Origin: Deltaproteobacteria bacterium
Lineage (GTDB): Bacteria > Desulfobacterota > Desulfuromonadia > Desulfuromonadales > Geopsychrobacteraceae
Reading direction: 5' to 3'
NCBI GenBank assembly: GCA_024280335.1
Contig: JAJRQI010000023.1
Span: 1-55,063, forward strand
DNA length: 55,063 nucleotides
Each line of letters begins with the position of its first letter. Within the stretch, counting starts at the first letter, position 1. This document shows positions 1 through 55,063 of this stretch, in pieces. Under the pieces are notes generated by a model. That model saw nothing but the letters and a program-made list of their open reading frames with translations. It ran no database searches and was not told the origin of the DNA. The translations under genes and the position numbers were made by a program.

Positions 1-139
1 AATGGAAGCGGTGCAAACCGGGTACCTGCCTCAGAATTATTGAGGTGAAGAATAGGCAGGAGCCGTATACGAGGCCCGTACGTACGGTTCTGTGAGAGGG
101 ATGAGGCGAGCCTGATCTGCTCGCCTCACCCTACTCGAT
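1..139 (+). mobile_element. 3' end of a group II intron (domains IV-end, V, VI)
   Basis: Positions 60-90 fold as a group II domain V: GAGCCGTA (60-67) pairs with TACGGTTC (83-90), and the catalytic AGC triad sits at 61-63. Positions 102-111 and 119-128 form a 10-bp domain VI stem, followed by the CTACTCGAT ending typical of bacterial group II introns, so the intron end is placed at about 139. A further helix (CCTGCC near 26, GGCAGG ending at 61) precedes domain V. The reverse transcriptase reading frame, if present, lies off the left edge. The call rests on recognising the family consensus. Confidence 0.85.
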
Positions 140-176
140 GGCTGTTTGTTGTTGCTTGACTCAGACTGCCCACTTC

Positions 177-229
177 AAGGGAGCATAAACCGTTCATTGG
201 GGCATGTACGACAATACTCCCTTTTTTTG
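177..229 (+). terminator. probable rho-independent terminator downstream of the intron
   Basis: AAGGGAG (177-183) and CTCCCTT (217-223) can pair and run into seven T's on the plus strand. The loop is long (about 33 nt), so the hairpin is not ideal. No plus-strand gene upstream is visible in the window. It would serve whatever is transcribed from the left, and it faces the convergent epmA. Confidence 0.4.
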
Positions 230-240
230 TTTGATGCCTC

Positions 241-1152
241 CTAAAGCAGTTCCGGAGGGAGGGCGACAGAATCATCAATGTGACTCAAGTCGCAAAAAAG
301 CATAATCAGGCGATCGATGCCGAGGGCAATCCCGGCAGATTCAGGCATATTGGAAAGTTCCTGCAGGAACGGCTCGGCGGTTGGATAGGCGATTTTTCCG
401 GAAGAGCGGCGTTGTTTTTCTTCTTTTGAAAAACGGCGGCGCTGCTCATCGGTATCGACCAGCTCCGAAAAAGCATTTGCCAATTCCATCCCACCGATAT
501 AAAGCTCAAAGCGTTCCGCGACTGTCGGATCGGTCGGTTTTGGCCTGGCCAATGCGGCCTGGGAGATCGGGTATTCGGTCAGAAAGAGGGGGCGGTCGAC
601 CGCCAGGTTGGGTTCTATCTGTGAGACCAGCAGTTCATCGAAGCAATCCTCGGCCAGAGCTTCTGCGGCTGACATCGAGGCATATATGTTAAAGGCATCC
701 GTTACGCTCAACCTTGGCCAGGGACGGGTCAAATCGATCCGGCTCCCTTGATAAATCAAGTCGTCATTGTTCGCCAAGGCTACGAACAGCTCTTCACAGT
801 CGGACATCAGCGCCTGATAGTCGCAGTGAGAGCGGTACCATTCGAGCATGCTGTATTCAGGCAGGTGATATTGGCCTCTTTCACCGGCGCGCCAGCAGTG
901 GCAAATTTGGTAGATACGTTCATACCCCGCTGCCAGCAAGCGCTTCATTGCCAGCTCCGGAGAGGTGTGCAGGAACCAGTTGTCCGACTCGACCGCATAG
1001 ATATGCAGTTCCGGGGCGTTGGCCGGAATCCGCTGCGGGGTTTCCACTTCGAGGAAATCCCGTGCGATGAAAAAGGCCCGGATCGCATGAACGATCCGGG
1101 CCCGTTTTGTAAGGAATGGCCGCTTGCGGGCCAACTGCCAGTTCGGCTCCAT
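241..1152 (-). CDS. epmA: elongation factor P--(R)-beta-lysine ligase EpmA (PoxA/GenX)
   Basis: This 303-residue protein is a class II lysyl-tRNA synthetase-like enzyme without the anticodon-binding domain. In the known pathway it adenylates (R)-beta-lysine and attaches it to the conserved lysine of elongation factor P, which helps ribosomes through polyproline stretches. Visible signatures are the class II motif 2 region (CHCWRAGERGQYHLPEYSMLEW, cut here: RAGERG then PEYSMLEW) and motif 3 (GIALGIDRLIMLF) near the C-terminus. The length fits the family (about 300-325). It lies 2 nt after efp, its substrate gene, which supports the call strongly. The partner lysine 2,3-aminomutase EpmB is not in the window. 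Confidence 0.93.
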   Translation of the reverse strand: MEPNWQLARKRPFLTKRARIVHAIRAFFIARDFLEVETPQRIPANAPELHIYAVESDNWFLHTSPELAMKRLLAAGYERIYQICHCWRAGERGQYHLPEYSMLEWYRSHCDYQALMSDCEELFVALANNDDLIYQGSRIDLTRPWPRLSVTDAFNIYASMSAAEALAEDCFDELLVSQIEPNLAVDRPLFLTEYPISQAALARPKPTDPTVAERFELYIGGMELANAFSELVDTDEQRRRFSKEEKQRRSSGKIAYPTAEPFLQELSNMPESAGIALGIDRLIMLFCDLSHIDDSVALPPELL

Positions 1153-1154
1153 GG

Positions 1155-1718
1155 TTATTCTTTCACCCGCGTGGCGTATTCTCCGGTTCTGGTGTCGATC
1201 TGGATCAGGACCCCTTCCTCAACAAAGGATGGCACCTGCAGGGTGTAGCCGGTTTCTACCGTTGCCGGTTTGTTGTTGCCGGCGGCAGTGTCCCCCTTGA
1301 CCCAGGGGTCGGATTGGATCACCCGCAGGTTGACGAAGTTCGGCAGGGAGATACCGATGCCGATTTCGCCGTACATCAGGATCTCGACTTCCATGTTGTC
1401 GACCAGAAAGTATTTGTCATCGGCAAGGGTCTCTTCACTGAGGACCACCTGCTCGTAACTTTTCTGATCCATGAAAACATAGCCGGTTTCATCCTGATAG
1501 AGGTACTGCATGTCGCGTTCTTCCAAACTGGCCGGTTCAAACGATTCACCGCTGCGGTAGGTGCGATCGAACAGAGAACCGGTGATCATGTTGCGCAGCT
1601 TGCAGCGATAGAGTGACTGTCCTTTGCCCGGTTTGGTGAAATCGAAATGGGCAATGACGTGTGGTTCGCCGTCGATCAAAAGCTTCAGGCCTTTTTTTAA
1701 ATCGGAACAGCTGTACAT
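1155..1718 (-). CDS. efp: translation elongation factor P
   Basis: EF-P binds ribosomes stalled on consecutive prolines and stimulates peptide bond formation. The 187-residue length and the three-domain KOW/OB/OB layout match the family. The modified tip is visible as PGKGQ, making Lys32 the expected acceptor for beta-lysylation by the adjacent epmA product. The ATG is preceded by a good AAGGAGAT ribosome-binding site. Gene order is efp then epmA with a 2-nt gap, so the factor and its modifying enzyme are probably co-transcribed. Confidence 0.95.
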   Translation of the reverse strand: MYSCSDLKKGLKLLIDGEPHVIAHFDFTKPGKGQSLYRCKLRNMITGSLFDRTYRSGESFEPASLEERDMQYLYQDETGYVFMDQKSYEQVVLSEETLADDKYFLVDNMEVEILMYGEIGIGISLPNFVNLRVIQSDPWVKGDTAAGNNKPATVETGYTLQVPSFVEEGVLIQIDTRTGEYATRVKE

Positions 1719-1818
1719 CTTCGGGATCTCCTTCGCATCTATCTATAAGTATCACAAACTCTTTAGTGGCCCGGCATTTAAGCATAAACCGACACTTGTT
1801 GTCATCGGAAAATCGCTC

Positions 1819-2013
1819 TCAGGTTCCCCCCGCTTCTGGCTGGCCGGAAGGGTCGCTTGAACCCCGGTTCAAGCGTTCGTAACGTTCGATCTGTTCGTCC
1901 ATCGAGAGTTTTCGCCGGGCGCAACTCTTCAGGCAGAGTCGGCAACGATCGTCCGAGCACCACTGACATTGATGACAGTCGGGGCAGGGATGTTTTTTGG
2001 TCTTGGCATCCAT
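1819..2013 (-). CDS. small Cys-rich protein of unknown function
   Basis: This 64-residue frame opens with a basic stretch and then six cysteines in pairs (CPDCHQCQWC, then CRLCLKSC), followed by an acidic, arginine-rich C-terminus. The spacing suggests a small zinc- or iron-binding fold; no named family is recognised with certainty. It begins 22 nt after the stop of the MATE-like gene and is the last gene of the long minus-strand series, ahead of efp. Its ribosome-binding site is weak (GGGGG just before the ATG). Reading-frame quality and the clustered CXXC pairs make it more likely real than spurious. Confidence 0.6.
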   Translation of the reverse strand: MDAKTKKHPCPDCHQCQWCSDDRCRLCLKSCARRKLSMDEQIERYERLNRGSSDPSGQPEAGGT

Positions 2014-2035
2014 ACCCCCATTGTACGAAATCGGT

Positions 2036-3337
2036 TCACAGCGGCGCAAGGTGGCGCAGCTCTTCCGGTTGCCGCTGCCGCTGCCGGTACAGATAACCGG
2101 CTTCAATGATTTCGGCACAGAGTAGCAGGCCGATACCGATGCCGATCCCTGAAAATGCCGGCTGCAGATCGACCAACGGCCACCAGACCAGCAACAAAAA
2201 GCAGCATTTGAGCAGGGTGGAGCGGCCCAATTGGCCGGTTTGGTGGGCTCCGGCAAACCAGCCGCGCAACAGGTTGCTGGTTCCGTAAAAAACCGGAAAC
2301 AGGGCGCAGCAGGCGAGCGGTAAGCGAAGATAGTGGCGCAGTTCAAGCTCGACGCCGAGCAGTCGGCCGAGGATCAGTTCATTGAACGGACCGGCTGTCA
2401 GCAGTACCAGCAGCCCCATGCCGCCAGCAACGATCAGGTTGAAGCGAAGCAGCACCCGATAATCTGCGACGGTTTTTACCAGTGTCAGATAGGCCTGCTG
2501 CAGATTGCGCATCGGCCCGGCCAGCAGAAACAGAAAACCGCGGATCACGCCGAAGGCGGCCAGTGCCAGCGTTCCATCCGGCAAGCGGCCGAGGATCGAG
2601 CCGATCAGCAGTGGGATGGTCTGTTGCAGGCAGGAGGAGTAGGCCAGTGGCAAGGAATAGCGCAGGATCTCCCCGGTATTTTTCTCTTCCAGGCCCCGCT
2701 CGAGCGGCAGATGCACCCGCCAGGCGAACAGGGCGATGACGATCGTTTCGGTGATGATGCAACCGACTAGGGCGAAGGCGCCGAGTTGCGCTCCGGCGAA
2801 CCAGGTTTGACCGACAGCCAGATAGCCGAACAGGGCGGCGACCCGTACCCCGGTGGCGGCGGAGACCAGACTGGTGCGGCGGGCCTGGATAATCAGCCCC
2901 TGACAGAAGCCGCGAATGCCGGTGAAAAAAGGCAGCAGGACCAGGATATAGAGTGCTTCCCGGGCCGCTTGAGCCACCGCCGGCGGGGTGCCGAGCAGCT
3001 TGATCAGCAGCAGGTCACCGAGCGGTGAAAAAGCGATCAGCGAGAGCATAAAGGCTACGTAGCCGGCGATCAGGCCGACAAAAATCAGTACGCCGCACAT
3101 CGATTTGCGGCCGCGAACCATGGCGATGGTGACGGTGTGGTTCTGGTAGGAGGGGGAGGCGATGAACAGGTGAACGATCAGCGCGACCGACATCCCGGCC
3201 AGAGCGGTGACGTAATCCTCCAACCGGGCCAGGGCGCCGTTGATGACCGTGTGTGAGATGCTCATCAGCTGGACATTGAGCAGCAGCGGAAAGAAAAACA
3301 GCGAAATTTCTTTCATTGACAGGCGGGAATCGTTCAC
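2036..3337 (-). CDS. MATE/MOP-superfamily membrane transporter
   Basis: A 433-residue protein with about twelve hydrophobic segments spread along its length, an internal two-fold layout (roughly 1-215 and 225-420), and the general look of the multidrug/oligosaccharidyl-lipid/polysaccharide (MOP) exporter superfamily. The substrate cannot be told from the sequence. The start is a GTG directly abutting the stop of gph (TAAGTG), implying translational coupling; an ATG seven codons later is the alternative. It sits at the distal end of the trmFO-maf-yggS-gph series. An ANKH-like or vitamin/drug exporter subfamily is possible. Confidence 0.75.
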   Translation of the reverse strand: MNDSRLSMKEISLFFFPLLLNVQLMSISHTVINGALARLEDYVTALAGMSVALIVHLFIASPSYQNHTVTIAMVRGRKSMCGVLIFVGLIAGYVAFMLSLIAFSPLGDLLLIKLLGTPPAVAQAAREALYILVLLPFFTGIRGFCQGLIIQARRTSLVSAATGVRVAALFGYLAVGQTWFAGAQLGAFALVGCIITETIVIALFAWRVHLPLERGLEEKNTGEILRYSLPLAYSSCLQQTIPLLIGSILGRLPDGTLALAAFGVIRGFLFLLAGPMRNLQQAYLTLVKTVADYRVLLRFNLIVAGGMGLLVLLTAGPFNELILGRLLGVELELRHYLRLPLACCALFPVFYGTSNLLRGWFAGAHQTGQLGRSTLLKCCFLLLVWWPLVDLQPAFSGIGIGIGLLLCAEIIEAGYLYRQRQRQPEELRHLAPL

Positions 3338-3979
3338 TTAAGTGGGACCGGGGAAGAGTTGCAACAGGTCGGTCGAGTTGTCGGCGATATAGTCGGGGCA
3401 GAGTCCGTCGCTGTGTCCCAGGCCGTAGGCACAGAAACAGGTGGCGACCCCCGCAGCTTTTCCTGCATACAGGTCGGTATGGTGGTCGCCGATCATCACC
3501 GCTTGCTCAGCAGTTGCGCCGAGAGCTTCCAGGGCTTTTTGCACCGGCAGCGGGTGGGGCTTTTTCTCAGGATAGCTGTCGCCGCCGATAATTACCTGAA
3601 AATGCTGCGCCAGCCCCAACCCCTGCAGCAGTTCGAGCGATAAACGATGCGGTTTGTTGGTCACCACGGCCAACCGCTCGGCAGGATAGCGAGAGAGCAG
3701 TTCTTCAATGCCGGGGTAGCAGCGGGTGTGGTCTAGCAGATGCGCGCCATAGATCTCAAGAAACCGGAGCAGTTGTTCGCGTTGATAATGATCTTTGCCG
3801 AAGGCTCGCTTGATCAGCCTGGTGGCGCCGTCACCGACCATGTTGCGGACCGCGTCGACACTCAGCGGTGGGTTCCCCAGCTCTGCCCCGAGTCGATTGA
3901 GGGCGCCGGTCAGGTCGGCAACTGAATCGACCAGCGTACCGTCGAGATCGAAGAGCAGGTATTCAGGTCTGGCGATCAT
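3338..3979 (-). CDS. gph: phosphoglycolate phosphatase (HAD superfamily)
   Basis: The 213-residue protein is a subclass I HAD hydrolase. Motif I is FDLDGTLVDS at residues 10-19, with the nucleophile and acid/base aspartates. Motif II is around VVTNKP, motif III around EKKPHP, and motif IV is MIGDHHTDL. The usual role is hydrolysis of 2-phosphoglycolate formed during DNA repair or oxygenation reactions, but related phosphatases such as pyrophosphatase PpaX cannot be excluded. It overlaps yggS by 4 nt (ATGA) and is immediately followed by the transporter gene. Confidence 0.85.
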   Translation of the reverse strand: MIARPEYLLFDLDGTLVDSVADLTGALNRLGAELGNPPLSVDAVRNMVGDGATRLIKRAFGKDHYQREQLLRFLEIYGAHLLDHTRCYPGIEELLSRYPAERLAVVTNKPHRLSLELLQGLGLAQHFQVIIGGDSYPEKKPHPLPVQKALEALGATAEQAVMIGDHHTDLYAGKAAGVATCFCAYGLGHSDGLCPDYIADNSTDLLQLFPGPT

Positions 3980-4677
3980 CGCTTCGGCCTGATCCGTTCG
4001 CCGAAGATCGCTGTGCCGACCCGCACCAGCGTAGCACCTTCTTCGATCGCCACCTCGAAATCACCGCTCATCCCCATCGATAACTCTTGCATGCTGACCG
4101 CGGGCAGCTGCAACTGTTTCATCTGCTCGGCGAGTTCACGCAGGCGGCAAAAATAGGGGCGCACTTCCTCTGGGTTTCCACAATAAGGGGGCAGGCACAT
4201 CAGACCGCAGACCTTTAATTGGGGCAGGGCCGCAACGCTATGCAGCAGTCTCTCCAACTCCGCAGGAGTGCAGCCCGATTTCTGCAGTTCCTCGCCGATG
4301 TTGACCTGCAGCAGGATCTTGATCGGTTGTTCGATCTTCTGCCACTGACGGCTGATCTCTTCGGCCAGCGACAGACGGTCAACCGAGTGGATCATCGCCA
4401 CCTTGCCGCGCAGGTATTTGACCTTGTTGCTCTGCAGTCCGCCCAGATAGTGCCATTCCACCGGGGCTTGAACCTGGGGAGATTTGTCACGAAACTCCTG
4501 GACATAGCTTTCGCCGAACCGCTGTTGCCCGCAGGCGAAGGCCGCTTCGATCTGTGCCGCCGGTTTTACCTTGGAGACGGCAATCAAATGGACTTCAGCC
4601 GGGTCACGGTCAACACCTTTGCAGGCGGCATCGATCCGCTTGCGGATCGCGGCAATATTTGCGGCAATATCGATCAT
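3976..4677 (-). CDS. yggS: YggS/PROSC family PLP homeostasis protein
   Basis: This 233-residue protein is a single-domain TIM-barrel PLP carrier resembling the N-terminal domain of alanine racemase. The PLP-binding lysine lies in the VSKVKP motif near residue 36, and the phosphate-binding ELSMGMSGDFEVAI signature is near residue 205. Family members bind pyridoxal phosphate without strong catalysis and keep vitamin B6 and amino-acid pools in balance. The ATG has a GGGAG site 6 nt upstream. It lies 13 nt after maf and overlaps gph by 4 nt, in one operon. Confidence 0.93.
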   Translation of the reverse strand: MIDIAANIAAIRKRIDAACKGVDRDPAEVHLIAVSKVKPAAQIEAAFACGQQRFGESYVQEFRDKSPQVQAPVEWHYLGGLQSNKVKYLRGKVAMIHSVDRLSLAEEISRQWQKIEQPIKILLQVNIGEELQKSGCTPAELERLLHSVAALPQLKVCGLMCLPPYCGNPEEVRPYFCRLRELAEQMKQLQLPAVSMQELSMGMSGDFEVAIEEGATLVRVGTAIFGERIRPKR

Positions 4678-4690
4678 CAGAATCTCCCGA

Positions 4691-5278
4691 TTAAATCGGC
4701 AATGGAACGCCGAGCTCTTTCAGGGCCAAGGTTAGGCGACAGAGTGGCAGACCGACGACATTGGTGTAGCTGCCTTCGATCCCGGCGACGAAGCAGACTC
4801 CTAAGCCCTGGATGGCATAGGCCCCGGCTTTGTCGGCCGGTTCGCCACTGGCAATGTAGCGCGCTATTTCCACCTCTGTCAATTCACGGAAGCGGACCGC
4901 TGTGGAAACTGCTTCGGCGCGCTGTTCGCCGGTCTTGCGGTCGAGGATTGCATAACCGGACAGCACCCGATGTTCGCGGCCGGAGAGCAGCCGCAACATC
5001 TCTGCCGCATGCTGTTTATCCGCCGGTTTGCCGAGAATCTGCCGGTTGCAGAGCACGATGGTGTCGCTGCCGATGAACCAGCGTCCCGCAACCTCCGGCC
5101 GATTGGCCACTTCGCTCGCTTTGTCGATACTCAGTCGGATGACATGTGCTTCCGGCGTTTCATCCGGCAGCAGCTGCTCTTTTGCATTGCTCGGAATGAC
5201 CTGGAACTTCAGGCCGATTTGTTCCAACAGGTCCTTGCGGCGCGGAGACGCGGAAGCGAGAACGATCTGCTCATGCAT
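4691..5278 (-). CDS. maf: Maf-family nucleoside triphosphate pyrophosphatase
   Basis: The 195-residue protein begins with the diagnostic [12 protein letters not shown] loop and has the conserved GSDTIV and KPADKQHA segments and the [12 protein letters not shown] motif. Family members hydrolyse dTTP/UTP or modified nucleotides to monophosphates and are linked to septum control and housecleaning of nucleotide pools. The GAYAIQG form suggests the YhdE-type (dTTP/UTP) branch; this is inference. The start overlaps trmFO by 8 nt and has AGGAGAT just upstream. Confidence 0.92.
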
Positions 5279-6629
5279 GGCGATCTCCTGTTAGGTATTC
5301 GGAACGTTGCCGGGCAATCGGAGCCCACCACTGCGGAAGTGCGTCTAGCGCTCGAGTTGCCATCGCCAGTCGCCGGTCGGCTCGCTTCATCTTGCGTTCG
5401 AGGACCAGCGGCGGAAAGAGGCCGTAATTGACATTCATCGGCTGAAAGTTTTTGGCGTCGGCTTCGCTCAGATGGGTCAGCAGGGCACCCAATGCGGTAA
5501 CTGCCGGCGGTTGTGGTACCGGTTCTTTACGTAGCTGGTAGCTGGCAAAGATCCCGGCCAGCAGGCCGCAGGCGGCAGATTCGACGTAGCCTTCGACGCC
5601 GCTGATCTGCCCGGCCAGAAAGATGTGCGGCGCATTTTTCAGTTGCAGGCTGCGGTTCAGGCTGCTCGGTGCATTGACGAAGGTATTGCGGTGCATGCTG
5701 CCCAGTCGGGCGAATTTGGCGTTCTGCAGGCCGGGAATAGTGCGGAATATCCGCTGCTGCTCCGGGTAGGTCAGCCGGGTCTGAAACCCGACCAGGTTGA
5801 AGAGCGAGGCATGGCGGTTGTCCTGTCGCAGCTGGATAACTGCATGCGGAATTCTGCCGCTGCGCGGATCGGCCAAACCGACCGGTTTCATCGGTCCGAA
5901 GGAGAGGGTCTGCAGCCCGCGGGCGGCCATCTCCTCAATCGGCATGCAGCCCTCGAAATGGATCAGTTTCTCGAACTCGCGACCGGCTACCTTGTCGGCA
6001 TCGAGCAGCGCCTGGACAAAGGTTTCGTACTCTTCCTTGCTCAACGGGCAGTTCAGGTAGTCGGCACCGCCTTTGTCGTAGCGCGAAGCGCGCCAGGCGA
6101 TGCTGTAATCGATCGAGTCGGCTTCGACAATCGGCGCGATGGCATCGTAAAAATAGAGATGCTCGCTGCCGATCAACTTGGCCAGTTCCGCCGAGAGGCG
6201 CTCCGAGGTCAGCGGACCGCTGGCAAGGATGGTGGTGCCTTCGCTCGGCAGGCGGGTCATCTCTTCACGGATCAGTTCGATGTTCGGTTCGGCGGCGATC
6301 TTATCGCTGACGTAGGCTGAAAATTCACCCCGATCGACCGCCAGCGCACCGCCGGCCGGAACTGCGGTCGCGTCGGCCGCTTCAATGAACAGCGAGCCGA
6401 TCCGTCGCAGTTCCTCTTTCAGGCAGCCGACGGCGTTGTTCATCCCAGCGCCGCGCAGACTGTTGGAACAGACCAGTTCGGCGAGGCTTTCATTTTCGTG
6501 CGCCGGGGAGAAACGCTGCGGTTTCATTTCGTACAGCTTGACCTGACAGCCTTCTTTGGCCGCCTGCCAGGCGGCTTCACAACCGGCGAGGCCGGCACCG
6601 ATAACGCTGATCTGCATCTGAATATCCAA
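5271..6629 (-). CDS. trmFO: methylenetetrahydrofolate--tRNA-(uracil-5-)-methyltransferase TrmFO
   Basis: This FAD-dependent enzyme makes m5U54 in the T-loop of tRNAs, using methylene-THF as carbon donor. The 452-residue length is normal. An FAD-binding dinucleotide motif ([12 protein letters not shown]) opens the protein. Two conserved catalytic cysteines are visible in CSNSLRG and [12 protein letters not shown], and the [13 protein letters not shown] segment near residue 350 is typical. A second in-frame ATG four codons in (6617), with GGA 7 nt upstream, may be the true start. It lies downstream of topA and overlaps maf, an order common in Geobacter relatives. Confidence 0.95.
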
Positions 6630-6641
6630 TAATTTCGGTAA

Positions 6642-6777
6642 CTATTCAACACCGCGTTGGATGGCCTCGCGCTCCCCATTCCAAAGGCCGCATAAACCCA
6701 TCCCTGGGGCTTGCCTGACGCCATCCTGGCGTCAGGCACCCTTGAAATGGGCATCCCGAGGCCATCTGGATGAATAG
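6642..6777. repeat. 136-bp imperfect inverted repeat
   Basis: The ends CTATTCA (6642-6648) and TGAATAG (6771-6777) are exact inverted repeats. Inside them GATGGCCTCGCG followed by CCCCATTCCAAAGG pairs imperfectly with the segment from CCCTTGAAATGGG to GAGGCCATC on the right. The centre is a perfect GCCTGACGCC / GGCGTCAGGC hairpin with an ATCCT-type loop. The whole segment could fold into one long cruciform. It lies between trmFO and topA and has no believable coding frame, so a MITE-like or REP-type element is likely. Confidence 0.7.
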
Positions 6778-6792
6778 CTGCTGATTTCGTAG

Positions 6793-6856
6793 GGGCGACC
6801 CGCCGGGTCGCCCGTTCTTAAAACGTCGGTCGTTCATTCGGGCGACCCGCCGGGTC
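6793..6856. repeat. two REP-like palindromes
   Basis: GGGCGACCC-GCC-GGGTCGCCC at 6793-6813 is a perfect 9-bp palindrome. A second copy, GGGCGACCCGCCGGGTC, starts at 6840, 47 nt downstream. Short GC-rich palindromes of this kind are scattered between genes in many proteobacteria. Here they follow the larger inverted repeat and precede the topA terminator. Confidence 0.65.
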
Positions 6857-6873
6857 TACACAGGGGAAAACGC

Positions 6874-6905
6874 AAAACCGGCCGAACCTGTTCGGCTCGA
6901 CCGGT
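6874..6905 (-). terminator. rho-independent terminator of topA
   Basis: On the minus strand ACCGG-TCGA-GCCGAAC-AG-GTTCGGC-CGGT forms a stem, followed by TTTTGCGTTTT. It is placed 26 nt after the topA tail stop codon. Confidence 0.6.
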
Positions 6906-6930
6906 CGATTGTACCTGATGTCGGTTATGT

Positions 6931-7515
6931 TCAGGCGTCCTTTTTGGCAGGAGCTTTTTTTGCGGCGGTCTTCTTGACGGCGGTTTTTTTCGCCGGGGCT
7001 TTTTTTGCAGCAGTTTTCTTGGTTGCGGTCTTTTTCACCGCAGCTTTTTTGGCTGTCGTTTTCTTCGCGGCCGGTTTTTTCACCGGCGGAATCAGTTCCT
7101 TTTCCCAATCGCACTCTTCCTGCGGGCAGCGTTGCACGGTACCCCAGCGTTTGGTGGTCTTGATTTCGGTCAGCGGCCAGCTGCACTTCGGGCAGGCTTC
7201 TGCCTTGGGTGGATTCCATAGCGCGTATTTGCACTTGGGGTAGCGATTGCAGGAGTAGAAGATCTTGCCGTAGCGGCTCTTCTTCTCCATCATTTCGCCC
7301 TCTTTGCATTGCGGGCATGCGATGTCGAGGGCCTTAGGTTTTTCCAGCGGCTGGATATTTTTGCACTCGGGGTAGGCGCTGCAGGCAAGAAACTTGCCGT
7401 AGCGGCCCATCTTGATCAGCATCCCGGCACCGCACTTGTCACACTTCTCCTCCGACATGACCGGTTCTTCGGCCTCGCTGCCGTCGCTGTTCAGCGGTTC
7501 GGTGTGGCGGCAATC
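6931..7515 (-). pseudogene. topA: C-terminal zinc-finger and lysine-rich tail of TopA, in a shifted frame
   Basis: This open frame continues the topoisomerase I sequence after an apparent one-base loss near 7515-7517. It restores the expected ending of the first finger (DCRHTEPLN), then shows two further C4 zinc fingers (CDKCG...CSAYPEC and CPQCKEG...CNRYPKC), a fourth Cys cluster (CPKCSWPL...CPQEEC), and a tail of about 45 residues built from AAKK, PAKK and VKK repeats. An internal ATG at 7458 could in principle start a separate product, but with no clear ribosome-binding site. The segment is labelled as disrupted because it cannot be read from the topA start as the sequence stands. Confidence 0.7.
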
Positions 7516-9353
7516 GGGAATCCGGAGCAGGCCAGAAAACGGCCGGAGCGGCCCAGTTTGATGACCAGTTCCTGCTTGCACTCGGGACAGATCTTGTCGG
7601 TCTTTTCGGTGGTGATGTCGGCTTTACTGACCTCTTTGTCTTTGCGTTGCAGCAGAGCGATAAAGGGGTCCCAGAACTGTTTGACTGTCGGAATCCAGGG
7701 TTTCTCACCACGCGAGATGGCATCGAGCTCCTCTTCCAGTTCGGCGGTGAAGTCGTAATCGACATACTGGCTGAAATGATCGACCAGCAGTTTGGCAACC
7801 ACCCGGCCGGTATCTTCCGGGAAGAAGGTGCGTTTTTCCAGCCGCACGTACTTGCGGGTTACCAGGGTATTCATGATGCTGGCGTAGGTTGAAGGACGGC
7901 CGATGCCGTATTCTTCAAGAATTTTGACCAGGCTGGCCTCGGTGAAGCGCGGCGGCGGTTGGGTGAAGTGCTGCTCCGGGGTGAGCTCTTCCTTCGTCAG
8001 TCGCTCCTCTTCATCGAGCGGCGGCAACAGTCCTTCTTTGTTTTCGTCATCGCCGTTGTCGGTCCCTTCGATGTAGAGCGCCATGAAGCCGGGGAAACGG
8101 AGAATTTGGCCGGAGGCGCGGAAACTGTATTTTTCTCCGGCGGCAATATCGACGGTGGTCGCGTCAAAGATCGCTACGGCCATCTGCGAGGCGACGGTGC
8201 GTTTCCAGATCAGGGTATAGAGGCGAAGTTGATCGGAACTCAAATACTGTTTGAGCTGCTCAGGGGTCCGGGCGATGGACGTCGGCCGGATCGCCTCGTG
8301 CGCTTCCTGAGCATTCTTACTCTTGTTTTTGAAGGTGCGGGGTTTATCGAGGGCGTAGGATTCATCATACAGCTTGCAGATCACTTCGCGCGCTTCGCTG
8401 GTGGCGACGGTTGAGAGGGCTACCGAGTCGGTCCGCATATAGCTGATCAGGCCGTGAGTGCCGTCGTCGACCGCAACCCCTTCGTAGAGTTTTTGCGCGA
8501 CAGTCATGGTTTTGCGGGCAGAAAAACCGATCTTGCGGCTCGCCTCCTGCTGCAGGGTACTGGTAGTAAAGGGAGCCGCCGGATTCCGTTTGCGCTGTTT
8601 CTTCTCTAGCTTGCTGACGCGAAATTCGACCTGTTGCAGTTCGACGAGAATCTCGTCCGCCTGCTGTTGGTTCGCAATCGCGAACTTGTCGAGGTTCTCA
8701 CCGTTGCGCCGGTGCAGTTTTGCGGAAAGTTTGCTGTCGGCAGCATTAGCCAGCAGTGCTTCGATGCTCCAGTATTCGCGGGGCACAAAGGCCTCGATCT
8801 CAAGTTCCCGATCGCAGACCAGTCGCAGGGCGACCGACTGGACCCGTCCGGCAGAGAGGCCGTAGCGGATTTTTTTCCAGAGGAACGGCGAGAGGTTGAA
8901 GCCGACCAGGTAATCGAGAATCGACCGGGCCTGCTGGGCATCAACCAGATCGCGGGCAATGCTCCGCGGATGAGCCATCGCTTCATCGATCGCCGGTTTG
9001 GTGATTTCGTGAAAAGTGACCCGCTTGACCCTCGGTTTATCGGCCTTCTCATCGATGCCGAGGGCCTCCAACAGGTGCCAGGCGATCGCTTCTCCTTCGC
9101 GGTCAAGGTCGGTTGCGAGGATCAGTTCGTCGCTTTTTGCCAGCTCTTTTTTCAGCAGGGCAATGTGCTTCTGGCTTTCCGGCAAAACATGATATTTGGG
9201 GGTGAAATTCTGCTCGGTGTCGACTGAGCCCTGTTTGCTCGGCAGCGCCCGGACATGGCCGTAGGACGCCAGGACTTTGTAGCCAGGCCCAAGAAATTTT
9301 TCGATGGTTTTTGCTTTTGCCGGTGATTCGACGATAACCAGTGATTGCGCCAT
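7491..9353 (-). CDS. topA: DNA topoisomerase I (type IA), frame ends early at the first zinc finger
   Basis: The enzyme relaxes negative supercoils by single-strand passage. The core is intact. The TOPRIM domain opens the protein, with the DLDREGEA acidic motif near residue 82, and the active-site tyrosine is Tyr305 in ISYMRTDS. The frame reads correctly to CSGFP and then shifts, giving IAATPNR and a stop, so the fourth cysteine of the first finger and all later fingers are lost. The missing part follows in another frame down to 6931. Repair of a single base would give a protein of about 807 residues. A sequencing error or a recent mutation is more likely than a programmed shift, since no slippery heptamer is visible. 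Gene order smg-topA-trmFO is conserved in relatives. Confidence 0.9.
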   Translation of the reverse strand: MAQSLVIVESPAKAKTIEKFLGPGYKVLASYGHVRALPSKQGSVDTEQNFTPKYHVLPESQKHIALLKKELAKSDELILATDLDREGEAIAWHLLEALGIDEKADKPRVKRVTFHEITKPAIDEAMAHPRSIARDLVDAQQARSILDYLVGFNLSPFLWKKIRYGLSAGRVQSVALRLVCDRELEIEAFVPREYWSIEALLANAADSKLSAKLHRRNGENLDKFAIANQQQADEILVELQQVEFRVSKLEKKQRKRNPAAPFTTSTLQQEASRKIGFSARKTMTVAQKLYEGVAVDDGTHGLISYMRTDSVALSTVATSEAREVICKLYDESYALDKPRTFKNKSKNAQEAHEAIRPTSIARTPEQLKQYLSSDQLRLYTLIWKRTVASQMAVAIFDATTVDIAAGEKYSFRASGQILRFPGFMALYIEGTDNGDDENKEGLLPPLDEEERLTKEELTPEQHFTQPPPRFTEASLVKILEEYGIGRPSTYASIMNTLVTRKYVRLEKRTFFPEDTGRVVAKLLVDHFSQYVDYDFTAELEEELDAISRGEKPWIPTVKQFWDPFIALLQRKDKEVSKADITTEKTDKICPECKQELVIKLGRSGRFLACSGFPIAATPNR

Positions 9354-9415
9354 CTGTCCCTCTGATATTTCTGTCGATCAGCTGCCGACCTGGTAGTGTC
9401 GGCGTGTGTCGACCG

Positions 9416-9482
9416 ATATCCGCAAAATTCGGATATGAAAAATGCTGCACTAATTTAAATGCTGCACTACATTGGGTGCAGC
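9416..9482. other. two hairpins and a 13-bp direct repeat between smg and topA
   Basis: ATATCCG (9416-9422) pairs with CGGATAT (9430-9436). AAATGCTGCACTA occurs twice, at 9440-9452 and 9457-9469, and GCTGCAC (9461-9467) pairs with GTGCAGC (9476-9482). These could attenuate or regulate readthrough into topA; no T-tract makes either a clear terminator. Confidence 0.45.
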
Positions 9483-9491
9483 GCACCTTTT

Positions 9492-9971
9492 TTAGTGGTA
9501 AATCCGCTTCCAGTCGTTATCCATGAAACAGTCAATCTCCCGTTGCCAGAGATTGCTGCTGCGGGAGAGCAGGGTCAGCGCCGCGATCAGTTTGATTTCT
9601 TGCAAACCGATTGAATCCTCTGCCGCGGTCAGCGCCCGTGAAATGATTTCCTCGCAGGATTCGTCAGTGATCAGTCCCATTGCCCGAATTTTTACCAGGA
9701 AACCGGTGGCCTCACTGCTGAGTATCTGCTGTTCTTCGTGGTTGAAAATCCGGTAGGTCAGTTGTTCCCGGAGTGGCTCCGTCGGTACCAGTGTATCCGG
9801 TACCTTAAGCGCAACCGACTCCATCCAGGTGAAGGCATCATCGATCTCGTCCGCTTCAAAGCCGACCGACATCAGTTCTGCTACCAGTTCCTGCTCATTG
9901 ATCGGGGCATCATCTGCTCCCAGAACATATTTAGCGATCAGGTTGACGATCGCCAGGACTCGCTCGCGCAA
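9492..9971 (-). CDS. smg: Smg family protein (DUF494)
   Basis: A mostly helical, acidic protein of unknown biochemical role, found beside dprA and topA in many proteobacteria. The N-terminus RERVLAIVNLIAKYVL and the C-terminal DCFMDNDWKRIYH are family-like. The start chosen is a TTG at 9971 giving 159 residues, close to the usual 157, with GGAGG 3 nt upstream. A longer frame opens at another TTG (10028) but adds residues not typical of the family and has no ribosome-binding site. Context (dprA upstream, topA downstream) supports the call more than any catalytic motif. Confidence 0.8.
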   Translation of the reverse strand: MRERVLAIVNLIAKYVLGADDAPINEQELVAELMSVGFEADEIDDAFTWMESVALKVPDTLVPTEPLREQLTYRIFNHEEQQILSSEATGFLVKIRAMGLITDESCEEIISRALTAAEDSIGLQEIKLIAALTLLSRSSNLWQREIDCFMDNDWKRIYH

Positions 9972-10101
9972 AGGGCCTCCGGGCAGGTCGATAAGATCCT
10001 GCGACAACCGGGGTACAGATCTTCTCAATCGATGCTGTACAAACAGCGAGGCGTTTCCTTAACTCAAACAGTGTGACAACGGTCTGTTATTACACTGCTT
10101 T

Positions 10102-11190
10102 TTAAAGTTGCCCACGGATGTAGCTGTTTCCCGGCAACAGTTGGACTCCACCTCGGAGTTCTAGGTCGAGTAAAATAGCGGAAACCTCCATGGGAGTCAA
10201 GCCGCATTTCCGGCCGATTTCATCGACATGAAGCGGTTCGTGACCTAACTGGTGATAGATCCTCAGGCTGTTCGTGTCAAGTTGATCGGCAAAGTTATCG
10301 ACGGCCGATTGTTGCTGCCTGGAGGCCTGATTCGGCCAGAGGTTGTGGAGGATGTCGGCCGGCTCTGTGACCAGCTGGGCGCCTTCTTTGAGCAGGCGGT
10401 TGGTTCCTTTGCTGTTGGGGCTTTGCAGCGCCCCGGGGATCGCGAACAGTTCACGCCCCTGCTCCAGGGCAAAGTCGCCGGTGATCAGCGACCCGCTTCG
10501 CTCGGCGGCCTCGACGATCAATACGCCGCGGCTGAGGCCGCTGATGATCCGGTTACGGCCGGGGAAGTGTCCGGCCAGCGGCGGGGTGCCGGGTGGGTAT
10601 TCGCTGATGATCGCGTTCTCAGTCAGCAGTTGTTGAAAAAGACGCGTATTTTCTGGTGGATAGATACGGTCGATGCCACAACCGAGAACGGCGATGGTCG
10701 AGCCACCAGCATCCAGGGCGCCCCGATGGGCGGCGCTGTCGACACCGCGTGCCAGTCCGCTGACAACGCAGATATCGTGATTGGCCAGAGCGGTCGAGAT
10801 CTCCCGGGTCAGCTGCAGACCGCTGGCCGTTGCCTGACGTGAGCCGACCACGGCGAAGCAGTCCTGGTTTGGCAGCCTGCCGCGCAGATAGAGCAGCGCC
10901 GGGGGGTCATGGATTTCGCGCAGCAGGCCGGGGTAGTCGCTATCCCAAAAGCTGATCAGACGAACCTTCAGTGCCTCAAGTTTGCGGCGAATCCCCCGAA
11001 TCTGTGGAGCGTCGACCGGTTGGATCTTTTCGCACAGCCGCATGCTCAAACCGGCCTCGCGCAACTGTTGCGGCGGAGCCTGCAGGGCTGCCGGAAAATC
11101 AGCGAAATAGTTGTGCAACTTGAACAGAGCGGTACGCCCCAGACCGGGCGTCAAGTGCAGACAGAGTAGTGCCCGTTCTTTTTCATCCAT
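10102..11190 (-). CDS. dprA: DNA-processing protein DprA (Smf)
   Basis: DprA binds incoming single-stranded DNA during transformation and loads RecA. The 362-residue protein has an N-terminal helix-hairpin-helix/SAM-like region, a Rossmann-fold core with the nucleotide-binding-like signature VVGSRQATASG near residue 120 and GLARGVDSAAHRGAL, and a C-terminal winged-helix domain (HVDEIGRKCGLTPMEVSAILLDLELRG, shown in part here). The ATG has a strong GGAGGGG site. It is read between the LysM gene and smg. Whether the organism is competent cannot be judged from the window. Confidence 0.93.
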   Translation of the reverse strand: MDEKERALLCLHLTPGLGRTALFKLHNYFADFPAALQAPPQQLREAGLSMRLCEKIQPVDAPQIRGIRRKLEALKVRLISFWDSDYPGLLREIHDPPALLYLRGRLPNQDCFAVVGSRQATASGLQLTREISTALANHDICVVSGLARGVDSAAHRGALDAGGSTIAVLGCGIDRIYPPENTRLFQQLLTENAIISEYPPGTPPLAGHFPGRNRIISGLSRGVLIVEAAERSGSLITGDFALEQGRELFAIPGALQSPNSKGTNRLLKEGAQLVTEPADILHNLWPNQASRQQQSAVDNFADQLDTNSLRIYHQLGHEPLHVDEIGRKCGLTPMEVSAILLDLELRGGVQLLPGNSYIRGQL

Positions 11191-11227
11191 GTGGCTCCCC
11201 CCTCCAGAATCTTTATGTGGATGCTAG

Positions 11228-11262
11228 ATAAAAGAGGGATTGAAGCAGCTTCAATCCCTCTT
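11228..11262 (-). terminator. rho-independent terminator after the LysM gene
   Basis: A perfect 13-bp stem (AAGAGGGATTGAA at 11232-11244 with its complement at 11250-11262) has a 5-nt loop and is followed on the minus strand by TTTTAT. It separates the LysM/CpoB-like pair from dprA. Confidence 0.85.
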
Positions 11263-11302
11263 GATTAAGTTGTTGTTCCCTGTTCCCTGTTCCTGGATCA
11301 GG

Positions 11303-12325
11303 TCAGTTGTTGACGACCGTCACCTGATCGCCGATGAACATGGCGTCAACACTTTTGATGACGAGCGCTGTGGCACTCTTCCGATTGGCTTTGATGACCA
11401 CGGCGGCACCTAGAACCGCATCCGGCAATGTTATCTTGCCCAGCTGTTTGACGATTTCAGCGGTAACCGTGCGCGGCCGGGAAATGTGGAAGAGGTTGCC
11501 CGGTAACAGACCGTCATCACTGCCGAGGTCGATAAAGACGATATCGTGGCGTCCCAACGCCAGTTTTTCTTCGCGGCTGGCGACGACATAGCCGGTCAGA
11601 TCGGTTTTGCCACGTTGCAGGGTGATGTTTTTACTTGGCGGAACGTATTCAAACAGTTCGGCCATCCGCTCGATTTCCCGATAGACTTCACCTATCTTGG
11701 CGGTAACTGAGTCGCCGTTCACTTCGGTGATCTGCAAATAACCGAGGTTGTCCATCATGGTGCCGACCGGTTGTTTGGTCTTGGGATGCATAACCAGTTT
11801 GCCACGCTTGAACAGCCCGTAGGTATCGCCGACCGTGACTTTGTGGTTGTCCTTCATTTTCAGGAAAACCTGGTCGTTCTTGGTTAGCAGAACCCGGTTA
11901 TCAACTGAATCGACCAAGCTGCCGAGTGGTTGCTCGTCGGTGAGGATGAAGCCGACACCGCTGCCGATCGATTTGATTTTGATCTCCGCTTCCGGTTCCG
12001 GCTGAGGCTCTTCTGCTGCAGGTTGTTGCTGAGCTTCTGCAGGTTGCTTCGCTTCCGGGTAGGCTGGAATAATGACCAGACGACCGTCTTTGATGTGGAT
12101 TTTTTGCCCCGGAAAAATCAGGTGCGGGTTGGTAATGTCGGGATTGTCAGCCCAGACGTTCGGCCAGTAGTAGGGGTCATCGATAAAACGCTGAGAAAGC
12201 CCCCAGAGGGTGTCACCCTTTTTGATGGTGTAGACCTGCTCCTCGTTGGCCATGACCGGCAGGGCGGTCGAAAGGGTCAGCAGCAGGATAAGGGATGCTA
12301 ACCGGCGCATACTCGTTTGTGTCAT
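11303..12325 (-). CDS. secreted LysM-domain protein
   Basis: A 340-residue envelope protein. A signal peptide ends near residue 26 (ALPVMANEE). A LysM domain at about 30-79 begins YTIKKGDTLWGLSQRF and ends FPGQKIHI, so peptidoglycan binding is expected. A Pro/Glu/Gln-rich linker (about 90-115) leads to a C-terminal region of beta-rich character with repeated short motifs on function-neutral sequence; no enzyme motif is seen. It follows the CpoB-like lipoprotein gene in the same direction, so the two may act together at the cell wall. An AGAGGA site lies 5 nt before the ATG. Confidence 0.82.
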   Translation of the reverse strand: MTQTSMRRLASLILLLTLSTALPVMANEEQVYTIKKGDTLWGLSQRFIDDPYYWPNVWADNPDITNPHLIFPGQKIHIKDGRLVIIPAYPEAKQPAEAQQQPAAEEPQPEPEAEIKIKSIGSGVGFILTDEQPLGSLVDSVDNRVLLTKNDQVFLKMKDNHKVTVGDTYGLFKRGKLVMHPKTKQPVGTMMDNLGYLQITEVNGDSVTAKIGEVYREIERMAELFEYVPPSKNITLQRGKTDLTGYVVASREEKLALGRHDIVFIDLGSDDGLLPGNLFHISRPRTVTAEIVKQLGKITLPDAVLGAAVVIKANRKSATALVIKSVDAMFIGDQVTVVNN

Positions 12326-12361
12326 CGGTTTCCTCTCAAGCAGAGTTTAAGTCCGCCGTAA

Positions 12362-13066
12362 CTATCTTGGCTCATCACTCTGGTAAAAATGTTGCGCTTC
12401 CGGACTGTCCGGATAGCGGCTGCGCAACTGTTCAAGGACATCATCGGCTTCGGTCGGCAGGTCCTGTCGGCGATAGAGTTGCGCCAGAAGAACCAGCGCT
12501 GCCGGAGCTTTTTGCTGGCCGTCACCGGCAACAATGATCCGTCGCAGATTGGACATCGCGGCCTGCAGGTTGTTTTGAGCCGCCTGGGCGTTGGCCAGCC
12601 AGTAGCGAGCGTTGGGGGTGTACTGATGTTCCGGATATTCGCGGAGAAAGAGGTCGAAACCCGCTTCCGCAGGAGCGAAACGGCCGGCAGCAAGGTTGGA
12701 AAAAGCCGCCAGATAGGTTGCCGCCGAGTCGGCCAGATCGCTGATTTCGGTCTTGACATAGATGGGAATTTTCGGCGTGGCGATAACCGCATCCGGTACC
12801 CTTGCCGGTTCTGCGACCGGCTCTGGTTGGGTTCCGGCGGCAGTGTTGCTGCCGATTTGTCCTTGCAGTTGAGCCAACTGAGCTTGCAGTGCTTGGAGTT
12901 GTTCCGCCTGCTGCTGTTGCTGCTGGATAATTGTTTTAAACTGTTGCCGCAGGGCTGTGGACGGCCCGGTTGGCGCAGGTGCGCAGGCACTCAGCAAAAG
13001 CAGGGTGAAAATGGTCAGCGGCAGCCAGGTGGCCAATGCAAAAGGGGTAAATTTCATCAGTTTCAA
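12362..13066 (-). CDS. CpoB/YbgF-like coiled-coil TPR lipoprotein
   Basis: This 234-residue protein has a lipoprotein signal (LLLLSAC, with Cys27 as the lipidation site), a glutamine-rich coiled coil at about 40-72, a proline-rich spacer, and a C-terminal region of TPR repeats (about 110-232; for example FDLFLREYPEHQYTPNARYWLA). CpoB-type proteins coordinate outer-membrane constriction with septal peptidoglycan synthesis and usually sit beside tol-pal; those genes are not here. The frame opens with TTG (13066), which has AGGA close by; the ATG three codons later (13057) is the alternative. Confidence 0.75.
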   Translation of the reverse strand: MKLMKFTPFALATWLPLTIFTLLLLSACAPAPTGPSTALRQQFKTIIQQQQQQAEQLQALQAQLAQLQGQIGSNTAAGTQPEPVAEPARVPDAVIATPKIPIYVKTEISDLADSAATYLAAFSNLAAGRFAPAEAGFDLFLREYPEHQYTPNARYWLANAQAAQNNLQAAMSNLRRIIVAGDGQQKAPAALVLLAQLYRRQDLPTEADDVLEQLRSRYPDSPEAQHFYQSDEPR

Positions 13067-13110
13067 GATTTCCTGAAGTGAATTATCACAATAAATACTA
13101 ATCTGTAAAA

Positions 13111-13137
13111 ATTATAGGCTTATTAGCAGGTTGTCAA
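13111..13137 (-). promoter_or_regulatory. sigma-70 type promoter for the CpoB-like/LysM genes
   Basis: On the minus strand a perfect TTGACA (13132-13137) and a perfect TATAAT (13111-13116) are separated by 15 bp, a little short of the ideal 17. It lies 45 nt upstream of the first gene. Confidence 0.65.
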
Positions 13138-13233
13138 GTTTGAAAGGGACCTCTCGGCGCTAAAGGTGCTGCCGGGCAAGTTTTCTTTGTGCTATGCTGC
13201 GGCTCCAAATTGACACTGAAGGATAGAGGATTC

Positions 13234-14460
13234 ATGATTGCAAAAGCAACACCACGCCGCCCGGAACTGTTGATGCCAGCTGGCAACCTACAGAAACTGC
13301 AGACCGCCATCCGTTTCGGCGCTGATGCTGTTTATCTCGGCACCGGCGATTTCGGACTGCGTGCCCACGCCGGTAATTTTAATTTTGAACAGTTGCAGAC
13401 CGCCCGTGAACTGACCGGCGCAGCCGGGGTGGCACTCTACCTGACCCTGAATGCTTCTTTGCGCCCCGCTGAATTTTCCCGCCTGCAGGCGTTACTTGAA
13501 GAATTGAAACCGCTCGATCTGGATGCTTATATCGTTGCCGACCCGGGGGTTTTGGCGGTGATCCGGCAGATCGATCCGCAGCGGGCCATACATATTTCTA
13601 CCCAGGCCAACAGCTGTAATCCACAGACCGCAGAGTTCTGGCGCTTGAACGGGGCCGGCCGACTCAATCTGGCGCGCGAGTTGACCCTGGAGGATATTCG
13701 TGGTTTTGCCGGGCAGACCCGGATTGAACTTGAGTGTTTTGTCCACGGCGCCATGTGTGTTGCCCATTCCGGCCGCTGCCTGCTCTCGACTGCGTTGATC
13801 GGCCGCAGCGCCAACCGTGGCGACTGCGCCCAACCCTGTCGTTGGAACTATTCTTTGACCGAAACGACCCGCGCCGATGAACCGATGGATATCGAGGAGG
13901 ATGCGCGCGGCACCTATATCATGAACAGCCGGGACCTCTGCCTGGTCGAGCAGCTGCCGCAGTTGATCGCCGCCGGGGTGCACAGTTTCAAGGTCGAGGG
14001 GCGGATGAAGAGCCTCTACTACGTGGCGACTGCGGCGCGTATCTATCGCGACGCCATTGACCGGCTCTGCGTCGATCCGAACGATATCGATCCACGTTGG
14101 CGTGAGGAGTTGGAGAAGGTCAGTCATCGTCCCTACGACAGCGGGTTTCTGCTTGGCAGCGAGGATGCGAAAATTCACGCCGAGGATACCCACTATATAC
14201 GGACCCATGATTTTGTCGGTTTTGTGCGTGAAAATGAAACCGGACTGTGGGTCGAGGGACGCAATCGTTTTCTGCCCGGTGACGAGCTGGAACTGATCGG
14301 GCCGCAGATGCGTCAGGAGAAATTCCGGGTGAAGGAGATCCGCTCGCTGGATGGCCAGCCGTTACCTGCCGGGCAACCCAATTCTCAACTGCTGCTGCAA
14401 CTTCCGGCCTGGGCTGAAGCCGGCGACCTGATCCGTCTTAAACGGCCGGAAACAGCATGA
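13234..14460 (+). CDS. peptidase U32 family protein (TrhP/YegQ-like)
   Basis: A 408-residue U32 protein. Members of this group act on tRNA or rRNA (prephenate-dependent tRNA hydroxylation by TrhP, 23S hydroxylation by RlhA) and some were reported as collagenases. The N-terminal TIM-barrel opens with PELLMPAGNLQKLQTAI; the U32 signature ELECFVHGAMCVAHSGRCLLS (one residue shorter quoted: ECFVHGAMCVAHSGRC) and the later cysteines in RGDCAQPCRW likely bind an Fe-S cluster. A C-terminal beta domain follows. The ATG at 13234 has AGAGGA upstream. It overlaps the M48 protease gene by 4 nt. TrhP is favoured by length, but the exact substrate is not fixed. Confidence 0.85.
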   Translation: MIAKATPRRPELLMPAGNLQKLQTAIRFGADAVYLGTGDFGLRAHAGNFNFEQLQTARELTGAAGVALYLTLNASLRPAEFSRLQALLEELKPLDLDAYIVADPGVLAVIRQIDPQRAIHISTQANSCNPQTAEFWRLNGAGRLNLARELTLEDIRGFAGQTRIELECFVHGAMCVAHSGRCLLSTALIGRSANRGDCAQPCRWNYSLTETTRADEPMDIEEDARGTYIMNSRDLCLVEQLPQLIAAGVHSFKVEGRMKSLYYVATAARIYRDAIDRLCVDPNDIDPRWREELEKVSHRPYDSGFLLGSEDAKIHAEDTHYIRTHDFVGFVRENETGLWVEGRNRFLPGDELELIGPQMRQEKFRVKEIRSLDGQPLPAGQPNSQLLLQLPAWAEAGDLIRLKRPETA

Positions 14461-15704
14461 AAATTCTACTGCTTTGCTGCTATTTGCTGGTCACGCTGCT
14501 GCGTTTCTCCCTCGATTGGCTCAATCTGCGCCATCGGCAGACTGCGCAGAGAGAGTTGCCAATCGCCTTTGCCGGAAAGATTGATGCTGAACGGCTGGAA
14601 AAAAGTGCTGCCTACGCCCTGGCCGGTGACAAGCTGGGATTGATTGAGGGTATTTTTTCTGTTCTGCTGACCCTGCTGTTTCTGTTTGCCGGTCTGCTCC
14701 CCTGGTACGATCAGCTGGTTGCCCGCTTGTCCGAGGGGTTTATCCTCAATGGATTGCTGTTTTTCGGCTTGCTGACGTTGCTGCAGCTGTTGTTGGGAAT
14801 CCCCTTTTCGCTCTATCGTAATTTTGTTCTGGAAGAACGTTTCGGGTTTAACCGGATGAGTTTCAAACTCTGGCTGAGCGACACGCTGAAATCGCTGCTG
14901 ATCGGTGGCCTGTTGTTCGGCCTGCTGGCCGGTGGTTCCCTCTGGCTGGTCGCTGCGGCACCACAGAGCTGGTGGCTGTGGGTCTGGGGTTTCTGGGCCG
15001 GGATGTCGCTGTTTCTGCTGTACCTCTCCCCTTGGCTGATCGAACCGCTGTTCTTCAAGTTTGCCCCGCTGGCCAAGCCGGAACTGGAAGACGGGGTGCG
15101 CGCGCTGTTGCGCAAGGCCGGAGTGCATGCGGGAAAAGTACTGCAGGTCGATGCCTCAAAGCGCAGCGGCCACAGTAACGCCTATTTCACCGGGATCGGC
15201 AAAGTCAAACGGGTGGTGTTGTTCGACACCCTGCTGGAGCAGCTGAGCGATGAGGAGCTGCTGGCGGTCCTTGCCCACGAACTTGGTCATTGGCGTTGCG
15301 GGCATCTGCGCAGTCGACTGCTGAAAAGTCAGATTCTTGCCCTGGCCAGTTGCTGGTTGGCCTTCACCCTGCTGAACAGCGGCTGGCTGCCTAGACTGCT
15401 CGGTTTGCAGCAACTCTCCTTTGCCGGACAGGTGCTGCTGCTCGGCTGGCTGGCCTCACTGCTCGGTTTTTTCTGGACACCGATCAGCAGCTGGTGGTCA
15501 CGCAAACAGGAGCGGCAGGCGGATCAATTTGCTATCGAGCTGATCGGCAGCGGTCAGCCGCTGGCTTCCGGATTGGTGAAGCTGGCGCGGGAGAACCTGA
15601 GTAACCTGTTTCCGCATCCGCTCTATGTGGCAATCTACTATTCGCATCCGGCATTGGTCGAGCGGGTGTTGTGGTTGGAGAAGCGGAAGAAATCCAGCCT
15701 GTAG
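14457..15704 (+). CDS. M48 family (Ste24/CAAX-type) zinc metalloprotease
   Basis: A 415-residue membrane protease. Several hydrophobic segments precede the catalytic HEXXH motif, seen as AHELGHWRCGH at about residues 279-289. The third zinc ligand is the glutamate of RKQERQADQFA near residue 350. The N-terminal part (CAAX prenyl protease N domain) has the ERFGFNR motif. This layout matches Ste24-like peptidases, which in bacteria probably take part in membrane protein quality control. The gene is translationally coupled (ATGA) to the U32 gene. Confidence 0.92.
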   Translation: MKILLLCCYLLVTLLRFSLDWLNLRHRQTAQRELPIAFAGKIDAERLEKSAAYALAGDKLGLIEGIFSVLLTLLFLFAGLLPWYDQLVARLSEGFILNGLLFFGLLTLLQLLLGIPFSLYRNFVLEERFGFNRMSFKLWLSDTLKSLLIGGLLFGLLAGGSLWLVAAAPQSWWLWVWGFWAGMSLFLLYLSPWLIEPLFFKFAPLAKPELEDGVRALLRKAGVHAGKVLQVDASKRSGHSNAYFTGIGKVKRVVLFDTLLEQLSDEELLAVLAHELGHWRCGHLRSRLLKSQILALASCWLAFTLLNSGWLPRLLGLQQLSFAGQVLLLGWLASLLGFFWTPISSWWSRKQERQADQFAIELIGSGQPLASGLVKLARENLSNLFPHPLYVAIYYSHPALVERVLWLEKRKKSSL

Positions 15705-15730
15705 AAGGTGGACTATTTTCAGCCACCCGG

Positions 15731-15774
15731 CAAAAAAATAGGCGCGTTGACCAGGAGGGGGAAGTCAACGCGCC
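15731..15774 (-). terminator. terminator of the DUF2835 gene (also a stem on the plus strand)
   Basis: GGCGCGTTGAC (15741-15751) pairs with GTCAACGCGCC (15764-15774). On the minus strand the stem runs into TATTTTTTT, so it suits the DUF2835 gene to its right. On the plus strand the T-rich run is 14 nt away, so it may only weakly stop the M48 transcript. Confidence 0.75.
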
Positions 15775-15858
15775 AAATGTTTGTTGCCTGTTTTTTAAAC
15801 TACCAAAACGGTCACGATTTGGCAAGTGAAAAATGAAAATTATTTTCAATTACGGGTT

Positions 15859-16095
15859 TTAGCCGATCTTTTGCAGTGTGATAAAGCGATTGGCGGCATC
15901 AACGGTCAACAGAAAGCGGCCGTTGATGCCCGTTTGGGTCAGGAAGGGGCGCAGGCGCATGGCTGGAAATTGCAGTTTGCGGCCGCACTCGGACCTTACC
16001 TGAACGGTCGTTGCCGAGCCCTGATAATAGCGGAGCATTTGCTGCTGGTCGAGATGCAGGCGGAAGTAAAATTGTTGTTGGCGGGCTGCGCTCAT
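15859..16095 (-). CDS. DUF2835 family protein
   Basis: A 78-residue protein with the features remembered for DUF2835: an N-terminal FYFRLHLDQQQMLRYYQGSA, a central basic beta segment, and a C-terminal LRPFLTQTGINGRFLLTVD. Function is unknown; members occur as single small genes in many gammaproteobacteria and relatives. A minus-strand terminator follows directly. A plus-strand frame (15826 onwards) covers the same bases but shows no family features in this part, so the minus-strand reading is preferred. Confidence 0.8.
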   Translation of the reverse strand: MSAARQQQFYFRLHLDQQQMLRYYQGSATTVQVRSECGRKLQFPAMRLRPFLTQTGINGRFLLTVDAANRFITLQKIG

Positions 16096-16146
16096 CGTTT
16101 AACCGGGAAGCCGCAAGCGGACTTCTTTTGCGAAAGGTTTGGATCG

Positions 16147-16341
16147 ATGCTGATCTATAAAGTTGTAGAAACCAGCCAGGTCGATGATCTGAGCCTGGAA
16201 ACGATTCTCAACGACTGGACAGCGCAGGGCTGGCAGTTCGAGGGGCTGCACTTTGCCATGCGCGAAGCCAATCGACGGCCAGGCATGGCCTTTGTCACCT
16301 TCACCCGCGAAGAGCCCGTCCCCGAATCGCAACCGGAATAA
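16147..16341 (+). CDS. small DUF4177-like protein
   Basis: Sixty-four residues beginning MLIYKVVET and continuing with ILNDWTAQGWQFEGLHF and a beta strand ending FVTFTRE. The pattern (YKVV, then LN-x-W-x-x-x-GW) is that of DUF4177-type small alpha/beta proteins of unknown role. The open frame extends upstream to 15826, but that part is antisense to the DUF2835 gene and is taken as non-coding. The start at 16147 has only a weak AAAGG site. It is divergent from DUF2835 with a 51-nt gap. Confidence 0.7.
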   Translation: MLIYKVVETSQVDDLSLETILNDWTAQGWQFEGLHFAMREANRRPGMAFVTFTREEPVPESQPE

Positions 16342-16414
16342 TTTCAGGTTGCTTCTCGTCCATTGCAGTTCAGTCGCTGCAGTTCTGTGCCGACAATTCA
16401 GTTTAGCAGGGATC

Positions 16415-17380
16415 TTAGTAGCCCAAGCCCACCTTCTTGCGCACCTTGCGCATGGTTTTGTCGGCTGCGTAGCGGGCTTTGTCGGCACCTTCGGCCAGAA
16501 CTTTACGCAACCCTTGCGGATCGGCCAGCAGTTCCTTGCGCTTTTCGCTGTAGGGGGCAAAAAAATCGCGCACCGTTTCAAACAGCTCCTGTTTCACATC
16601 CCCGTAGCGCAGGCCCGGGGTCAGGTAGCGCTGACGCAGTTCGGCAACGCTCGCTTCATCGAGGAACAGACGATAGATCTGAAACAGGTTGCAGCTGTCG
16701 GGATTCTTTGCTTCTTCCACCGGCGTCGCATCGGTGACGATCTGCATAATCTGCTTGCGCAGCGGTTTCTCATCCAGAAACAGGTCGATGGTGTTGCCGT
16801 AGCTTTTACTCATCTTGCGGCCGTCCTTGCCCGGCACCGTGGCGACCTCATCGTCGATCTCCGGCTCCGGCAGGGTGAAAACCTCGCCATATTCGTTATT
16901 GAACTTGATGGCGATGTCGCGGGCCACTTCCAGGTGCTGCTTCTGGTCCTTGCCGACCGGCACCCTGTCGCTCTGAAACAGCAGGATGTCGGCGGTCATC
17001 AGTACCGGGTAGGCAAACAGCCCGTGGTTCGGTTTGATCCCCTGGCCGACCTTGTCCTTGTAGCTGTGGCAACGCTCCAGCAAGCCCATCGGGGTGAAGT
17101 TGGAAAGAATCCAGCTTAACTCCTGAACCTCCGGCAGGTCCGACTGCACCCAAAAAACACTCTTCTCCGGATCGAGTCCCAGGGCCAGAAAATTGGCCGC
17201 CGCCTCCAGAGTTCCCGTGGCTAGTTCTTTGCCGTTGGACAGCGAGGTCATGGCGTGATAGTTGGCGATGAAGCAGAACAGCTCTTCATGCTCCTGGTAG
17301 TCGATCATCTTCTTCATCATGCCGAAGAAGTTGCCCAGATGCAGAGAGCCGGAGGGTTGGATGCCGGAGAGGACGCGCAT
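16415..17380 (-). CDS. trpS: tryptophanyl-tRNA synthetase
   Basis: Class I aminoacyl-tRNA synthetase charging tRNA-Trp. The HIGH-type motif is SLHLGN (residues 12-17) and KMSKS lies at about 189-193 (GRKMSKSYGN). The length of 321 residues from the ATG at 17380 is normal; the frame opens five codons earlier at a TTG (17395), but the ATG has GGAG 9 nt upstream and gives the family N-terminus MRVLSGIQPSG. Confidence 0.96.
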   Translation of the reverse strand: MRVLSGIQPSGSLHLGNFFGMMKKMIDYQEHEELFCFIANYHAMTSLSNGKELATGTLEAAANFLALGLDPEKSVFWVQSDLPEVQELSWILSNFTPMGLLERCHSYKDKVGQGIKPNHGLFAYPVLMTADILLFQSDRVPVGKDQKQHLEVARDIAIKFNNEYGEVFTLPEPEIDDEVATVPGKDGRKMSKSYGNTIDLFLDEKPLRKQIMQIVTDATPVEEAKNPDSCNLFQIYRLFLDEASVAELRQRYLTPGLRYGDVKQELFETVRDFFAPYSEKRKELLADPQGLRKVLAEGADKARYAADKTMRKVRKKVGLGY

Positions 17381-17411
17381 GGTGTTGAACTCCAATTAAA
17401 TTTGTAAAAAT

Positions 17412-17438
17412 GGGGGACAGAATTCTATTCTGTCCCCC
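17412..17438. terminator. 12-bp palindrome acting as terminator before trpS
   Basis: GGGGGACAGAAT (17412-17423), a 3-nt loop and ATTCTGTCCCCC (17427-17438) form a perfect stem. On the minus strand it is followed by ATTTTTAC, and on the plus strand by TTTC. It probably ends the 75-residue gene transcript. The GGGGACAG core resembles the palindrome at 44148. Confidence 0.65.
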
Positions 17439-17488
17439 TTTCAAAGAATGGGTGAATTTAGCAGATCAGTGTACGGCAGGTCAACGTC

Positions 17489-17716
17489 CTATTTCTGCTC
17501 TTGTTGCTCCCCCATCATTGCCAAAAATGGCAGCACCTGCTGCAGATCCATGCCGCTCTCCTTTAAAATCCCCAACAGTACCGGGAACAGTTGCAGCATG
17601 AAACCCGGTTCCTTGATAACCTCTTTGGTCAGTTCCGGCAGGGTGTCGAGAATGAAGGCCTGTTTTTCTTCTTTGCTCAAGCCCAGCAGGGCGGTTTTGA
17701 TCTCTTCGGTGGACAT
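17489..17716 (-). CDS. small helical protein of unknown function
   Basis: A 75-residue frame with a clear AAGGA ribosome-binding site before the ATG. The protein is largely helical, with repeated hydrophobic positions (LLGLSKEEKQAFIL, then FMLQLFPVLLGIL) and a polar Gln/Glu-rich end. No family is recognised. It stands alone between lon and trpS, with inverted repeats on both sides. Confidence 0.65.
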   Translation of the reverse strand: MSTEEIKTALLGLSKEEKQAFILDTLPELTKEVIKEPGFMLQLFPVLLGILKESGMDLQQVLPFLAMMGEQQEQK

Positions 17717-17746
17717 TTTGTTTTGTTCCTTTCAGTTTCAAATTTT

Positions 17747-17794
17747 AGGAGCAAGGTACAAGGTTTAAAGTCTGAACCCTCGAACCTTGCTCCT
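17747..17794. repeat. inverted repeat between lon and the small gene
   Basis: AGGAGCAAGGT (17747-17757) is exactly repeated in inverse as ACCTTGCTCCT (17784-17794), with AAGGTTTAAAG-type pairing inside. It lies 12 nt beyond the lon stop codon and may terminate lon, though no T-run follows on the minus strand. Confidence 0.55.
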
Positions 17795-17805
17795 TGCACC
17801 TGTTT

Positions 17806-20235
17806 CTATTTGTCGAAGGCGATTTTAAACACATCGGGATATTCTTTGACAAAGTACACCTCGATCCCTTCGCTCAGGTAATCGGGCAGGTCTTCGTAGT
17901 CCTTCTTGTTATCATGTGGAAAGATCAGCCTGTCGAGCCCGGCGCGGCGCGAGGCGATGGTTTTCTCCTTGACCCCGCCGATCGGCAGAACGCTGCCGGT
18001 CAACGACAGCTCACCGGTCATGCCCAGATTCTTACGCACCGTTTTTTTCATGATCATCGACAGCAGCGCCGTAGTCATGGTGACCCCGGCGGACGGGCCA
18101 TCCTTGGGAGTGGCACCGGCCGGAACATGCAGGTGTATGAAGTGGCTGTCAAAGTAATCTTCGGGGATCTGATAGCTGTCCAAGTGGCCCATGACGTAAG
18201 AGTAGGCGATCTCGGAACTTTCCACCATCACCTTGCCGAGCTGACCGGTCTGCTTGAAGCCTTTGCTCTTGCTCTTCATGGCGGTCGCTTCGATCTGCAG
18301 CGTGGCACCGCCCATGCGGGTCCAGGCCAGTCCGGTGACGACGCCGGGGCTATCCTTGATCAACTCCTCTTCGGGGAAGATCGGCTTGCCGAGATAGTGC
18401 TCGATATCCTTCTTGGTCACCTGAATTTTATCTTCGCGCCCCTCGGCAAACTTCATCGCCGCCTTGCGCATGATCTTCTTGATCCGGTTTTCCAGCCCCC
18501 GCACGCCGGATTCGCGGGCATAACGGTTGACAATGTCGGCCAACGCCGCTTTGTTGATGCTCACCTTCGACTTGTCCAGACCATGGCTTTTCAGCGATTT
18601 CGGGATCAGGTAGCGGCGGGCGATCTCCAACTTCTCTTCGAGGATGTAACCGGAGAGGCGGATCACTTCCATCCGGTCGAGCAGCGGTGCCGGGATGGGG
18701 TCAAGCTGATTGGCGGTGGCGATGAACAGCACGTTCGACAGGTCGAAGGGGACATCCAGGTAGTTGTCACGAAAGGCATCATTCTGCTCCGGATCGAGGA
18801 CCTCGAGCAGTGCCGAGGCCGGATCGCCCTGAAAGCTGGCGCCGATTTTGTCGATCTCATCGAGCATCAACACTGGATTGGCAGTTCCGGCACTTTTCAT
18901 CGCCTGGATCGCCTTGCCCGGCATGGCGCCGATATAGGTACGCCGGTGGCCTTTGATCTCGGCTTCATCGCGCATGCCGCCGACCGAGAAGCGGTAGAAT
19001 TTACGTTTCAACGTGTCGGCGATACTTTTACCGATCGAGGTCTTGCCGACCCCCGGCGGGCCGACCAGGCAGAGAATCGAGCCGGAGATGTCGCCCTTCA
19101 TTTTGCCGACGGCGATGAATTCCAGAATCCGCTCCTTGACGTCATCCAGCCCGTAATGGTCGCGGTTGAGCACCCGGCGGGCGCGGGGCAGATCGTAGGT
19201 GTCTTTGCTGAATTTGCCCCAGGGGAGGATGGTCAGCCAGTCCAGATAGTTGCGGCTGACGTTGTACTCCGGCGAGGAGGGCTCGATCAGCTGCAGTTTT
19301 TCGATCTCTTCATCGACCGCTTTTTGCGCCTCTTCATTCAGGGTCAGCTTTTTCAGCCGTTGCTGAAATTTCTCGATCTCAGAAACCTTGCCCTCTTTTT
19401 CCAGCCCCAACTCTTTCTTGATCGCCTTGAACTGCTCGCGCAGGAAAAACTCCCGCTGCTGGGCGGAGATCTTCTCTTCAATGCTCTGCGAGATTTTCGT
19501 TTGCAGGCGCGAGACCTCCAGCTCCTTCTTCAGCAGGATCAACACCTTGTCGATCCGGTCGCGGACGTCGAGGGTTTCCAGTACCTCCTGCAGTTCAAAG
19601 CCGTCGGCGTTGGTCAGGTTGGCGGCGAAGTCGGTCAGTCGGGCCGGATCGTCCATGCTCGAGCGGCCGAGGAACAGTTTGATCTCTTCGGAGTAGAGCG
19701 GGTTGATCTGCACCAGCTCTTTCAAGGTCGAGATGATCGCCATCGAGTAGGCTTGCAGTTCGGCGTTATCCCTGCGTTCTTCATCGAAATGATATTCGAC
19801 TTCGGCGAAGATGATGTCGTTCCTCTCCTTGACCGCAGTCACGGTAAAACGCTCCAAACTGTTCACCAGAACATGGGCGCTCTCTTCTTCGGAGTGGATC
19901 AGTTTGAGGATTTTCGCCGCCACGCCGACCGTTTGCAGGTTGTCGGTAGCGTCGTCATCGTCCAGTTCCAGGACCATCACCAGACCGATCGCCTGCGACG
20001 GGGTTTCCATCGCCTGTTTAATCGTTTCTACGCGGGCTTTGCCGTTAACGGTCAGCGGGATGATCACACCGGGAAAGGCAGGTCGCGGGCGCAGTGGAAT
20101 GATCGGTAGCTGCGGCGGCAGCATGTCGCGCGCCAGCACCAAACCTTCGTCAGGGATCGCCTGGACATCGGCATCGGTTTCGACTTCAATTTCGTATTCG
20201 ATTGAATCGTCGTGGTCTTCAAAGTTGTCGTGCAT
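17806..20235 (-). CDS. lon: ATP-dependent protease La (Lon)
   Basis: A 809-residue LonA protease that degrades misfolded and regulatory proteins. An acidic N-terminal extension of about 45 residues precedes the N-terminal substrate-binding domain. Walker A GPPGVGKT includes Lys398, Walker B is LMLDEIDK, and the Ser-Lys dyad is Ser715 (DGPSAGVTM) and about Lys758 (GGVKEK). The length is typical. A good sigma-70 type promoter lies about 65 nt upstream, with AGGGAG before the ATG. No sigma-32 or CIRCE-like element was seen. Confidence 0.97.
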
Positions 20236-20299
20236 TTATATAGCTCCCTGAACAGGTCAAAAGCGGTACTTCGGCTGCCGCTGGTCGGCAACCGTGGAG

Positions 20300-20328
20300 A
20301 AAATAATCATTACCGTGAATCGTGTCAA
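20300..20328 (-). promoter_or_regulatory. sigma-70 type promoter of lon
   Basis: On the minus strand TTGACA (20323-20328) is separated by exactly 17 bp from TATTTT (20300-20305), about 65 nt ahead of the lon ATG. Confidence 0.6.
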
Positions 20329-20596
20329 CCAAGACTAGCCGAATCGGTGCGGATTTCCAACCTTTAAGCGGAATCCTTTGAGTGGAGGAGGGATAGGATC
20401 ATTTTTTTAGTCAACGTGGTCAATTGATCAGAGGGAGTTCGTTTGTGGATACGTAGAGGAACGGCTCAACCGGCAGATGAATTACGTGGTCAAGAATGAC
20501 CGCACAGAGGTTGCGAAATGTTTTTAGTCCGACCAGCGGCAGCATTGATGTCAATGTTGCCGCTGGTTTAAATCTTTCCTGATTGGGAAGCTCCTG
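20329..20596. other. non-coding gap between lon and the chemoreceptor gene
   Basis: The gap holds a long hairpin at 20533-20566 (CCAGCGGCA with TGCCGCTGG, and CATTGA with TCAATG inside), placed 31 nt after the chemoreceptor stop on the minus strand; it may terminate that operon although no T-tract follows. On the plus strand a short open stretch ending at about 20527 reads like a protein fragment (for example YVEERLNRQMNYVVKNDR), but it has no start codon near its beginning and no known homologue comes to mind. Confidence 0.4.
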
Positions 20597-22330
20597 TTAT
20601 TCCAGCGGTATGTAATTCTGTTGAGCAGGTGGGGCTGGTTGGCAGTTTGTTGCAAATGACGGCCTCTGGCCGGAACCTTTCAGCTGGAAACGTTGCAGCA
20701 ATCCCCGCAAATTTTCCGCCTGACTGGCCAACTCCTCCGCCGCCGCTGCGCTTTCTTCGGCGCTGGCAGTGTTCTGTTGTGTTACCTGATCAATCTGTGA
20801 GAGTCCCAGATTGACCTGCGCGATCCCTTGCGCCTGTTCCTCGCTGGCGGAGGCGATTTCGCCGACCAGTTCGGTCACTTGGGCAACGCTGTCAACGATC
20901 TCCTGCAGTGCGCTGGCGGTATTATCGGCGATCTGCACACCGTTTTCTCCTTTGCTGACCGAACTTTCGATCAGTTCGGCGGTTTCCCCGGCCGCTTTGG
21001 CACTGCGAGCGGCCAAGTTACGCACTTCTTCGGCGACCACGGCAAAACCTTTGCCGTGTTGTCCGGCGCGGGCCGCTTCAACTGCCGCATTCAAGGCCAG
21101 CAGGTTGGTTTGAAAGGCGATTTCATCGATCACCTTGATGATGCGGGAAATGCTCTGGCCGGCCTGGTTGATTTCTCCCACGGCCTTGACCATCTGCTGC
21201 ATCAGCTGATTTCCCTTTTTCGCCGTCTCGCGGGCCTCTCCTGCCAGCCGGTTGGCGCTTGCGGCGTTTTCTGAGCTCTGCCTGGTTTGCGAAACGATCT
21301 GGACCATGGAACTGGTGATTTCTTCCAGCGAACTGGCTTGTTCCGTTGCCCCTTGGGAGAGCGACTGGCTGGCACCGGAGACCTGTGAGGTGCCGGAGGC
21401 AATCTGTTCTCCGGCGGTTTGCACCTCGCCGAGCACCTCGCCGAGATTTTCGGTCATCAGCTGTAAAGCCTGCCCCAACTGGTCCTGATCTGAAGCTAAG
21501 GTTACGTCGACAGTCAGATCGCCTTTCGCGATCCGTTCGGTCAGACTGGCGGTATTCTGCAGGGTGTCCAGCATCGAATCGAGATCCTTGGCCACCATGC
21601 CGATTTCATCTCGTGAAGTGAAATTGAGCTTTTTCGTATCATGGATGCTCCCGGCAGCTAGTGCCTGGGCCAGAGAACGAATACTGCTGAGCGGTTGAAT
21701 CAGCATCCGTTTGGTAAGGATATTGATCAGCACGGCTGAAACCAGCACGACAACAACCAGTAGAATCAGGGTCAGGCGGGTCTGCTGCTGGGCGGCGAGC
21801 AGCGTTTTTTCAATCTCCGCGCCGACCGTTGCAACGTACCCTTCCGAGGCCGCCGACAATCCTTCGAGCAGTTGCTCCCTGCTGTTGTTGATTTGTCGCA
21901 ACTCCTGTTTCAGAGTGGAAAACTCCTCTCCGCTGACCAGTTTTCGATAATTGGTTGCGGCGAGGGCGGCATAGTTTCGGTAGTTTGTTTCCAGCGCCGA
22001 ATTTTGTGTTCCGCCGCCGACTGTGGCGGAGATTTTGCCGATCTGTTCAAACTGAGCCAAAATTTCTGCTGCCAGGTCGTCTGCTTCCGAGACGGCGTCC
22101 TCTTCGCCGAGCATAACGCCGTCTTCATAGAGTTTGGCCTGTTCCTTAAACAGATTCAGCAGTTTGCTACCCTGCATCGACAGTGGAAAACGGACCTTTT
22201 TCAGGGTTGTCAGCTCACCGCTCAGGGTGGAGTTGAAATGGACCGTGTAGAGCGAGGAAGCGATCATCCCCAACAGTACGATTCCCACGCAGAGCCAGAT
22301 TTTTGCTTTGATGCTGTGTAAAACGTTCAT
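20597..22330 (-). CDS. methyl-accepting chemotaxis protein
   Basis: A 577-residue transmembrane chemoreceptor. Transmembrane segments lie at about 9-28 and 186-206 and bracket a helical periplasmic sensor of about 155 residues (four-helix-bundle type). A HAMP region follows, then a long cytoplasmic coiled coil with the signalling tip [20 protein letters not shown] and [12 protein letters not shown]-terminal Pro/Gln-rich tail ends the protein; no CheR-docking NWETF pentapeptide is visible. The frame opens two codons earlier with GTG, but the ATG at 22330 has GAGG 5 nt upstream. It is 15 nt after the PstS-like gene, so the receptor may sense the ligand handled by that protein. Confidence 0.93.
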
Positions 22331-22345
22331 AATCACCTCACATCC

Positions 22346-22762
22346 CTACTTGATCTCCAATGCTTTTACCGAAACGATCGCCGTCCCGGCGGAAACATAG
22401 CCGATCGCCCCGGCGTTGGCGGCGATAAAAGCCATCACCTCGGCGTCATTTGGTAACGATTTGGGGCTAACTCCGGTGCCGGTAAATGTGGCCTTTTTCC
22501 AGAAATTGGCGAACTGTTTTGAGGATTTTCCGGTGATTGCCTTGGTGAAACCTTTGTGGATGGCAGATTTCTTCTGCTGCACCGGTTGCACCGCAGTCCC
22601 GTCGGACCAGGTGGATTTTTTGCCGAGAAAGATGCTTTTTGCATCACTTTTGGAGATGGAGCTTTCAGGGTTGGCTTGATTGACGATCAAGGTGAAGTCT
22701 GCTGCATAGACGCTTGACAGGGCAACAGAAACAATGAACAGTGCAAGTATCAAAGTCTTCAT
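22346..22762 (-). CDS. small periplasmic PstS-like phosphate/anion-binding protein
   Basis: A 138-residue protein with a signal peptide (cleavage near VYA-AD, residue 20). It resembles a minimal PBP-like domain of phosphate-binding PstS relatives: FTLIVNQANPESSISKSDAKSIFLG near the N-terminus (first part quoted: FTLIVNQANPESS) and NAGAIGYVS near the C-terminus, the latter typical of PstS-like proteins. There is no transporter gene beside it. Its partners are an outer-membrane porin-like protein upstream and a chemoreceptor downstream, suggesting a sensory rather than uptake role; this is inference. GGAG lies 7 nt before the ATG. Confidence 0.75.
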   Translation of the reverse strand: MKTLILALFIVSVALSSVYAADFTLIVNQANPESSISKSDAKSIFLGKKSTWSDGTAVQPVQQKKSAIHKGFTKAITGKSSKQFANFWKKATFTGTGVSPKSLPNDAEVMAFIAANAGAIGYVSAGTAIVSVKALEIK

Positions 22763-22775
22763 TTTCTGCTCCCCG

Positions 22776-23969
22776 TTAAAAATTGAATGTTGCTTTGAGC
22801 GCAAAGTAATCCCAGTCTTCCGCCAGCTTGCTGGCGTCGTTGATGACCGTGGCAAAAATTTCGTTGCCCTCCACCTGATGGTACTCCGCTTTCAGCGTCC
22901 AGTTGTCGCTGACATCGTAACGCGCACCGAAGCTCAGATCTTTGCGCCAGCCGAGAAAGTCCGGCATCCCCATGGCGACGAAGCTGTTGCCATCTTTGTC
23001 GTTCTTGTCGGCGTAGAGGACATCGTAAAGGGCCGAAAAGGTCAGCTGGTCGTTGGCGTACCAGTGCAGCATGACGTACCAGGCCTGGGGGTTCTTTTCC
23101 GCAGCTGAAATCCCGAGGAAGGTCTGGGTCGATTTCATCTCCATGTACTCGGCCATCAGCCCGAAATATTCTTGAATATATTCAAGGGAGAGGACGAAGT
23201 GGTTATCGATTTTGAGTTGCCCCGGGCCGTTCAGCCCGGCGCCGTAGTCCGCGGTGAAGTCAAGCTCCGAATCAAGGAACGAGATGCCGAACCGCAGTCC
23301 GTCCAACGGTGTGTTGTAGACCAGCGACCCACCGTATAAACTGCTGTCTTTCTCTTGGACGGCAGTCACGGTCTGGCTGGAAATTCTGCTGAAGGACTTG
23401 CGCAGGGTTTTGAACATCAGGGCATCGTCCGGCATGTTGCTGGTGCCGTAAAATAGGTGGTAATCGAGGTCACCGGCGTCATCGAATGCCAGGTTCCCGT
23501 AGATTCCGACCCCCTGGTAGGCCACCAGCATGTCGCGCTGATTCTCGTTGTAAATGCTCTGCGGCAGAAAGGTCATCGCGCGCAGAAAGTCGCTGTCGCG
23601 ACCTTCGTTGTACAGCCCCAGCGGCAGCTTGACCTTGCCGGCGCGCACGCCGAAATAATCGGTGAAACGGTAATCACCGTAACCCCAGTCAAGGCGGACT
23701 TCGTTGTTGCCGACTTCGCCCAGATCGCGCGACAGCAGTTGGGCGCCGACCCGTAACTTGTCGCTGACCTTGGTGTTGACGGTCAGGCCGAGCTCGTTGT
23801 ACTGAAATGTGCCGTCAGTGGTGTCGGCCAGAAAGTTATTGTCGGAGCTCGACAGGTAGCCCTGTGAGGCGAACCCGTTAAGCCGGATCTGGCTCCAGTC
23901 GAGGGCGGCTGCCTGTAGCGGAACCAGACAGAGCAGCAGCGCCCAAAGTAGACAATTTTTCATTTTCAT
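22776..23969 (-). CDS. outer-membrane porin-like beta-barrel protein
   Basis: A 397-residue exported protein with a signal peptide (WALLLCLVPLQAAA) and alternating beta-strand patterns through to a terminal aromatic (ALKATFNF), the usual ending of an outer-membrane barrel. It opens with LDWSQIRLNGFASQGYL, typical of porins in this group that lack the LamB or OprP key motifs. The substrate is unknown. It is the first gene of a porin, PstS-like, chemoreceptor operon with 13- to 15-nt gaps. The start at 23969 has AGGGGA 6 nt upstream; the open frame runs further but without an exported N-terminus. Confidence 0.78.
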   Translation of the reverse strand: MKMKNCLLWALLLCLVPLQAAALDWSQIRLNGFASQGYLSSSDNNFLADTTDGTFQYNELGLTVNTKVSDKLRVGAQLLSRDLGEVGNNEVRLDWGYGDYRFTDYFGVRAGKVKLPLGLYNEGRDSDFLRAMTFLPQSIYNENQRDMLVAYQGVGIYGNLAFDDAGDLDYHLFYGTSNMPDDALMFKTLRKSFSRISSQTVTAVQEKDSSLYGGSLVYNTPLDGLRFGISFLDSELDFTADYGAGLNGPGQLKIDNHFVLSLEYIQEYFGLMAEYMEMKSTQTFLGISAAEKNPQAWYVMLHWYANDQLTFSALYDVLYADKNDKDGNSFVAMGMPDFLGWRKDLSFGARYDVSDNWTLKAEYHQVEGNEIFATVINDASKLAEDWDYFALKATFNF

Positions 23970-24057
23970 GCGATTTCCCCTTTTTTCAGTTTTGCCTCCG
24001 GCAACGTCAGAGGCACCTGGATACTGCTGCATGGCCGAATCGTCATGCAGAAAATTA

Positions 24058-24086
24058 AATTTAAACGAATGGTTGACGCAAGTCAA
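24058..24086 (-). promoter_or_regulatory. promoter of the porin operon
   Basis: On the minus strand TTGACT (24081-24086) and TAAATT (24058-24063) are spaced by 17 bp in an AT-rich stretch, 89 nt upstream of the porin start. Confidence 0.5.
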
Positions 24087-24224
24087 TGAAAGATAGTTAA
24101 TTTTGCCGATGGCTGATCTCTTTATGTACTGCCGACTAAAATAGTTACGCTGCTTTCCAACCTTCCACTTTCCCTTTCGGTATGAAATAATCCAGCAACT
24201 TTTTTCTGCCAAGAAAGGTCATCC

Positions 24225-26915
24225 ATGTCCGAACAGAATCAACGCGTCTATCTGGTCGACGGCTCCTCCTATATTTACCGTGCTTACTACGCCATCCGGC
24301 ACCTGTCTAACTCAAAAGGGGAGGCGACCAACGCGGTCTACGGTTTCACCAACATGCTGCTGAATCTGGTGCGGGATGAAAAGCCGGATCGGCTGGCGGT
24401 GATCTTTGATGCCAAGGGGCCGACTTTTCGCAAGAAGCTCTATCCTGAATACAAAGCGAATAGAAGCGCCATGCCGGAAGACCTGGTGCCGCAGGTGCCG
24501 ATCATCAAACAGCTGGTCCGCGCTTTCAATATGCCGGCGCTGGAGCAGGTCGGGGTCGAGGCGGATGATATTATCGCTACCCTGGCCCGGCAGTATGCCC
24601 GGCAGGGGCTGGATGTGGTGGTGGTCACCGGCGATAAAGATCTGATGCAGATTGTAAGCGACCGGGTCTGTCTGCTCGATACGATGAAAAAGAAAGTCAC
24701 GCGGCGCGAGGAGGTGATCGAACGGTTCGGGGTGCCGCCAGCGCAGGTGCTGGAAATTCTCGGGCTGGCCGGGGACACCTCGGATAATATTCCGGGGGTG
24801 CCGGGGATCGGCGAAAAGACCGCCGCCGGGTTGATTCAGGAGTTCGGCAGCATCGACAATCTGCTGCAGAATATCGACCGGGTCAAAGGGAAGAAGCGCC
24901 AGGAGAATCTACGTGAGTTCGGCGAGCAGGCGCTGCTGTCGCGCAAGCTCGCCGATCTGGTTTATGACGTTGAGCTGGATGTGACGATTGATGATCTGAC
25001 GATGGATGAACCGGATCGCGAGGCGCTTTGCGAACTGTTTGCCAAGCTTGAGTTTCACAAGCTGCTGCAGGAATACTCCGCTCCGGCAGCGGCGGCACAA
25101 CAGCAGAGCAGCGGCGAAAACTATCATACGATAGCGACTGAGGCTGAATTGGATGAACTGCTCGGCAAACTGAAGAATGCCGGACGTTTTGCCCTCGACA
25201 CCGAAACCACCAGTCTGGTAGCGGTGCAGGCCGAGCTGGTCGGACTCTCTTTCTCCATCAAGGCAGGACACGGCTGGTACCTGCCGGTCGGGCATATGTA
25301 TCTGGGCGTTCCCGAGCAGCTGCCAAAAGCGCTGGTGCTGGAGAAATTGCGCCCGCTGCTGGAAGATCCACAGATTGAAAAGGTCGGCCAGAATATCAAG
25401 TACGACGCATTGGTGCTGCGTAACGCTGGGATTGAACTGGCCGGGGTCGCGCTCGATACCATGGTCCTTTCCTATGTTACTCATCCTGAGTCCAAGTCGC
25501 ACGGTCTCGATGCGCTGGCTGCCGAGCACCTGAATCACCGGATGATCCCCTATTCGGAAATGACCGGAAAAGGTAAAAAGCAGATCTGCTTCAGTGAGGT
25601 TGAGGTGGCAAAAGCGACCGTTTATGCCGCGGAGGATGCCGATATGACCTGGCAGTTGGCGGAAAAACTGCTGCCGGAGCTGCCCGCGGGGCAAGCGGAG
25701 CAGCTGCTGTTTGAGGTAGAGATGCCGCTGGTAGATGTGTTGACGCGGATGGAGTGGCGGGGGATCCGCATCGATGCCGATTTCCTCGGTCAGCTCTCCA
25801 GCGAGATGGCCGGAAAGCTGGTTGCGCTGGAAGCGGAGATTCATCAACTGGCGGGTGGCCCGTTCAATATCAATTCGCCGAAGCAGCTTGGCGAAATTCT
25901 CTTCGAAAAGCTCGGCCTGCCGAAGGGGAAGAGGACCAAAACCGGCTGGTCGACCAATGTCGAGGTGCTGACCAATCTGGCTGAGGAACACGAAATCGCC
26001 GTCAGAATTCTCGCCTACCGTTCGGTCAGCAAGCTGAAAAGCACCTACACGGATGCGCTGCCGAAGCTGATCAATCCGTCCAGCGGTCGGCTGCATACCA
26101 GTTTCAATCAGGCGGTCACCGCCACCGGTAGGCTCTCCTCCAGCGATCCGAACCTGCAGAATATCCCGATCCGCACCGCTGAAGGGCGGCGGATCCGCGA
26201 GGCCTTCATCCCCGCGGAGGGCTGGACGCTGCTCTCGGCCGACTACTCGCAGGTCGAACTGCGGGTGATGGCGCACATGGCCGATGTCCCGGCGTTAAAG
26301 GAGAGTTTCGTCGCCGGGGAGGATATCCACAAACGGACTGCCAGCGAGATTTTCGGTATCTTCCCGGAGATGGTTACCGACGAAATGCGCCGCCACGCCA
26401 AAACTATCAACTTCGGCGTACTTTACGGCATGGGCGCCTTCAGCCTGGGGAAAGATCTCGGCGTCAGTCGCAAGGAAGCGCAGCAGTTTATCGACAACTA
26501 TTTCGACCGCTATCCGGCGGTGCTCGACTATCTGGAGGCGAAAAAAGCCGAGGCGCGCGAACATCAGTACGTCACCACGATTCTCGGCCGGCGTTGTGCG
26601 ATCCCCGAGATCAACAGTAAAAATGGTGCGTTCCGCAGTTATGCCGAGCGCAACGCCATCAACTATCCGATTCAGGGCAGCGCCGCCGATATCATCAAGG
26701 TGGCGATGGTCAATATCGACCGGCGCTTGCGTGAAGAGGGTTTGCAGGCACGGATGCTGTTGCAGGTACACGATGAACTGGTTTTCGAGCTGCCGGAAGA
26801 GGAGTTGGAGCAGGTCCGCGAACTGGTCCGGGTGGAGATGGAGAACGCTGTGCCCCTCGATCTGCCGCTGAAGGTCGATATCGGCGTTGGAAAAAACTGG
26901 GCGCAGGCACATTGA
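24225..26915 (+). CDS. polA: DNA polymerase I
   Basis: An 896-residue polymerase with all three domains: a 5'-nuclease domain (about 1-295, with the DGSSYIYRAYYA start and GIGEKTAAGLI helix-hairpin-helix), a 3'-5' exonuclease domain (about 305-490) and the polymerase domain (about 520-896). The exonuclease acidic residues appear intact (DTETTS, NIKYDALVL, YAAEDADMT), so proofreading is expected. Polymerase motif A is LSADYSQVELRVMAH, motif B RRHAKTINFGVLYGMG and motif C VHDELVFE. An AAAGG site precedes the ATG. It fills in gaps in repair and removes RNA primers. Confidence 0.97.
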   Translation: MSEQNQRVYLVDGSSYIYRAYYAIRHLSNSKGEATNAVYGFTNMLLNLVRDEKPDRLAVIFDAKGPTFRKKLYPEYKANRSAMPEDLVPQVPIIKQLVRAFNMPALEQVGVEADDIIATLARQYARQGLDVVVVTGDKDLMQIVSDRVCLLDTMKKKVTRREEVIERFGVPPAQVLEILGLAGDTSDNIPGVPGIGEKTAAGLIQEFGSIDNLLQNIDRVKGKKRQENLREFGEQALLSRKLADLVYDVELDVTIDDLTMDEPDREALCELFAKLEFHKLLQEYSAPAAAAQQQSSGENYHTIATEAELDELLGKLKNAGRFALDTETTSLVAVQAELVGLSFSIKAGHGWYLPVGHMYLGVPEQLPKALVLEKLRPLLEDPQIEKVGQNIKYDALVLRNAGIELAGVALDTMVLSYVTHPESKSHGLDALAAEHLNHRMIPYSEMTGKGKKQICFSEVEVAKATVYAAEDADMTWQLAEKLLPELPAGQAEQLLFEVEMPLVDVLTRMEWRGIRIDADFLGQLSSEMAGKLVALEAEIHQLAGGPFNINSPKQLGEILFEKLGLPKGKRTKTGWSTNVEVLTNLAEEHEIAVRILAYRSVSKLKSTYTDALPKLINPSSGRLHTSFNQAVTATGRLSSSDPNLQNIPIRTAEGRRIREAFIPAEGWTLLSADYSQVELRVMAHMADVPALKESFVAGEDIHKRTASEIFGIFPEMVTDEMRRHAKTINFGVLYGMGAFSLGKDLGVSRKEAQQFIDNYFDRYPAVLDYLEAKKAEAREHQYVTTILGRRCAIPEINSKNGAFRSYAERNAINYPIQGSAADIIKVAMVNIDRRLREEGLQARMLLQVHDELVFELPEEELEQVRELVRVEMENAVPLDLPLKVDIGVGKNWAQAH

Positions 26916-26938
26916 TTGTAAATGTAGACATTTTGAGC

Positions 26939-27061
26939 CTCTTGCAAAAGTCCGAAAGTTTAAACGCTCGTCATTCCCGCGCAGGCGGGAATCCAGAAGT
27001 TCTCAGGGACAGCCTGGAAGCAGGATCCCCATTTTCACGGGGATGACGACTTATGCAAGAG
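26939..27061. repeat. MITE-like 123-bp inverted-repeat element
   Basis: CTCTTGCAAAAGTC (26939-26952) and GACTTATGCAAGAG (27048-27061) are near-perfect terminal inverted repeats. Inside are the widespread palindrome ATTCCCGCGCAGGCGGGAAT and a second CCCCATTTTCACGGGG-type hairpin. There is no coding potential. It sits between polA and the DUF3187 gene and probably moved as a non-autonomous element. Confidence 0.75.
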
Positions 27062-27084
27062 CCCCATTTTATGAGGTGCAGGAG

Positions 27085-28104
27085 ATGAGGGTTTTCTTCA
27101 ACAGCGTGCAGATATCTCAAATCTGTCTGGTTTTTGCCCTTCTGGTTTGCTCGGGCAGCTCTGCCGTTTGGGCTGAAGGGCTTGCCCTGCGTCCTTTGCA
27201 GGTAAGCAATCAGGCCCCGTTGGCTTCTCTCGCTGGATTGCCGACGGCAGGCCGCCCGCGTTTGTTGACAGCGGGTGCATACGAAGCCGCTTTCAGTTGG
27301 GATCTGTCCAATAATTTTACCTCCGGCCGGAACGGGCAGGAGCAGCTGTTATTCGACGGTGAGAGCCAGCGACTGGCGCTGCGGTTGGATCGGGGCTTTG
27401 CTGATGGCTGGGAAGCCGGTATCGAAGTGCCGCTGCTTACCCGCCGCAGCGGTTCTCTTGATCGCTTTATCGAGGGCTGGCACGATTTTTTCGGTTTACC
27501 GCAGGGCGGCCGTGAAGAGACGGCCCGCGATCAGCTTGAATATCGTTATCAAAACGGCACCTCAACCCTCGAGCTGCAACAGGAGACGGCCGGGTTGGGC
27601 GATATCCGTCTGTTTCTCAGCCGTCAGCTCAGCATGAGCAAAGATTCAGCGCTGGCAGTGCATGCCAGCCTTAAATTGCCGACCGGGGATGAGTCGAAAT
27701 GGCTGGGCAGTGACAGTTGGGATGCGTCGCTCCAACTCAGCGGCGATCAACGTTGGTCTTCGGCATGGCAGCGGCTGGCGCTGTTCTGGAGTGGTGGCGT
27801 CCTGTTGTCGGACGGTGGGGGGATTCTGTCGGAGCAAAGGCGGAAAGTCGCCGGAACCGCCTCTCTGGGGGCGGCTTGGTCGATGTGGCAGAGTGTCGCA
27901 CTGCAGTTGCAGCTGGACGGGAATACGTCGCTTTTCGATGACAGTGAACTGCGACAGATCGGTGATGCGGCAGTGCAGTTGTCGATAGGGGGTGCTGTGG
28001 CGGTGACCGACAGCACCCGCCTTGAGCTTGCCGTTGTCGAAGATATCGCTGTCGATACGGCGCCCGATGTGAGCTTCCACTTGCGGGTTTCTCAGCGATT
28101 CTGA
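27085..28104 (+). CDS. DUF3187 family exported protein
   Basis: A 339-residue protein with a signal peptide (VFALLVCSGSSAVWAEG) and a beta-rich body ending in SFHLRVSQRF, consistent with an outer-membrane barrel. The NQAPLASLAGLP start of the mature protein and the WEAGIEVPLL stretch are as remembered for DUF3187. Its function is unknown. The reading frame extends upstream through the MITE-like element to 26887; the start is placed at 27085 because only this ATG gives a signal peptide and follows GAGG. Confidence 0.75.
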   Translation: MRVFFNSVQISQICLVFALLVCSGSSAVWAEGLALRPLQVSNQAPLASLAGLPTAGRPRLLTAGAYEAAFSWDLSNNFTSGRNGQEQLLFDGESQRLALRLDRGFADGWEAGIEVPLLTRRSGSLDRFIEGWHDFFGLPQGGREETARDQLEYRYQNGTSTLELQQETAGLGDIRLFLSRQLSMSKDSALAVHASLKLPTGDESKWLGSDSWDASLQLSGDQRWSSAWQRLALFWSGGVLLSDGGGILSEQRRKVAGTASLGAAWSMWQSVALQLQLDGNTSLFDDSELRQIGDAAVQLSIGGAVAVTDSTRLELAVVEDIAVDTAPDVSFHLRVSQRF

Positions 28105-28124
28105 GTTGATAACGCAAAAGAGGC

Positions 28125-28766
28125 CTACATTTTTTTCAGCAATTCCAGCGTCTCGTCCGGTTCCGGCCGTTGCGTGTGATCGGTCGTCAGCGCGATGTTG
28201 TAAATACTTCCGTCCGGGCTGATGATGATCCGCCCCGGCAGCGGCAGACGCCAACTGTCGTCACCATTGAAACGCTCCAGGTCGATGCCGAAGCCTTGGT
28301 AAATTTCGATCAACTCATCCGGCAGCGAGTGGACCACGCCCAGTTGTTCCAGAAATTGATGGCCCGGATCACTGAGCAGCGGGAATGCAAGCTTCAGCTT
28401 GTTGACCAGTTGCGGGGCGTACTTTGTCAGCATCGGTGAGATGGCGATCAGGTTGGCACCGGTCTTTTTGATCTCCGGCAAGATTTCTTGCAGAGCTTCC
28501 AGCTCCGCATTGCAGTACGGTCACCAGACTCCCCGGTAGAGGCTGAGCAGCACCGGTCCCTGTTGCCGGAGTGTCGCTAAATCAACCTGGTCGCCGTTTG
28601 CGTCCGCCAAACTGAAATCCGGACAGCGATCACCGGTTTCGATCACCCGCTGAAGAATGTCTGAATTGCTCAGGTCTGCTGTTGTCTGCTGCATCCTGGC
28701 CCCGATTTCCGGTGGGATTTTTTCTGCGGATGCAGCCTTCATTGCGTTTAATTTGTTCTGCAACAT
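28125..28766 (-). CDS. peroxiredoxin-like selenoprotein (in-frame UGA = Sec)
   Basis: Reading through one TGA (28521-28523) gives a 213-residue thioredoxin-fold protein of the AhpC/TSA peroxiredoxin-like family. Residues before the TGA read LSLYRGVW and after it PYCNAEL; the family normally has YRGVWCPYCNAEL, so UGA replaces exactly the first cysteine of the CPYC redox motif (residue 82). The protein continues uninterrupted for 131 residues with normal family features (AISPMLTKYAPQLVNKL, GVVHSLPDELIEIYQGFGI, LPLPGRIIISPDGSI). A SECIS-like hairpin follows the UGA at the right distance. Sec-insertion genes are outside the window. The alternative is a point mutation that made a pseudogene; conservation on both sides argues against it. 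Confidence 0.82.
28489..28514 (-). promoter_or_regulatory. candidate bacterial SECIS element
   Basis: On the minus strand, 6 nt after the UGA, TGCA-ATGCG-GAGCT-GGA-AGCTC-TGCA forms a two-part stem with a bulge. The apical loop begins with GG and starts 20 nt after the UGA. A G in the first two loop positions and a 16-37 nt distance are the features known for bacterial SECIS elements. SelB binding is inferred. Confidence 0.6.
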
Positions 28767-28960
28767 TGTTGACCTCCGTGGTTGGTTATTGGCAAGTATT
28801 CAGTCTAACAGGACGATTTGTATCTGCAAGCCGGGGGCAGGTTTCGAAGATTTTGGAATTAATGCTGGTTCCGGATGTATCTTTAATCCCCTGCGGCTAT
28901 AATTGTCATTTCATTGATTTCACGACCCTGAGACTTTTGACCGATTGAGAGATGGTACCG

Positions 28961-31498
28961 ATGACTTATGATCGTTTTGAAACCAGTCAGCCGGCTCCCG
29001 GACTGACCGATGTTCCCCCGTTGGGGATGGATGCAACCAGTCTGGCGAGAGCTTTTCGCCACTATTACACCCATAATCTGGGCCGCGACAAATACTGCCG
29101 GATGACCCACTATGCTTATGAAGCGCTGGCGCTGGTGGTGCGCGATCGGCTGATGGAACGCTGGAAGATGACCCGTTACGCCTACACCGACAGCAACTGT
29201 CGCCAGGCGTACTACCTGTCGCTGGAATTTCTGATGGGCCGGGCGCTGGGCAATTCGATCCTCAACCTCGGCCTGGACGATGAGGTGGCCAAGGCGCTGG
29301 CCAAGATCTGTCTCGATTATGAAGAGCTCTCCGAGGCGGAGCAGGATGCCGGTCTCGGCAACGGCGGTCTCGGGCGGTTGGCCGCCTGCTTCCTCGACAG
29401 CTGCGCCACCTTGCAGCTGCCTGTGCAGGGTTACGGCATCCGTTACGAATACGGCATGTTCCGCCAGCGGATCAAGAATGGCTATCAGGTCGAAGAGCCG
29501 GATCACTGGCTGGGCTCGGAGAACCGCTGGGAGATCGAACGCCCCGAATATATCCAACGGGTGAAGTTCGGCGGGCGGAGTGAATTTTACCGTGATCACG
29601 ATGGAACTCTCCGCAGTCGTTGGGTCGATACCCGCGATGTGCTGGCGGTTCCCCACGATGTGCCGATCCCCGGTCATCAGAACGGTACCGTCAACACCCT
29701 GCGCTTGTGGAAGGCGGCGGCGACCGCCGAGTTTGATCTGGGAGAATTCAACTCCGGTGATTATCCCGGTTCGGTGGCGGAGAAGAACCTGGCGGAAAAG
29801 ATCACCATGGTTCTCTATCCCAACGATGCCAGCGAAAACGGTCGCGATCTGCGCCTGCGGCAACAGTATTTCCTTGCTTCGGCCAGTCTGCAGGATATCC
29901 TCGAAAAATGGCTGGAGATCAAGGGCCCTGACCTGAGCACCTTTGCCGAACTGAACTGTTTTCAGCTGAACGATACCCACCCCAGTTGCGCCGTCGCTGA
30001 ACTGATGCGGCTGCTGATCGATGAACAGAAGCTGGGCTGGGATCAGGCCTGGAAAATGACCAGCGGGATGATGGCTTATACCAACCACACCTTGCTTCCC
30101 GAAGCGTTGGAGAAATGGTCGGTGCGGATGTTTGAGCAACTGCTGCCGCGCCTGCTGGAGATCATCTACGAAATCAACGCGCGCTTCCTGAAGCAGGTGG
30201 CTGAACGCTGGCCGGGGGAGACTGACCGGTTGCGGCGGATGTCGATCATCGAGGAAGGCCCTGTGCCGCAGGTGCGGATGGCCTATCTGGCGATCGTCGG
30301 CAGCTTTTCCGTCAATGGCGTTGCCGAACTGCATTCGCAACTGCTGCAGGAGGGGCTGTTCCGTGATTTCTACGAAATGTGGCCGGAGAAGTTCAATAAC
30401 AAAACCAACGGAGTAACCCAACGGCGCTGGCTGGCCTGGTGTAACCCTGAACTGAGCAATCTGCTGAATGTGACGATCGGCAGCGAGTGGGTCACCGACC
30501 TGAAACAATTGGAAAAGCTCAAGCCGCTGGTGGACGACAGGGGTTTCCAGAAAAAGTGGCAGCAGGTCAAATACAATAATAAGCAGCGCTTGGCCGAGCT
30601 GGTCAGGAAGGATTGCGGTGTCGATTTTAACCCGAATGCCATGTTCGACGTGCAGGTCAAGCGGATTCACGAGTACAAACGGCAGCTGCTCAATATCCTG
30701 CACGTGATCCATCTCTATGATCGGATCAAGTGTGGCGATACGGCTGACTGGACGCCGCGCTGTGTGCTGATCGGCGGTAAGGCGGCGCCCGGCTATGCCA
30801 TGGCCAAGGCGATCATCAAGTTGGTCAACAATGTTGCTGCCATGGTCAATGAAGATCCGGCGGTCGGCGAGCTGCTCAAAGTCGCTTTTTTCCCGAACTA
30901 CCGGGTTTCGGCGATGGAGGTGATTTGTCCCGGCACGGATCTGTCAGAACAAATTTCCACTGCGGGCAAGGAAGCCTCAGGTACCGGTAATATGAAGTTC
31001 ATGATGAACGGCGCACTGACCATCGGCACCCTGGACGGGGCCAATATAGAGATCCGTGAAGAGGTCGGCGAAGAAAATTTCTTCCTGTTCGGGTTGACCG
31101 CGAGCGAGGTGGAGGAGCGACGGCACGATTACAACCCTGCTGCGCTGATTGCGGCGGAGCAGAACCTCTCGCGGGTGATGCATCTGCTCTGCAGCGGCCA
31201 TTTCAACCAGTGCGAGCCGGGAATCTTCGAGCCGATTATTCAGGCAATTTACAGCCCGCACGACCCCTGGCTGGTGGCGGCCGATTTTTCCAGCTATGTC
31301 GACAGTCAGGCACAGGCGGCAAGGGCTTATCAGGATCAGCAGCAGTGGACGCGAATGAGTATCCTCAATACCGCTTGCAGCGGTAAGTTTTCAACCGACA
31401 GAACCATGCAGGACTACAATGAGCAGATCTGGAAACTGCCGAGGGTGCCGGCACAAGTGTTGGAAGAGGCAATCAAGCCGATCTCGGTAGGGGATTGA
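28961..31498 (+). CDS. glgP: glycogen/starch/alpha-glucan phosphorylase
   Basis: An 845-residue enzyme that releases glucose-1-phosphate from alpha-1,4-glucans. The PLP-binding lysine lies in the signature EASGTGNMKFMMNGALTIGT (Lys of GNMKF, about residue 680), and the nucleotide/phosphate region GNGGLGRLAACFLDS is near residue 135. The length is typical of the E. coli MalP/GlgP class. The start used is the ATG at 28961 with GAGAGATGG upstream; another ATG three codons earlier (28952) gives three more residues. No other glycogen gene is beside it. Confidence 0.95.
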   Translation: MTYDRFETSQPAPGLTDVPPLGMDATSLARAFRHYYTHNLGRDKYCRMTHYAYEALALVVRDRLMERWKMTRYAYTDSNCRQAYYLSLEFLMGRALGNSILNLGLDDEVAKALAKICLDYEELSEAEQDAGLGNGGLGRLAACFLDSCATLQLPVQGYGIRYEYGMFRQRIKNGYQVEEPDHWLGSENRWEIERPEYIQRVKFGGRSEFYRDHDGTLRSRWVDTRDVLAVPHDVPIPGHQNGTVNTLRLWKAAATAEFDLGEFNSGDYPGSVAEKNLAEKITMVLYPNDASENGRDLRLRQQYFLASASLQDILEKWLEIKGPDLSTFAELNCFQLNDTHPSCAVAELMRLLIDEQKLGWDQAWKMTSGMMAYTNHTLLPEALEKWSVRMFEQLLPRLLEIIYEINARFLKQVAERWPGETDRLRRMSIIEEGPVPQVRMAYLAIVGSFSVNGVAELHSQLLQEGLFRDFYEMWPEKFNNKTNGVTQRRWLAWCNPELSNLLNVTIGSEWVTDLKQLEKLKPLVDDRGFQKKWQQVKYNNKQRLAELVRKDCGVDFNPNAMFDVQVKRIHEYKRQLLNILHVIHLYDRIKCGDTADWTPRCVLIGGKAAPGYAMAKAIIKLVNNVAAMVNEDPAVGELLKVAFFPNYRVSAMEVICPGTDLSEQISTAGKEASGTGNMKFMMNGALTIGTLDGANIEIREEVGEENFFLFGLTASEVEERRHDYNPAALIAAEQNLSRVMHLLCSGHFNQCEPGIFEPIIQAIYSPHDPWLVAADFSSYVDSQAQAARAYQDQQQWTRMSILNTACSGKFSTDRTMQDYNEQIWKLPRVPAQVLEEAIKPISVGD

Positions 31499-31573
31499 AT
31501 CAGAGGCTCTGTATGAAGGGCTGGCCGCAGCGGTTAATCAGCCGGACCTGCTCGATCCAGTCGTTTTCCCGAG

Positions 31574-32731
31574 TTACTGGCTGGCGGGCTTTGATGAGGT
31601 GACGTCGACGCTGAATTCTGAAAGGCTTTGCGGCAGATCACGGAAGACGATGACAAAGGAGATGGTTTGACCCTGGTTGATATTCATGTTGCTGAGAGAT
31701 TTTCCGAACTGGTTGCCCATCAATTCTTCGATTTTGCTGAAGGGGAGCGACTGCAGTTCCGGGTCACTGATCGGGTTGCCGCAGAAGATGGTTTTTTGCA
31801 GCAACGATTTGCCGTTCTGATCAAAGATGACCCCTTTCACCTGGATCGATGCCCGGGTGTCCTTGAACTTGTTGATCGCTTCGCCGCGGATAATGAACAG
31901 CTCGCCCGCATCCTGATTGTTGATGAACTTCCCCTGCAGGTTTTCCAGTACGATCTGTCCTGAATCGTTCTGGTGCTCGGCCTGCTGGCCAAGCACCTGT
32001 TGAAACAGCTGTTCCAACTGCTCCGGGCCGTTCATGTAAAGCATTACGCCGCCGATAATCAGAATGCCGAGGATCAGCAGCAGCAGGATGCGGATGATGC
32101 TGGCGAACAGGCCGCCCTTCGGTTTTTCTGCCGCCGCCGCCGCCGGTATGACCGGTTCTGCCGGCTCCTCTTCAGCCGGGGTGAAGGCGCTGGCAATCTC
32201 ATCGTCAGAGGCCGGTATTTCGCCCACAGGTGCTGCCGCCGGACTCTTTTCGGCCAGCGTAAAATTATCAGCTTCTTCACTGACCGATTCTTCCTGCACC
32301 TCGCCGAAACTGAAGGTCTCTTCATCGGCGGCCGGCAGGGGCTCATCTGCCGCGGTCGAGGGAGCCTCCTGTCCAGCGGCATCGTTGCTGAAGGTGAAGG
32401 ACTCTTCCTCCGGGGCGATATCCTGCTCGCGGAAGCGGTTGTAGTCGAAAACCGTATCGTCCGAGACTTCTGGCGCCAGGTTGTCAGCCGCCGGTTCGTC
32501 ACTGTCGGCCCGGCCGAAGGTTTCCACCGTTTCTGTGGTCTCAGCTCGGGGGGCTTCCGGTTCGAATCGGGGCGGCTCGCTGCTCGGCGCCGTCGGCAAC
32601 TCTTCCATCTGCGGTTTCTCTGCCCAGAAGATGTGCTTGCAACGTGCACAGCGAACCTTTGCGCCGCGATCGGGAATCCGGTCAGGGTTGACGCGGAACT
32701 TGGTTGTACACTCGGGGCAGACGATGACCAT
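31574..32731 (-). CDS. zinc-ribbon (MJ0042-type) protein with DUF3426-like C-terminus
   Basis: A 385-residue protein. The N-terminal zinc ribbon has two CXXC pairs (CPECTTKFRV and CARCKHIFWAE), as in MJ0042 domains. An acidic, low-complexity linker of about 165 residues follows, then one transmembrane helix (about 213-235, IIRILLLLILGILIIGGVML) and a C-terminal domain (about 255-380) resembling DUF3426. The cytoplasmic finger and external domain suggest a membrane sensor or scaffold; the role is unknown. It is transcribed after hpt with a 63-nt gap. Confidence 0.8.
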   Translation of the reverse strand: MVIVCPECTTKFRVNPDRIPDRGAKVRCARCKHIFWAEKPQMEELPTAPSSEPPRFEPEAPRAETTETVETFGRADSDEPAADNLAPEVSDDTVFDYNRFREQDIAPEEESFTFSNDAAGQEAPSTAADEPLPAADEETFSFGEVQEESVSEEADNFTLAEKSPAAAPVGEIPASDDEIASAFTPAEEEPAEPVIPAAAAAEKPKGGLFASIIRILLLLILGILIIGGVMLYMNGPEQLEQLFQQVLGQQAEHQNDSGQIVLENLQGKFINNQDAGELFIIRGEAINKFKDTRASIQVKGVIFDQNGKSLLQKTIFCGNPISDPELQSLPFSKIEELMGNQFGKSLSNMNINQGQTISFVIVFRDLPQSLSEFSVDVTSSKPASQ

Positions 32732-32794
32732 CAGTTTCTCTCCTTTGCGAGGCGGCTTTTGAACCTTCAGTGATGTGGCCGATACGACAGCTGT

Positions 32795-33322
32795 TCAGGC
32801 CTCTTCAACCAGATAGATGTCGGGCAGGTTGCGATAGCGTTCATCATGATCCAGGCCGTAGCCGATGATGAAACCGTCTTCCATCCTGATGCCGATGTAA
32901 TCCGCTTCGATGGCGACTTCCCTGCGTGCCCGTTTGTCGATCAGGGTGCAGATTTTCAACGAGCGCGGTTGTTGCAGCAGTAATTTATTATAGAGGCATT
33001 CCAGAGTATAGCCGCTATCAACAATGTCTTCGATAATAATAACATCACGGTTCCTGATCGGCATTTCCAGCTCTTTACGGAACTCGATGATCCCCGAGGT
33101 CTGGGTGCCGGAACCGTAACTGGCCAGTCGAACAAAATCGACCACACTCGGTGACTCTATCTCACGAATCAGATCGGCGATAAACAGGAACGAGCCTTTC
33201 AGGACTCCCACCAGCATGATTTCCTGGTCACCATAATCCCGGCTGATTTCCCGGCCGAGACGTTTGACTTCTGCAGCTATTTTCTCCCTGGAAAACAGGA
33301 TTCTGCGGTTTTGTTCCGCCAT
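32795..33322 (-). CDS. hpt: hypoxanthine phosphoribosyltransferase
   Basis: This 175-residue purine salvage enzyme converts hypoxanthine (and often guanine) with PRPP to IMP. The PRPP-binding motif is VIIIEDIVDSGYTL near residue 95, the pyrophosphate loop region is VGVLKGSFLF near residue 42, and the flexible loop LASYGSGT is present. The ATG at 33322 is 12 nt after AAGGAG; an upstream in-frame TTG (33349) precedes that site and is not favoured. It is divergent from the DUF1573 gene. Confidence 0.94.
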   Translation of the reverse strand: MAEQNRRILFSREKIAAEVKRLGREISRDYGDQEIMLVGVLKGSFLFIADLIREIESPSVVDFVRLASYGSGTQTSGIIEFRKELEMPIRNRDVIIIEDIVDSGYTLECLYNKLLLQQPRSLKICTLIDKRARREVAIEADYIGIRMEDGFIIGYGLDHDERYRNLPDIYLVEEA

Positions 33323-33421
33323 AAGTCTATCTTGCTCCTTATTACGCAAATTAAACGAAACCTATAGCAGGAAGACCGCAATACTGTCAATTGCAACTGG
33401 ACTGTTTTGCAAAAGGGTTTG

Positions 33422-33430
33422 TGCTATAAT
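33422..33430 (+). promoter_or_regulatory. extended -10 element upstream of the DUF1573/bc-complex genes
   Basis: TGCTATAAT (TG-n-TATAAT) is a consensus extended -10 box about 44 nt ahead of the ATG at 33474. No good -35 is seen. Confidence 0.45.
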
Positions 33431-33473
33431 TCAAAGCCGTTAGAATGTTAACCACATCAGGGAGAAATCGTGT

Positions 33474-34154
33474 ATGAAGATTTTGTTGGTTCTATTGTTG
33501 TTTCTTTTTACTGGTGTCGGCTCAGGGTTCGCTGCTCCGCAGCTGGTTGCTGAACAGCTGAGTTACAATTTTGGCGAGGTCCTGCAGGGCGGGAAGGTCG
33601 ATTACACGTTCCGTTTCCGTAATGCCGGAGATGAAGTTCTGGAGATCAGCAATGTTCGCAGCTCCTGCGGTTGTACCGCTGTGCTGCTTTCAGCCCGCAG
33701 AATTGCGCCGGGCGATATCGGTGAACTGCAGGCCACCTTCGACTCGACCCGCTTTCATGGGGCGGTCAGCAAGGTGATCTCTGTAGACTCGAACGATCCG
33801 CAACATCCCCAGGTGAATTTCAGTCTGTTCGGCAACGTAAAAGTGGAATTGGTCCTGAACCCGGATCGGGTTCGCTGGGGAAAAGTCAACCGCAATGAGT
33901 TGCTTGAGGCGCAGGTGATCATCAGAAACCTGAGCCCGAAGCCGATCAATCTGCAACCTCCCGAAACAACAAATCCGGAGGTGAGTGCTGAATTGAGTGC
34001 CCTGCAGATCTTGCCGGGAGAACAGGTTGAGTTGCGACTGTCGGCTAAGCTACCGGACAATAAACCCCGCCTCGGCGGTTATGTTCTGATCGGCACCGAC
34101 TATGCCGGCCATCCGCAATTAAGGGTGTCGGTTTCGGCGCGCCTGTCTAAATAA
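33474..34154 (+). CDS. DUF1573 domain exported protein
   Basis: A 226-residue protein with a signal peptide (LLLFLFTGVGSGFAAP). The DUF1573 signature is clear near residue 30: YNFGEVLQGGKVDYTFRFRNAGD, then SSCGCTAV and PGDIGELQATFDS (each quoted in part). Such immunoglobulin-like domains are extracytoplasmic; the Cys pair CGC may form a disulfide or bind metal. It lies 54 nt upstream of the Rieske gene in the same direction and may help build or link the bc complex; this is a context inference. Confidence 0.85.
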   Translation: MKILLVLLLFLFTGVGSGFAAPQLVAEQLSYNFGEVLQGGKVDYTFRFRNAGDEVLEISNVRSSCGCTAVLLSARRIAPGDIGELQATFDSTRFHGAVSKVISVDSNDPQHPQVNFSLFGNVKVELVLNPDRVRWGKVNRNELLEAQVIIRNLSPKPINLQPPETTNPEVSAELSALQILPGEQVELRLSAKLPDNKPRLGGYVLIGTDYAGHPQLRVSVSARLSK

Positions 34155-34208
34155 CCTGGGGCAGCCACATCCTATTAATGTAATTTTCAATGTTTTCAAG
34201 GAGCGGCC

Positions 34209-34643
34209 ATGAGTGATCCTTCTGCACAATCGACGGAACGCAGAACCTTCCTCGGAGTTCTTCTGGGCGGCATCGGCGCAGTGATTGCCGGCGCTTTCAG
34301 CTGGCCGTTGTTTCGCTATCTGTCGCCGATCGACAAAGGCGGAGAGCAGCAGCAGGTCCGTGTTCCGCGTCGACAGGTTGCTGTGGGCGGGACGCATTTC
34401 TTTTCTTATCAGGGGCGTCCGGCGGTTCTGTTGCAGCCGAAGGCAGGAGAGTTTGTCGCCTTGAGCGCGGTTTGCACCCATCTTGGTTGTATCGTCAAGT
34501 GGGTTGAAGAGTCGCAGGAGTTTCTTTGCCCTTGCCATGGTGGCCGTTTTTCGACCGCAGGGCAGGTGTTGGGGGGGCCGCCTCCGTCACCACTGGCAAC
34601 CTATGTAGTCTCTGTTGATGGAGATGAAATTCTTATCGGCTGA
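34209..34643 (+). CDS. Rieske iron-sulfur subunit of a cytochrome bc complex
   Basis: A 144-residue membrane-anchored Rieske protein. A twin-arginine-type signal/anchor (ERRTFLGVLLGGIG) with one hydrophobic helix (about 16-35) opens it. The 2Fe-2S ligands are in CTHLGC and CPCHGG, giving two cysteines and two histidines, plus two disulfide-forming cysteines. It is followed by cytochrome b after 11 nt. In the bc mechanism it takes the first electron from menaquinol at the outer membrane face. AAGGAG precedes the ATG. Confidence 0.93.
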   Translation: MSDPSAQSTERRTFLGVLLGGIGAVIAGAFSWPLFRYLSPIDKGGEQQQVRVPRRQVAVGGTHFFSYQGRPAVLLQPKAGEFVALSAVCTHLGCIVKWVEESQEFLCPCHGGRFSTAGQVLGGPPPSPLATYVVSVDGDEILIG

Positions 34644-34654
34644 GGAGGCTGGCA

Positions 34655-35755
34655 ATGAAGCTACAGAAAGAGGCTATGAACTGGCTGGACAGTCGTCTCG
34701 GGATACGCGAGTTGTTGCACAGCAATCTCACCGGATACCTGCTGCCGCGCAACGTAAATGTCTGGTATACCCTCGGCTCAGTGCTGCTGGCACTGTTCGG
34801 TTTACAGTTTCTGACCGGTATTTTGCTGCTGATTTATTATGTGCCGGATACTGAAAAAGCCTTTGCCAGTGTCACTGCGATTATGAATCAGGTGCCATAT
34901 GGCTGGTTGATCCGCTACCTGCATGTGGTCGGTTCCAACCTGATTATGGTTTTTATCCTGCTGCACATGTTCTCGGTGCTGTTCATGGGCAGCTATAAAC
35001 GGCCACGTGAACTGACCTGGCTGTCTGGGTTCGGTCTCTTTAATATGGGTCTGATTTTTTGTCTGACAGGTTATCTGCTCCCTTGGAGCCAGCTCTCTTT
35101 CTGGGCGACCACGGTGGCCACCGATGCTGCCGGAGCAATCCCTGTGGTCGGCGACACGCTGCTGGAATACCTGCGCGGGGGGGCTTCGGTCGGCGATGCA
35201 ACACTTGGGCGCTTTTTTGCTCTGCATGTCATGGGGCTGCCGATGGCTTTTCTCGGTCTAGTCGGTTTCCACCTGTTCTGTGTGCGTCGCGCCGGGATTT
35301 CCAGTGCACCATTCGGTGAAGATTATCGGCCGACCGAGTTGAGCAACAGTTTTCACCATCAGAAACACCCCGGCGGCGTTCCTTTTCACCCGAACTACAC
35401 CATTAAAGACCTGGCGATGATCTTTTTTGCGCTGGCCCTGCTGGTGGCAATAACCTTTTATGCTCCCTGGTTGTTTATTCCGTTAGATGCGTTGACCCCG
35501 GCGGATCCTTTCTCCACTCCCGCTCATATAAAGCCGGAATGGTATTTTCTCTGGGCGTATCAGTCGTTGAAAATCTTCCCCAGCGCATTATTGGGCCTGG
35601 CGGCACAAGGAGCGGCGATGGGCTTTCTGGCGATGCTCCCATTTCTGGATCGCGGTCCTGAGCGGCGACCGGGGAAGCGGCCGATCTTTGTCACTCTCTA
35701 TCTGTTGGGCATTTTACTGACGGTTGGTTTGTCTATCTGGGGGCATTATTCATGA
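34655..35755 (+). CDS. cytochrome b subunit of a cytochrome bc complex (b6/subunit IV fusion)
   Basis: A 366-residue integral membrane protein. The N-terminal part (about 1-215) resembles cytochrome b6, with four haem-ligand histidine positions in helices 2 and 4 (RYLHVVGSNL...HMFSV and ALHVMGL...FHLFCV). The C-terminal part resembles subunit IV, with the Qo motif PEWYF (KPEWYFLWAY) near residue 295. The single-chain form is common in deltaproteobacteria. It overlaps the pentahaem gene by 4 nt and has GAGGAGG upstream, so the three subunits are one operon. Confidence 0.93.
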   Translation: MKLQKEAMNWLDSRLGIRELLHSNLTGYLLPRNVNVWYTLGSVLLALFGLQFLTGILLLIYYVPDTEKAFASVTAIMNQVPYGWLIRYLHVVGSNLIMVFILLHMFSVLFMGSYKRPRELTWLSGFGLFNMGLIFCLTGYLLPWSQLSFWATTVATDAAGAIPVVGDTLLEYLRGGASVGDATLGRFFALHVMGLPMAFLGLVGFHLFCVRRAGISSAPFGEDYRPTELSNSFHHQKHPGGVPFHPNYTIKDLAMIFFALALLVAITFYAPWLFIPLDALTPADPFSTPAHIKPEWYFLWAYQSLKIFPSALLGLAAQGAAMGFLAMLPFLDRGPERRPGKRPIFVTLYLLGILLTVGLSIWGHYS

Positions 35756-36552
35756 AACGGGTTCAGAGCGTTTGTCTGGCGTTGCTGTTTACTCCTCTCC
35801 TGTTCTGGGTTGCCCCTGTCATGGCGGAGGATACGGTCTGTATTCAGTGTCATAGCGGTCAGGAAGGGTTGCTGGGGAAGCCGGTTGAGCTCTGGCGAGG
35901 CAGTGTCCATGCTGCCAATGGGATTTCCTGCCATGATTGTCACGGTGGTGACCCTACCGACTTCGCCATGGCGATGAGTCCGGAGCGCGGTTTTATCGGT
36001 GCACCTGACTATGTTGCCGTTCCCGAGTTCTGCGGTCGCTGTCACCTTGGCGTCAAGGAGGATTATCAGGGCAGTGCACACGGTCGGGCTTTGGCCGCCG
36101 GCGGTCCGCAATGTGTCCTCTGCCACGGCAATCATGAGGTCCAACTGGCGAGTATCGAGCTGATCAATGAGGAGAGCTGCTCACGCTGTCACGAGTATGA
36201 GCGAGCGGCAGTGGTCAAGCAGACGATCAATGGCACTGAGGTGACTTTGCACCGGTTGGAGCGATCAGTGGCAGCACTTCATCGGGTCGGGATCGACATG
36301 CGCCGGATTAAAGAAGACCTGTTTGCCAAGCGCAACAGCTTTCGGCGCTTGTTTCATACGGTTGAATTGGAGAAGATTAAAAATCAGACTGCTGAATTCA
36401 ATCAAAGCCTTCTTAAAATCAAGCAACAGATTGACGATCATGAAAGTGAACTCGGCCAGCGAAAAATTGTCGGCGGTGTCATTGTTCTGTTACTGTTGCT
36501 TGGTGGTTGTATCGCTCTGCTGATTCGAAAGAGTTATCACGAGGAAGAGTAG
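35752..36552 (+). CDS. pentahaem c-type cytochrome subunit of the bc complex
   Basis: A 266-residue protein with a signal segment and five CXXCH sites (CIQCH, CHDCH, CGRCH, CVLCH, CSRCH) in the first 155 residues. A helical region (about 165-235, probably coiled coil) and a C-terminal transmembrane helix (VGGVIVLLLLLGGCIALLI) follow, so the protein is anchored by its C-terminus. The position directly after cytochrome b, with an ATGA overlap, indicates it replaces cytochrome c1 as electron acceptor and passes electrons to periplasmic multihaem cytochromes. Confidence 0.9.
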   Translation: MKRVQSVCLALLFTPLLFWVAPVMAEDTVCIQCHSGQEGLLGKPVELWRGSVHAANGISCHDCHGGDPTDFAMAMSPERGFIGAPDYVAVPEFCGRCHLGVKEDYQGSAHGRALAAGGPQCVLCHGNHEVQLASIELINEESCSRCHEYERAAVVKQTINGTEVTLHRLERSVAALHRVGIDMRRIKEDLFAKRNSFRRLFHTVELEKIKNQTAEFNQSLLKIKQQIDDHESELGQRKIVGGVIVLLLLLGGCIALLIRKSYHEEE

Positions 36553-36566
36553 CGTTAACGTTCTGG

Positions 36567-36701
36567 TAACTTCAGCCCATCCCGCCTTCGGCACCCTGGC
36601 GGCGTTGCTGTGCTGCTCAAATGCTCACATAACCATTGTATGCTCCGCTTCTGCGCTGCTCGCGCCTTGCCAGAGCACCAAATTCGGGCGTGCTGAAGTT
36701 A
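36567..36701. repeat. inverted-repeat element with TAACTTCAGC ends
   Basis: TAACTTCAGC (36567-36576) and GCTGAAGTTA (36692-36701) are exact inverted repeats, and the flanks (GTTAACGTTC / GAACGTAAC) extend the match imperfectly. The 115-bp interior is GC-rich and non-coding. The same end sequence recurs near 39777, 43971 and 44231. Confidence 0.65.
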
Positions 36702-36715
36702 CACGTTCTGAACGT

Positions 36716-36768
36716 AACCATAAAAAACGGCAGTGACTATTGAAAGGTCGCTGCCGTTTTTTATGGTT
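36716..36768. terminator. bidirectional rho-independent terminator
   Basis: An 18-bp arm AACCATAAAAAACGGCAG (36716-36733) pairs with its complement at 36751-36768. The stem gives a GC core followed by six T's on both strands. It separates the bc operon (plus) from the convergent 55-residue gene and CheX gene (minus). Confidence 0.9.
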
Positions 36769-36934
36769 ATTCGCCGTCCATGTAGCGTTGGATCCGACGC
36801 CCGACATAGAGTCCGATAGCGGAGCCCAAGGTACTGCTCAGGTAGGCTCCCATCAGCCCCATGGGCAAGCCCGCATACCAGCCGAGCGTCCCTCCGGCAC
36901 TGATTGCGGTTAGCAGGACAATCTGCTTGAGCAT
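36767..36934 (-). CDS. 55-residue glycine-rich membrane protein
   Basis: The frame reads MLKQIVLLTAISAGGT and then a second hydrophobic glycine-rich stretch (LPMGLMGAYLSSTLGSAIGL) ending in the basic-acidic tail GRRIQRYMDGE. Two short hydrophobic segments suggest a small inner-membrane protein. It starts 9 nt after the CheX-like gene stop and ends exactly at a strong terminator, so it is probably the last gene of that transcript. No function is known to me. Confidence 0.65.
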   Translation of the reverse strand: MLKQIVLLTAISAGGTLGWYAGLPMGLMGAYLSSTLGSAIGLYVGRRIQRYMDGE

Positions 36935-36943
36935 CGCCGGCGG

Positions 36944-37813
36944 CTAATCCTGAGCAACAAAGATGGTCAATTCGAAAACTTCACCATCGGATAGATAAAT
37001 CGGGAACATCAGGGCGGTGTGGTCGTCAGGAACCGTAATCCCTTCCTGGGCATCACTTCTCATCTCCGGCGGGGTGATGTCGATGGTATGGCCTCTTTGA
37101 GCCGCCTTGGCGACCACGTTGCCGCAGACGATATTGATGAACTCCATCACTGAATCATCGAGAACCTCAACCGGTTCATTTTCTACCGAAGTTTCGTCCA
37201 GAATCGCTTTGGCCACCAGCTCGCGGGTGTTTTCAGAGACCGAAAGCAGGTAGCGGGCGCTGACTTCGCCACAAAATCCCATTTCAGCAATAATCGGCCG
37301 GCTGGGAAGTTTGTCGATAATAGTACAGGGACCGGTGCGGATGGATAGATTGGCGACCCGGGTCAGCATCTTGTAGGTCAGGTCCGCGACCATCTCCCAG
37401 ATCGGCTGATGAGGGACCCCGGCCGGAATTTCGATTTTTTCTGCAACATAGGCAAGTTGGTCATCCTTAAAGGCTTTCAGGTAGCCTTCAAGCTCAGCTT
37501 CTGAGAGAGCGCCAATTTTGATCAGGGCTTCACCGATGTAAAGGTGGTTGTTGCGCTGCCTGGTCAGGACCTGTTGCACTTGCTCGGCAGTCAAAAAACC
37601 CAATTTGACTGCCATGTCACCAAACTGGAGATCCTCGTTACGTTGTGCCTGGTGGGTTTTGGCAATATCGACGGTCGACATCAGACCCATCTCGACGACC
37701 ATTTCACCAAATTTAAGGTTGGTTTTTTCCTGCAGGTCGATTGCTTTCAGCAGTTCCACCCGAGACACTGCGCCTTTTTCCACCACAAACTGGCCAAAGA
37801 ATTTGACTGCCAT
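36944..37813 (-). CDS. CheX-like chemotaxis phosphatase with GspE-N/MshEN-like N-terminal repeats
   Basis: A 289-residue cytoplasmic protein. Residues 1-115 contain three similar helical units (FGEMVVEMGLMS, FGDMAVKLGFLTAEQVQQVL, IGEALIKIGALSEAELEGYL), as in type II secretion ATPase N-domains, some of which (MshEN) bind cyclic di-GMP. Residues 145-289 resemble CheX/CheC: a DLTYKMLT segment, the E-x-x-N pattern in DSVMEFINIVCGNVVAKA, and a final beta segment. It would dephosphorylate a CheY-like partner; the next gene upstream encodes one. Confidence 0.75.
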   Translation of the reverse strand: MAVKFFGQFVVEKGAVSRVELLKAIDLQEKTNLKFGEMVVEMGLMSTVDIAKTHQAQRNEDLQFGDMAVKLGFLTAEQVQQVLTRQRNNHLYIGEALIKIGALSEAELEGYLKAFKDDQLAYVAEKIEIPAGVPHQPIWEMVADLTYKMLTRVANLSIRTGPCTIIDKLPSRPIIAEMGFCGEVSARYLLSVSENTRELVAKAILDETSVENEPVEVLDDSVMEFINIVCGNVVAKAAQRGHTIDITPPEMRSDAQEGITVPDDHTALMFPIYLSDGEVFELTIFVAQD

Positions 37814-37850
37814 ACTATTCCGTTCTCCTTGTGGGCTGAGTCATGATCGC

Positions 37851-38210
37851 TTAAACGCGCCGCAACATTTCCAGGACAGAGTCTTTTTCGAACGGTTTCG
37901 AAATGACATCTTTGGCACCAAGGCGGAGCGCCTCGGTATATTTGTCGCCGACCCCACCCAAAGAGGTGACCATAACGACAGTAATGCCAGGCATCAACTG
38001 ACTTAGGCTGCGCAGAGCCGTCAGACCGTCCATGACCGGCATGTTCATGTCCATGCAGACAATGTCCGGTTTGTGCTGCTGACAAAGCTTGATTGCTTCT
38101 GCACCGTTACGGCCCTGAGCGACCACTTCAAATTCTTCACCGCTGTTGACAATTTTCTCCAGCTGACGTGAGACAGCAATGCTGTCATCCACGATCAGAA
38201 CCTTTTTCAT
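37851..38210 (-). CDS. CheY-like single-domain response regulator
   Basis: A 119-residue receiver domain. Acidic residues DD at positions 9-10, the phosphoacceptor Asp in VCMDMNMPVMDG (about residue 53), the conserved Thr/Ser in VMVTSLG and the Lys in VISKPFEKD are all visible. There is no output domain. It lies 37 nt upstream of the CheX-like gene, in the same direction, so the two probably form a signalling pair. GGAGG lies 6 nt before the ATG; the frame extends seven codons further but without a site. Confidence 0.93.
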   Translation of the reverse strand: MKKVLIVDDSIAVSRQLEKIVNSGEEFEVVAQGRNGAEAIKLCQQHKPDIVCMDMNMPVMDGLTALRSLSQLMPGITVVMVTSLGGVGDKYTEALRLGAKDVISKPFEKDSVLEMLRRV

Positions 38211-38324
38211 GTGAAGCCTCCCCGTAATCATTGTTATGAAGACTAAAGGTTAGCAGATAAATTTAATCATGCCTAGTTTTAAAATAGACAATTTTAATTT
38301 ATTTGAACAAATAACATGCTCTTC

Positions 38325-39170
38325 TTATCGATATTTTTTGAGCTGCTGGTAGGCACGTTCCACATTTCCGGGAGTGAAGCTTTGATAGCCGGAAAGATGG
38401 TCGTGTTTGGGCAGGGAAAACGTTGCCAGGGTTGTTTCCAGATTGTCTCCTTTTTCAATGTGCTCAAGGATTTTAGTCAGGAAATCTTTCAGATAACGTT
38501 TAAAGGTATTCAAGTTGTTCATGTCACCGACCGGGCCGAATCCGGGAACCACCTTTTTTACTTGCAGCGCCCCGAGCCCCTCCAGGGCGGTCGCCCAGCC
38601 AGTCAGGGAGCCGGCACCAAGAAAGCCGACACTGTCGAAATAAGCCAGATCACTGGTGAAAAGAATTTTACTCTGCGGGACGTAGGCGATCAGGTCGCCC
38701 TCACTGTGAGCAGAACCGATATTGGTCAGAATCAGGGTTCTTTGTGTTCCTTCGAAAGTCAGCCCCTCTTTAAAGAAGAGCAGCGGATTCTCCAGCGTTC
38801 TCGGTTCCTGCCGCATAATCAGGCGGGTCTCGATGCTCATCGCCAGGTCTTTGTTGGCCGGAATGTCAAAATCGATAAAGGTGTAACCGGGGTGATGGTG
38901 GGCCAGCACAAAGGCCCGAATCGGTTTGGGGCTGATTTCCGAGGTTGCCGCAATCAGATCATTGATCGCCCGGCGGCTGAAGTGGGCGCCGCAGACAACC
39001 ATCTGGGTGCCGAGATCAACAATGAAGGCATTTGACGTTGCCGCACTGCCAGGCTCGGCCAAAGCAGCGTAAATACCGTCGTCCACCTCTTCAATCCGGT
39101 ATGAATTCTGCGCCAGGACCGGTTGAGCCAGCAGCAGAGTCAGGAATAACAAAACGGCTATTCTGTGCAT
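38325..39170 (-). CDS. exported MBL-fold protein with altered metal site
   Basis: A 281-residue metallo-beta-lactamase fold protein with a signal peptide (LLFLTLLLAQPVLAQN). The layout is that of SoxH/quinoprotein-relay hydrolases. The usual HXHXDH motif is here HHHPGY, so the Asp and third His are absent. GSAHSEGD keeps its His, TSDLAY keeps the Asp, but the late PGHGP motif is PGFGP. Three expected ligands are thus missing, so normal two-zinc chemistry is unlikely. A non-catalytic role or a different metal is possible. It lies between a CheY-like gene and the tRNA. Confidence 0.8.
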   Translation of the reverse strand: MHRIAVLLFLTLLLAQPVLAQNSYRIEEVDDGIYAALAEPGSAATSNAFIVDLGTQMVVCGAHFSRRAINDLIAATSEISPKPIRAFVLAHHHPGYTFIDFDIPANKDLAMSIETRLIMRQEPRTLENPLLFFKEGLTFEGTQRTLILTNIGSAHSEGDLIAYVPQSKILFTSDLAYFDSVGFLGAGSLTGWATALEGLGALQVKKVVPGFGPVGDMNNLNTFKRYLKDFLTKILEHIEKGDNLETTLATFSLPKHDHLSGYQSFTPGNVERAYQQLKKYR

Positions 39171-39190
39171 GTAAATCCTCTTATTTGCGG

Positions 39191-39219
39191 TTGCATTGTC
39201 GTCTTTTATGGAGTATATA
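39191..39219 (+). promoter_or_regulatory. promoter of tRNA-Arg
   Basis: TTGCAT (39191-39196), a 17-bp spacer and TATATA (39214-39219) lie 12 nt upstream of the tRNA 5' end. Confidence 0.65.
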
Positions 39220-39231
39220 CTACAGCCCTAC

Positions 39232-39308
<77 letters not shown>

Positions 39309-39317
39309 ATAAATATC

Positions 39318-39350
39318 AAACGGTTAGCGAGTTTTCGCTAGCCGTTTTTT
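39318..39350 (+). terminator. terminator of tRNA-Arg
   Basis: AACGGTTAGCGA and TCGCTAGCCGTT pair with a GTTT loop and a G-T wobble, followed by seven T's. Confidence 0.85.
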
Positions 39351-39352
39351 TA

Positions 39353-39828
39353 TTGGTGTCCAAGCGGTGCCCATCTGGTGCCCGCTCCTTAAGTTGGGAT
39401 ACTTCTCCGTTGTTGGGCATTATGCCTCAGTTTGTGTGTCCGGGATAGTGCCGCCACTTCAGATCTGGATGGTTTCAAAATTCTTGCTATTTCACGCAGG
39501 CACATGATAGAAATTCAGTGTTTTTTGTAAACCATTCAAAGTGTGTCCCGTTTTCGGCACTCTCCTGATGAGGTTTTGCGGTCAAAGGCAATGGGACACG
39601 GATCTACACGGATGGGCACGGATTTAGATGCAACGCAAGGAGTACTCTTGTCGGTTTCGGCTTAATCCGTTGAAATCAGATTTTATCCGTGTTCAGGGGT
39701 TTTGAAATCCGAGGCAATGGCCGAAAGCGAATGACGGTGTTTTATCAAGGACTCCTGCCTGCGTCGTGCCACATAATGTGCTGAAGTTATCAATTTTAAT
39801 TGTATTGCGTAATAGAAAAGGTGGTGTC
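39353..39828. other. non-coding region downstream of tRNA-Arg with degenerate repeats
   Basis: No convincing gene is seen on either strand. Notable features are GGTGCCC direct repeats just past the tRNA terminator (about 39366-39383), an ACACGGATCTACACGGAT / CACGGATTT block at about 39596-39626 with its inverse ATCCGTGTT near 39688, and GTGCTGAAGTTA at 39777-39788. tRNA genes are common integration sites, so this may be the scar of a past insertion; no integrase remains here. Confidence 0.5.
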
Positions 39829-41898
39829 ATGGAAATGCCCAAAAGTTTTCTAGTCGCTTTAGCATGCTTTTCCTTGTTGCTTATTTCAACTATTCCGAAA
39901 GATTCCCACGCGGCTTGTCCCGCTCCAGCCCAAATTGTCGGGAGCACCTATAGCCCGACTTCTATTCAGGATGCTTATGATTACGCCCGTACGGCTTTGG
40001 GCCTGACAGATTTTACGCTTCGCCTTGCCGGCGAAATTTTTACAGGAGATTTACATCTCGATGGTGGCTCGGTCGTACTCGATGGTGGTTATGACTGCTC
40101 CTTCACGACCAAAACCGCCACGCCTACAGGTATTTTTGGGACGGTTTTCATTTCTGCCGGCGCTGCCAACTTTGCGGGGGGTGTCAATATTGTATCGACA
40201 ACGCAATGTGATTTTGATGTCGATCTTGACGGCTTCACTTCGATAGGTTCCTGCTTGGGCACTGCCGATGACTGTAACGACAGCAATGCTAACGTCTACC
40301 CCGGTGCGTCCGAAATCTGCGATGGCATCGACAACAACTGTGACGGGCAGATTGATGAAAATGTCTTTCCGCCTGATGCCGATGGAGATGGATATTACGG
40401 TCCCGGTTGCGGCTTGGTTGGCGAAGACTGTAATGATGACGATGCCACGATTCATCCGGGCGCTCTCGATATTCCCTACGACGGGATCGACCAGGATTGC
40501 AGCGGCGCGGACCTGACATTCGACGGGGAAATCTGCATCGGCTGCCATGTAGGCCTTACGGGGCCACCAGAGACATGTACAGGCTTGCACGACCTGACGA
40601 CTGCCCCGGATGCGTCCTGCGCCGGCTGCCACGCTCCGATTGTCAGCAATATTCTGCCCGGCCACTATGGGCGGACGGTTCTCTCCGACGGTAACGGCAT
40701 GACCGCCGGTTCGACCATTGTCTGCGCTTCCTGTCACGATCCGAATGATATTCTGCACCAGTGGGGCAGCCAGACGGTCTGGCCGAAGGTTCTGGCGGTA
40801 ACACCGAACATCGACTGTGACACCTGTCACGAAAACCGCGCAGCGGGGCATGAGACCGCCGCGGCGCATGACAACCGGGTCATTCTTGCCGAGTGCGGCA
40901 CCTGCCACACCAGCGATACGACGATCATCGGCCCCAGCAGTAACGGGACGCTGACCAGCGCCGCCGATGTCGATACTCTGCACCGTTCCGACTGTGATCT
41001 TTGCCACAGCTACACCGGCAGCAAGCTGAATACAGCGACCGTTCGCCAAGTCATCGTGCAAGGGGTCGGCGGTACCCCGGTCAACTGCACCGCTTGCCAC
41101 ACCGGCAAGGCGACCAACCACATTGATTTCGTCCACCCGATCTCCGTCGGGCCGAACGATCTTTCTTTTAATCCCCCGGGGATTCTCTGTGGCAATTGTC
41201 ACAATGTGTCGACTTGGGCCGAGATTGAAGGTGTCGAGCACAATGTTGTCACCAACGGAATCGGTTCCTGTGCGACCTGTCACAACAGTACCCGGCAGGA
41301 TGTGGTCAATACCATCGCTCAGGGACTTAACCCGACTCACTGCTTGAACTGCCATTCGGATAAGTCTTTGACCGAGCACGGCATGGTTGACCACGCAGCA
41401 CTCGGCTACGTGACCGGCGGTACGACCTACTGTCTTAACTGTCATGACGGAATCGATGCGGTGACCGTAACCCACAACTTCGATTGCTTCCTCTGCCATA
41501 CCAGTCTGCCGGCACTGAAAGCAGGGTTGCCGATTCATGGCGGAACCTGCATCGACTGTCACACGACCACTTGGGAAGGCATCCACGCAACAAACCCGCC
41601 CAGCCATAACGCATTGGTCCAGGTCGCTACGACAAGCTGCGGCAACTGCCACAGCGATCCGCCGCCGCTGGCCGATGCGGTCGATCCGAAGGTGCACGAC
41701 GCCTGTTCCAGCTGTCATGATACCACCGGTGGTCTTCTCAGCCTGGCGATCGGCAAGGACTTTATCTCTGGCGGAAATTGCACAAGCTGCCACGCTGGAA
41801 GCTGGGAGGGTATCCACCCGACTGCTCCGCAGTCCCATTCGAGCTGCACCAGCTGTCACAATGCAGCGACAGGCTCCCTTCTGATTCTGGGTCAGTAG
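39829..41898 (+). CDS. exported 17-haem cytochrome with MopE-like metal-binding repeats
   Basis: A 689-residue exported protein (signal LVALACFSLLLISTIPKDSHA). Three regions follow. Residues about 25-120 are beta-rich (GGSVVLDGGYDC), like a short beta-helix. Residues about 130-225 carry two MopE-type metal-binding repeats (DDCNDSNANVYPGASEICDG, IDNNCDGQIDE; then EDCNDDDATIHPG, DGIDQDC). Residues 230-689 hold 17 CXXCH sites with extra histidines between them. MopE-like motifs bind calcium or copper at the cell surface, so an outer-surface electron carrier is likely. The start at 39829 follows AAAAGGTGG. A strong terminator follows the gene. Confidence 0.85.
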   Translation: MEMPKSFLVALACFSLLLISTIPKDSHAACPAPAQIVGSTYSPTSIQDAYDYARTALGLTDFTLRLAGEIFTGDLHLDGGSVVLDGGYDCSFTTKTATPTGIFGTVFISAGAANFAGGVNIVSTTQCDFDVDLDGFTSIGSCLGTADDCNDSNANVYPGASEICDGIDNNCDGQIDENVFPPDADGDGYYGPGCGLVGEDCNDDDATIHPGALDIPYDGIDQDCSGADLTFDGEICIGCHVGLTGPPETCTGLHDLTTAPDASCAGCHAPIVSNILPGHYGRTVLSDGNGMTAGSTIVCASCHDPNDILHQWGSQTVWPKVLAVTPNIDCDTCHENRAAGHETAAAHDNRVILAECGTCHTSDTTIIGPSSNGTLTSAADVDTLHRSDCDLCHSYTGSKLNTATVRQVIVQGVGGTPVNCTACHTGKATNHIDFVHPISVGPNDLSFNPPGILCGNCHNVSTWAEIEGVEHNVVTNGIGSCATCHNSTRQDVVNTIAQGLNPTHCLNCHSDKSLTEHGMVDHAALGYVTGGTTYCLNCHDGIDAVTVTHNFDCFLCHTSLPALKAGLPIHGGTCIDCHTTTWEGIHATNPPSHNALVQVATTSCGNCHSDPPPLADAVDPKVHDACSSCHDTTGGLLSLAIGKDFISGGNCTSCHAGSWEGIHPTAPQSHSSCTSCHNAATGSLLILGQ

Positions 41899-41955
41899 AG
41901 GCTGTGTGGTTGAGGCCGTAACTGGCCTGTCAGCTTCTGCCAAGTATTCCCCGCA

Positions 41956-41997
41956 ACAGACCCCCCGAGCTGCAACCTGCCGGCTCGGGGGGTCTGT
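41956..41997 (+). terminator. rho-independent terminator of the 17-haem gene
   Basis: ACAGACCCCCCGAGC (41956-41970) pairs perfectly with its 15-nt complement at 41983-41997, followed by TTGTGG; a very stable stem though the T-run is short. Confidence 0.7.
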
Positions 41998-42355
41998 TTG
42001 TGGAATCCTCAGGCTGCGAGCTCTCTACTGTCGCTGAGAAGTCCGATCCATGCTCAAGCAGCTCTGGATTTTTGACCTGAACCTGAATCTGATGAGCTGA
42101 TCCCCCCCGATTACCGCTCGAGGTCTTCATTTCAAAGGATAAGATTTGCCGGCTGTGTCTTTGCACAGTTTCAATCTGGCGATTTCACATGAAAGGGTCA
42201 GTGAAAATCCCCAATTGGGCAAGTTTGGGCCGCTATTGTTGCAAACTGCCTGGCGGTGAAAATTTATTTTTGATCAAATAAACATCGGTAAGTAAAGGGG
42301 AAAAATCGAAAGATCAGCTTGTGCTTTCAGTTTGTGTTTTCTTTTTATCAAAGCT

Positions 42356-42370
42356 TGGCACACGCGTTGC
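42356..42370 (+). promoter_or_regulatory. sigma-54 (-24/-12) promoter of the OmcS-like gene
   Basis: TTGGCAC-ACGCG-TTGCT matches the RpoN consensus TGGCAC-N5-TTGC exactly; the invariant GG (42357-42358) and GC (42369-42370) are 10 nt apart. It lies about 220 nt upstream of the OmcS-like ATG. The enhancer-binding activator is not in the window. Confidence 0.85.
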
Positions 42371-42382
42371 TAGCTATACCCA

Positions 42383-42588
42383 ATGAGTATCGCGAATCCC
42401 AATAAAACAAATAGGCGGGGTCGGTTTGAACTTTGTGATATGGCCGAAAGGAGGTGCAGCAGGATCGCTAGCCTGTCACGTCAAACTAGAGAGAATATAA
42501 AAAAGAATATCGAGTTGGAGACCTTGGCACTGCGTAGGGCAACGCCGAGCGAAACGCAAAATGAAAAACATTCATTTGGAGGAAAACG
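42383..42588 (+). ncRNA. long structured 5' leader of the OmcS-like mRNA
   Basis: About 206 nt lie between the expected transcription start and the ATG. A three-part hairpin is visible: GTTTGA (42424-42429) with TCAAAC (42481-42486), GTGA (42435-42438) with TCAC (42476-42479), and GGC (42442-42444) with GCC (42471-42473). The purine-rich loop contains GGAGGTGCAGCAGGA. A second potential fold lies near 42526-42560. It does not match the GEMM (cyclic dinucleotide) consensus. A 69-codon open frame at 42383 has no ribosome-binding site and is not accepted. Confidence 0.4.
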
Positions 42589-43875
42589 ATGAAAAAAGTA
42601 TTAGCAATAATTGCTATGCTGGCAATCCCTGGGATGTCCATGGCCGCAGGTCTGGTCGGTGACTGTTATGACTGTCACACCATGCACAACAGCGAAGCTG
42701 GCCAAGCGGTCGCCCAGATTGGCACCGTGGCTGGGACGACCACAAGTGCAAACCCGATTGCGAACCTGCTGAGGCTTGATTGTATGGCCTGTCACGCGAA
42801 TGATCCGGTTGCTGGAAATAAAATCTGGACGATGCCTGGTGGTTCCGAAGTTCCCCAGGTTGCTCACGGCGACGCAACCGGCGACCTCGCCGGCGGTAAC
42901 TTCTCTTATGGTTTTGTCGGCAACGGCACCGTCAGTCAAGTACACAACGTTAAAGAACTGTTCACGGCCGGGTCGGAAGACTACACTCCTGCGTTCGGCA
43001 ACCCGCCGGGCATGGTCGGCGATGGCTCCACGCACACCGATATTTTCACAACTAGTGGTGGTCCTGGTGCCTATGACCAGTTCACCTGCGCCGGCGCTCG
43101 CGGCTGCCACGGTACCCGTGCTCAGTTAGTCGGTAACGGCACCGGCAACATCAAGCGGGTCGGCATGGCCGCCATCAGCGGCGCTCACCACTCCAGCTAC
43201 GATGGTGCCAAGGATGCAACTAACTATACCGCAGGCGCAGGAACCCATGACGGTGCGAAAGTTGCTGAAGGCTACCGTTTTATTCCGGGCCTGAAGGGTT
43301 ATGGAAATGAGCAGGCCGGCGATCGCTGGGAGAACTTTGATGCGAACTCGCACAACGAGTACTACGGCGATGCCGCCGGCGGCCTCACGGTGACTGGCTG
43401 TGACAACTGCCACAACGGTTTCACTGCTGTCAACGCCACCATGAACGTGCCGAACAACTCGGTGAGCGGTTTCTGCTCCACCTGTCACGGCAACTTCCAC
43501 TCTTCCGGTGCTGCTAACGACGTTGTTGATAACGGCTTCAGCGGAGCGTTCTTGCGTCACCCGTCTGACTACATCATTCCGAACCAACGCGAGTACGCAG
43601 CCTACACCGCTTACGACGTCAGCGCTCCGGTTGCCCGTCCGGCCTTGGCTACCGCAACCAGCGCTCTTGTGACTCCGGGGACCGACATGGTCATGTGTCT
43701 CTCCTGCCACCAGGCGCACGGTACCGCCAATGATTACATCCTGCGCTTTGACTACGCGACCATGACCGCTGGTGGCTACCCGACCATCTCTGCTGCACGG
43801 GCTGCAGGCGGCTGCCTGGCCTGTCACACCGAGAAGGGCGCTGCAATCCAGTCTAACGGATTACCTCTTCCATAA
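42589..43875 (+). CDS. OmcS-like multihaem c-type cytochrome
   Basis: A 428-residue exported cytochrome (signal peptide ending MSMAAG). Six standard CXXCH sites are present (CYDCH, CMACH, CDNCH, CSTCH, CLSCH, CLACH) plus one CX5CH (CAGARGCH). The start of the mature protein, CYDCHTMHNSEAG, resembles OmcS (CEGCHTMHNSLGG); CLSCHQAHG and the late RHPSD also match. OmcS polymerises into conductive extracellular filaments in Geobacter sulfurreducens. Low complexity, Gly/Ala/Thr-rich sequence suits an extracellular protein. GGAGG precedes the ATG, and a sigma-54 promoter drives it. Filament formation here is inference. Confidence 0.8.
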   Translation: MKKVLAIIAMLAIPGMSMAAGLVGDCYDCHTMHNSEAGQAVAQIGTVAGTTTSANPIANLLRLDCMACHANDPVAGNKIWTMPGGSEVPQVAHGDATGDLAGGNFSYGFVGNGTVSQVHNVKELFTAGSEDYTPAFGNPPGMVGDGSTHTDIFTTSGGPGAYDQFTCAGARGCHGTRAQLVGNGTGNIKRVGMAAISGAHHSSYDGAKDATNYTAGAGTHDGAKVAEGYRFIPGLKGYGNEQAGDRWENFDANSHNEYYGDAAGGLTVTGCDNCHNGFTAVNATMNVPNNSVSGFCSTCHGNFHSSGAANDVVDNGFSGAFLRHPSDYIIPNQREYAAYTAYDVSAPVARPALATATSALVTPGTDMVMCLSCHQAHGTANDYILRFDYATMTAGGYPTISAARAAGGCLACHTEKGAAIQSNGLPLP

Positions 43876-43924
43876 TAAGGGAACTGACGGGGAACTGAAT
43901 TCCGTCGTAACCTGATCTGAAATA

Positions 43925-43970
43925 CCGTTACCCGGTGCGTTGCGACGCGCCGGGTAACGGTTTCTTTTTT
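43925..43970 (+). terminator. rho-independent terminator of the OmcS-like gene
   Basis: CCGTTACCCGG (43925-43935) pairs with CCGGGTAACGG (43950-43960), with further GCGT/ACGC pairing inside, followed by TTTCTTTTTT. Confidence 0.9.
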
Positions 43971-44243
43971 GGTAACTTCAACATAAACGAATGACGCCAG
44001 TTTAAGCTCTTTTTGCCGGAGTAACGCAGTAAACTCGGGACTGTCCCCAGGGTCATCGGGGGCTGTCCCAGAAGTTTACGGGCCATGAAACTCTGGTGCT
44101 TCGCGCCGCAAAATCCTGGGACAGCCCCCTCTAAAACAAAAGAGCGCGGGGACAGTCCCGGTTTTGCTGACATTTTCCCCCTGTACTAGCGCCATGCGGA
44201 TGACAGACGTTATTGTCGATAGTTCGAATTGTGCTGAAGTTAC
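43971..44243. repeat. palindrome-rich repeat element with GTAACTTCA ends
   Basis: GGTAACTTCA at 43971-43980 and TGAAGTTACC at 44235-44244 bracket the segment. Within it are two nested inverted repeats: CGGGACTGTCCCC (44036-44048) with GGGGACAGTCCCG (44148-44160), and GGGGGCTGTCCCAG (44058-44071) with CTGGGACAGCCCCC (44116-44129). These look like REP/palindromic elements often mobilised by Y1 transposases; no transposase gene is present. Confidence 0.7.
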
Positions 44244-44718
44244 CTTTTTTGAAGATTTGGACTGCCGGTTTGCTTGCTGCCACAAATGGGCCGGAGTCGG
44301 TAGACTGATTTTCGAATAAAATCTTGCAATTAGTGACTTGAGGGGAGGCGTTGAATCGGTTAGGATGCTCGTTTAATGGTGCTGTGGTCGAAATTGTTCG
44401 GTTCCGGGTGCCGTTAAAGTGTCGGTGCACATCGCGCGTAACCTTTATCCCGAGGGGCTGCCCCCGGGTATCGGCTGCCGACTGCAGCATAGGCGGGCAA
44501 TCCCCACTTTAGAGAATCCAGGAGGCTGTCCAACAATCGATGACCGGCTGCAAACCCGGCTGTTTGGCCCATATTTCAGCTCCTTTTCGGCCCATAGCTA
44601 CGGCTATGAGCTCTCAAACGAGCCTAAATCTGTTCTCAAACTTCCGAATTTTCGCTTCGGCCCTTATGGTCGGTCAGCATCCTAGGAGACTCAGCTTCGG
44701 CCCGAGTTACTGATTTGA
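44244..44718. other. non-coding gap before the outer-membrane barrel gene
   Basis: No convincing gene is seen. A GC-rich hairpin (CCCGAGGGGCTGCCCCCGGG) lies at 44450-44469. The segment 44515-44690 looks like a degenerate dispersed element: it starts GGAGGCTGTCC, carries the palindrome CATAGCTACGGCTATG at about 44592-44607 and ends near CATCCTAGGAGAC. Its open frame of 88 codons on the plus strand arises from the repeat and is not accepted. No promoter is obvious for the operon that follows. Confidence 0.45.
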
Positions 44719-46878
44719 ATGCTTTTTCCTGTCCGCTACCTTAAACCGTTACTTGTTCTGCTGGTTCTGTTTGTGGTGGTGTGCGTCCCCGCTGTCGTGT
44801 TCGCCATCAACCTGAATGGCATCTGGACCTATCGCGAAAGCGGTGCAGACAGTGGCGAGACCTTTCGTGAATTACGGCAGAACTATTCCTTAGGGGTCGG
44901 TCCGACCCTGACCTTTAAACCCAGCCATGCGCTGACGGTCAACGCTTCGGTCGGCTATACTCAGACCAACCAGGTTGACGGTCAGGAGGAGCGCGCCGGT
45001 CGGACGATTACGCCGACCGCTGGCTTTACCCTGACGAACGACCTTTTTTCGGCCCGGTTTTTTGGTAATACTACCAGTTCTCGGTCGGATGGCGGAGATG
45101 GGTCGAGCAGTACTAACTGGGACGCGACCCTTACCAGCCAGTGGGATGAGCTTTATGTTCCCAAGTTGTTCTTCTCTTATGGGGAGTTCGGGGATTCCCA
45201 GGGGGCTGGCATCGTTTCGCCAAAAACTCAGAGTCAGGATCTCGGCGTCGGCGTCGATTGGGATCTTTATCTTGCTGAGATCTCCTACTATTACCGTCAG
45301 GCGCGCTTCGAAGACCTGCCGACCACCAAGTCGCATTTTGTCAAGCTTAAGACGGCGGGCAGATTCTGGGATAACCGCATCGCCTTTACGCTCTCCCAGC
45401 AGGTCCAGTTCGAATCTCAGGAGATAGACGGCGGCGCACTGGCAGGGGGCGCTGATGTGCCGGTTGGCAGCCAGGTCCGCACTGCAATCAGTCCTAATGA
45501 CACCCCTGTTGAATACAGCGACGACGTGAACAGGATTCCGGGGCGCGATTGGTTGAGGTCTGCCCCGTTTCCATCCTCTCGGCTCCCTTATTCTGCTTCG
45601 GAGCAAGTTCTGATTGCGATTGACCCGCCGACAACCCGCCGGATCGGGGCGGTAGAAATCAGTTTCAATGCTGTTTTGGATCCCGGTGTCGGCAGCAGTA
45701 ACTGGGATCTCTATGAATACCGACCCAGCAGCGACGACTGGGAGCTGATTGGTCCTAATATTACCAAGACTCAAGAGTTTGACGATGGAACGATCAGACG
45801 GCTGCGCTTCGAGATTCCGGAAACCGATCGGGAGTTCGACCGGGAGTTCCTGCTTGCGAGCGACAGGCCGAGCAGCAGGGGGGGGAGTGCCGGGGAAATA
45901 ATCAACGTTGAGGTTTTTGAAATTTTTTCCGGTTCGGGCCGGATGATCCAGAGTTATCAGACCAACGCCGGAGTCCAGATGCGGTTCAGCGAAACCCTCT
46001 CATCTTCGCTGGGCCTGACCTACACTGGTGATAAATTGGAAACCGATGGCGGTGGCGCAGACGATATTGATACCGATATAGTGACGACCAGCGCTAATAT
46101 CAGCTGGCGGCCATTTCCCTTTTTGACCGCCTCTCTCGGAGGCAGTGATTACCGGGAGCTGAAAATGGGTGAAGAACAACGTCTGAATCGGAACTATACG
46201 CTGATTGTCAATGCGGCCCCGCTGCCGACCATGAATGTCAGTTTTGGCGCGCAGTTAGACGAACGATACGGGGTTATTCTGGAAAGCGGTGCTGCTGACA
46301 TTGATCAGAAAACTCTCGAAACGCTGCGCTACAGCATCAGCGGCAAGGCGCAGATTTATCCCGATCTTTCCGCGAGCTTTAACATGTCATACACCGAAGG
46401 GCACCGCTGGCTCAAGGATGAGGGCGCTGACACGGGGCAAGTTGTCAACACTACGGGGCAGGACGGGCGCCTTGACCTGAACGCCAAACTTTACAAAAAT
46501 CTCACCGCTGACCTTATCACTCGTTTCTTTCGCTCGGTGAATGAAGGGATCGGAGTTGAATCGGGCTCTGCGGAGCTTGGTCTGCGCTTTCGGCTTTCCG
46601 AACTGTTGCTGGTTCGTGGCAGCTACAGAACGGATTTTATCGGCGAAGGTCGCCCCGATTCGTTAAGTCTCAGGGTGCAGACACGTTTGCTGGATACAGA
46701 CAAGACGCGTCTGGAGACGGAATTTAGTCATACCCAGGCCGAGGTCGTGGTGGAAACAATCTCCATTAACGGCAGCTGGCGGGCCAGTAAGAATATCTCG
46801 CTGATCGGACGCGGAGGGTATAACTTTGGCGAGGTGAACAGCTACGATTTAACATTAGATTTGCTCATTGGGATCTAG
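44719..46878 (+). CDS. large outer-membrane beta-barrel (porin of a putative cytochrome conduit)
   Basis: A 719-residue protein. A signal sequence (LLVLFVVVCVPAVVFAINLNG) is followed by alternating amphipathic strands typical of a barrel of perhaps 20 or more strands, with Gly/Ser/Asp-rich loops. A compact insert at about 255-410 (for example DWELIGPNI, TIRRLRFEIPE) resembles a globular domain. The protein ends in DLTLDLLIGI, lacking the usual terminal aromatic. It begins the gene series leading to 26- and 16-haem cytochromes, so it is the likely barrel sheathing a cytochrome across the outer membrane. The family name is not known to me. Confidence 0.75.
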   Translation: MLFPVRYLKPLLVLLVLFVVVCVPAVVFAINLNGIWTYRESGADSGETFRELRQNYSLGVGPTLTFKPSHALTVNASVGYTQTNQVDGQEERAGRTITPTAGFTLTNDLFSARFFGNTTSSRSDGGDGSSSTNWDATLTSQWDELYVPKLFFSYGEFGDSQGAGIVSPKTQSQDLGVGVDWDLYLAEISYYYRQARFEDLPTTKSHFVKLKTAGRFWDNRIAFTLSQQVQFESQEIDGGALAGGADVPVGSQVRTAISPNDTPVEYSDDVNRIPGRDWLRSAPFPSSRLPYSASEQVLIAIDPPTTRRIGAVEISFNAVLDPGVGSSNWDLYEYRPSSDDWELIGPNITKTQEFDDGTIRRLRFEIPETDREFDREFLLASDRPSSRGGSAGEIINVEVFEIFSGSGRMIQSYQTNAGVQMRFSETLSSSLGLTYTGDKLETDGGGADDIDTDIVTTSANISWRPFPFLTASLGGSDYRELKMGEEQRLNRNYTLIVNAAPLPTMNVSFGAQLDERYGVILESGAADIDQKTLETLRYSISGKAQIYPDLSASFNMSYTEGHRWLKDEGADTGQVVNTTGQDGRLDLNAKLYKNLTADLITRFFRSVNEGIGVESGSAELGLRFRLSELLLVRGSYRTDFIGEGRPDSLSLRVQTRLLDTDKTRLETEFSHTQAEVVVETISINGSWRASKNISLIGRGGYNFGEVNSYDLTLDLLIGI

Positions 46879-46946
46879 AACAGGGGTAAGGTATGGGAAT
46901 GTTGGAAACGATAGGTCGGTCCGTTTTTTCACTGGGGACGGAGAGA

Positions 46947-47507
46947 ATGAAGATTAAACTGATCGTGGCGGTATTGCTGGGTGGTGTTGTCTTTTTGTCC
47001 GGGTGTGGCGGCAGCCCCAGCCTGACCCAGTCTTACATGCGGGAAAATGCGAGCCTCTCTTATATCAAAACTGTTGCCGTGCTGCCGTTTGAAGGCAGCA
47101 AGCGGGCCCCCCGAATCCGGGAATTGACGACAACCCAGTTGTTGGCGTCCGGGTTGGTCGATGTCATCGACAAGGGGCGAGTCGACAGCTTTCTGCAGCA
47201 GGAGGCGATTCCGCCAGCTGAGGCGCTCGACAATTTTACCATCAAGCGGATGGGAGAGAGCCTCCAGGTTAACGCTATTTTGCGTGGCTCGGTTGAGCAG
47301 ACAGAAGGAGTACGCGGGAATTCGACATTTACGGAAATGATCATTACTCTGCGTCTGATCGATACCGAAACCGGCTTGCTGCTCTGGCAGGCCAGCGGCA
47401 GGGGCTCCGGCTATTCTTTACTCGACCGCATGTTCGGGTTTGCCCCGAAGGACTCTTTTACCGTGACTCTGGATCTGCTCAACGCATTGTTTGCGACCAT
47501 GCGTTGA
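46947..47507 (+). CDS. TolB-N/CsgG-like lipoprotein
   Basis: A 186-residue lipoprotein (lipobox LSGC, Cys near residue 22; VVFLSGC). The core reads IKTVAVLPFEG, then RELTTTQLLASGLVDVIDKGRVDSFLQ and INAILRGSVEQ-type strands, ending in LRLIDTETGLLLWQASG, which is the alpha/beta layout shared by CsgG, GNA1162 and TolB N-terminal domains. The frame extends to 46893, but the ATG at 46947 gives the lipoprotein signal and has GGAGAG just upstream. It is the first of three related modules in this operon. Confidence 0.75.
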   Translation: MKIKLIVAVLLGGVVFLSGCGGSPSLTQSYMRENASLSYIKTVAVLPFEGSKRAPRIRELTTTQLLASGLVDVIDKGRVDSFLQQEAIPPAEALDNFTIKRMGESLQVNAILRGSVEQTEGVRGNSTFTEMIITLRLIDTETGLLLWQASGRGSGYSLLDRMFGFAPKDSFTVTLDLLNALFATMR

Positions 47508-47773
47508 GGTCGTTTCAGCTTCTGTTGTATCGGCGTGGGCGAATCTGTCGGCAGCCCGGTTTTCAAGGATTGCCTGGTGTGCATTCGCGCAGTCGCGAGG
47601 TGCCGTTTTTTGGTTCGCTTTCTGCGTGATTCCACGTAATTGTTTTGCTGCCGCCGGGTTATTCTATGGCGCCCATCTGCTCTGTTTTCGTGCGGGAAAG
47701 CACTTGCAGCGGATGTCAATACCCGCCACAGTCGGCCGACGGATAAAAACGCACGACCAAGGATAGAAGTGAT
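47508..47773. other. 266-nt gap, no clear feature
   Basis: No convincing gene, terminator or promoter is visible. A plus-strand 91-codon frame (47491-47766) has no family features, a Cys/Phe-rich composition unlike its neighbours and no ribosome-binding site. Confidence 0.4.
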
Positions 47774-49282
47774 TTGAGAGTGGAACGAAATTTGCTTTTA
47801 CTGGTCTTTCTGGTCTTGCTGATCAGCGCTCCCGGGGTTGCCGGCGCCGCCGGCGCGCCGATCGCGGTTTTCCCCCTGCAGGAACTGGGGGAGTCGCGAA
47901 ACGGTGTGAACCTGGCGCTGACCAAAGAGCTGACGGAGCGTCTTGCCAAGAGCGGCAACGAGATTATCGGGATGGAATCGATGATGGCCTTTATGGCCAT
48001 GAACCGGATCCGCACCCCCGGCTATCTCGATACCGTCAATATTTCGCGGTTGCGGCGAGATCTCGGTGCTGCATTTATCCTCTTCGGAACGGTCACTGAA
48101 CGAAAAGAGCGCCCGGAGGCGAGAATCGGCTTGACTCTCAACCTGGTGCGTACCAGTGATGTGCGGACTGTCTGGGCATATGTCAATGGCCGCAGCAACA
48201 GCGAGGAGCGCAATGTGCTCGCGATTGCCGAGCCGACGTCGACCGACGCCCTGGAAGCGATCCTGCTTGCTGAGCTGCTCCGTGACTGGCCGTGGCAGAT
48301 TATTAACGAAGAACAGTTTGCCGGCGCCCTGGAGCTGGACTCGGTTTTGCTACGGCCGCTGAACGTACGCCCCGGCGGCGAGGTTTCCTGCCGGGTCAGA
48401 TTGGAGAATACCTGGGGAAACGGGCAGCCGCCGCGGGTGTTCTTCAAGGCGAATGAGCAAATTTATCCGGCCACTGTGGGCGCTGATGGGGTCACTTACG
48501 AGGGGAGCTGGATCGCCGGTGAAGACAACGTGCGAGTTCCGGTGACCCTGGTTCTGGACTGGCCGGTTTTTGACCGGACGGAATCGGCCCTGTTGGGAAA
48601 TTACCTGGTCGATGGCACGCTTCCCCTTTTTAGACTCGAATTGCTTGGCGCCAAAAAATTGGCTGATCGCCGGGTTTTCGATAAGCAAGTGACGATTATT
48701 CCGCGGATGATCATTCGCAAGCAGCTGGCGCGCTGGCGGCTGTCTTTTTACTTTGAAGGCGTAGAGCGGGCGATAGGTCACATGGAGGGGGAAGGAAATC
48801 TGCCGAATGGTTTCGTTTGGCGGGGGATGCGTGGCTTGGAGGATCGGGGAGACGGGGACTACCGGATTCAGGTGGAGGTTTGGGACAAGGCGGGCAATAC
48901 GTATCAGGTGACGGAAAAGGTCGAACTGCTGCGCAGCAGTCCCCAGGTTGAACTGGCGCTGACACATTCCGAAACAGAGGTTGTCGCGGATCTGGAGTAT
49001 TCCGGCAAGGTTCCCTTGAGTTACTGGCGGCTCGAGATGTGGACTGAAGAAGGAGTGATCCTGACACAGGTCGAAGGGGAGCATCTGCCGATCTCGATCG
49101 ACATGCAACTGCCGGAATCGGCGGAGGGCCGGGGGATCGAAGGGATTATTTTCTCCCGGGATGTCCTCGGCAAGGAGTCCCGGCAGAAGGTTTCGCATTT
49201 TTTGCCGAGTCTGTCTGAACTGGCGCAACAAGAAAAAGAGAAAGACGACGGGGTTTCGAAAAGTTGGGTTGATGAATTCTAG
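47774..49282 (+). CDS. exported TolB-N/CsgG-like protein with Ig-like C-terminal domains
   Basis: A 502-residue exported protein (signal LLVFLVLLISAPGVAGAAG). The N-terminal module (about 28-175) starts APIAVFPLQELGESRNG and contains ERLAKSGNEIIGMESMMAFM and RRDLGAAFILFGTVTE, close in layout to the lipoproteins on either side. Two or three beta-sandwich-like domains follow (about 195-270, 310-400, 405-480). The C-terminus is acidic. The frame starts with TTG at 47774; a GTG at 47780 is the alternative. Context suggests a periplasmic assembly factor of the cytochrome system. Confidence 0.7.
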   Translation: MRVERNLLLLVFLVLLISAPGVAGAAGAPIAVFPLQELGESRNGVNLALTKELTERLAKSGNEIIGMESMMAFMAMNRIRTPGYLDTVNISRLRRDLGAAFILFGTVTERKERPEARIGLTLNLVRTSDVRTVWAYVNGRSNSEERNVLAIAEPTSTDALEAILLAELLRDWPWQIINEEQFAGALELDSVLLRPLNVRPGGEVSCRVRLENTWGNGQPPRVFFKANEQIYPATVGADGVTYEGSWIAGEDNVRVPVTLVLDWPVFDRTESALLGNYLVDGTLPLFRLELLGAKKLADRRVFDKQVTIIPRMIIRKQLARWRLSFYFEGVERAIGHMEGEGNLPNGFVWRGMRGLEDRGDGDYRIQVEVWDKAGNTYQVTEKVELLRSSPQVELALTHSETEVVADLEYSGKVPLSYWRLEMWTEEGVILTQVEGEHLPISIDMQLPESAEGRGIEGIIFSRDVLGKESRQKVSHFLPSLSELAQQEKEKDDGVSKSWVDEF

Positions 49283-49319
49283 TCGTCTGCTGATCAATAG
49301 GCTGCTAGCAGGAATCGAG

Positions 49320-49952
49320 ATGACGCGGGCGATGACTTTGTGTAAGTATAAGTATTTTCTGCCGACTTTCTTCCTCCTGGCTTGCGTCGGCTGTTCTCCG
49401 CTGTTGCCGTGGACTGACGGGGTGCCGATGCACCGTGAGGTGTCATCGTTGCCGTCTGAGAGCGGTTGCCGGATCGCCGTCCTTCCCTTTCTGAACGATT
49501 CGGAGTTCCCCCAGGGGGGGCTTCTTGTCCAGAAGGTGTTTGCCGCCCAGCTGCTCTCTTCCGGCGAGCATCTACTGACCCCGGAAGGGGATATCGTCAA
49601 GGCTTACCAGCAGTTGCATCTGCTTCCCGGCGCCGCGCCGACGCTGGAACAATTACGGATAGTCGCCGATCGGGTCAATGCCCCGCTGCTGCTGACCGGA
49701 ATTATCCTCGAAATGCGCGAGGGGCGCAGCGAACATCAGACTATCAACCCGCAGCTGATCCTGGAAGTCGAGCTGCGCGATCCCGCCAGCGGTGAAATCC
49801 TCTGGACGATGTTCCACCGTCGTAAAGGGACCGATTACAATAAAACAATGCATTTCGGTACACTGCATACAGTGACCGGCCTCTGTCGACAAATGGCCGA
49901 GGAAATAATCAATCTCTGGTATGAAAAAGGATTTTCCCAATGCAACGAATGA
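49320..49952 (+). CDS. second TolB-N/CsgG-like lipoprotein
   Basis: A 210-residue lipoprotein (FFLLAC lipobox; a second cysteine at VGC is also possible). The core CRIAVLPFLNDSEFPQGG, then QLLSSGEHLLTPEGDIVKAY, LLLTGIILEMREG and LRDPASGEILW repeat the layout of the neighbouring modules. The ATG at 49320 has AGGA 6 nt upstream; earlier in-frame starts overlap the previous gene and spoil the signal. It overlaps the parvulin-like gene by 13 nt, so the pair is translationally linked. Confidence 0.75.
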   Translation: MTRAMTLCKYKYFLPTFFLLACVGCSPLLPWTDGVPMHREVSSLPSESGCRIAVLPFLNDSEFPQGGLLVQKVFAAQLLSSGEHLLTPEGDIVKAYQQLHLLPGAAPTLEQLRIVADRVNAPLLLTGIILEMREGRSEHQTINPQLILEVELRDPASGEILWTMFHRRKGTDYNKTMHFGTLHTVTGLCRQMAEEIINLWYEKGFSQCNE

Positions 49953-51559
49953 TTTCGATTTTGGCCCTGCTGCTTTGTTTTACTCTGCTGCCGGAGGCTG
50001 CGCGGGCGGGTTGGTTTTCTAACGATACCTTGCTGACGATCGACGGAACAGAGCATACGGTGGAGGATTTCAAGCGCTGGTGGCAATTCTGGCAGGAGAA
50101 AGACCAACCTTTGCCGGAAAGCCCTGATTTTTATATCGACTGGCTGCTCCTCAAAGAGGAAGCGGAGCGGATGGATCTGGCCAATGCCCCCGGTTTCAAA
50201 AGGAAGGAGCGGATTTTCCTGCAGTCGCGCGGGCTGCTGATGCTCAAGAACGAGGCCGTCGACAGCCAGATCAAAGTGACTGATGAACAAATCGAGGCGC
50301 GTTACCAAGAGAAATATCTGCCGCGCTGGCTGATTCAACGGCTGCAGTTTGTCGACGAGGAAGCGGCGCTGAAGGCATGGCAGGAACTGAGTGATGGTAA
50401 GGTGACGGTTGCCTCGCTGCTTGAACGAAGCGTCGAAGAGGGTGGCCCGGAAGGCTCTGGCGAAAGCTGGTTGCGTCCCAAGGGGACCGATCCGGGCTGG
50501 GTCGCGATTTTGCAAAAAAAATCGATCGGCGAAGTGGTTGATCCCGAGCTGCACAAGAAGGGGAGCGCCCTTTACTACATGAAGGACAGCGACAATGGCA
50601 GTGAAGAATATCTGGGCACGGTTCGGGGCGAGATCAGCAAGACTCTCTGGCGTGAGCAGGAGGATCAGCTGACGGCAGAGCTGCTCAAGGATCTGACCGA
50701 AAAGTACCAGATGAAAATCGATGAAGAGCGACTGGCTGCTATCGATCTGACGGCCGAAGACAGTACCTTCAGCGACGAACTGGTGATTACCAGCAGCAAG
50801 GAGAATGTTTCGGAAAAGCAGTTTGTGGCGGTCGTTCGCAAACTGGCGAAAACCCGGCCGACGGCGATGATGGCCATGACGGATGAGAAACTGGCGCAAA
50901 AATTCAAGCTGGAGACGGCGAACAACATTATCCATCAGAGTGTCACGAACTGGTGGACGCTGGATCGTCACTTCGAGAAAGAGGAGCCGTTCAAGTGGTC
51001 CTATCGGTTCAATTATAACTACCGCTTGGTGTCGATGCTCGAACAACAGCTTTTTCAGGTGAAAGTTAAGCCTACCGAGGAAGAGCTCGCGCTATTGTAT
51101 CAGGAAAAGGCCAAGTTCTATATCGTGCCGGCCCAGGCAAAGCTGTATATTGTCGACGAAACCCAGGGTCCGATTGATAAAATCTGGGCCGAAGTCGCCG
51201 TTGGTAAGCCGTTTAAGCAGGTAGCCCGGGAGTATCTGGGCCGGTCGGTGCGACCTGTCGAGGCCCCGTTGAATCATCTTGACCCACAGGTCAAGGGTGT
51301 CGTTGCCAAGCTTGCGGTAGGAGAAACCAGCCAGATTTTCAAAGCCCAGGACGCTCGGGTCTTGGTCCACCTGGTCTCGCGGACTTCAAAACAGCCGATG
51401 CCGCTGGAAAAGATAAAAGACTCACTTCTTTCCGGGTTTATACGGGAAAGTTTTGACAAGGCGCGCAAGGCGTATCTGGAAACACTCAGATCCAGCACCA
51501 GGATTGAGGTGGATGAGGGGAATTGGAAATCAATTCAGAAGGAACTTGGAGGCGCATGA
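49940..51559 (+). CDS. periplasmic parvulin/SurA-like peptidyl-prolyl isomerase
   Basis: A 539-residue exported protein (signal LALLLCFTLLPEAARAG). The SurA-type N-terminal helical region begins LTIDGTEHTVEDFKRWWQFW. A degenerate rotamase-like domain lies at about 130-225 (WLIQRLQFVDEEAALKAWQE, with GESWLRPKGTDPGW), and a second at about 370-475 (AKLYIVDETQG, AVGKPFKQVAREYLG). Such chaperones help outer-membrane barrels and secreted cytochromes fold. It overlaps the genes on both sides, placing it between the lipoprotein and the 26-haem cytochrome. Confidence 0.8.
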   Translation: MQRMISILALLLCFTLLPEAARAGWFSNDTLLTIDGTEHTVEDFKRWWQFWQEKDQPLPESPDFYIDWLLLKEEAERMDLANAPGFKRKERIFLQSRGLLMLKNEAVDSQIKVTDEQIEARYQEKYLPRWLIQRLQFVDEEAALKAWQELSDGKVTVASLLERSVEEGGPEGSGESWLRPKGTDPGWVAILQKKSIGEVVDPELHKKGSALYYMKDSDNGSEEYLGTVRGEISKTLWREQEDQLTAELLKDLTEKYQMKIDEERLAAIDLTAEDSTFSDELVITSSKENVSEKQFVAVVRKLAKTRPTAMMAMTDEKLAQKFKLETANNIIHQSVTNWWTLDRHFEKEEPFKWSYRFNYNYRLVSMLEQQLFQVKVKPTEEELALLYQEKAKFYIVPAQAKLYIVDETQGPIDKIWAEVAVGKPFKQVAREYLGRSVRPVEAPLNHLDPQVKGVVAKLAVGETSQIFKAQDARVLVHLVSRTSKQPMPLEKIKDSLLSGFIRESFDKARKAYLETLRSSTRIEVDEGNWKSIQKELGGA

Positions 51560-53502
51560 TGAAACTTGGATCGGTACAAACTATCACCCTGCTCGGTCTT
51601 GTCCTCCTGGCGGTGCTGACGAGTTGCGCAACGACGACGGTCGACAAGAAGCCGGTCATCAAACGCAAATGTGCCCAGTGTCACCCTGAAATGGTCGCGA
51701 CCTACCAGACCGGGGTTGTCCATCAACCGACCCGGAATGGCAACTGCGAAGCCTGCCATTTGACCCATGGTCTGGTTCCGTCTCTGCTGATGCGCCAGCC
51801 GGTCCCCTCGGTCTGCTTGTCCTGCCATTCCAAATTTCAGCAGGCGACCGGCAAGATGGTTGTGCATGAACCGGTCAGTGCCGGCAAGTGTGAAACCTGC
51901 CACGACCCGCATAATTCCGAAAATGCAAAGTTGCTCACCGCACCTGAAGAGCAGCTCTGTTTCGAATGCCACGATGCCGACCCCTTTACCCGCAATACGG
52001 TTCATGCTCCGGTCGAGGATGGCTGCATGACCTGCCATGATGCTCATATGGGCACGGAGAAAGGGCTGTTGGCGATGAACAAGGATGAGCTGTGCGCGAC
52101 CTGTCATGAGTTCGCCGACAGCGCTTTCGTCAAGGCTCATCAGAATTATCAGGTGAAGAACCGCTGCACTGACTGCCATTCGCAGCACAGTTCCACTGAC
52201 CCCGGGTTGTTGCGCGAGGTGGTACACGCGCCGGTGCGCAGCGGTGACTGTAATGACTGTCACCAGCTCAAGGGAGCGATGATCAGTCTGCAGTCTTTCC
52301 AGGATGGGGTCTGCCTCGCCTGTCATGAAGACACCCCGGCGGCCGCTCAGCATCAGCCGGTCAAGGACGCGGACTGTCAAGCCTGTCACGCTGAGCATGC
52401 CAGCGAATACGCAGGGATGCTCGGCGATCAGCCGACCCGGATCTGCCTGGGTTGTCATGAACAGGGCAAAAAGGCCCCGGAGGTCCGCAGCACGCATGCA
52501 CCGGCGAACCGGGGCGAGTGCCTGACCTGTCACAGCGGCCACTCGTCTGTGCAGCGGGCGCTGTTGAAAGATGACACGCCAGCGCTCTGCTTTGATTGTC
52601 ACGAGCAAACAGCCTACGCCTCGAAAAGGAACCCGCATCCGCCGGCGAAAGAGGGGCTCTGTCTGCAATGTCATGCCGCTCACGACTCTGAAAACGGCCG
52701 ACTGCTGACGAACCGGGAAGGCTCGCTCTGTTTTTCCTGCCACCGACAGGTCCGTGGCGAGAAGGGACTGTTCAGTCAGCACCGCCCCTTTGCCCGTGGT
52801 CATTGCTCAGCCTGCCATGCCCCCCATGGCGGAGCGGCGGCTGGATTGCTCAGGGAGGAGTTGACGGCGGGGACGCTCTGTTTCTCCTGTCATGAAGATC
52901 TGGCCGAGAGAAAACAGGAAGAAAACGCGCATTCGCCTTTTGCTGAAGGTGACTGTCAGGCCTGCCACGGCGCTCACGGCACCGACCAGGCCAGCCTGAT
53001 CAAGGGGCGCCCGGGCGACGTCTGCCTGAACTGCCATGACGACGTCGGCGATGAAATCAAAGCATACAAGGTTCAGCATGGACCGGTGGAGAAGATGGAT
53101 TGTACCGCCTGCCACAGTGGTCATGGTTCGCCGCACTCCGGCTATACCAACAAGAATCAGCCGGCTCTGTGTCTGGGATGTCATGGTGAGGTGGCGACAT
53201 TCTGGCGTGACGGCGCCTTGCATCAACCGGCCGCAGAGGATTGCACGACCTGTCACAATGCCCATGGCTCGAACCAGAAAAAGCTGCTGAGCATGACCGC
53301 CGGTGAGCTTTGCGCCGATTGTCACGACCAGCAGACCGATCGTTTCCTCGTTGCCCACCATGGGATCAGGCCGGGGCCCGATTCCTGTGTCAGCTGTCAT
53401 GATCCACACGGCGGGCCGGAGCGGAACCTGCTTTATCCGGTCAGCCATACCCCGTTTTCGCCGAACAGCTGTACGCCGTGCCACGAAGGGAGGGCGAAAT
53501 GA
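51556..53502 (+). CDS. 26-haem c-type cytochrome lipoprotein
   Basis: A 648-residue protein with a lipoprotein signal (LLAVLTSC, Cys near residue 24) and 26 CXXCH sites by my count, arranged in a near-regular repeat: a haem, about 20-25 residues with a conserved H-x-P-V/A, then C-x-x-CH-x-x-H (for example CETCHDPH, CMTCHDAH, CTDCHSQH). The regular spacing suggests a rod-like stack of haems. As an outer-membrane lipoprotein it may thread through or attach to the upstream barrel. It overlaps the isomerase gene by 4 nt and the next cytochrome by 4 nt. From memory G. sulfurreducens has a 26-haem protein near omcS; I cannot check the match. Confidence 0.88.
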   Translation: MMKLGSVQTITLLGLVLLAVLTSCATTTVDKKPVIKRKCAQCHPEMVATYQTGVVHQPTRNGNCEACHLTHGLVPSLLMRQPVPSVCLSCHSKFQQATGKMVVHEPVSAGKCETCHDPHNSENAKLLTAPEEQLCFECHDADPFTRNTVHAPVEDGCMTCHDAHMGTEKGLLAMNKDELCATCHEFADSAFVKAHQNYQVKNRCTDCHSQHSSTDPGLLREVVHAPVRSGDCNDCHQLKGAMISLQSFQDGVCLACHEDTPAAAQHQPVKDADCQACHAEHASEYAGMLGDQPTRICLGCHEQGKKAPEVRSTHAPANRGECLTCHSGHSSVQRALLKDDTPALCFDCHEQTAYASKRNPHPPAKEGLCLQCHAAHDSENGRLLTNREGSLCFSCHRQVRGEKGLFSQHRPFARGHCSACHAPHGGAAAGLLREELTAGTLCFSCHEDLAERKQEENAHSPFAEGDCQACHGAHGTDQASLIKGRPGDVCLNCHDDVGDEIKAYKVQHGPVEKMDCTACHSGHGSPHSGYTNKNQPALCLGCHGEVATFWRDGALHQPAAEDCTTCHNAHGSNQKKLLSMTAGELCADCHDQQTDRFLVAHHGIRPGPDSCVSCHDPHGGPERNLLYPVSHTPFSPNSCTPCHEGRAK

Positions 53503-54689
53503 TGATAGCCGTCAAATCTTTGCGACCCGCACTGATATTTACTCTGTTGCTTGGCTTGCTGGTTGTGACTCAGGGGCGGTCCGAAGCGGCAATCGACTGC
53601 TTCTCCTGCCACGACCGCGACGCTTTTCAGAAGCGGGTCAATCATGAGCCGGCCGCTGCCGGTGATTGTCTGTCCTGCCACAATCCCCACGTCGCCCGTT
53701 TCGAGGCGCTGTTGCGGGATCAGGTCAAGGACCTCTGCTATTCCTGTCATACCGAAGCAGCGGAAAAACAGTCTCGCGGACTGGTTCACCAGCCGGTCAG
53801 GACAGGAGACTGTCTGGGATGCCACAACCCGCACGCCTCGGATCAGGCGGGAATGCTCAACGACCGGCTGGCGACAACCTGCTTCAGCTGCCATCAGGAA
53901 CTGCCGCGTCAGTACAAGAATACCCATGCGCCCTATGCGGACGGTGACTGTGATTCGTGCCACCTGCCGCATCAGTCCGAGTACCCCTATCTGCTGGCGG
54001 CGACTCAGGATCAGCTCTGCCTGAAGTGCCATTCCCAGCCGACGCTCAGCAAGAAACACCGGAACTTTCCAGCCGAACTGAAAAATTGCGGAAGTTGTCA
54101 CCACCCGCACGGCAGTGATCGTCCGGGTCTGATCCGCAACTGGCTTCACGAGCCCTATGCGGAAGGCTGCTCATCCTGCCACGAAGGGAAGAATATCCCG
54201 GTGACGATGGATACCTGTCTGATGTGTCACCCCGAGGTCAGCGAACAGATGGCCTCGTCGCACAGTCATCTGGTCCGCTACCAGGAAAATGGTTGCATGG
54301 CCTGCCATTCGCCGCATGCAGGAGATGACAAGCGGCTGCTCAAGGGTAAGGAGCGCCACGTCTGTAGAAGCTGCCACGAAGCGACCTTTGTGCGATATCA
54401 GGAAAATAAATACAAGCATCAGATGACTGATGCCTGCAACAATTGTCATGCCCCGCACGGTTCCAACCACCCGGCGATGTTCAAGGGGCCGATCAACGAT
54501 GTCTGCAGCGAGTGTCACGACCGGCATGGCGTCTTTACCCACCCGATCGGCGAGAATATCTTCGATCCGCGCACCGGGCAGATGATGACCTGTAGCAGCT
54601 GTCATGCCAGCAAGGGAACGGATCATGATTACCACACCCGTTTTGAACGGAAAAAGGCTCTTTGTGTCCAGTGTCATGCAGAATATTAG
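53499..54689 (+). CDS. exported 16-haem c-type cytochrome
   Basis: A 396-residue periplasmic or surface cytochrome (signal LIFTLLLGLLVVTQGRSEAA) with 16 CXXCH sites (first CFSCH, last CVQCH). The repeat style (H-x-P-x-x-x-G-D-CLSCHNPH) is the same as in the 26-haem protein, so the two are related and may stack end to end. The start ATGATG has GGGAGGG upstream and overlaps the previous stop by 4 nt. It is likely the periplasmic or extracellular partner of the lipoprotein. Confidence 0.88.
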   Translation: MMIAVKSLRPALIFTLLLGLLVVTQGRSEAAIDCFSCHDRDAFQKRVNHEPAAAGDCLSCHNPHVARFEALLRDQVKDLCYSCHTEAAEKQSRGLVHQPVRTGDCLGCHNPHASDQAGMLNDRLATTCFSCHQELPRQYKNTHAPYADGDCDSCHLPHQSEYPYLLAATQDQLCLKCHSQPTLSKKHRNFPAELKNCGSCHHPHGSDRPGLIRNWLHEPYAEGCSSCHEGKNIPVTMDTCLMCHPEVSEQMASSHSHLVRYQENGCMACHSPHAGDDKRLLKGKERHVCRSCHEATFVRYQENKYKHQMTDACNNCHAPHGSNHPAMFKGPINDVCSECHDRHGVFTHPIGENIFDPRTGQMMTCSSCHASKGTDHDYHTRFERKKALCVQCHAEY

Positions 54690-54743
54690 AACCGTAGAAT
54701 GATTCGTGAAAGCTGTGATATCAGGATGCGAAAGGTAATTGAA

Positions 54744-55063
54744 ATGCGCCAAAATCAGAACAATGCAGGTTATTCCAGGAAGCTGAAGTCAGGATTGCTG
54801 GTGCTGTTACTGGTGTTGCTGCCGGTGGCCGCCGCGGCCCAGTCCTCCGTCTGGGAATGGCGGATGAGCCTGAAGATAGAAACCCCTGGCGATGCCATGT
54901 ATATGCCCTCTGCCGTTGCTTTTGACACCCGGGGTGAGCGTTACTACGCTATCGACACCGGTCGTAACCGGTTGGTCTCGTTCAGCCGCGACGGGGATTT
55001 GCTGAAGGCGTTTACCGCCAACGACCAGTTGAAGTCGCCGTTCGATATGGTGCGACTGGACAA
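54744..55063 (+). CDS. NHL-repeat protein (partial, cut by window edge)
   Basis: The first 106 residues are visible. A signal sequence (LLVLLLVLLPVAAAAQ) is followed by MPSAVAFDTRGERYYAIDTG and RNRLVSFSRDGDLLKAF, the pattern of NHL beta-propeller blades. Such exported propellers accompany cytochrome operons in Geobacter relatives and may serve as a binding scaffold. The start at 54744 has AAAGG 8 nt upstream; in-frame ATGs at 54699 and 54726 are alternatives. The rest lies beyond the right edge. Confidence 0.75.
   Translation, partial: MRQNQNNAGYSRKLKSGLLVLLLVLLPVAAAAQSSVWEWRMSLKIETPGDAMYMPSAVAFDTRGERYYAIDTGRNRLVSFSRDGDLLKAFTANDQLKSPFDMVRLD

Follow-up and report, generated by a model that had tools for sequence, protein, structure and literature searches.

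The locus analysed here is very probably a divergent version of the osc operon, the omcS companion operon of Geobacter, and would provide a dedicated periplasm-to-surface line for a multihaem cytochrome of the OmcS family. Each of the genes named below is an intact reading frame or, for K, a truncated one, on the + strand of a 55,063-nt stretch of DNA, hereafter called the window; positions are given in Table 1. The OmcS-like gene was separated from the barrel gene by 843 bases, and the gaps within the following series were 14 (D-E), 266 (E-F), 37 (F-G), -13 (G-H), -4 (H-I) and -4 bases (I-J). The terminator had a z of -6.3; the terminator scan as a whole was at chance level (6 found, 7.6 expected), and this single strong stem alone was used. 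The preliminary description had correctly described a real gene series with a 719-residue barrel, an isomerase, a 26-haem lipoprotein, a 16-haem cytochrome and an NHL protein. Its wording of a "6-7 haem" OmcS-like protein was also borne out and is accounted for by six CXXCH sites plus one CX5CH site. The window ends with its contig, which cuts gene K. We found the continuation of K on contig C43, which belongs to this genome and overlaps the window end by 141 bases; a 7-haem OmcS-like gene and an OscD homologue (L131 8425-9867) come after K on that contig.

Table 1. Positions of the genes and the terminator in the window.
Feature	Position	Strand	Details
OmcS-like cytochrome, candidate filament subunit	42589..43875	+	428 aa; 6 CXXCH + 1 CX5CH; CHTMHNS at first haem
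Strong intrinsic terminator, boundary of subunit gene and machinery genes	43924..43961	+	17-pair stem, T-rich tail
D, predicted outer-membrane barrel, OscE-type	44719..46878	+	719 aa
E, lipoprotein, OscF-type, PelC/LpoB family	46893..47507	+	204 aa
F, N-domain like N-half of Geobacter-type OscG, with C-terminal extension	47774..49282	+	502 aa, TTG start
G, lipoprotein, PelC family, like C-half of Geobacter-type OscG	49320..49952	+	210 aa
H, PpiC-type prolyl isomerase / chaperone, OscH-type	49940..51559	+	PF13145, E=2.4e-12
I, 26-haem lipoprotein cytochrome, OscI-type	51556..53502	+	26 CXXCH, lipobox LTSC
J, 16-haem cytochrome, OscJ-type	53499..54689	+	16 CXXCH
K, NHL beta-propeller, OscK-type	54744..55063	+	start ~54744, codon uncertain; cut by window end

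The Geobacter osc operon was reportedly defined by Shen et al. 2025 as GSU2500-GSU2493 with OmcS/OmcT/OscC. Comparison of window-type with Geobacter-type proteins by hhalign gave probabilities of 98.5% for the barrel, 99.5% for E, 99.1% for H and 99.1% for K, while the N-domain of F matched the N-half of OscG (97.7%) and G matched its C-half (98.6%). The OscD homologue on contig C43 scored 99.3%, and the absence of OscD, as suggested by the window alone, was ruled out by this contig. The two large cytochromes, I and J, had BLAST matches of 34-36% identity in five Geobacter-type loci. One Geobacter-type locus carries a true OmcS (E=2e-133 to PDB 6ef8), and a profile of five Geobacter-type OmcS-like sequences matched the OmcS structure at 1.1e-164. 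The comparison of gene order with omcS loci, as proposed in the preliminary description, yielded a gene-by-gene, in-order match to the block that stands beside OmcS-type cytochromes. The barrel, OscF, OscG, isomerase, 26-haem, 16-haem and propeller genes were the same and in the same order. An OmcS-family cytochrome gene adjoins the block on both sides, ahead of it in the window and a second time behind K on C43. In contrast to the osc operon, OscG was split into two genes, of which F has a long C-terminal extension; the pair of OmcS-like and OscD genes was placed after OscK; the 26-haem protein had a lipobox; and the cytochromes fell in a clade apart, the group of the window bearing CX5CH as its third haem site.

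The Osc roles used here come from excerpts of PMC12977616 and PMC13194489, both of which cite Shen et al. 2025. The former links the eight-gene block GSU2500-GSU2493 to OmcS maturation and secretion, and the latter assigns folding to OscH and secretion to OscE, OscF and OscG. By gene counting, OscH corresponds to the isomerase, OscE to the barrel, OscF to E, and OscG to F and G together. The physiological weight of OmcS wires is disputed: according to PMC13194489, neither growth on anodes nor the use of Fe(III) oxide requires them, and evolved strains carried many mutations across osc genes together with an oscJ frameshift. The claim that the series builds and exports a cytochrome filament thus held in outline, as an osc-type gene set linked to OmcS folding and export, but not in its assignment of CsgG export parts. 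Wiring of the filament by the 26- and 16-haem proteins and polymerisation of the OmcS-like protein are putative. The operon type had already been published, so the combination of CsgG-like modules and giant haem rods, offered earlier as the most novel point, is not new. What is new here is a set of twists in the wire protein and the export parts on the known osc gene set.

D was assigned as an outer-membrane barrel from the periodicity of its beta-strands and from its orthologues. The beta-periodicity moment reached z values of 2.5 to 4.5 in all six barrels, which displayed the amphipathic-strand pattern, and the three controls gave 0.1 (H), 0.3 (OscD) and up to 2.0 (F). The AF2 model of the barrel was unusable (pLDDT 36.8). 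The order from barrel to propeller was collinear in 36/36 loci with at least two components, which speaks against a chance arrangement; additional paralogues of the NHL and cytochrome genes that lie elsewhere were disregarded in this count. The remaining two of the 38 loci were a barrel alone and the end of K on contig C43. Proteins of the window served as queries to find these loci, and 16 of the loci, the window included, went into the profiles. The CXXCH counts of 26 and 16 were constant in every copy uncut by a contig or stretch end, and both genes remained with the block wherever the contig extended far enough; J was uncalled in one of five further loci. Barrel homologues lacking multihaem cytochromes, which would speak against the preliminary description, were not seen in loci with enough sequence: 18 of the 22 barrel matches were examined (the other four were fragments), and multihaem genes lay near each such locus, the 3.9-kb contig L060 being too short to judge. 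An OscG match was present in 53 genomes, a part of which was examined. Eight of the nine other genus members carried a different operon version (26-29% identity), so the same function is not guaranteed in them, and one close relative, G100, had its barrel on another contig. Pelovirga terrestris M08fum carries the close version. The lipobox of the 26-haem protein was found in 4/4 type A, 5/7 type B and 0/5 Geobacter-type copies.

The commoner operon version in the order carries a 12-haem cytochrome gene directly upstream of the barrel. This arrangement, together with the constant presence of the 26- and 16-haem genes, speaks for a trans-outer-membrane porin-cytochrome conduit, in which the barrel sheathes a haem rod (the 26- or 16-haem protein, or the adjacent 12-haem protein of the sister operons) and moves electrons, filament export being secondary or absent. 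We consider such a conduit improbable, as the barrel gene of the window lacks an adjacent 12-haem gene and known conduits are not known to include PelC-like lipoproteins or a prolyl isomerase. The gene roles published for Geobacter, as given in the excerpts of PMC13194489 and PMC12977616, are likewise folding and secretion.

The family profile of the window's cytochrome matched OmcS as the sole significant hit among solved structures (2.2e-9; next 0.22), and the protein as a single query retrieved no solved structure at E<=0.1. In the hhalign comparison with OmcS, the first 180 residues alone aligned. Like the OmcS filament (PDB 6ef8, 6nef), the window's cytochrome has CHTMHNS at the first haem and an aligned CLSCHxAH site, but its identity is low, and it has a seventh haem site, a CX5CH third site and a separate clade. 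The CX5CH form of the third site was present in 43/43 sequences from two groups taken together, that of the window and its commonest sister. In the tree, a 100/100 split separated the window's cytochrome from Geobacter-type OmcS. By its significant OmcS profile match and CHTMHNS, the protein falls within the OmcS superfamily, and it lies outside OmcS proper, which has six CXXCH sites and a place in the clade of Geobacter-type OmcS. A literature term search for CX5CH found none, a result of little weight because the spelling varies.

The CHTMHNS/CHTMH motif, which we take to carry the inter-subunit haem ligand of OmcS, was invariant in 5/5 aligned sequences, the window's among them (alignment A3). 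The failure to align at these presumed ligands, named earlier as counting against an OmcS-like filament, was hence not observed in this set. CHxMH was retained in 13/16 window-type and 27/27 type B relatives. It was also retained in 15/18 sequences of the 7-haem group and 5/8 of the OmcS group, so the motif alone cannot single out wire formers. The window's cytochrome is a candidate filament former. It is rather unlikely, in our view, that the protein is secreted by the machine yet stays a soluble or surface-bound monomer: the invariant CHTMHNS and the retained CHxMH argue against a monomer, whereas the sequence distance from OmcS, the extra haem site and the CX5CH site favour it, as does the statement in the excerpts of PMC12977616 that OmcS is the sole known wire former among its G. 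sulfurreducens relatives.

Proteins E and G matched the LpoB/PelC/GNA1162 families. E matched LpoB PF13036 at 1.9e-6 with 28.2 bits (cut-off 22.3), and its profile matched PelC 9h80, its best solved relative, at 1.5e-10. The profile of G matched 5t11 (1.1e-5), an entry titled "Uncharacterized protein" that is presumably a PelC, and PelC 9h80 (1.6e-4). The lipobox was clear in E and less clear in G, and a TolB_N match lay slightly below the cut-off in one relative of E. F was linked to E by profile comparison (88.7%) and had no significant solved relative in the PDB profile search (best 0.54). The AF2 model of F was weak (pLDDT 56), with moderate confidence in the N-domain and the first sandwich alone, and the C-terminal extension is probably composed of tandem beta-sandwiches. 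In a fold search with this weak model, the N-domain matched GNA1162 and LpoB (TM 0.61-0.67, normalised by target length); the top E-values went mostly to immunoglobulin-like chains and other beta-sandwiches, which were set aside as low-confidence. CsgG was rejected as a model for E, F and G, with no match in Pfam (E up to 0.1) or PDB profiles (E up to 1). Of the "three TolB-N/CsgG-like proteins" of the preliminary description, the lipoprotein-type genes stood, with LpoB/PelC/GNA1162 families replacing CsgG for E and G. The curli exporter CsgG is similar as a general idea, in that lipoproteins form a pore through which a fibre subunit is exported.

In the PelBC exporter, as described in PMC12141448, a ring of twelve PelC lipoproteins sits on the barrel PelB. 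The window similarly encodes PelC-family lipoproteins beside a barrel, whereas its barrel had no significant relative among solved structures and its cargo would be a haem protein. PelC, which ranks first among the solved relatives of E and near the top for G, would also suit a barrel and lipoproteins that export polysaccharide, as in Pel, with the cytochromes as passengers. This is highly improbable given that cytochrome and isomerase genes always accompany the block and that 0/20 Pfam-scanned proteins were polysaccharide synthases, in a scan that covered a minor part of the flanking genes of other loci. A literature search for PelC together with OmcS returned one unrelated paper.

For the divergent osc operon, we propose the following mechanism. 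The cytochrome would be folded by isomerase H and would exit through the barrel and lipoproteins, according to the roles of OscH, OscE, OscF and OscG in the excerpted Geobacter work. A PelC-like ring built from E, and perhaps also from G and the N-domain of F, may lie under the barrel and receive the subunit. Outside the cell, subunits would be joined head to tail, with the CHTMH histidine completing a haem in the adjoining subunit, as happens in OmcS. In the periplasm or at the outer membrane, the 26- and 16-haem proteins might pass electrons to the wire base or hold the wire, and the terminator after the subunit gene could let more subunit than machinery be produced. The fusion of F and G as OscG in Geobacter-type genomes suggests that the two proteins bind each other. 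We tentatively suggest, with slightly less than even confidence, that the window's cytochrome and its relatives within the order form a second nanowire-subunit family, with OmcS as its sister, a CX5CH-bound third haem and osc export through a PelC-type ring and a two-protein, mutually binding OscG.

The folding and export of polymerising cytochromes in bacteria are only beginning to be understood. The comparison separates fixed parts (barrel, PelC-like lipoproteins, isomerase, 26- and 16-haem proteins, and propeller) from mobile ones (OscD and its cytochrome). The natural split of OscG predicts direct F-G contact, PelC is indicated as a template for the structure of the gate, and the OmcS relatives, whose conserved third haem site is unusual, form a family open to direct testing. 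The isomerase profile A1 was rejected as a class-wide marker: it matched 259/277 genomes at 1e-10, mostly through the PpiC domain alone, and was therefore unused for counting. Gene Y, located upstream in the sister operons, was rejected as OscD (hhalign 6.5%). Gene Y encodes NHL repeats, and a SPOR domain was detected in the one copy scanned.

The window is one entire contig, C29 (55,063 bases), of a 3.6 Mb genome that is 99.5% complete. The gene series occupies the forward strand from 42589 to the contig end and consists of an OmcS-like cytochrome, an 843-base gap, genes D to J and the start of K (table), with overlaps of 13 (G-H), 4 (H-I) and 4 bases (I-J). The open frames were present as the preliminary description had them, from the OmcS-like cytochrome through the barrel, lipoprotein-type, isomerase and 26- and 16-haem genes to the propeller. 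A second contig of the same genome, C43, is 11,712 bases long and shares the window's final 141 bases, in the opposite orientation. C43 supplies the remainder of K, an OmcS-like protein of 366 aa with 7 CXXCH motifs, a 481-aa lipoprotein, and then 10-haem, NHL (466 aa), 8-haem and 5-haem genes. In Pfam, K of L041, a close relative in which this gene is intact, contained NHL repeats, and the 481-aa protein gave a YNCE-like propeller match; the latter also aligned with OscD of the Geobacter-type omcS companion (osc) operon (hhalign, 99.3%). Judged by its sequence, the locus is a divergent osc operon, which is complete once C43 is included. The 710-aa protein encoded upstream of the OmcS-like gene carries MopE-type metal-binding motifs (PF11617) in two stretches.

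Features of the window and of the compared loci
Feature	Sequence	Coordinates	Strand	Description
Group II intron match (Rfam)	window	58-139		44.7 bits (cut-off 40)
710-aa protein	window	39766-41898		17 CXXCH (count over the stop-to-stop frame)
OmcS-like cytochrome	window	42589-43875	+	candidate filament subunit
Hairpin	window	43924-43961		17 pairs, T-rich tail
D	window		+	barrel, 719 aa
E	window		+	204 aa
F	window		+	502 aa
G	window		+	210 aa
H	window		+	PpiC-type isomerase, 539 aa
I	window		+	26-haem, 648 aa
J	window		+	16-haem, 396 aa
K	window		+	propeller, 5' part only
ResB cytochrome c synthase	C43 (L131)	631-1971	+	
NHL-repeat protein and 12-haem cytochrome	L043 (type B)	13790-15996		SPOR domain in the NHL-repeat protein of this copy
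OscG, extended	L139 (type C)	6819-10274		
OscG, extended	L140 (type C)	9375-12782		

According to the accessible part of one study, eight genes (GSU2500-GSU2493) form a block downstream of the OmcS-like GSU2501; the study links this block to the maturation and secretion of OmcS and identifies GSU2495 as a 26-haem protein; 12/12 genomes with the block encode GSU2501, and OmcS is missing from some (PMC12977616). In the part available of a second, GSU2501, GSU2495 and GSU2494 are named oscC, oscI and oscJ, and folding is assigned to OscH, secretion to OscE, OscF and OscG, and morphology to OscD (PMC13194489, citing Shen et al. 2025); OmcS wires are argued there to be unimportant for current or Fe(III) oxide. 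Counting along the block suggests the osc letters of the remaining genes. One locus of this Geobacter type (type C) holds true OmcS (P0011 vs PDB 6ef8, E=2e-133). Comparison of the window's type (type A) with type C by hhalign yielded 98.5% for the barrel, 99.5% for E, 99.1% for H and 99.1% for K, and I and J shared 34-36% identity with their counterparts in BLAST.

To compare gene order, 38 loci around isomerase and barrel matches, including the window and C43, were analyzed with component profiles. The D-to-K profiles were built from 16 of these loci, including the window, whereas those of OscD and the cytochromes drew on a few additional loci; NHL and cytochrome paralogues lying beyond the block were left out of account. 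The order D-E-F-G-H-I-J-K was kept, as far as sequence reaches, in 36/36 loci with at least two components; in Desulfuromonadales MAG38 (G100), D lies on a separate contig (L040), and no D stands beside E (L039). Type A reads OmcS-like, D to K, 7-haem OmcS-like, OscD-like, and comprises the window, Pelovirga terrestris (L041/L130), G100, G001 and probably G101, which has short contigs. Type B reads NHL protein, 12-haem cytochrome(s) (two of the called frames hold 9 and 11 CXXCH), D to K, and an OmcS-like protein with 5 CXXCH and CX5CH, followed, where sequence reaches, by an OscD-like gene or further cytochromes; it comprises all other loci of the window's taxonomic order in the 38-locus table except L095. 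The NHL-repeat protein and 12-haem cytochrome directly upstream of the type B barrel are a possible electron feed for it. Type C (L094-L098) reads OmcS-like, OscD, D, E, OscG, H, I, J, K. Five extra loci chosen from OscG matches were also type C: L142 and L143 were complete, L140 had OscD and no J called, and L139 and L141 had no OscD called between cytochrome and barrel. Genome G108 carries type B (L046) and type C (L140) operons together. In L051 the barrel gene is split over two open frames, by frameshift or assembly error.

Columns 49-191 of the F profile covered the first half of type C OscG (364-394 aa; hhalign, 97.7%) and G covered its second half (98.6%); what type C encodes as a single OscG gene is thus two genes in the window. 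A weak model of the C-terminal extension of F looks like beta-sandwiches. Two other type C OscG proteins (L139, L140) have an N-terminal extension of ~800 residues, reaching 1136-1152 aa. F alone gave no significant match among solved structures (best 0.54). E passed the Pfam cut-off for LpoB (28.2 vs 22.3 bits), and TolB_N in one E relative fell just below its own (20.1 vs 22.4). Against solved structures, a profile of 16 E proteins matched PelC 9h80 (1.5e-10), 5t11 (2.2e-10), 5t10 (5.4e-10), 5t0z (7.1e-7) and GNA1162 (9.8e-7), and the G profile matched 5t11 (1.1e-5) and 9h80 (1.6e-4); the untitled 5t11 and 5t10 are presumably PelC. CsgG was missing from the solved-structure matches of both profiles, and the CsgG-like identity first proposed gives way, for E and G, to a PelC-type one. 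Barrel D had no significant Pfam match or solved relative, and its AF2 model was unusable; the beta-periodicity hydrophobicity moment was raised in 6/6 barrels (z 2.5 to 4.5), with two of three controls near zero and the beta-rich F up to 2.0. In PelBC, according to the part of the source available, the barrel PelB carries a ring of twelve PelC lipoproteins (PMC12141448). By analogy, E, perhaps with G and F, may play the same role on the barrel.

As a single query, the window's OmcS-like cytochrome matched no solved structure at E<=0.1. Its five-sequence profile matched OmcS (2.2e-9) and nothing else below 0.2; the hhalign alignment (99.4%) was confined to the first 180 residues. CHTMHNS was invariant in 5/5 aligned sequences, and we take the second His of CHTMH to be the inter-subunit ligand of OmcS. 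Both OmcS and OmcE have a haem whose ligand is a histidine from the adjacent subunit, as stated in the accessible part of PMC9473688. A 33-sequence tree (midpoint-rooted for drawing) placed the type A and B cytochromes, without exception, on one side of a split supported at 100/100 and every type C cytochrome on the other. At the third OmcS haem position, OmcS has CXXCHDPHG, whereas the window protein has CAGARGCHG. We performed a motif census on 69 family members from the compared loci (open frames >=250 aa with >=4 CXXCH; BLAST match at 1e-12 over >150 residues; grouped by best BLAST match), which include partial sequences and several paralogues per genome. CX5CHG occurred in 16/16 window-type, 27/27 type B, 0/18 7-haem and 0/8 OmcS-group members, and CHxMH was kept in 13/16, 27/27, 15/18 and 5/8, respectively. 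The motif suggests that haem would be attached via CX5CH. OmcZ, with a 14-residue loop between cysteines, is a precedent for a widened haem site in the part of PMC9473688 available. Tandem OmcS-like genes occur in two relatives (L132 and L133); the second copy extends past the end of the compared sequence in both, with four CXXCH and CX5CH in the part covered. The ResB gene on C43 is located towards the distal end of the extended cytochrome cluster, and four contigs of the source genome gave ResB matches; CX5CH may have a synthase of its own.

The general osc system is already published. Added here, unless Shen et al. 2025 already contain them, are the division of OscG into two genes, the relocated OscD pair, the relation to PelC and the CX5CH family; the accessible part of PMC13194489, the one paper found to name osc genes, had nothing on these four points, nor did literature searches for CX5CH and for PelC together with OmcS. 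Among 277 genomes of the class, an isomerase like the window's was found in 29 (E<=1e-12), 29/29 in the window's taxonomic order, and a cytochrome like the window's in 36 (E<=1e-8), 35 of them in that order. The OscG profile matched 53/277 (E<=1e-12), some being cross-matches of type A/B domains, with loci opened for a minority. Type B occurred in 8/9 other members of the window's genus, at 26-29% identity. The nearest relatives of the window isomerase (46-49%) belong to three other genera, two of these in other families; horizontal transfer or differential loss may be involved.

The hairpin ~50 bases past the cytochrome stop had a folding energy of -34 kcal/mol and a z of -6.3 against shuffles. 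The cytochrome gene is also followed by a hairpin with a T-rich tail, identified by stem and tail alone, in Pelovirga, G001, the G100 tandem and the type C loci L094 and L096; none was found after this gene in L098, whose gap measures 40 bases. A hairpin at this position fits a subunit made in excess over the machine.
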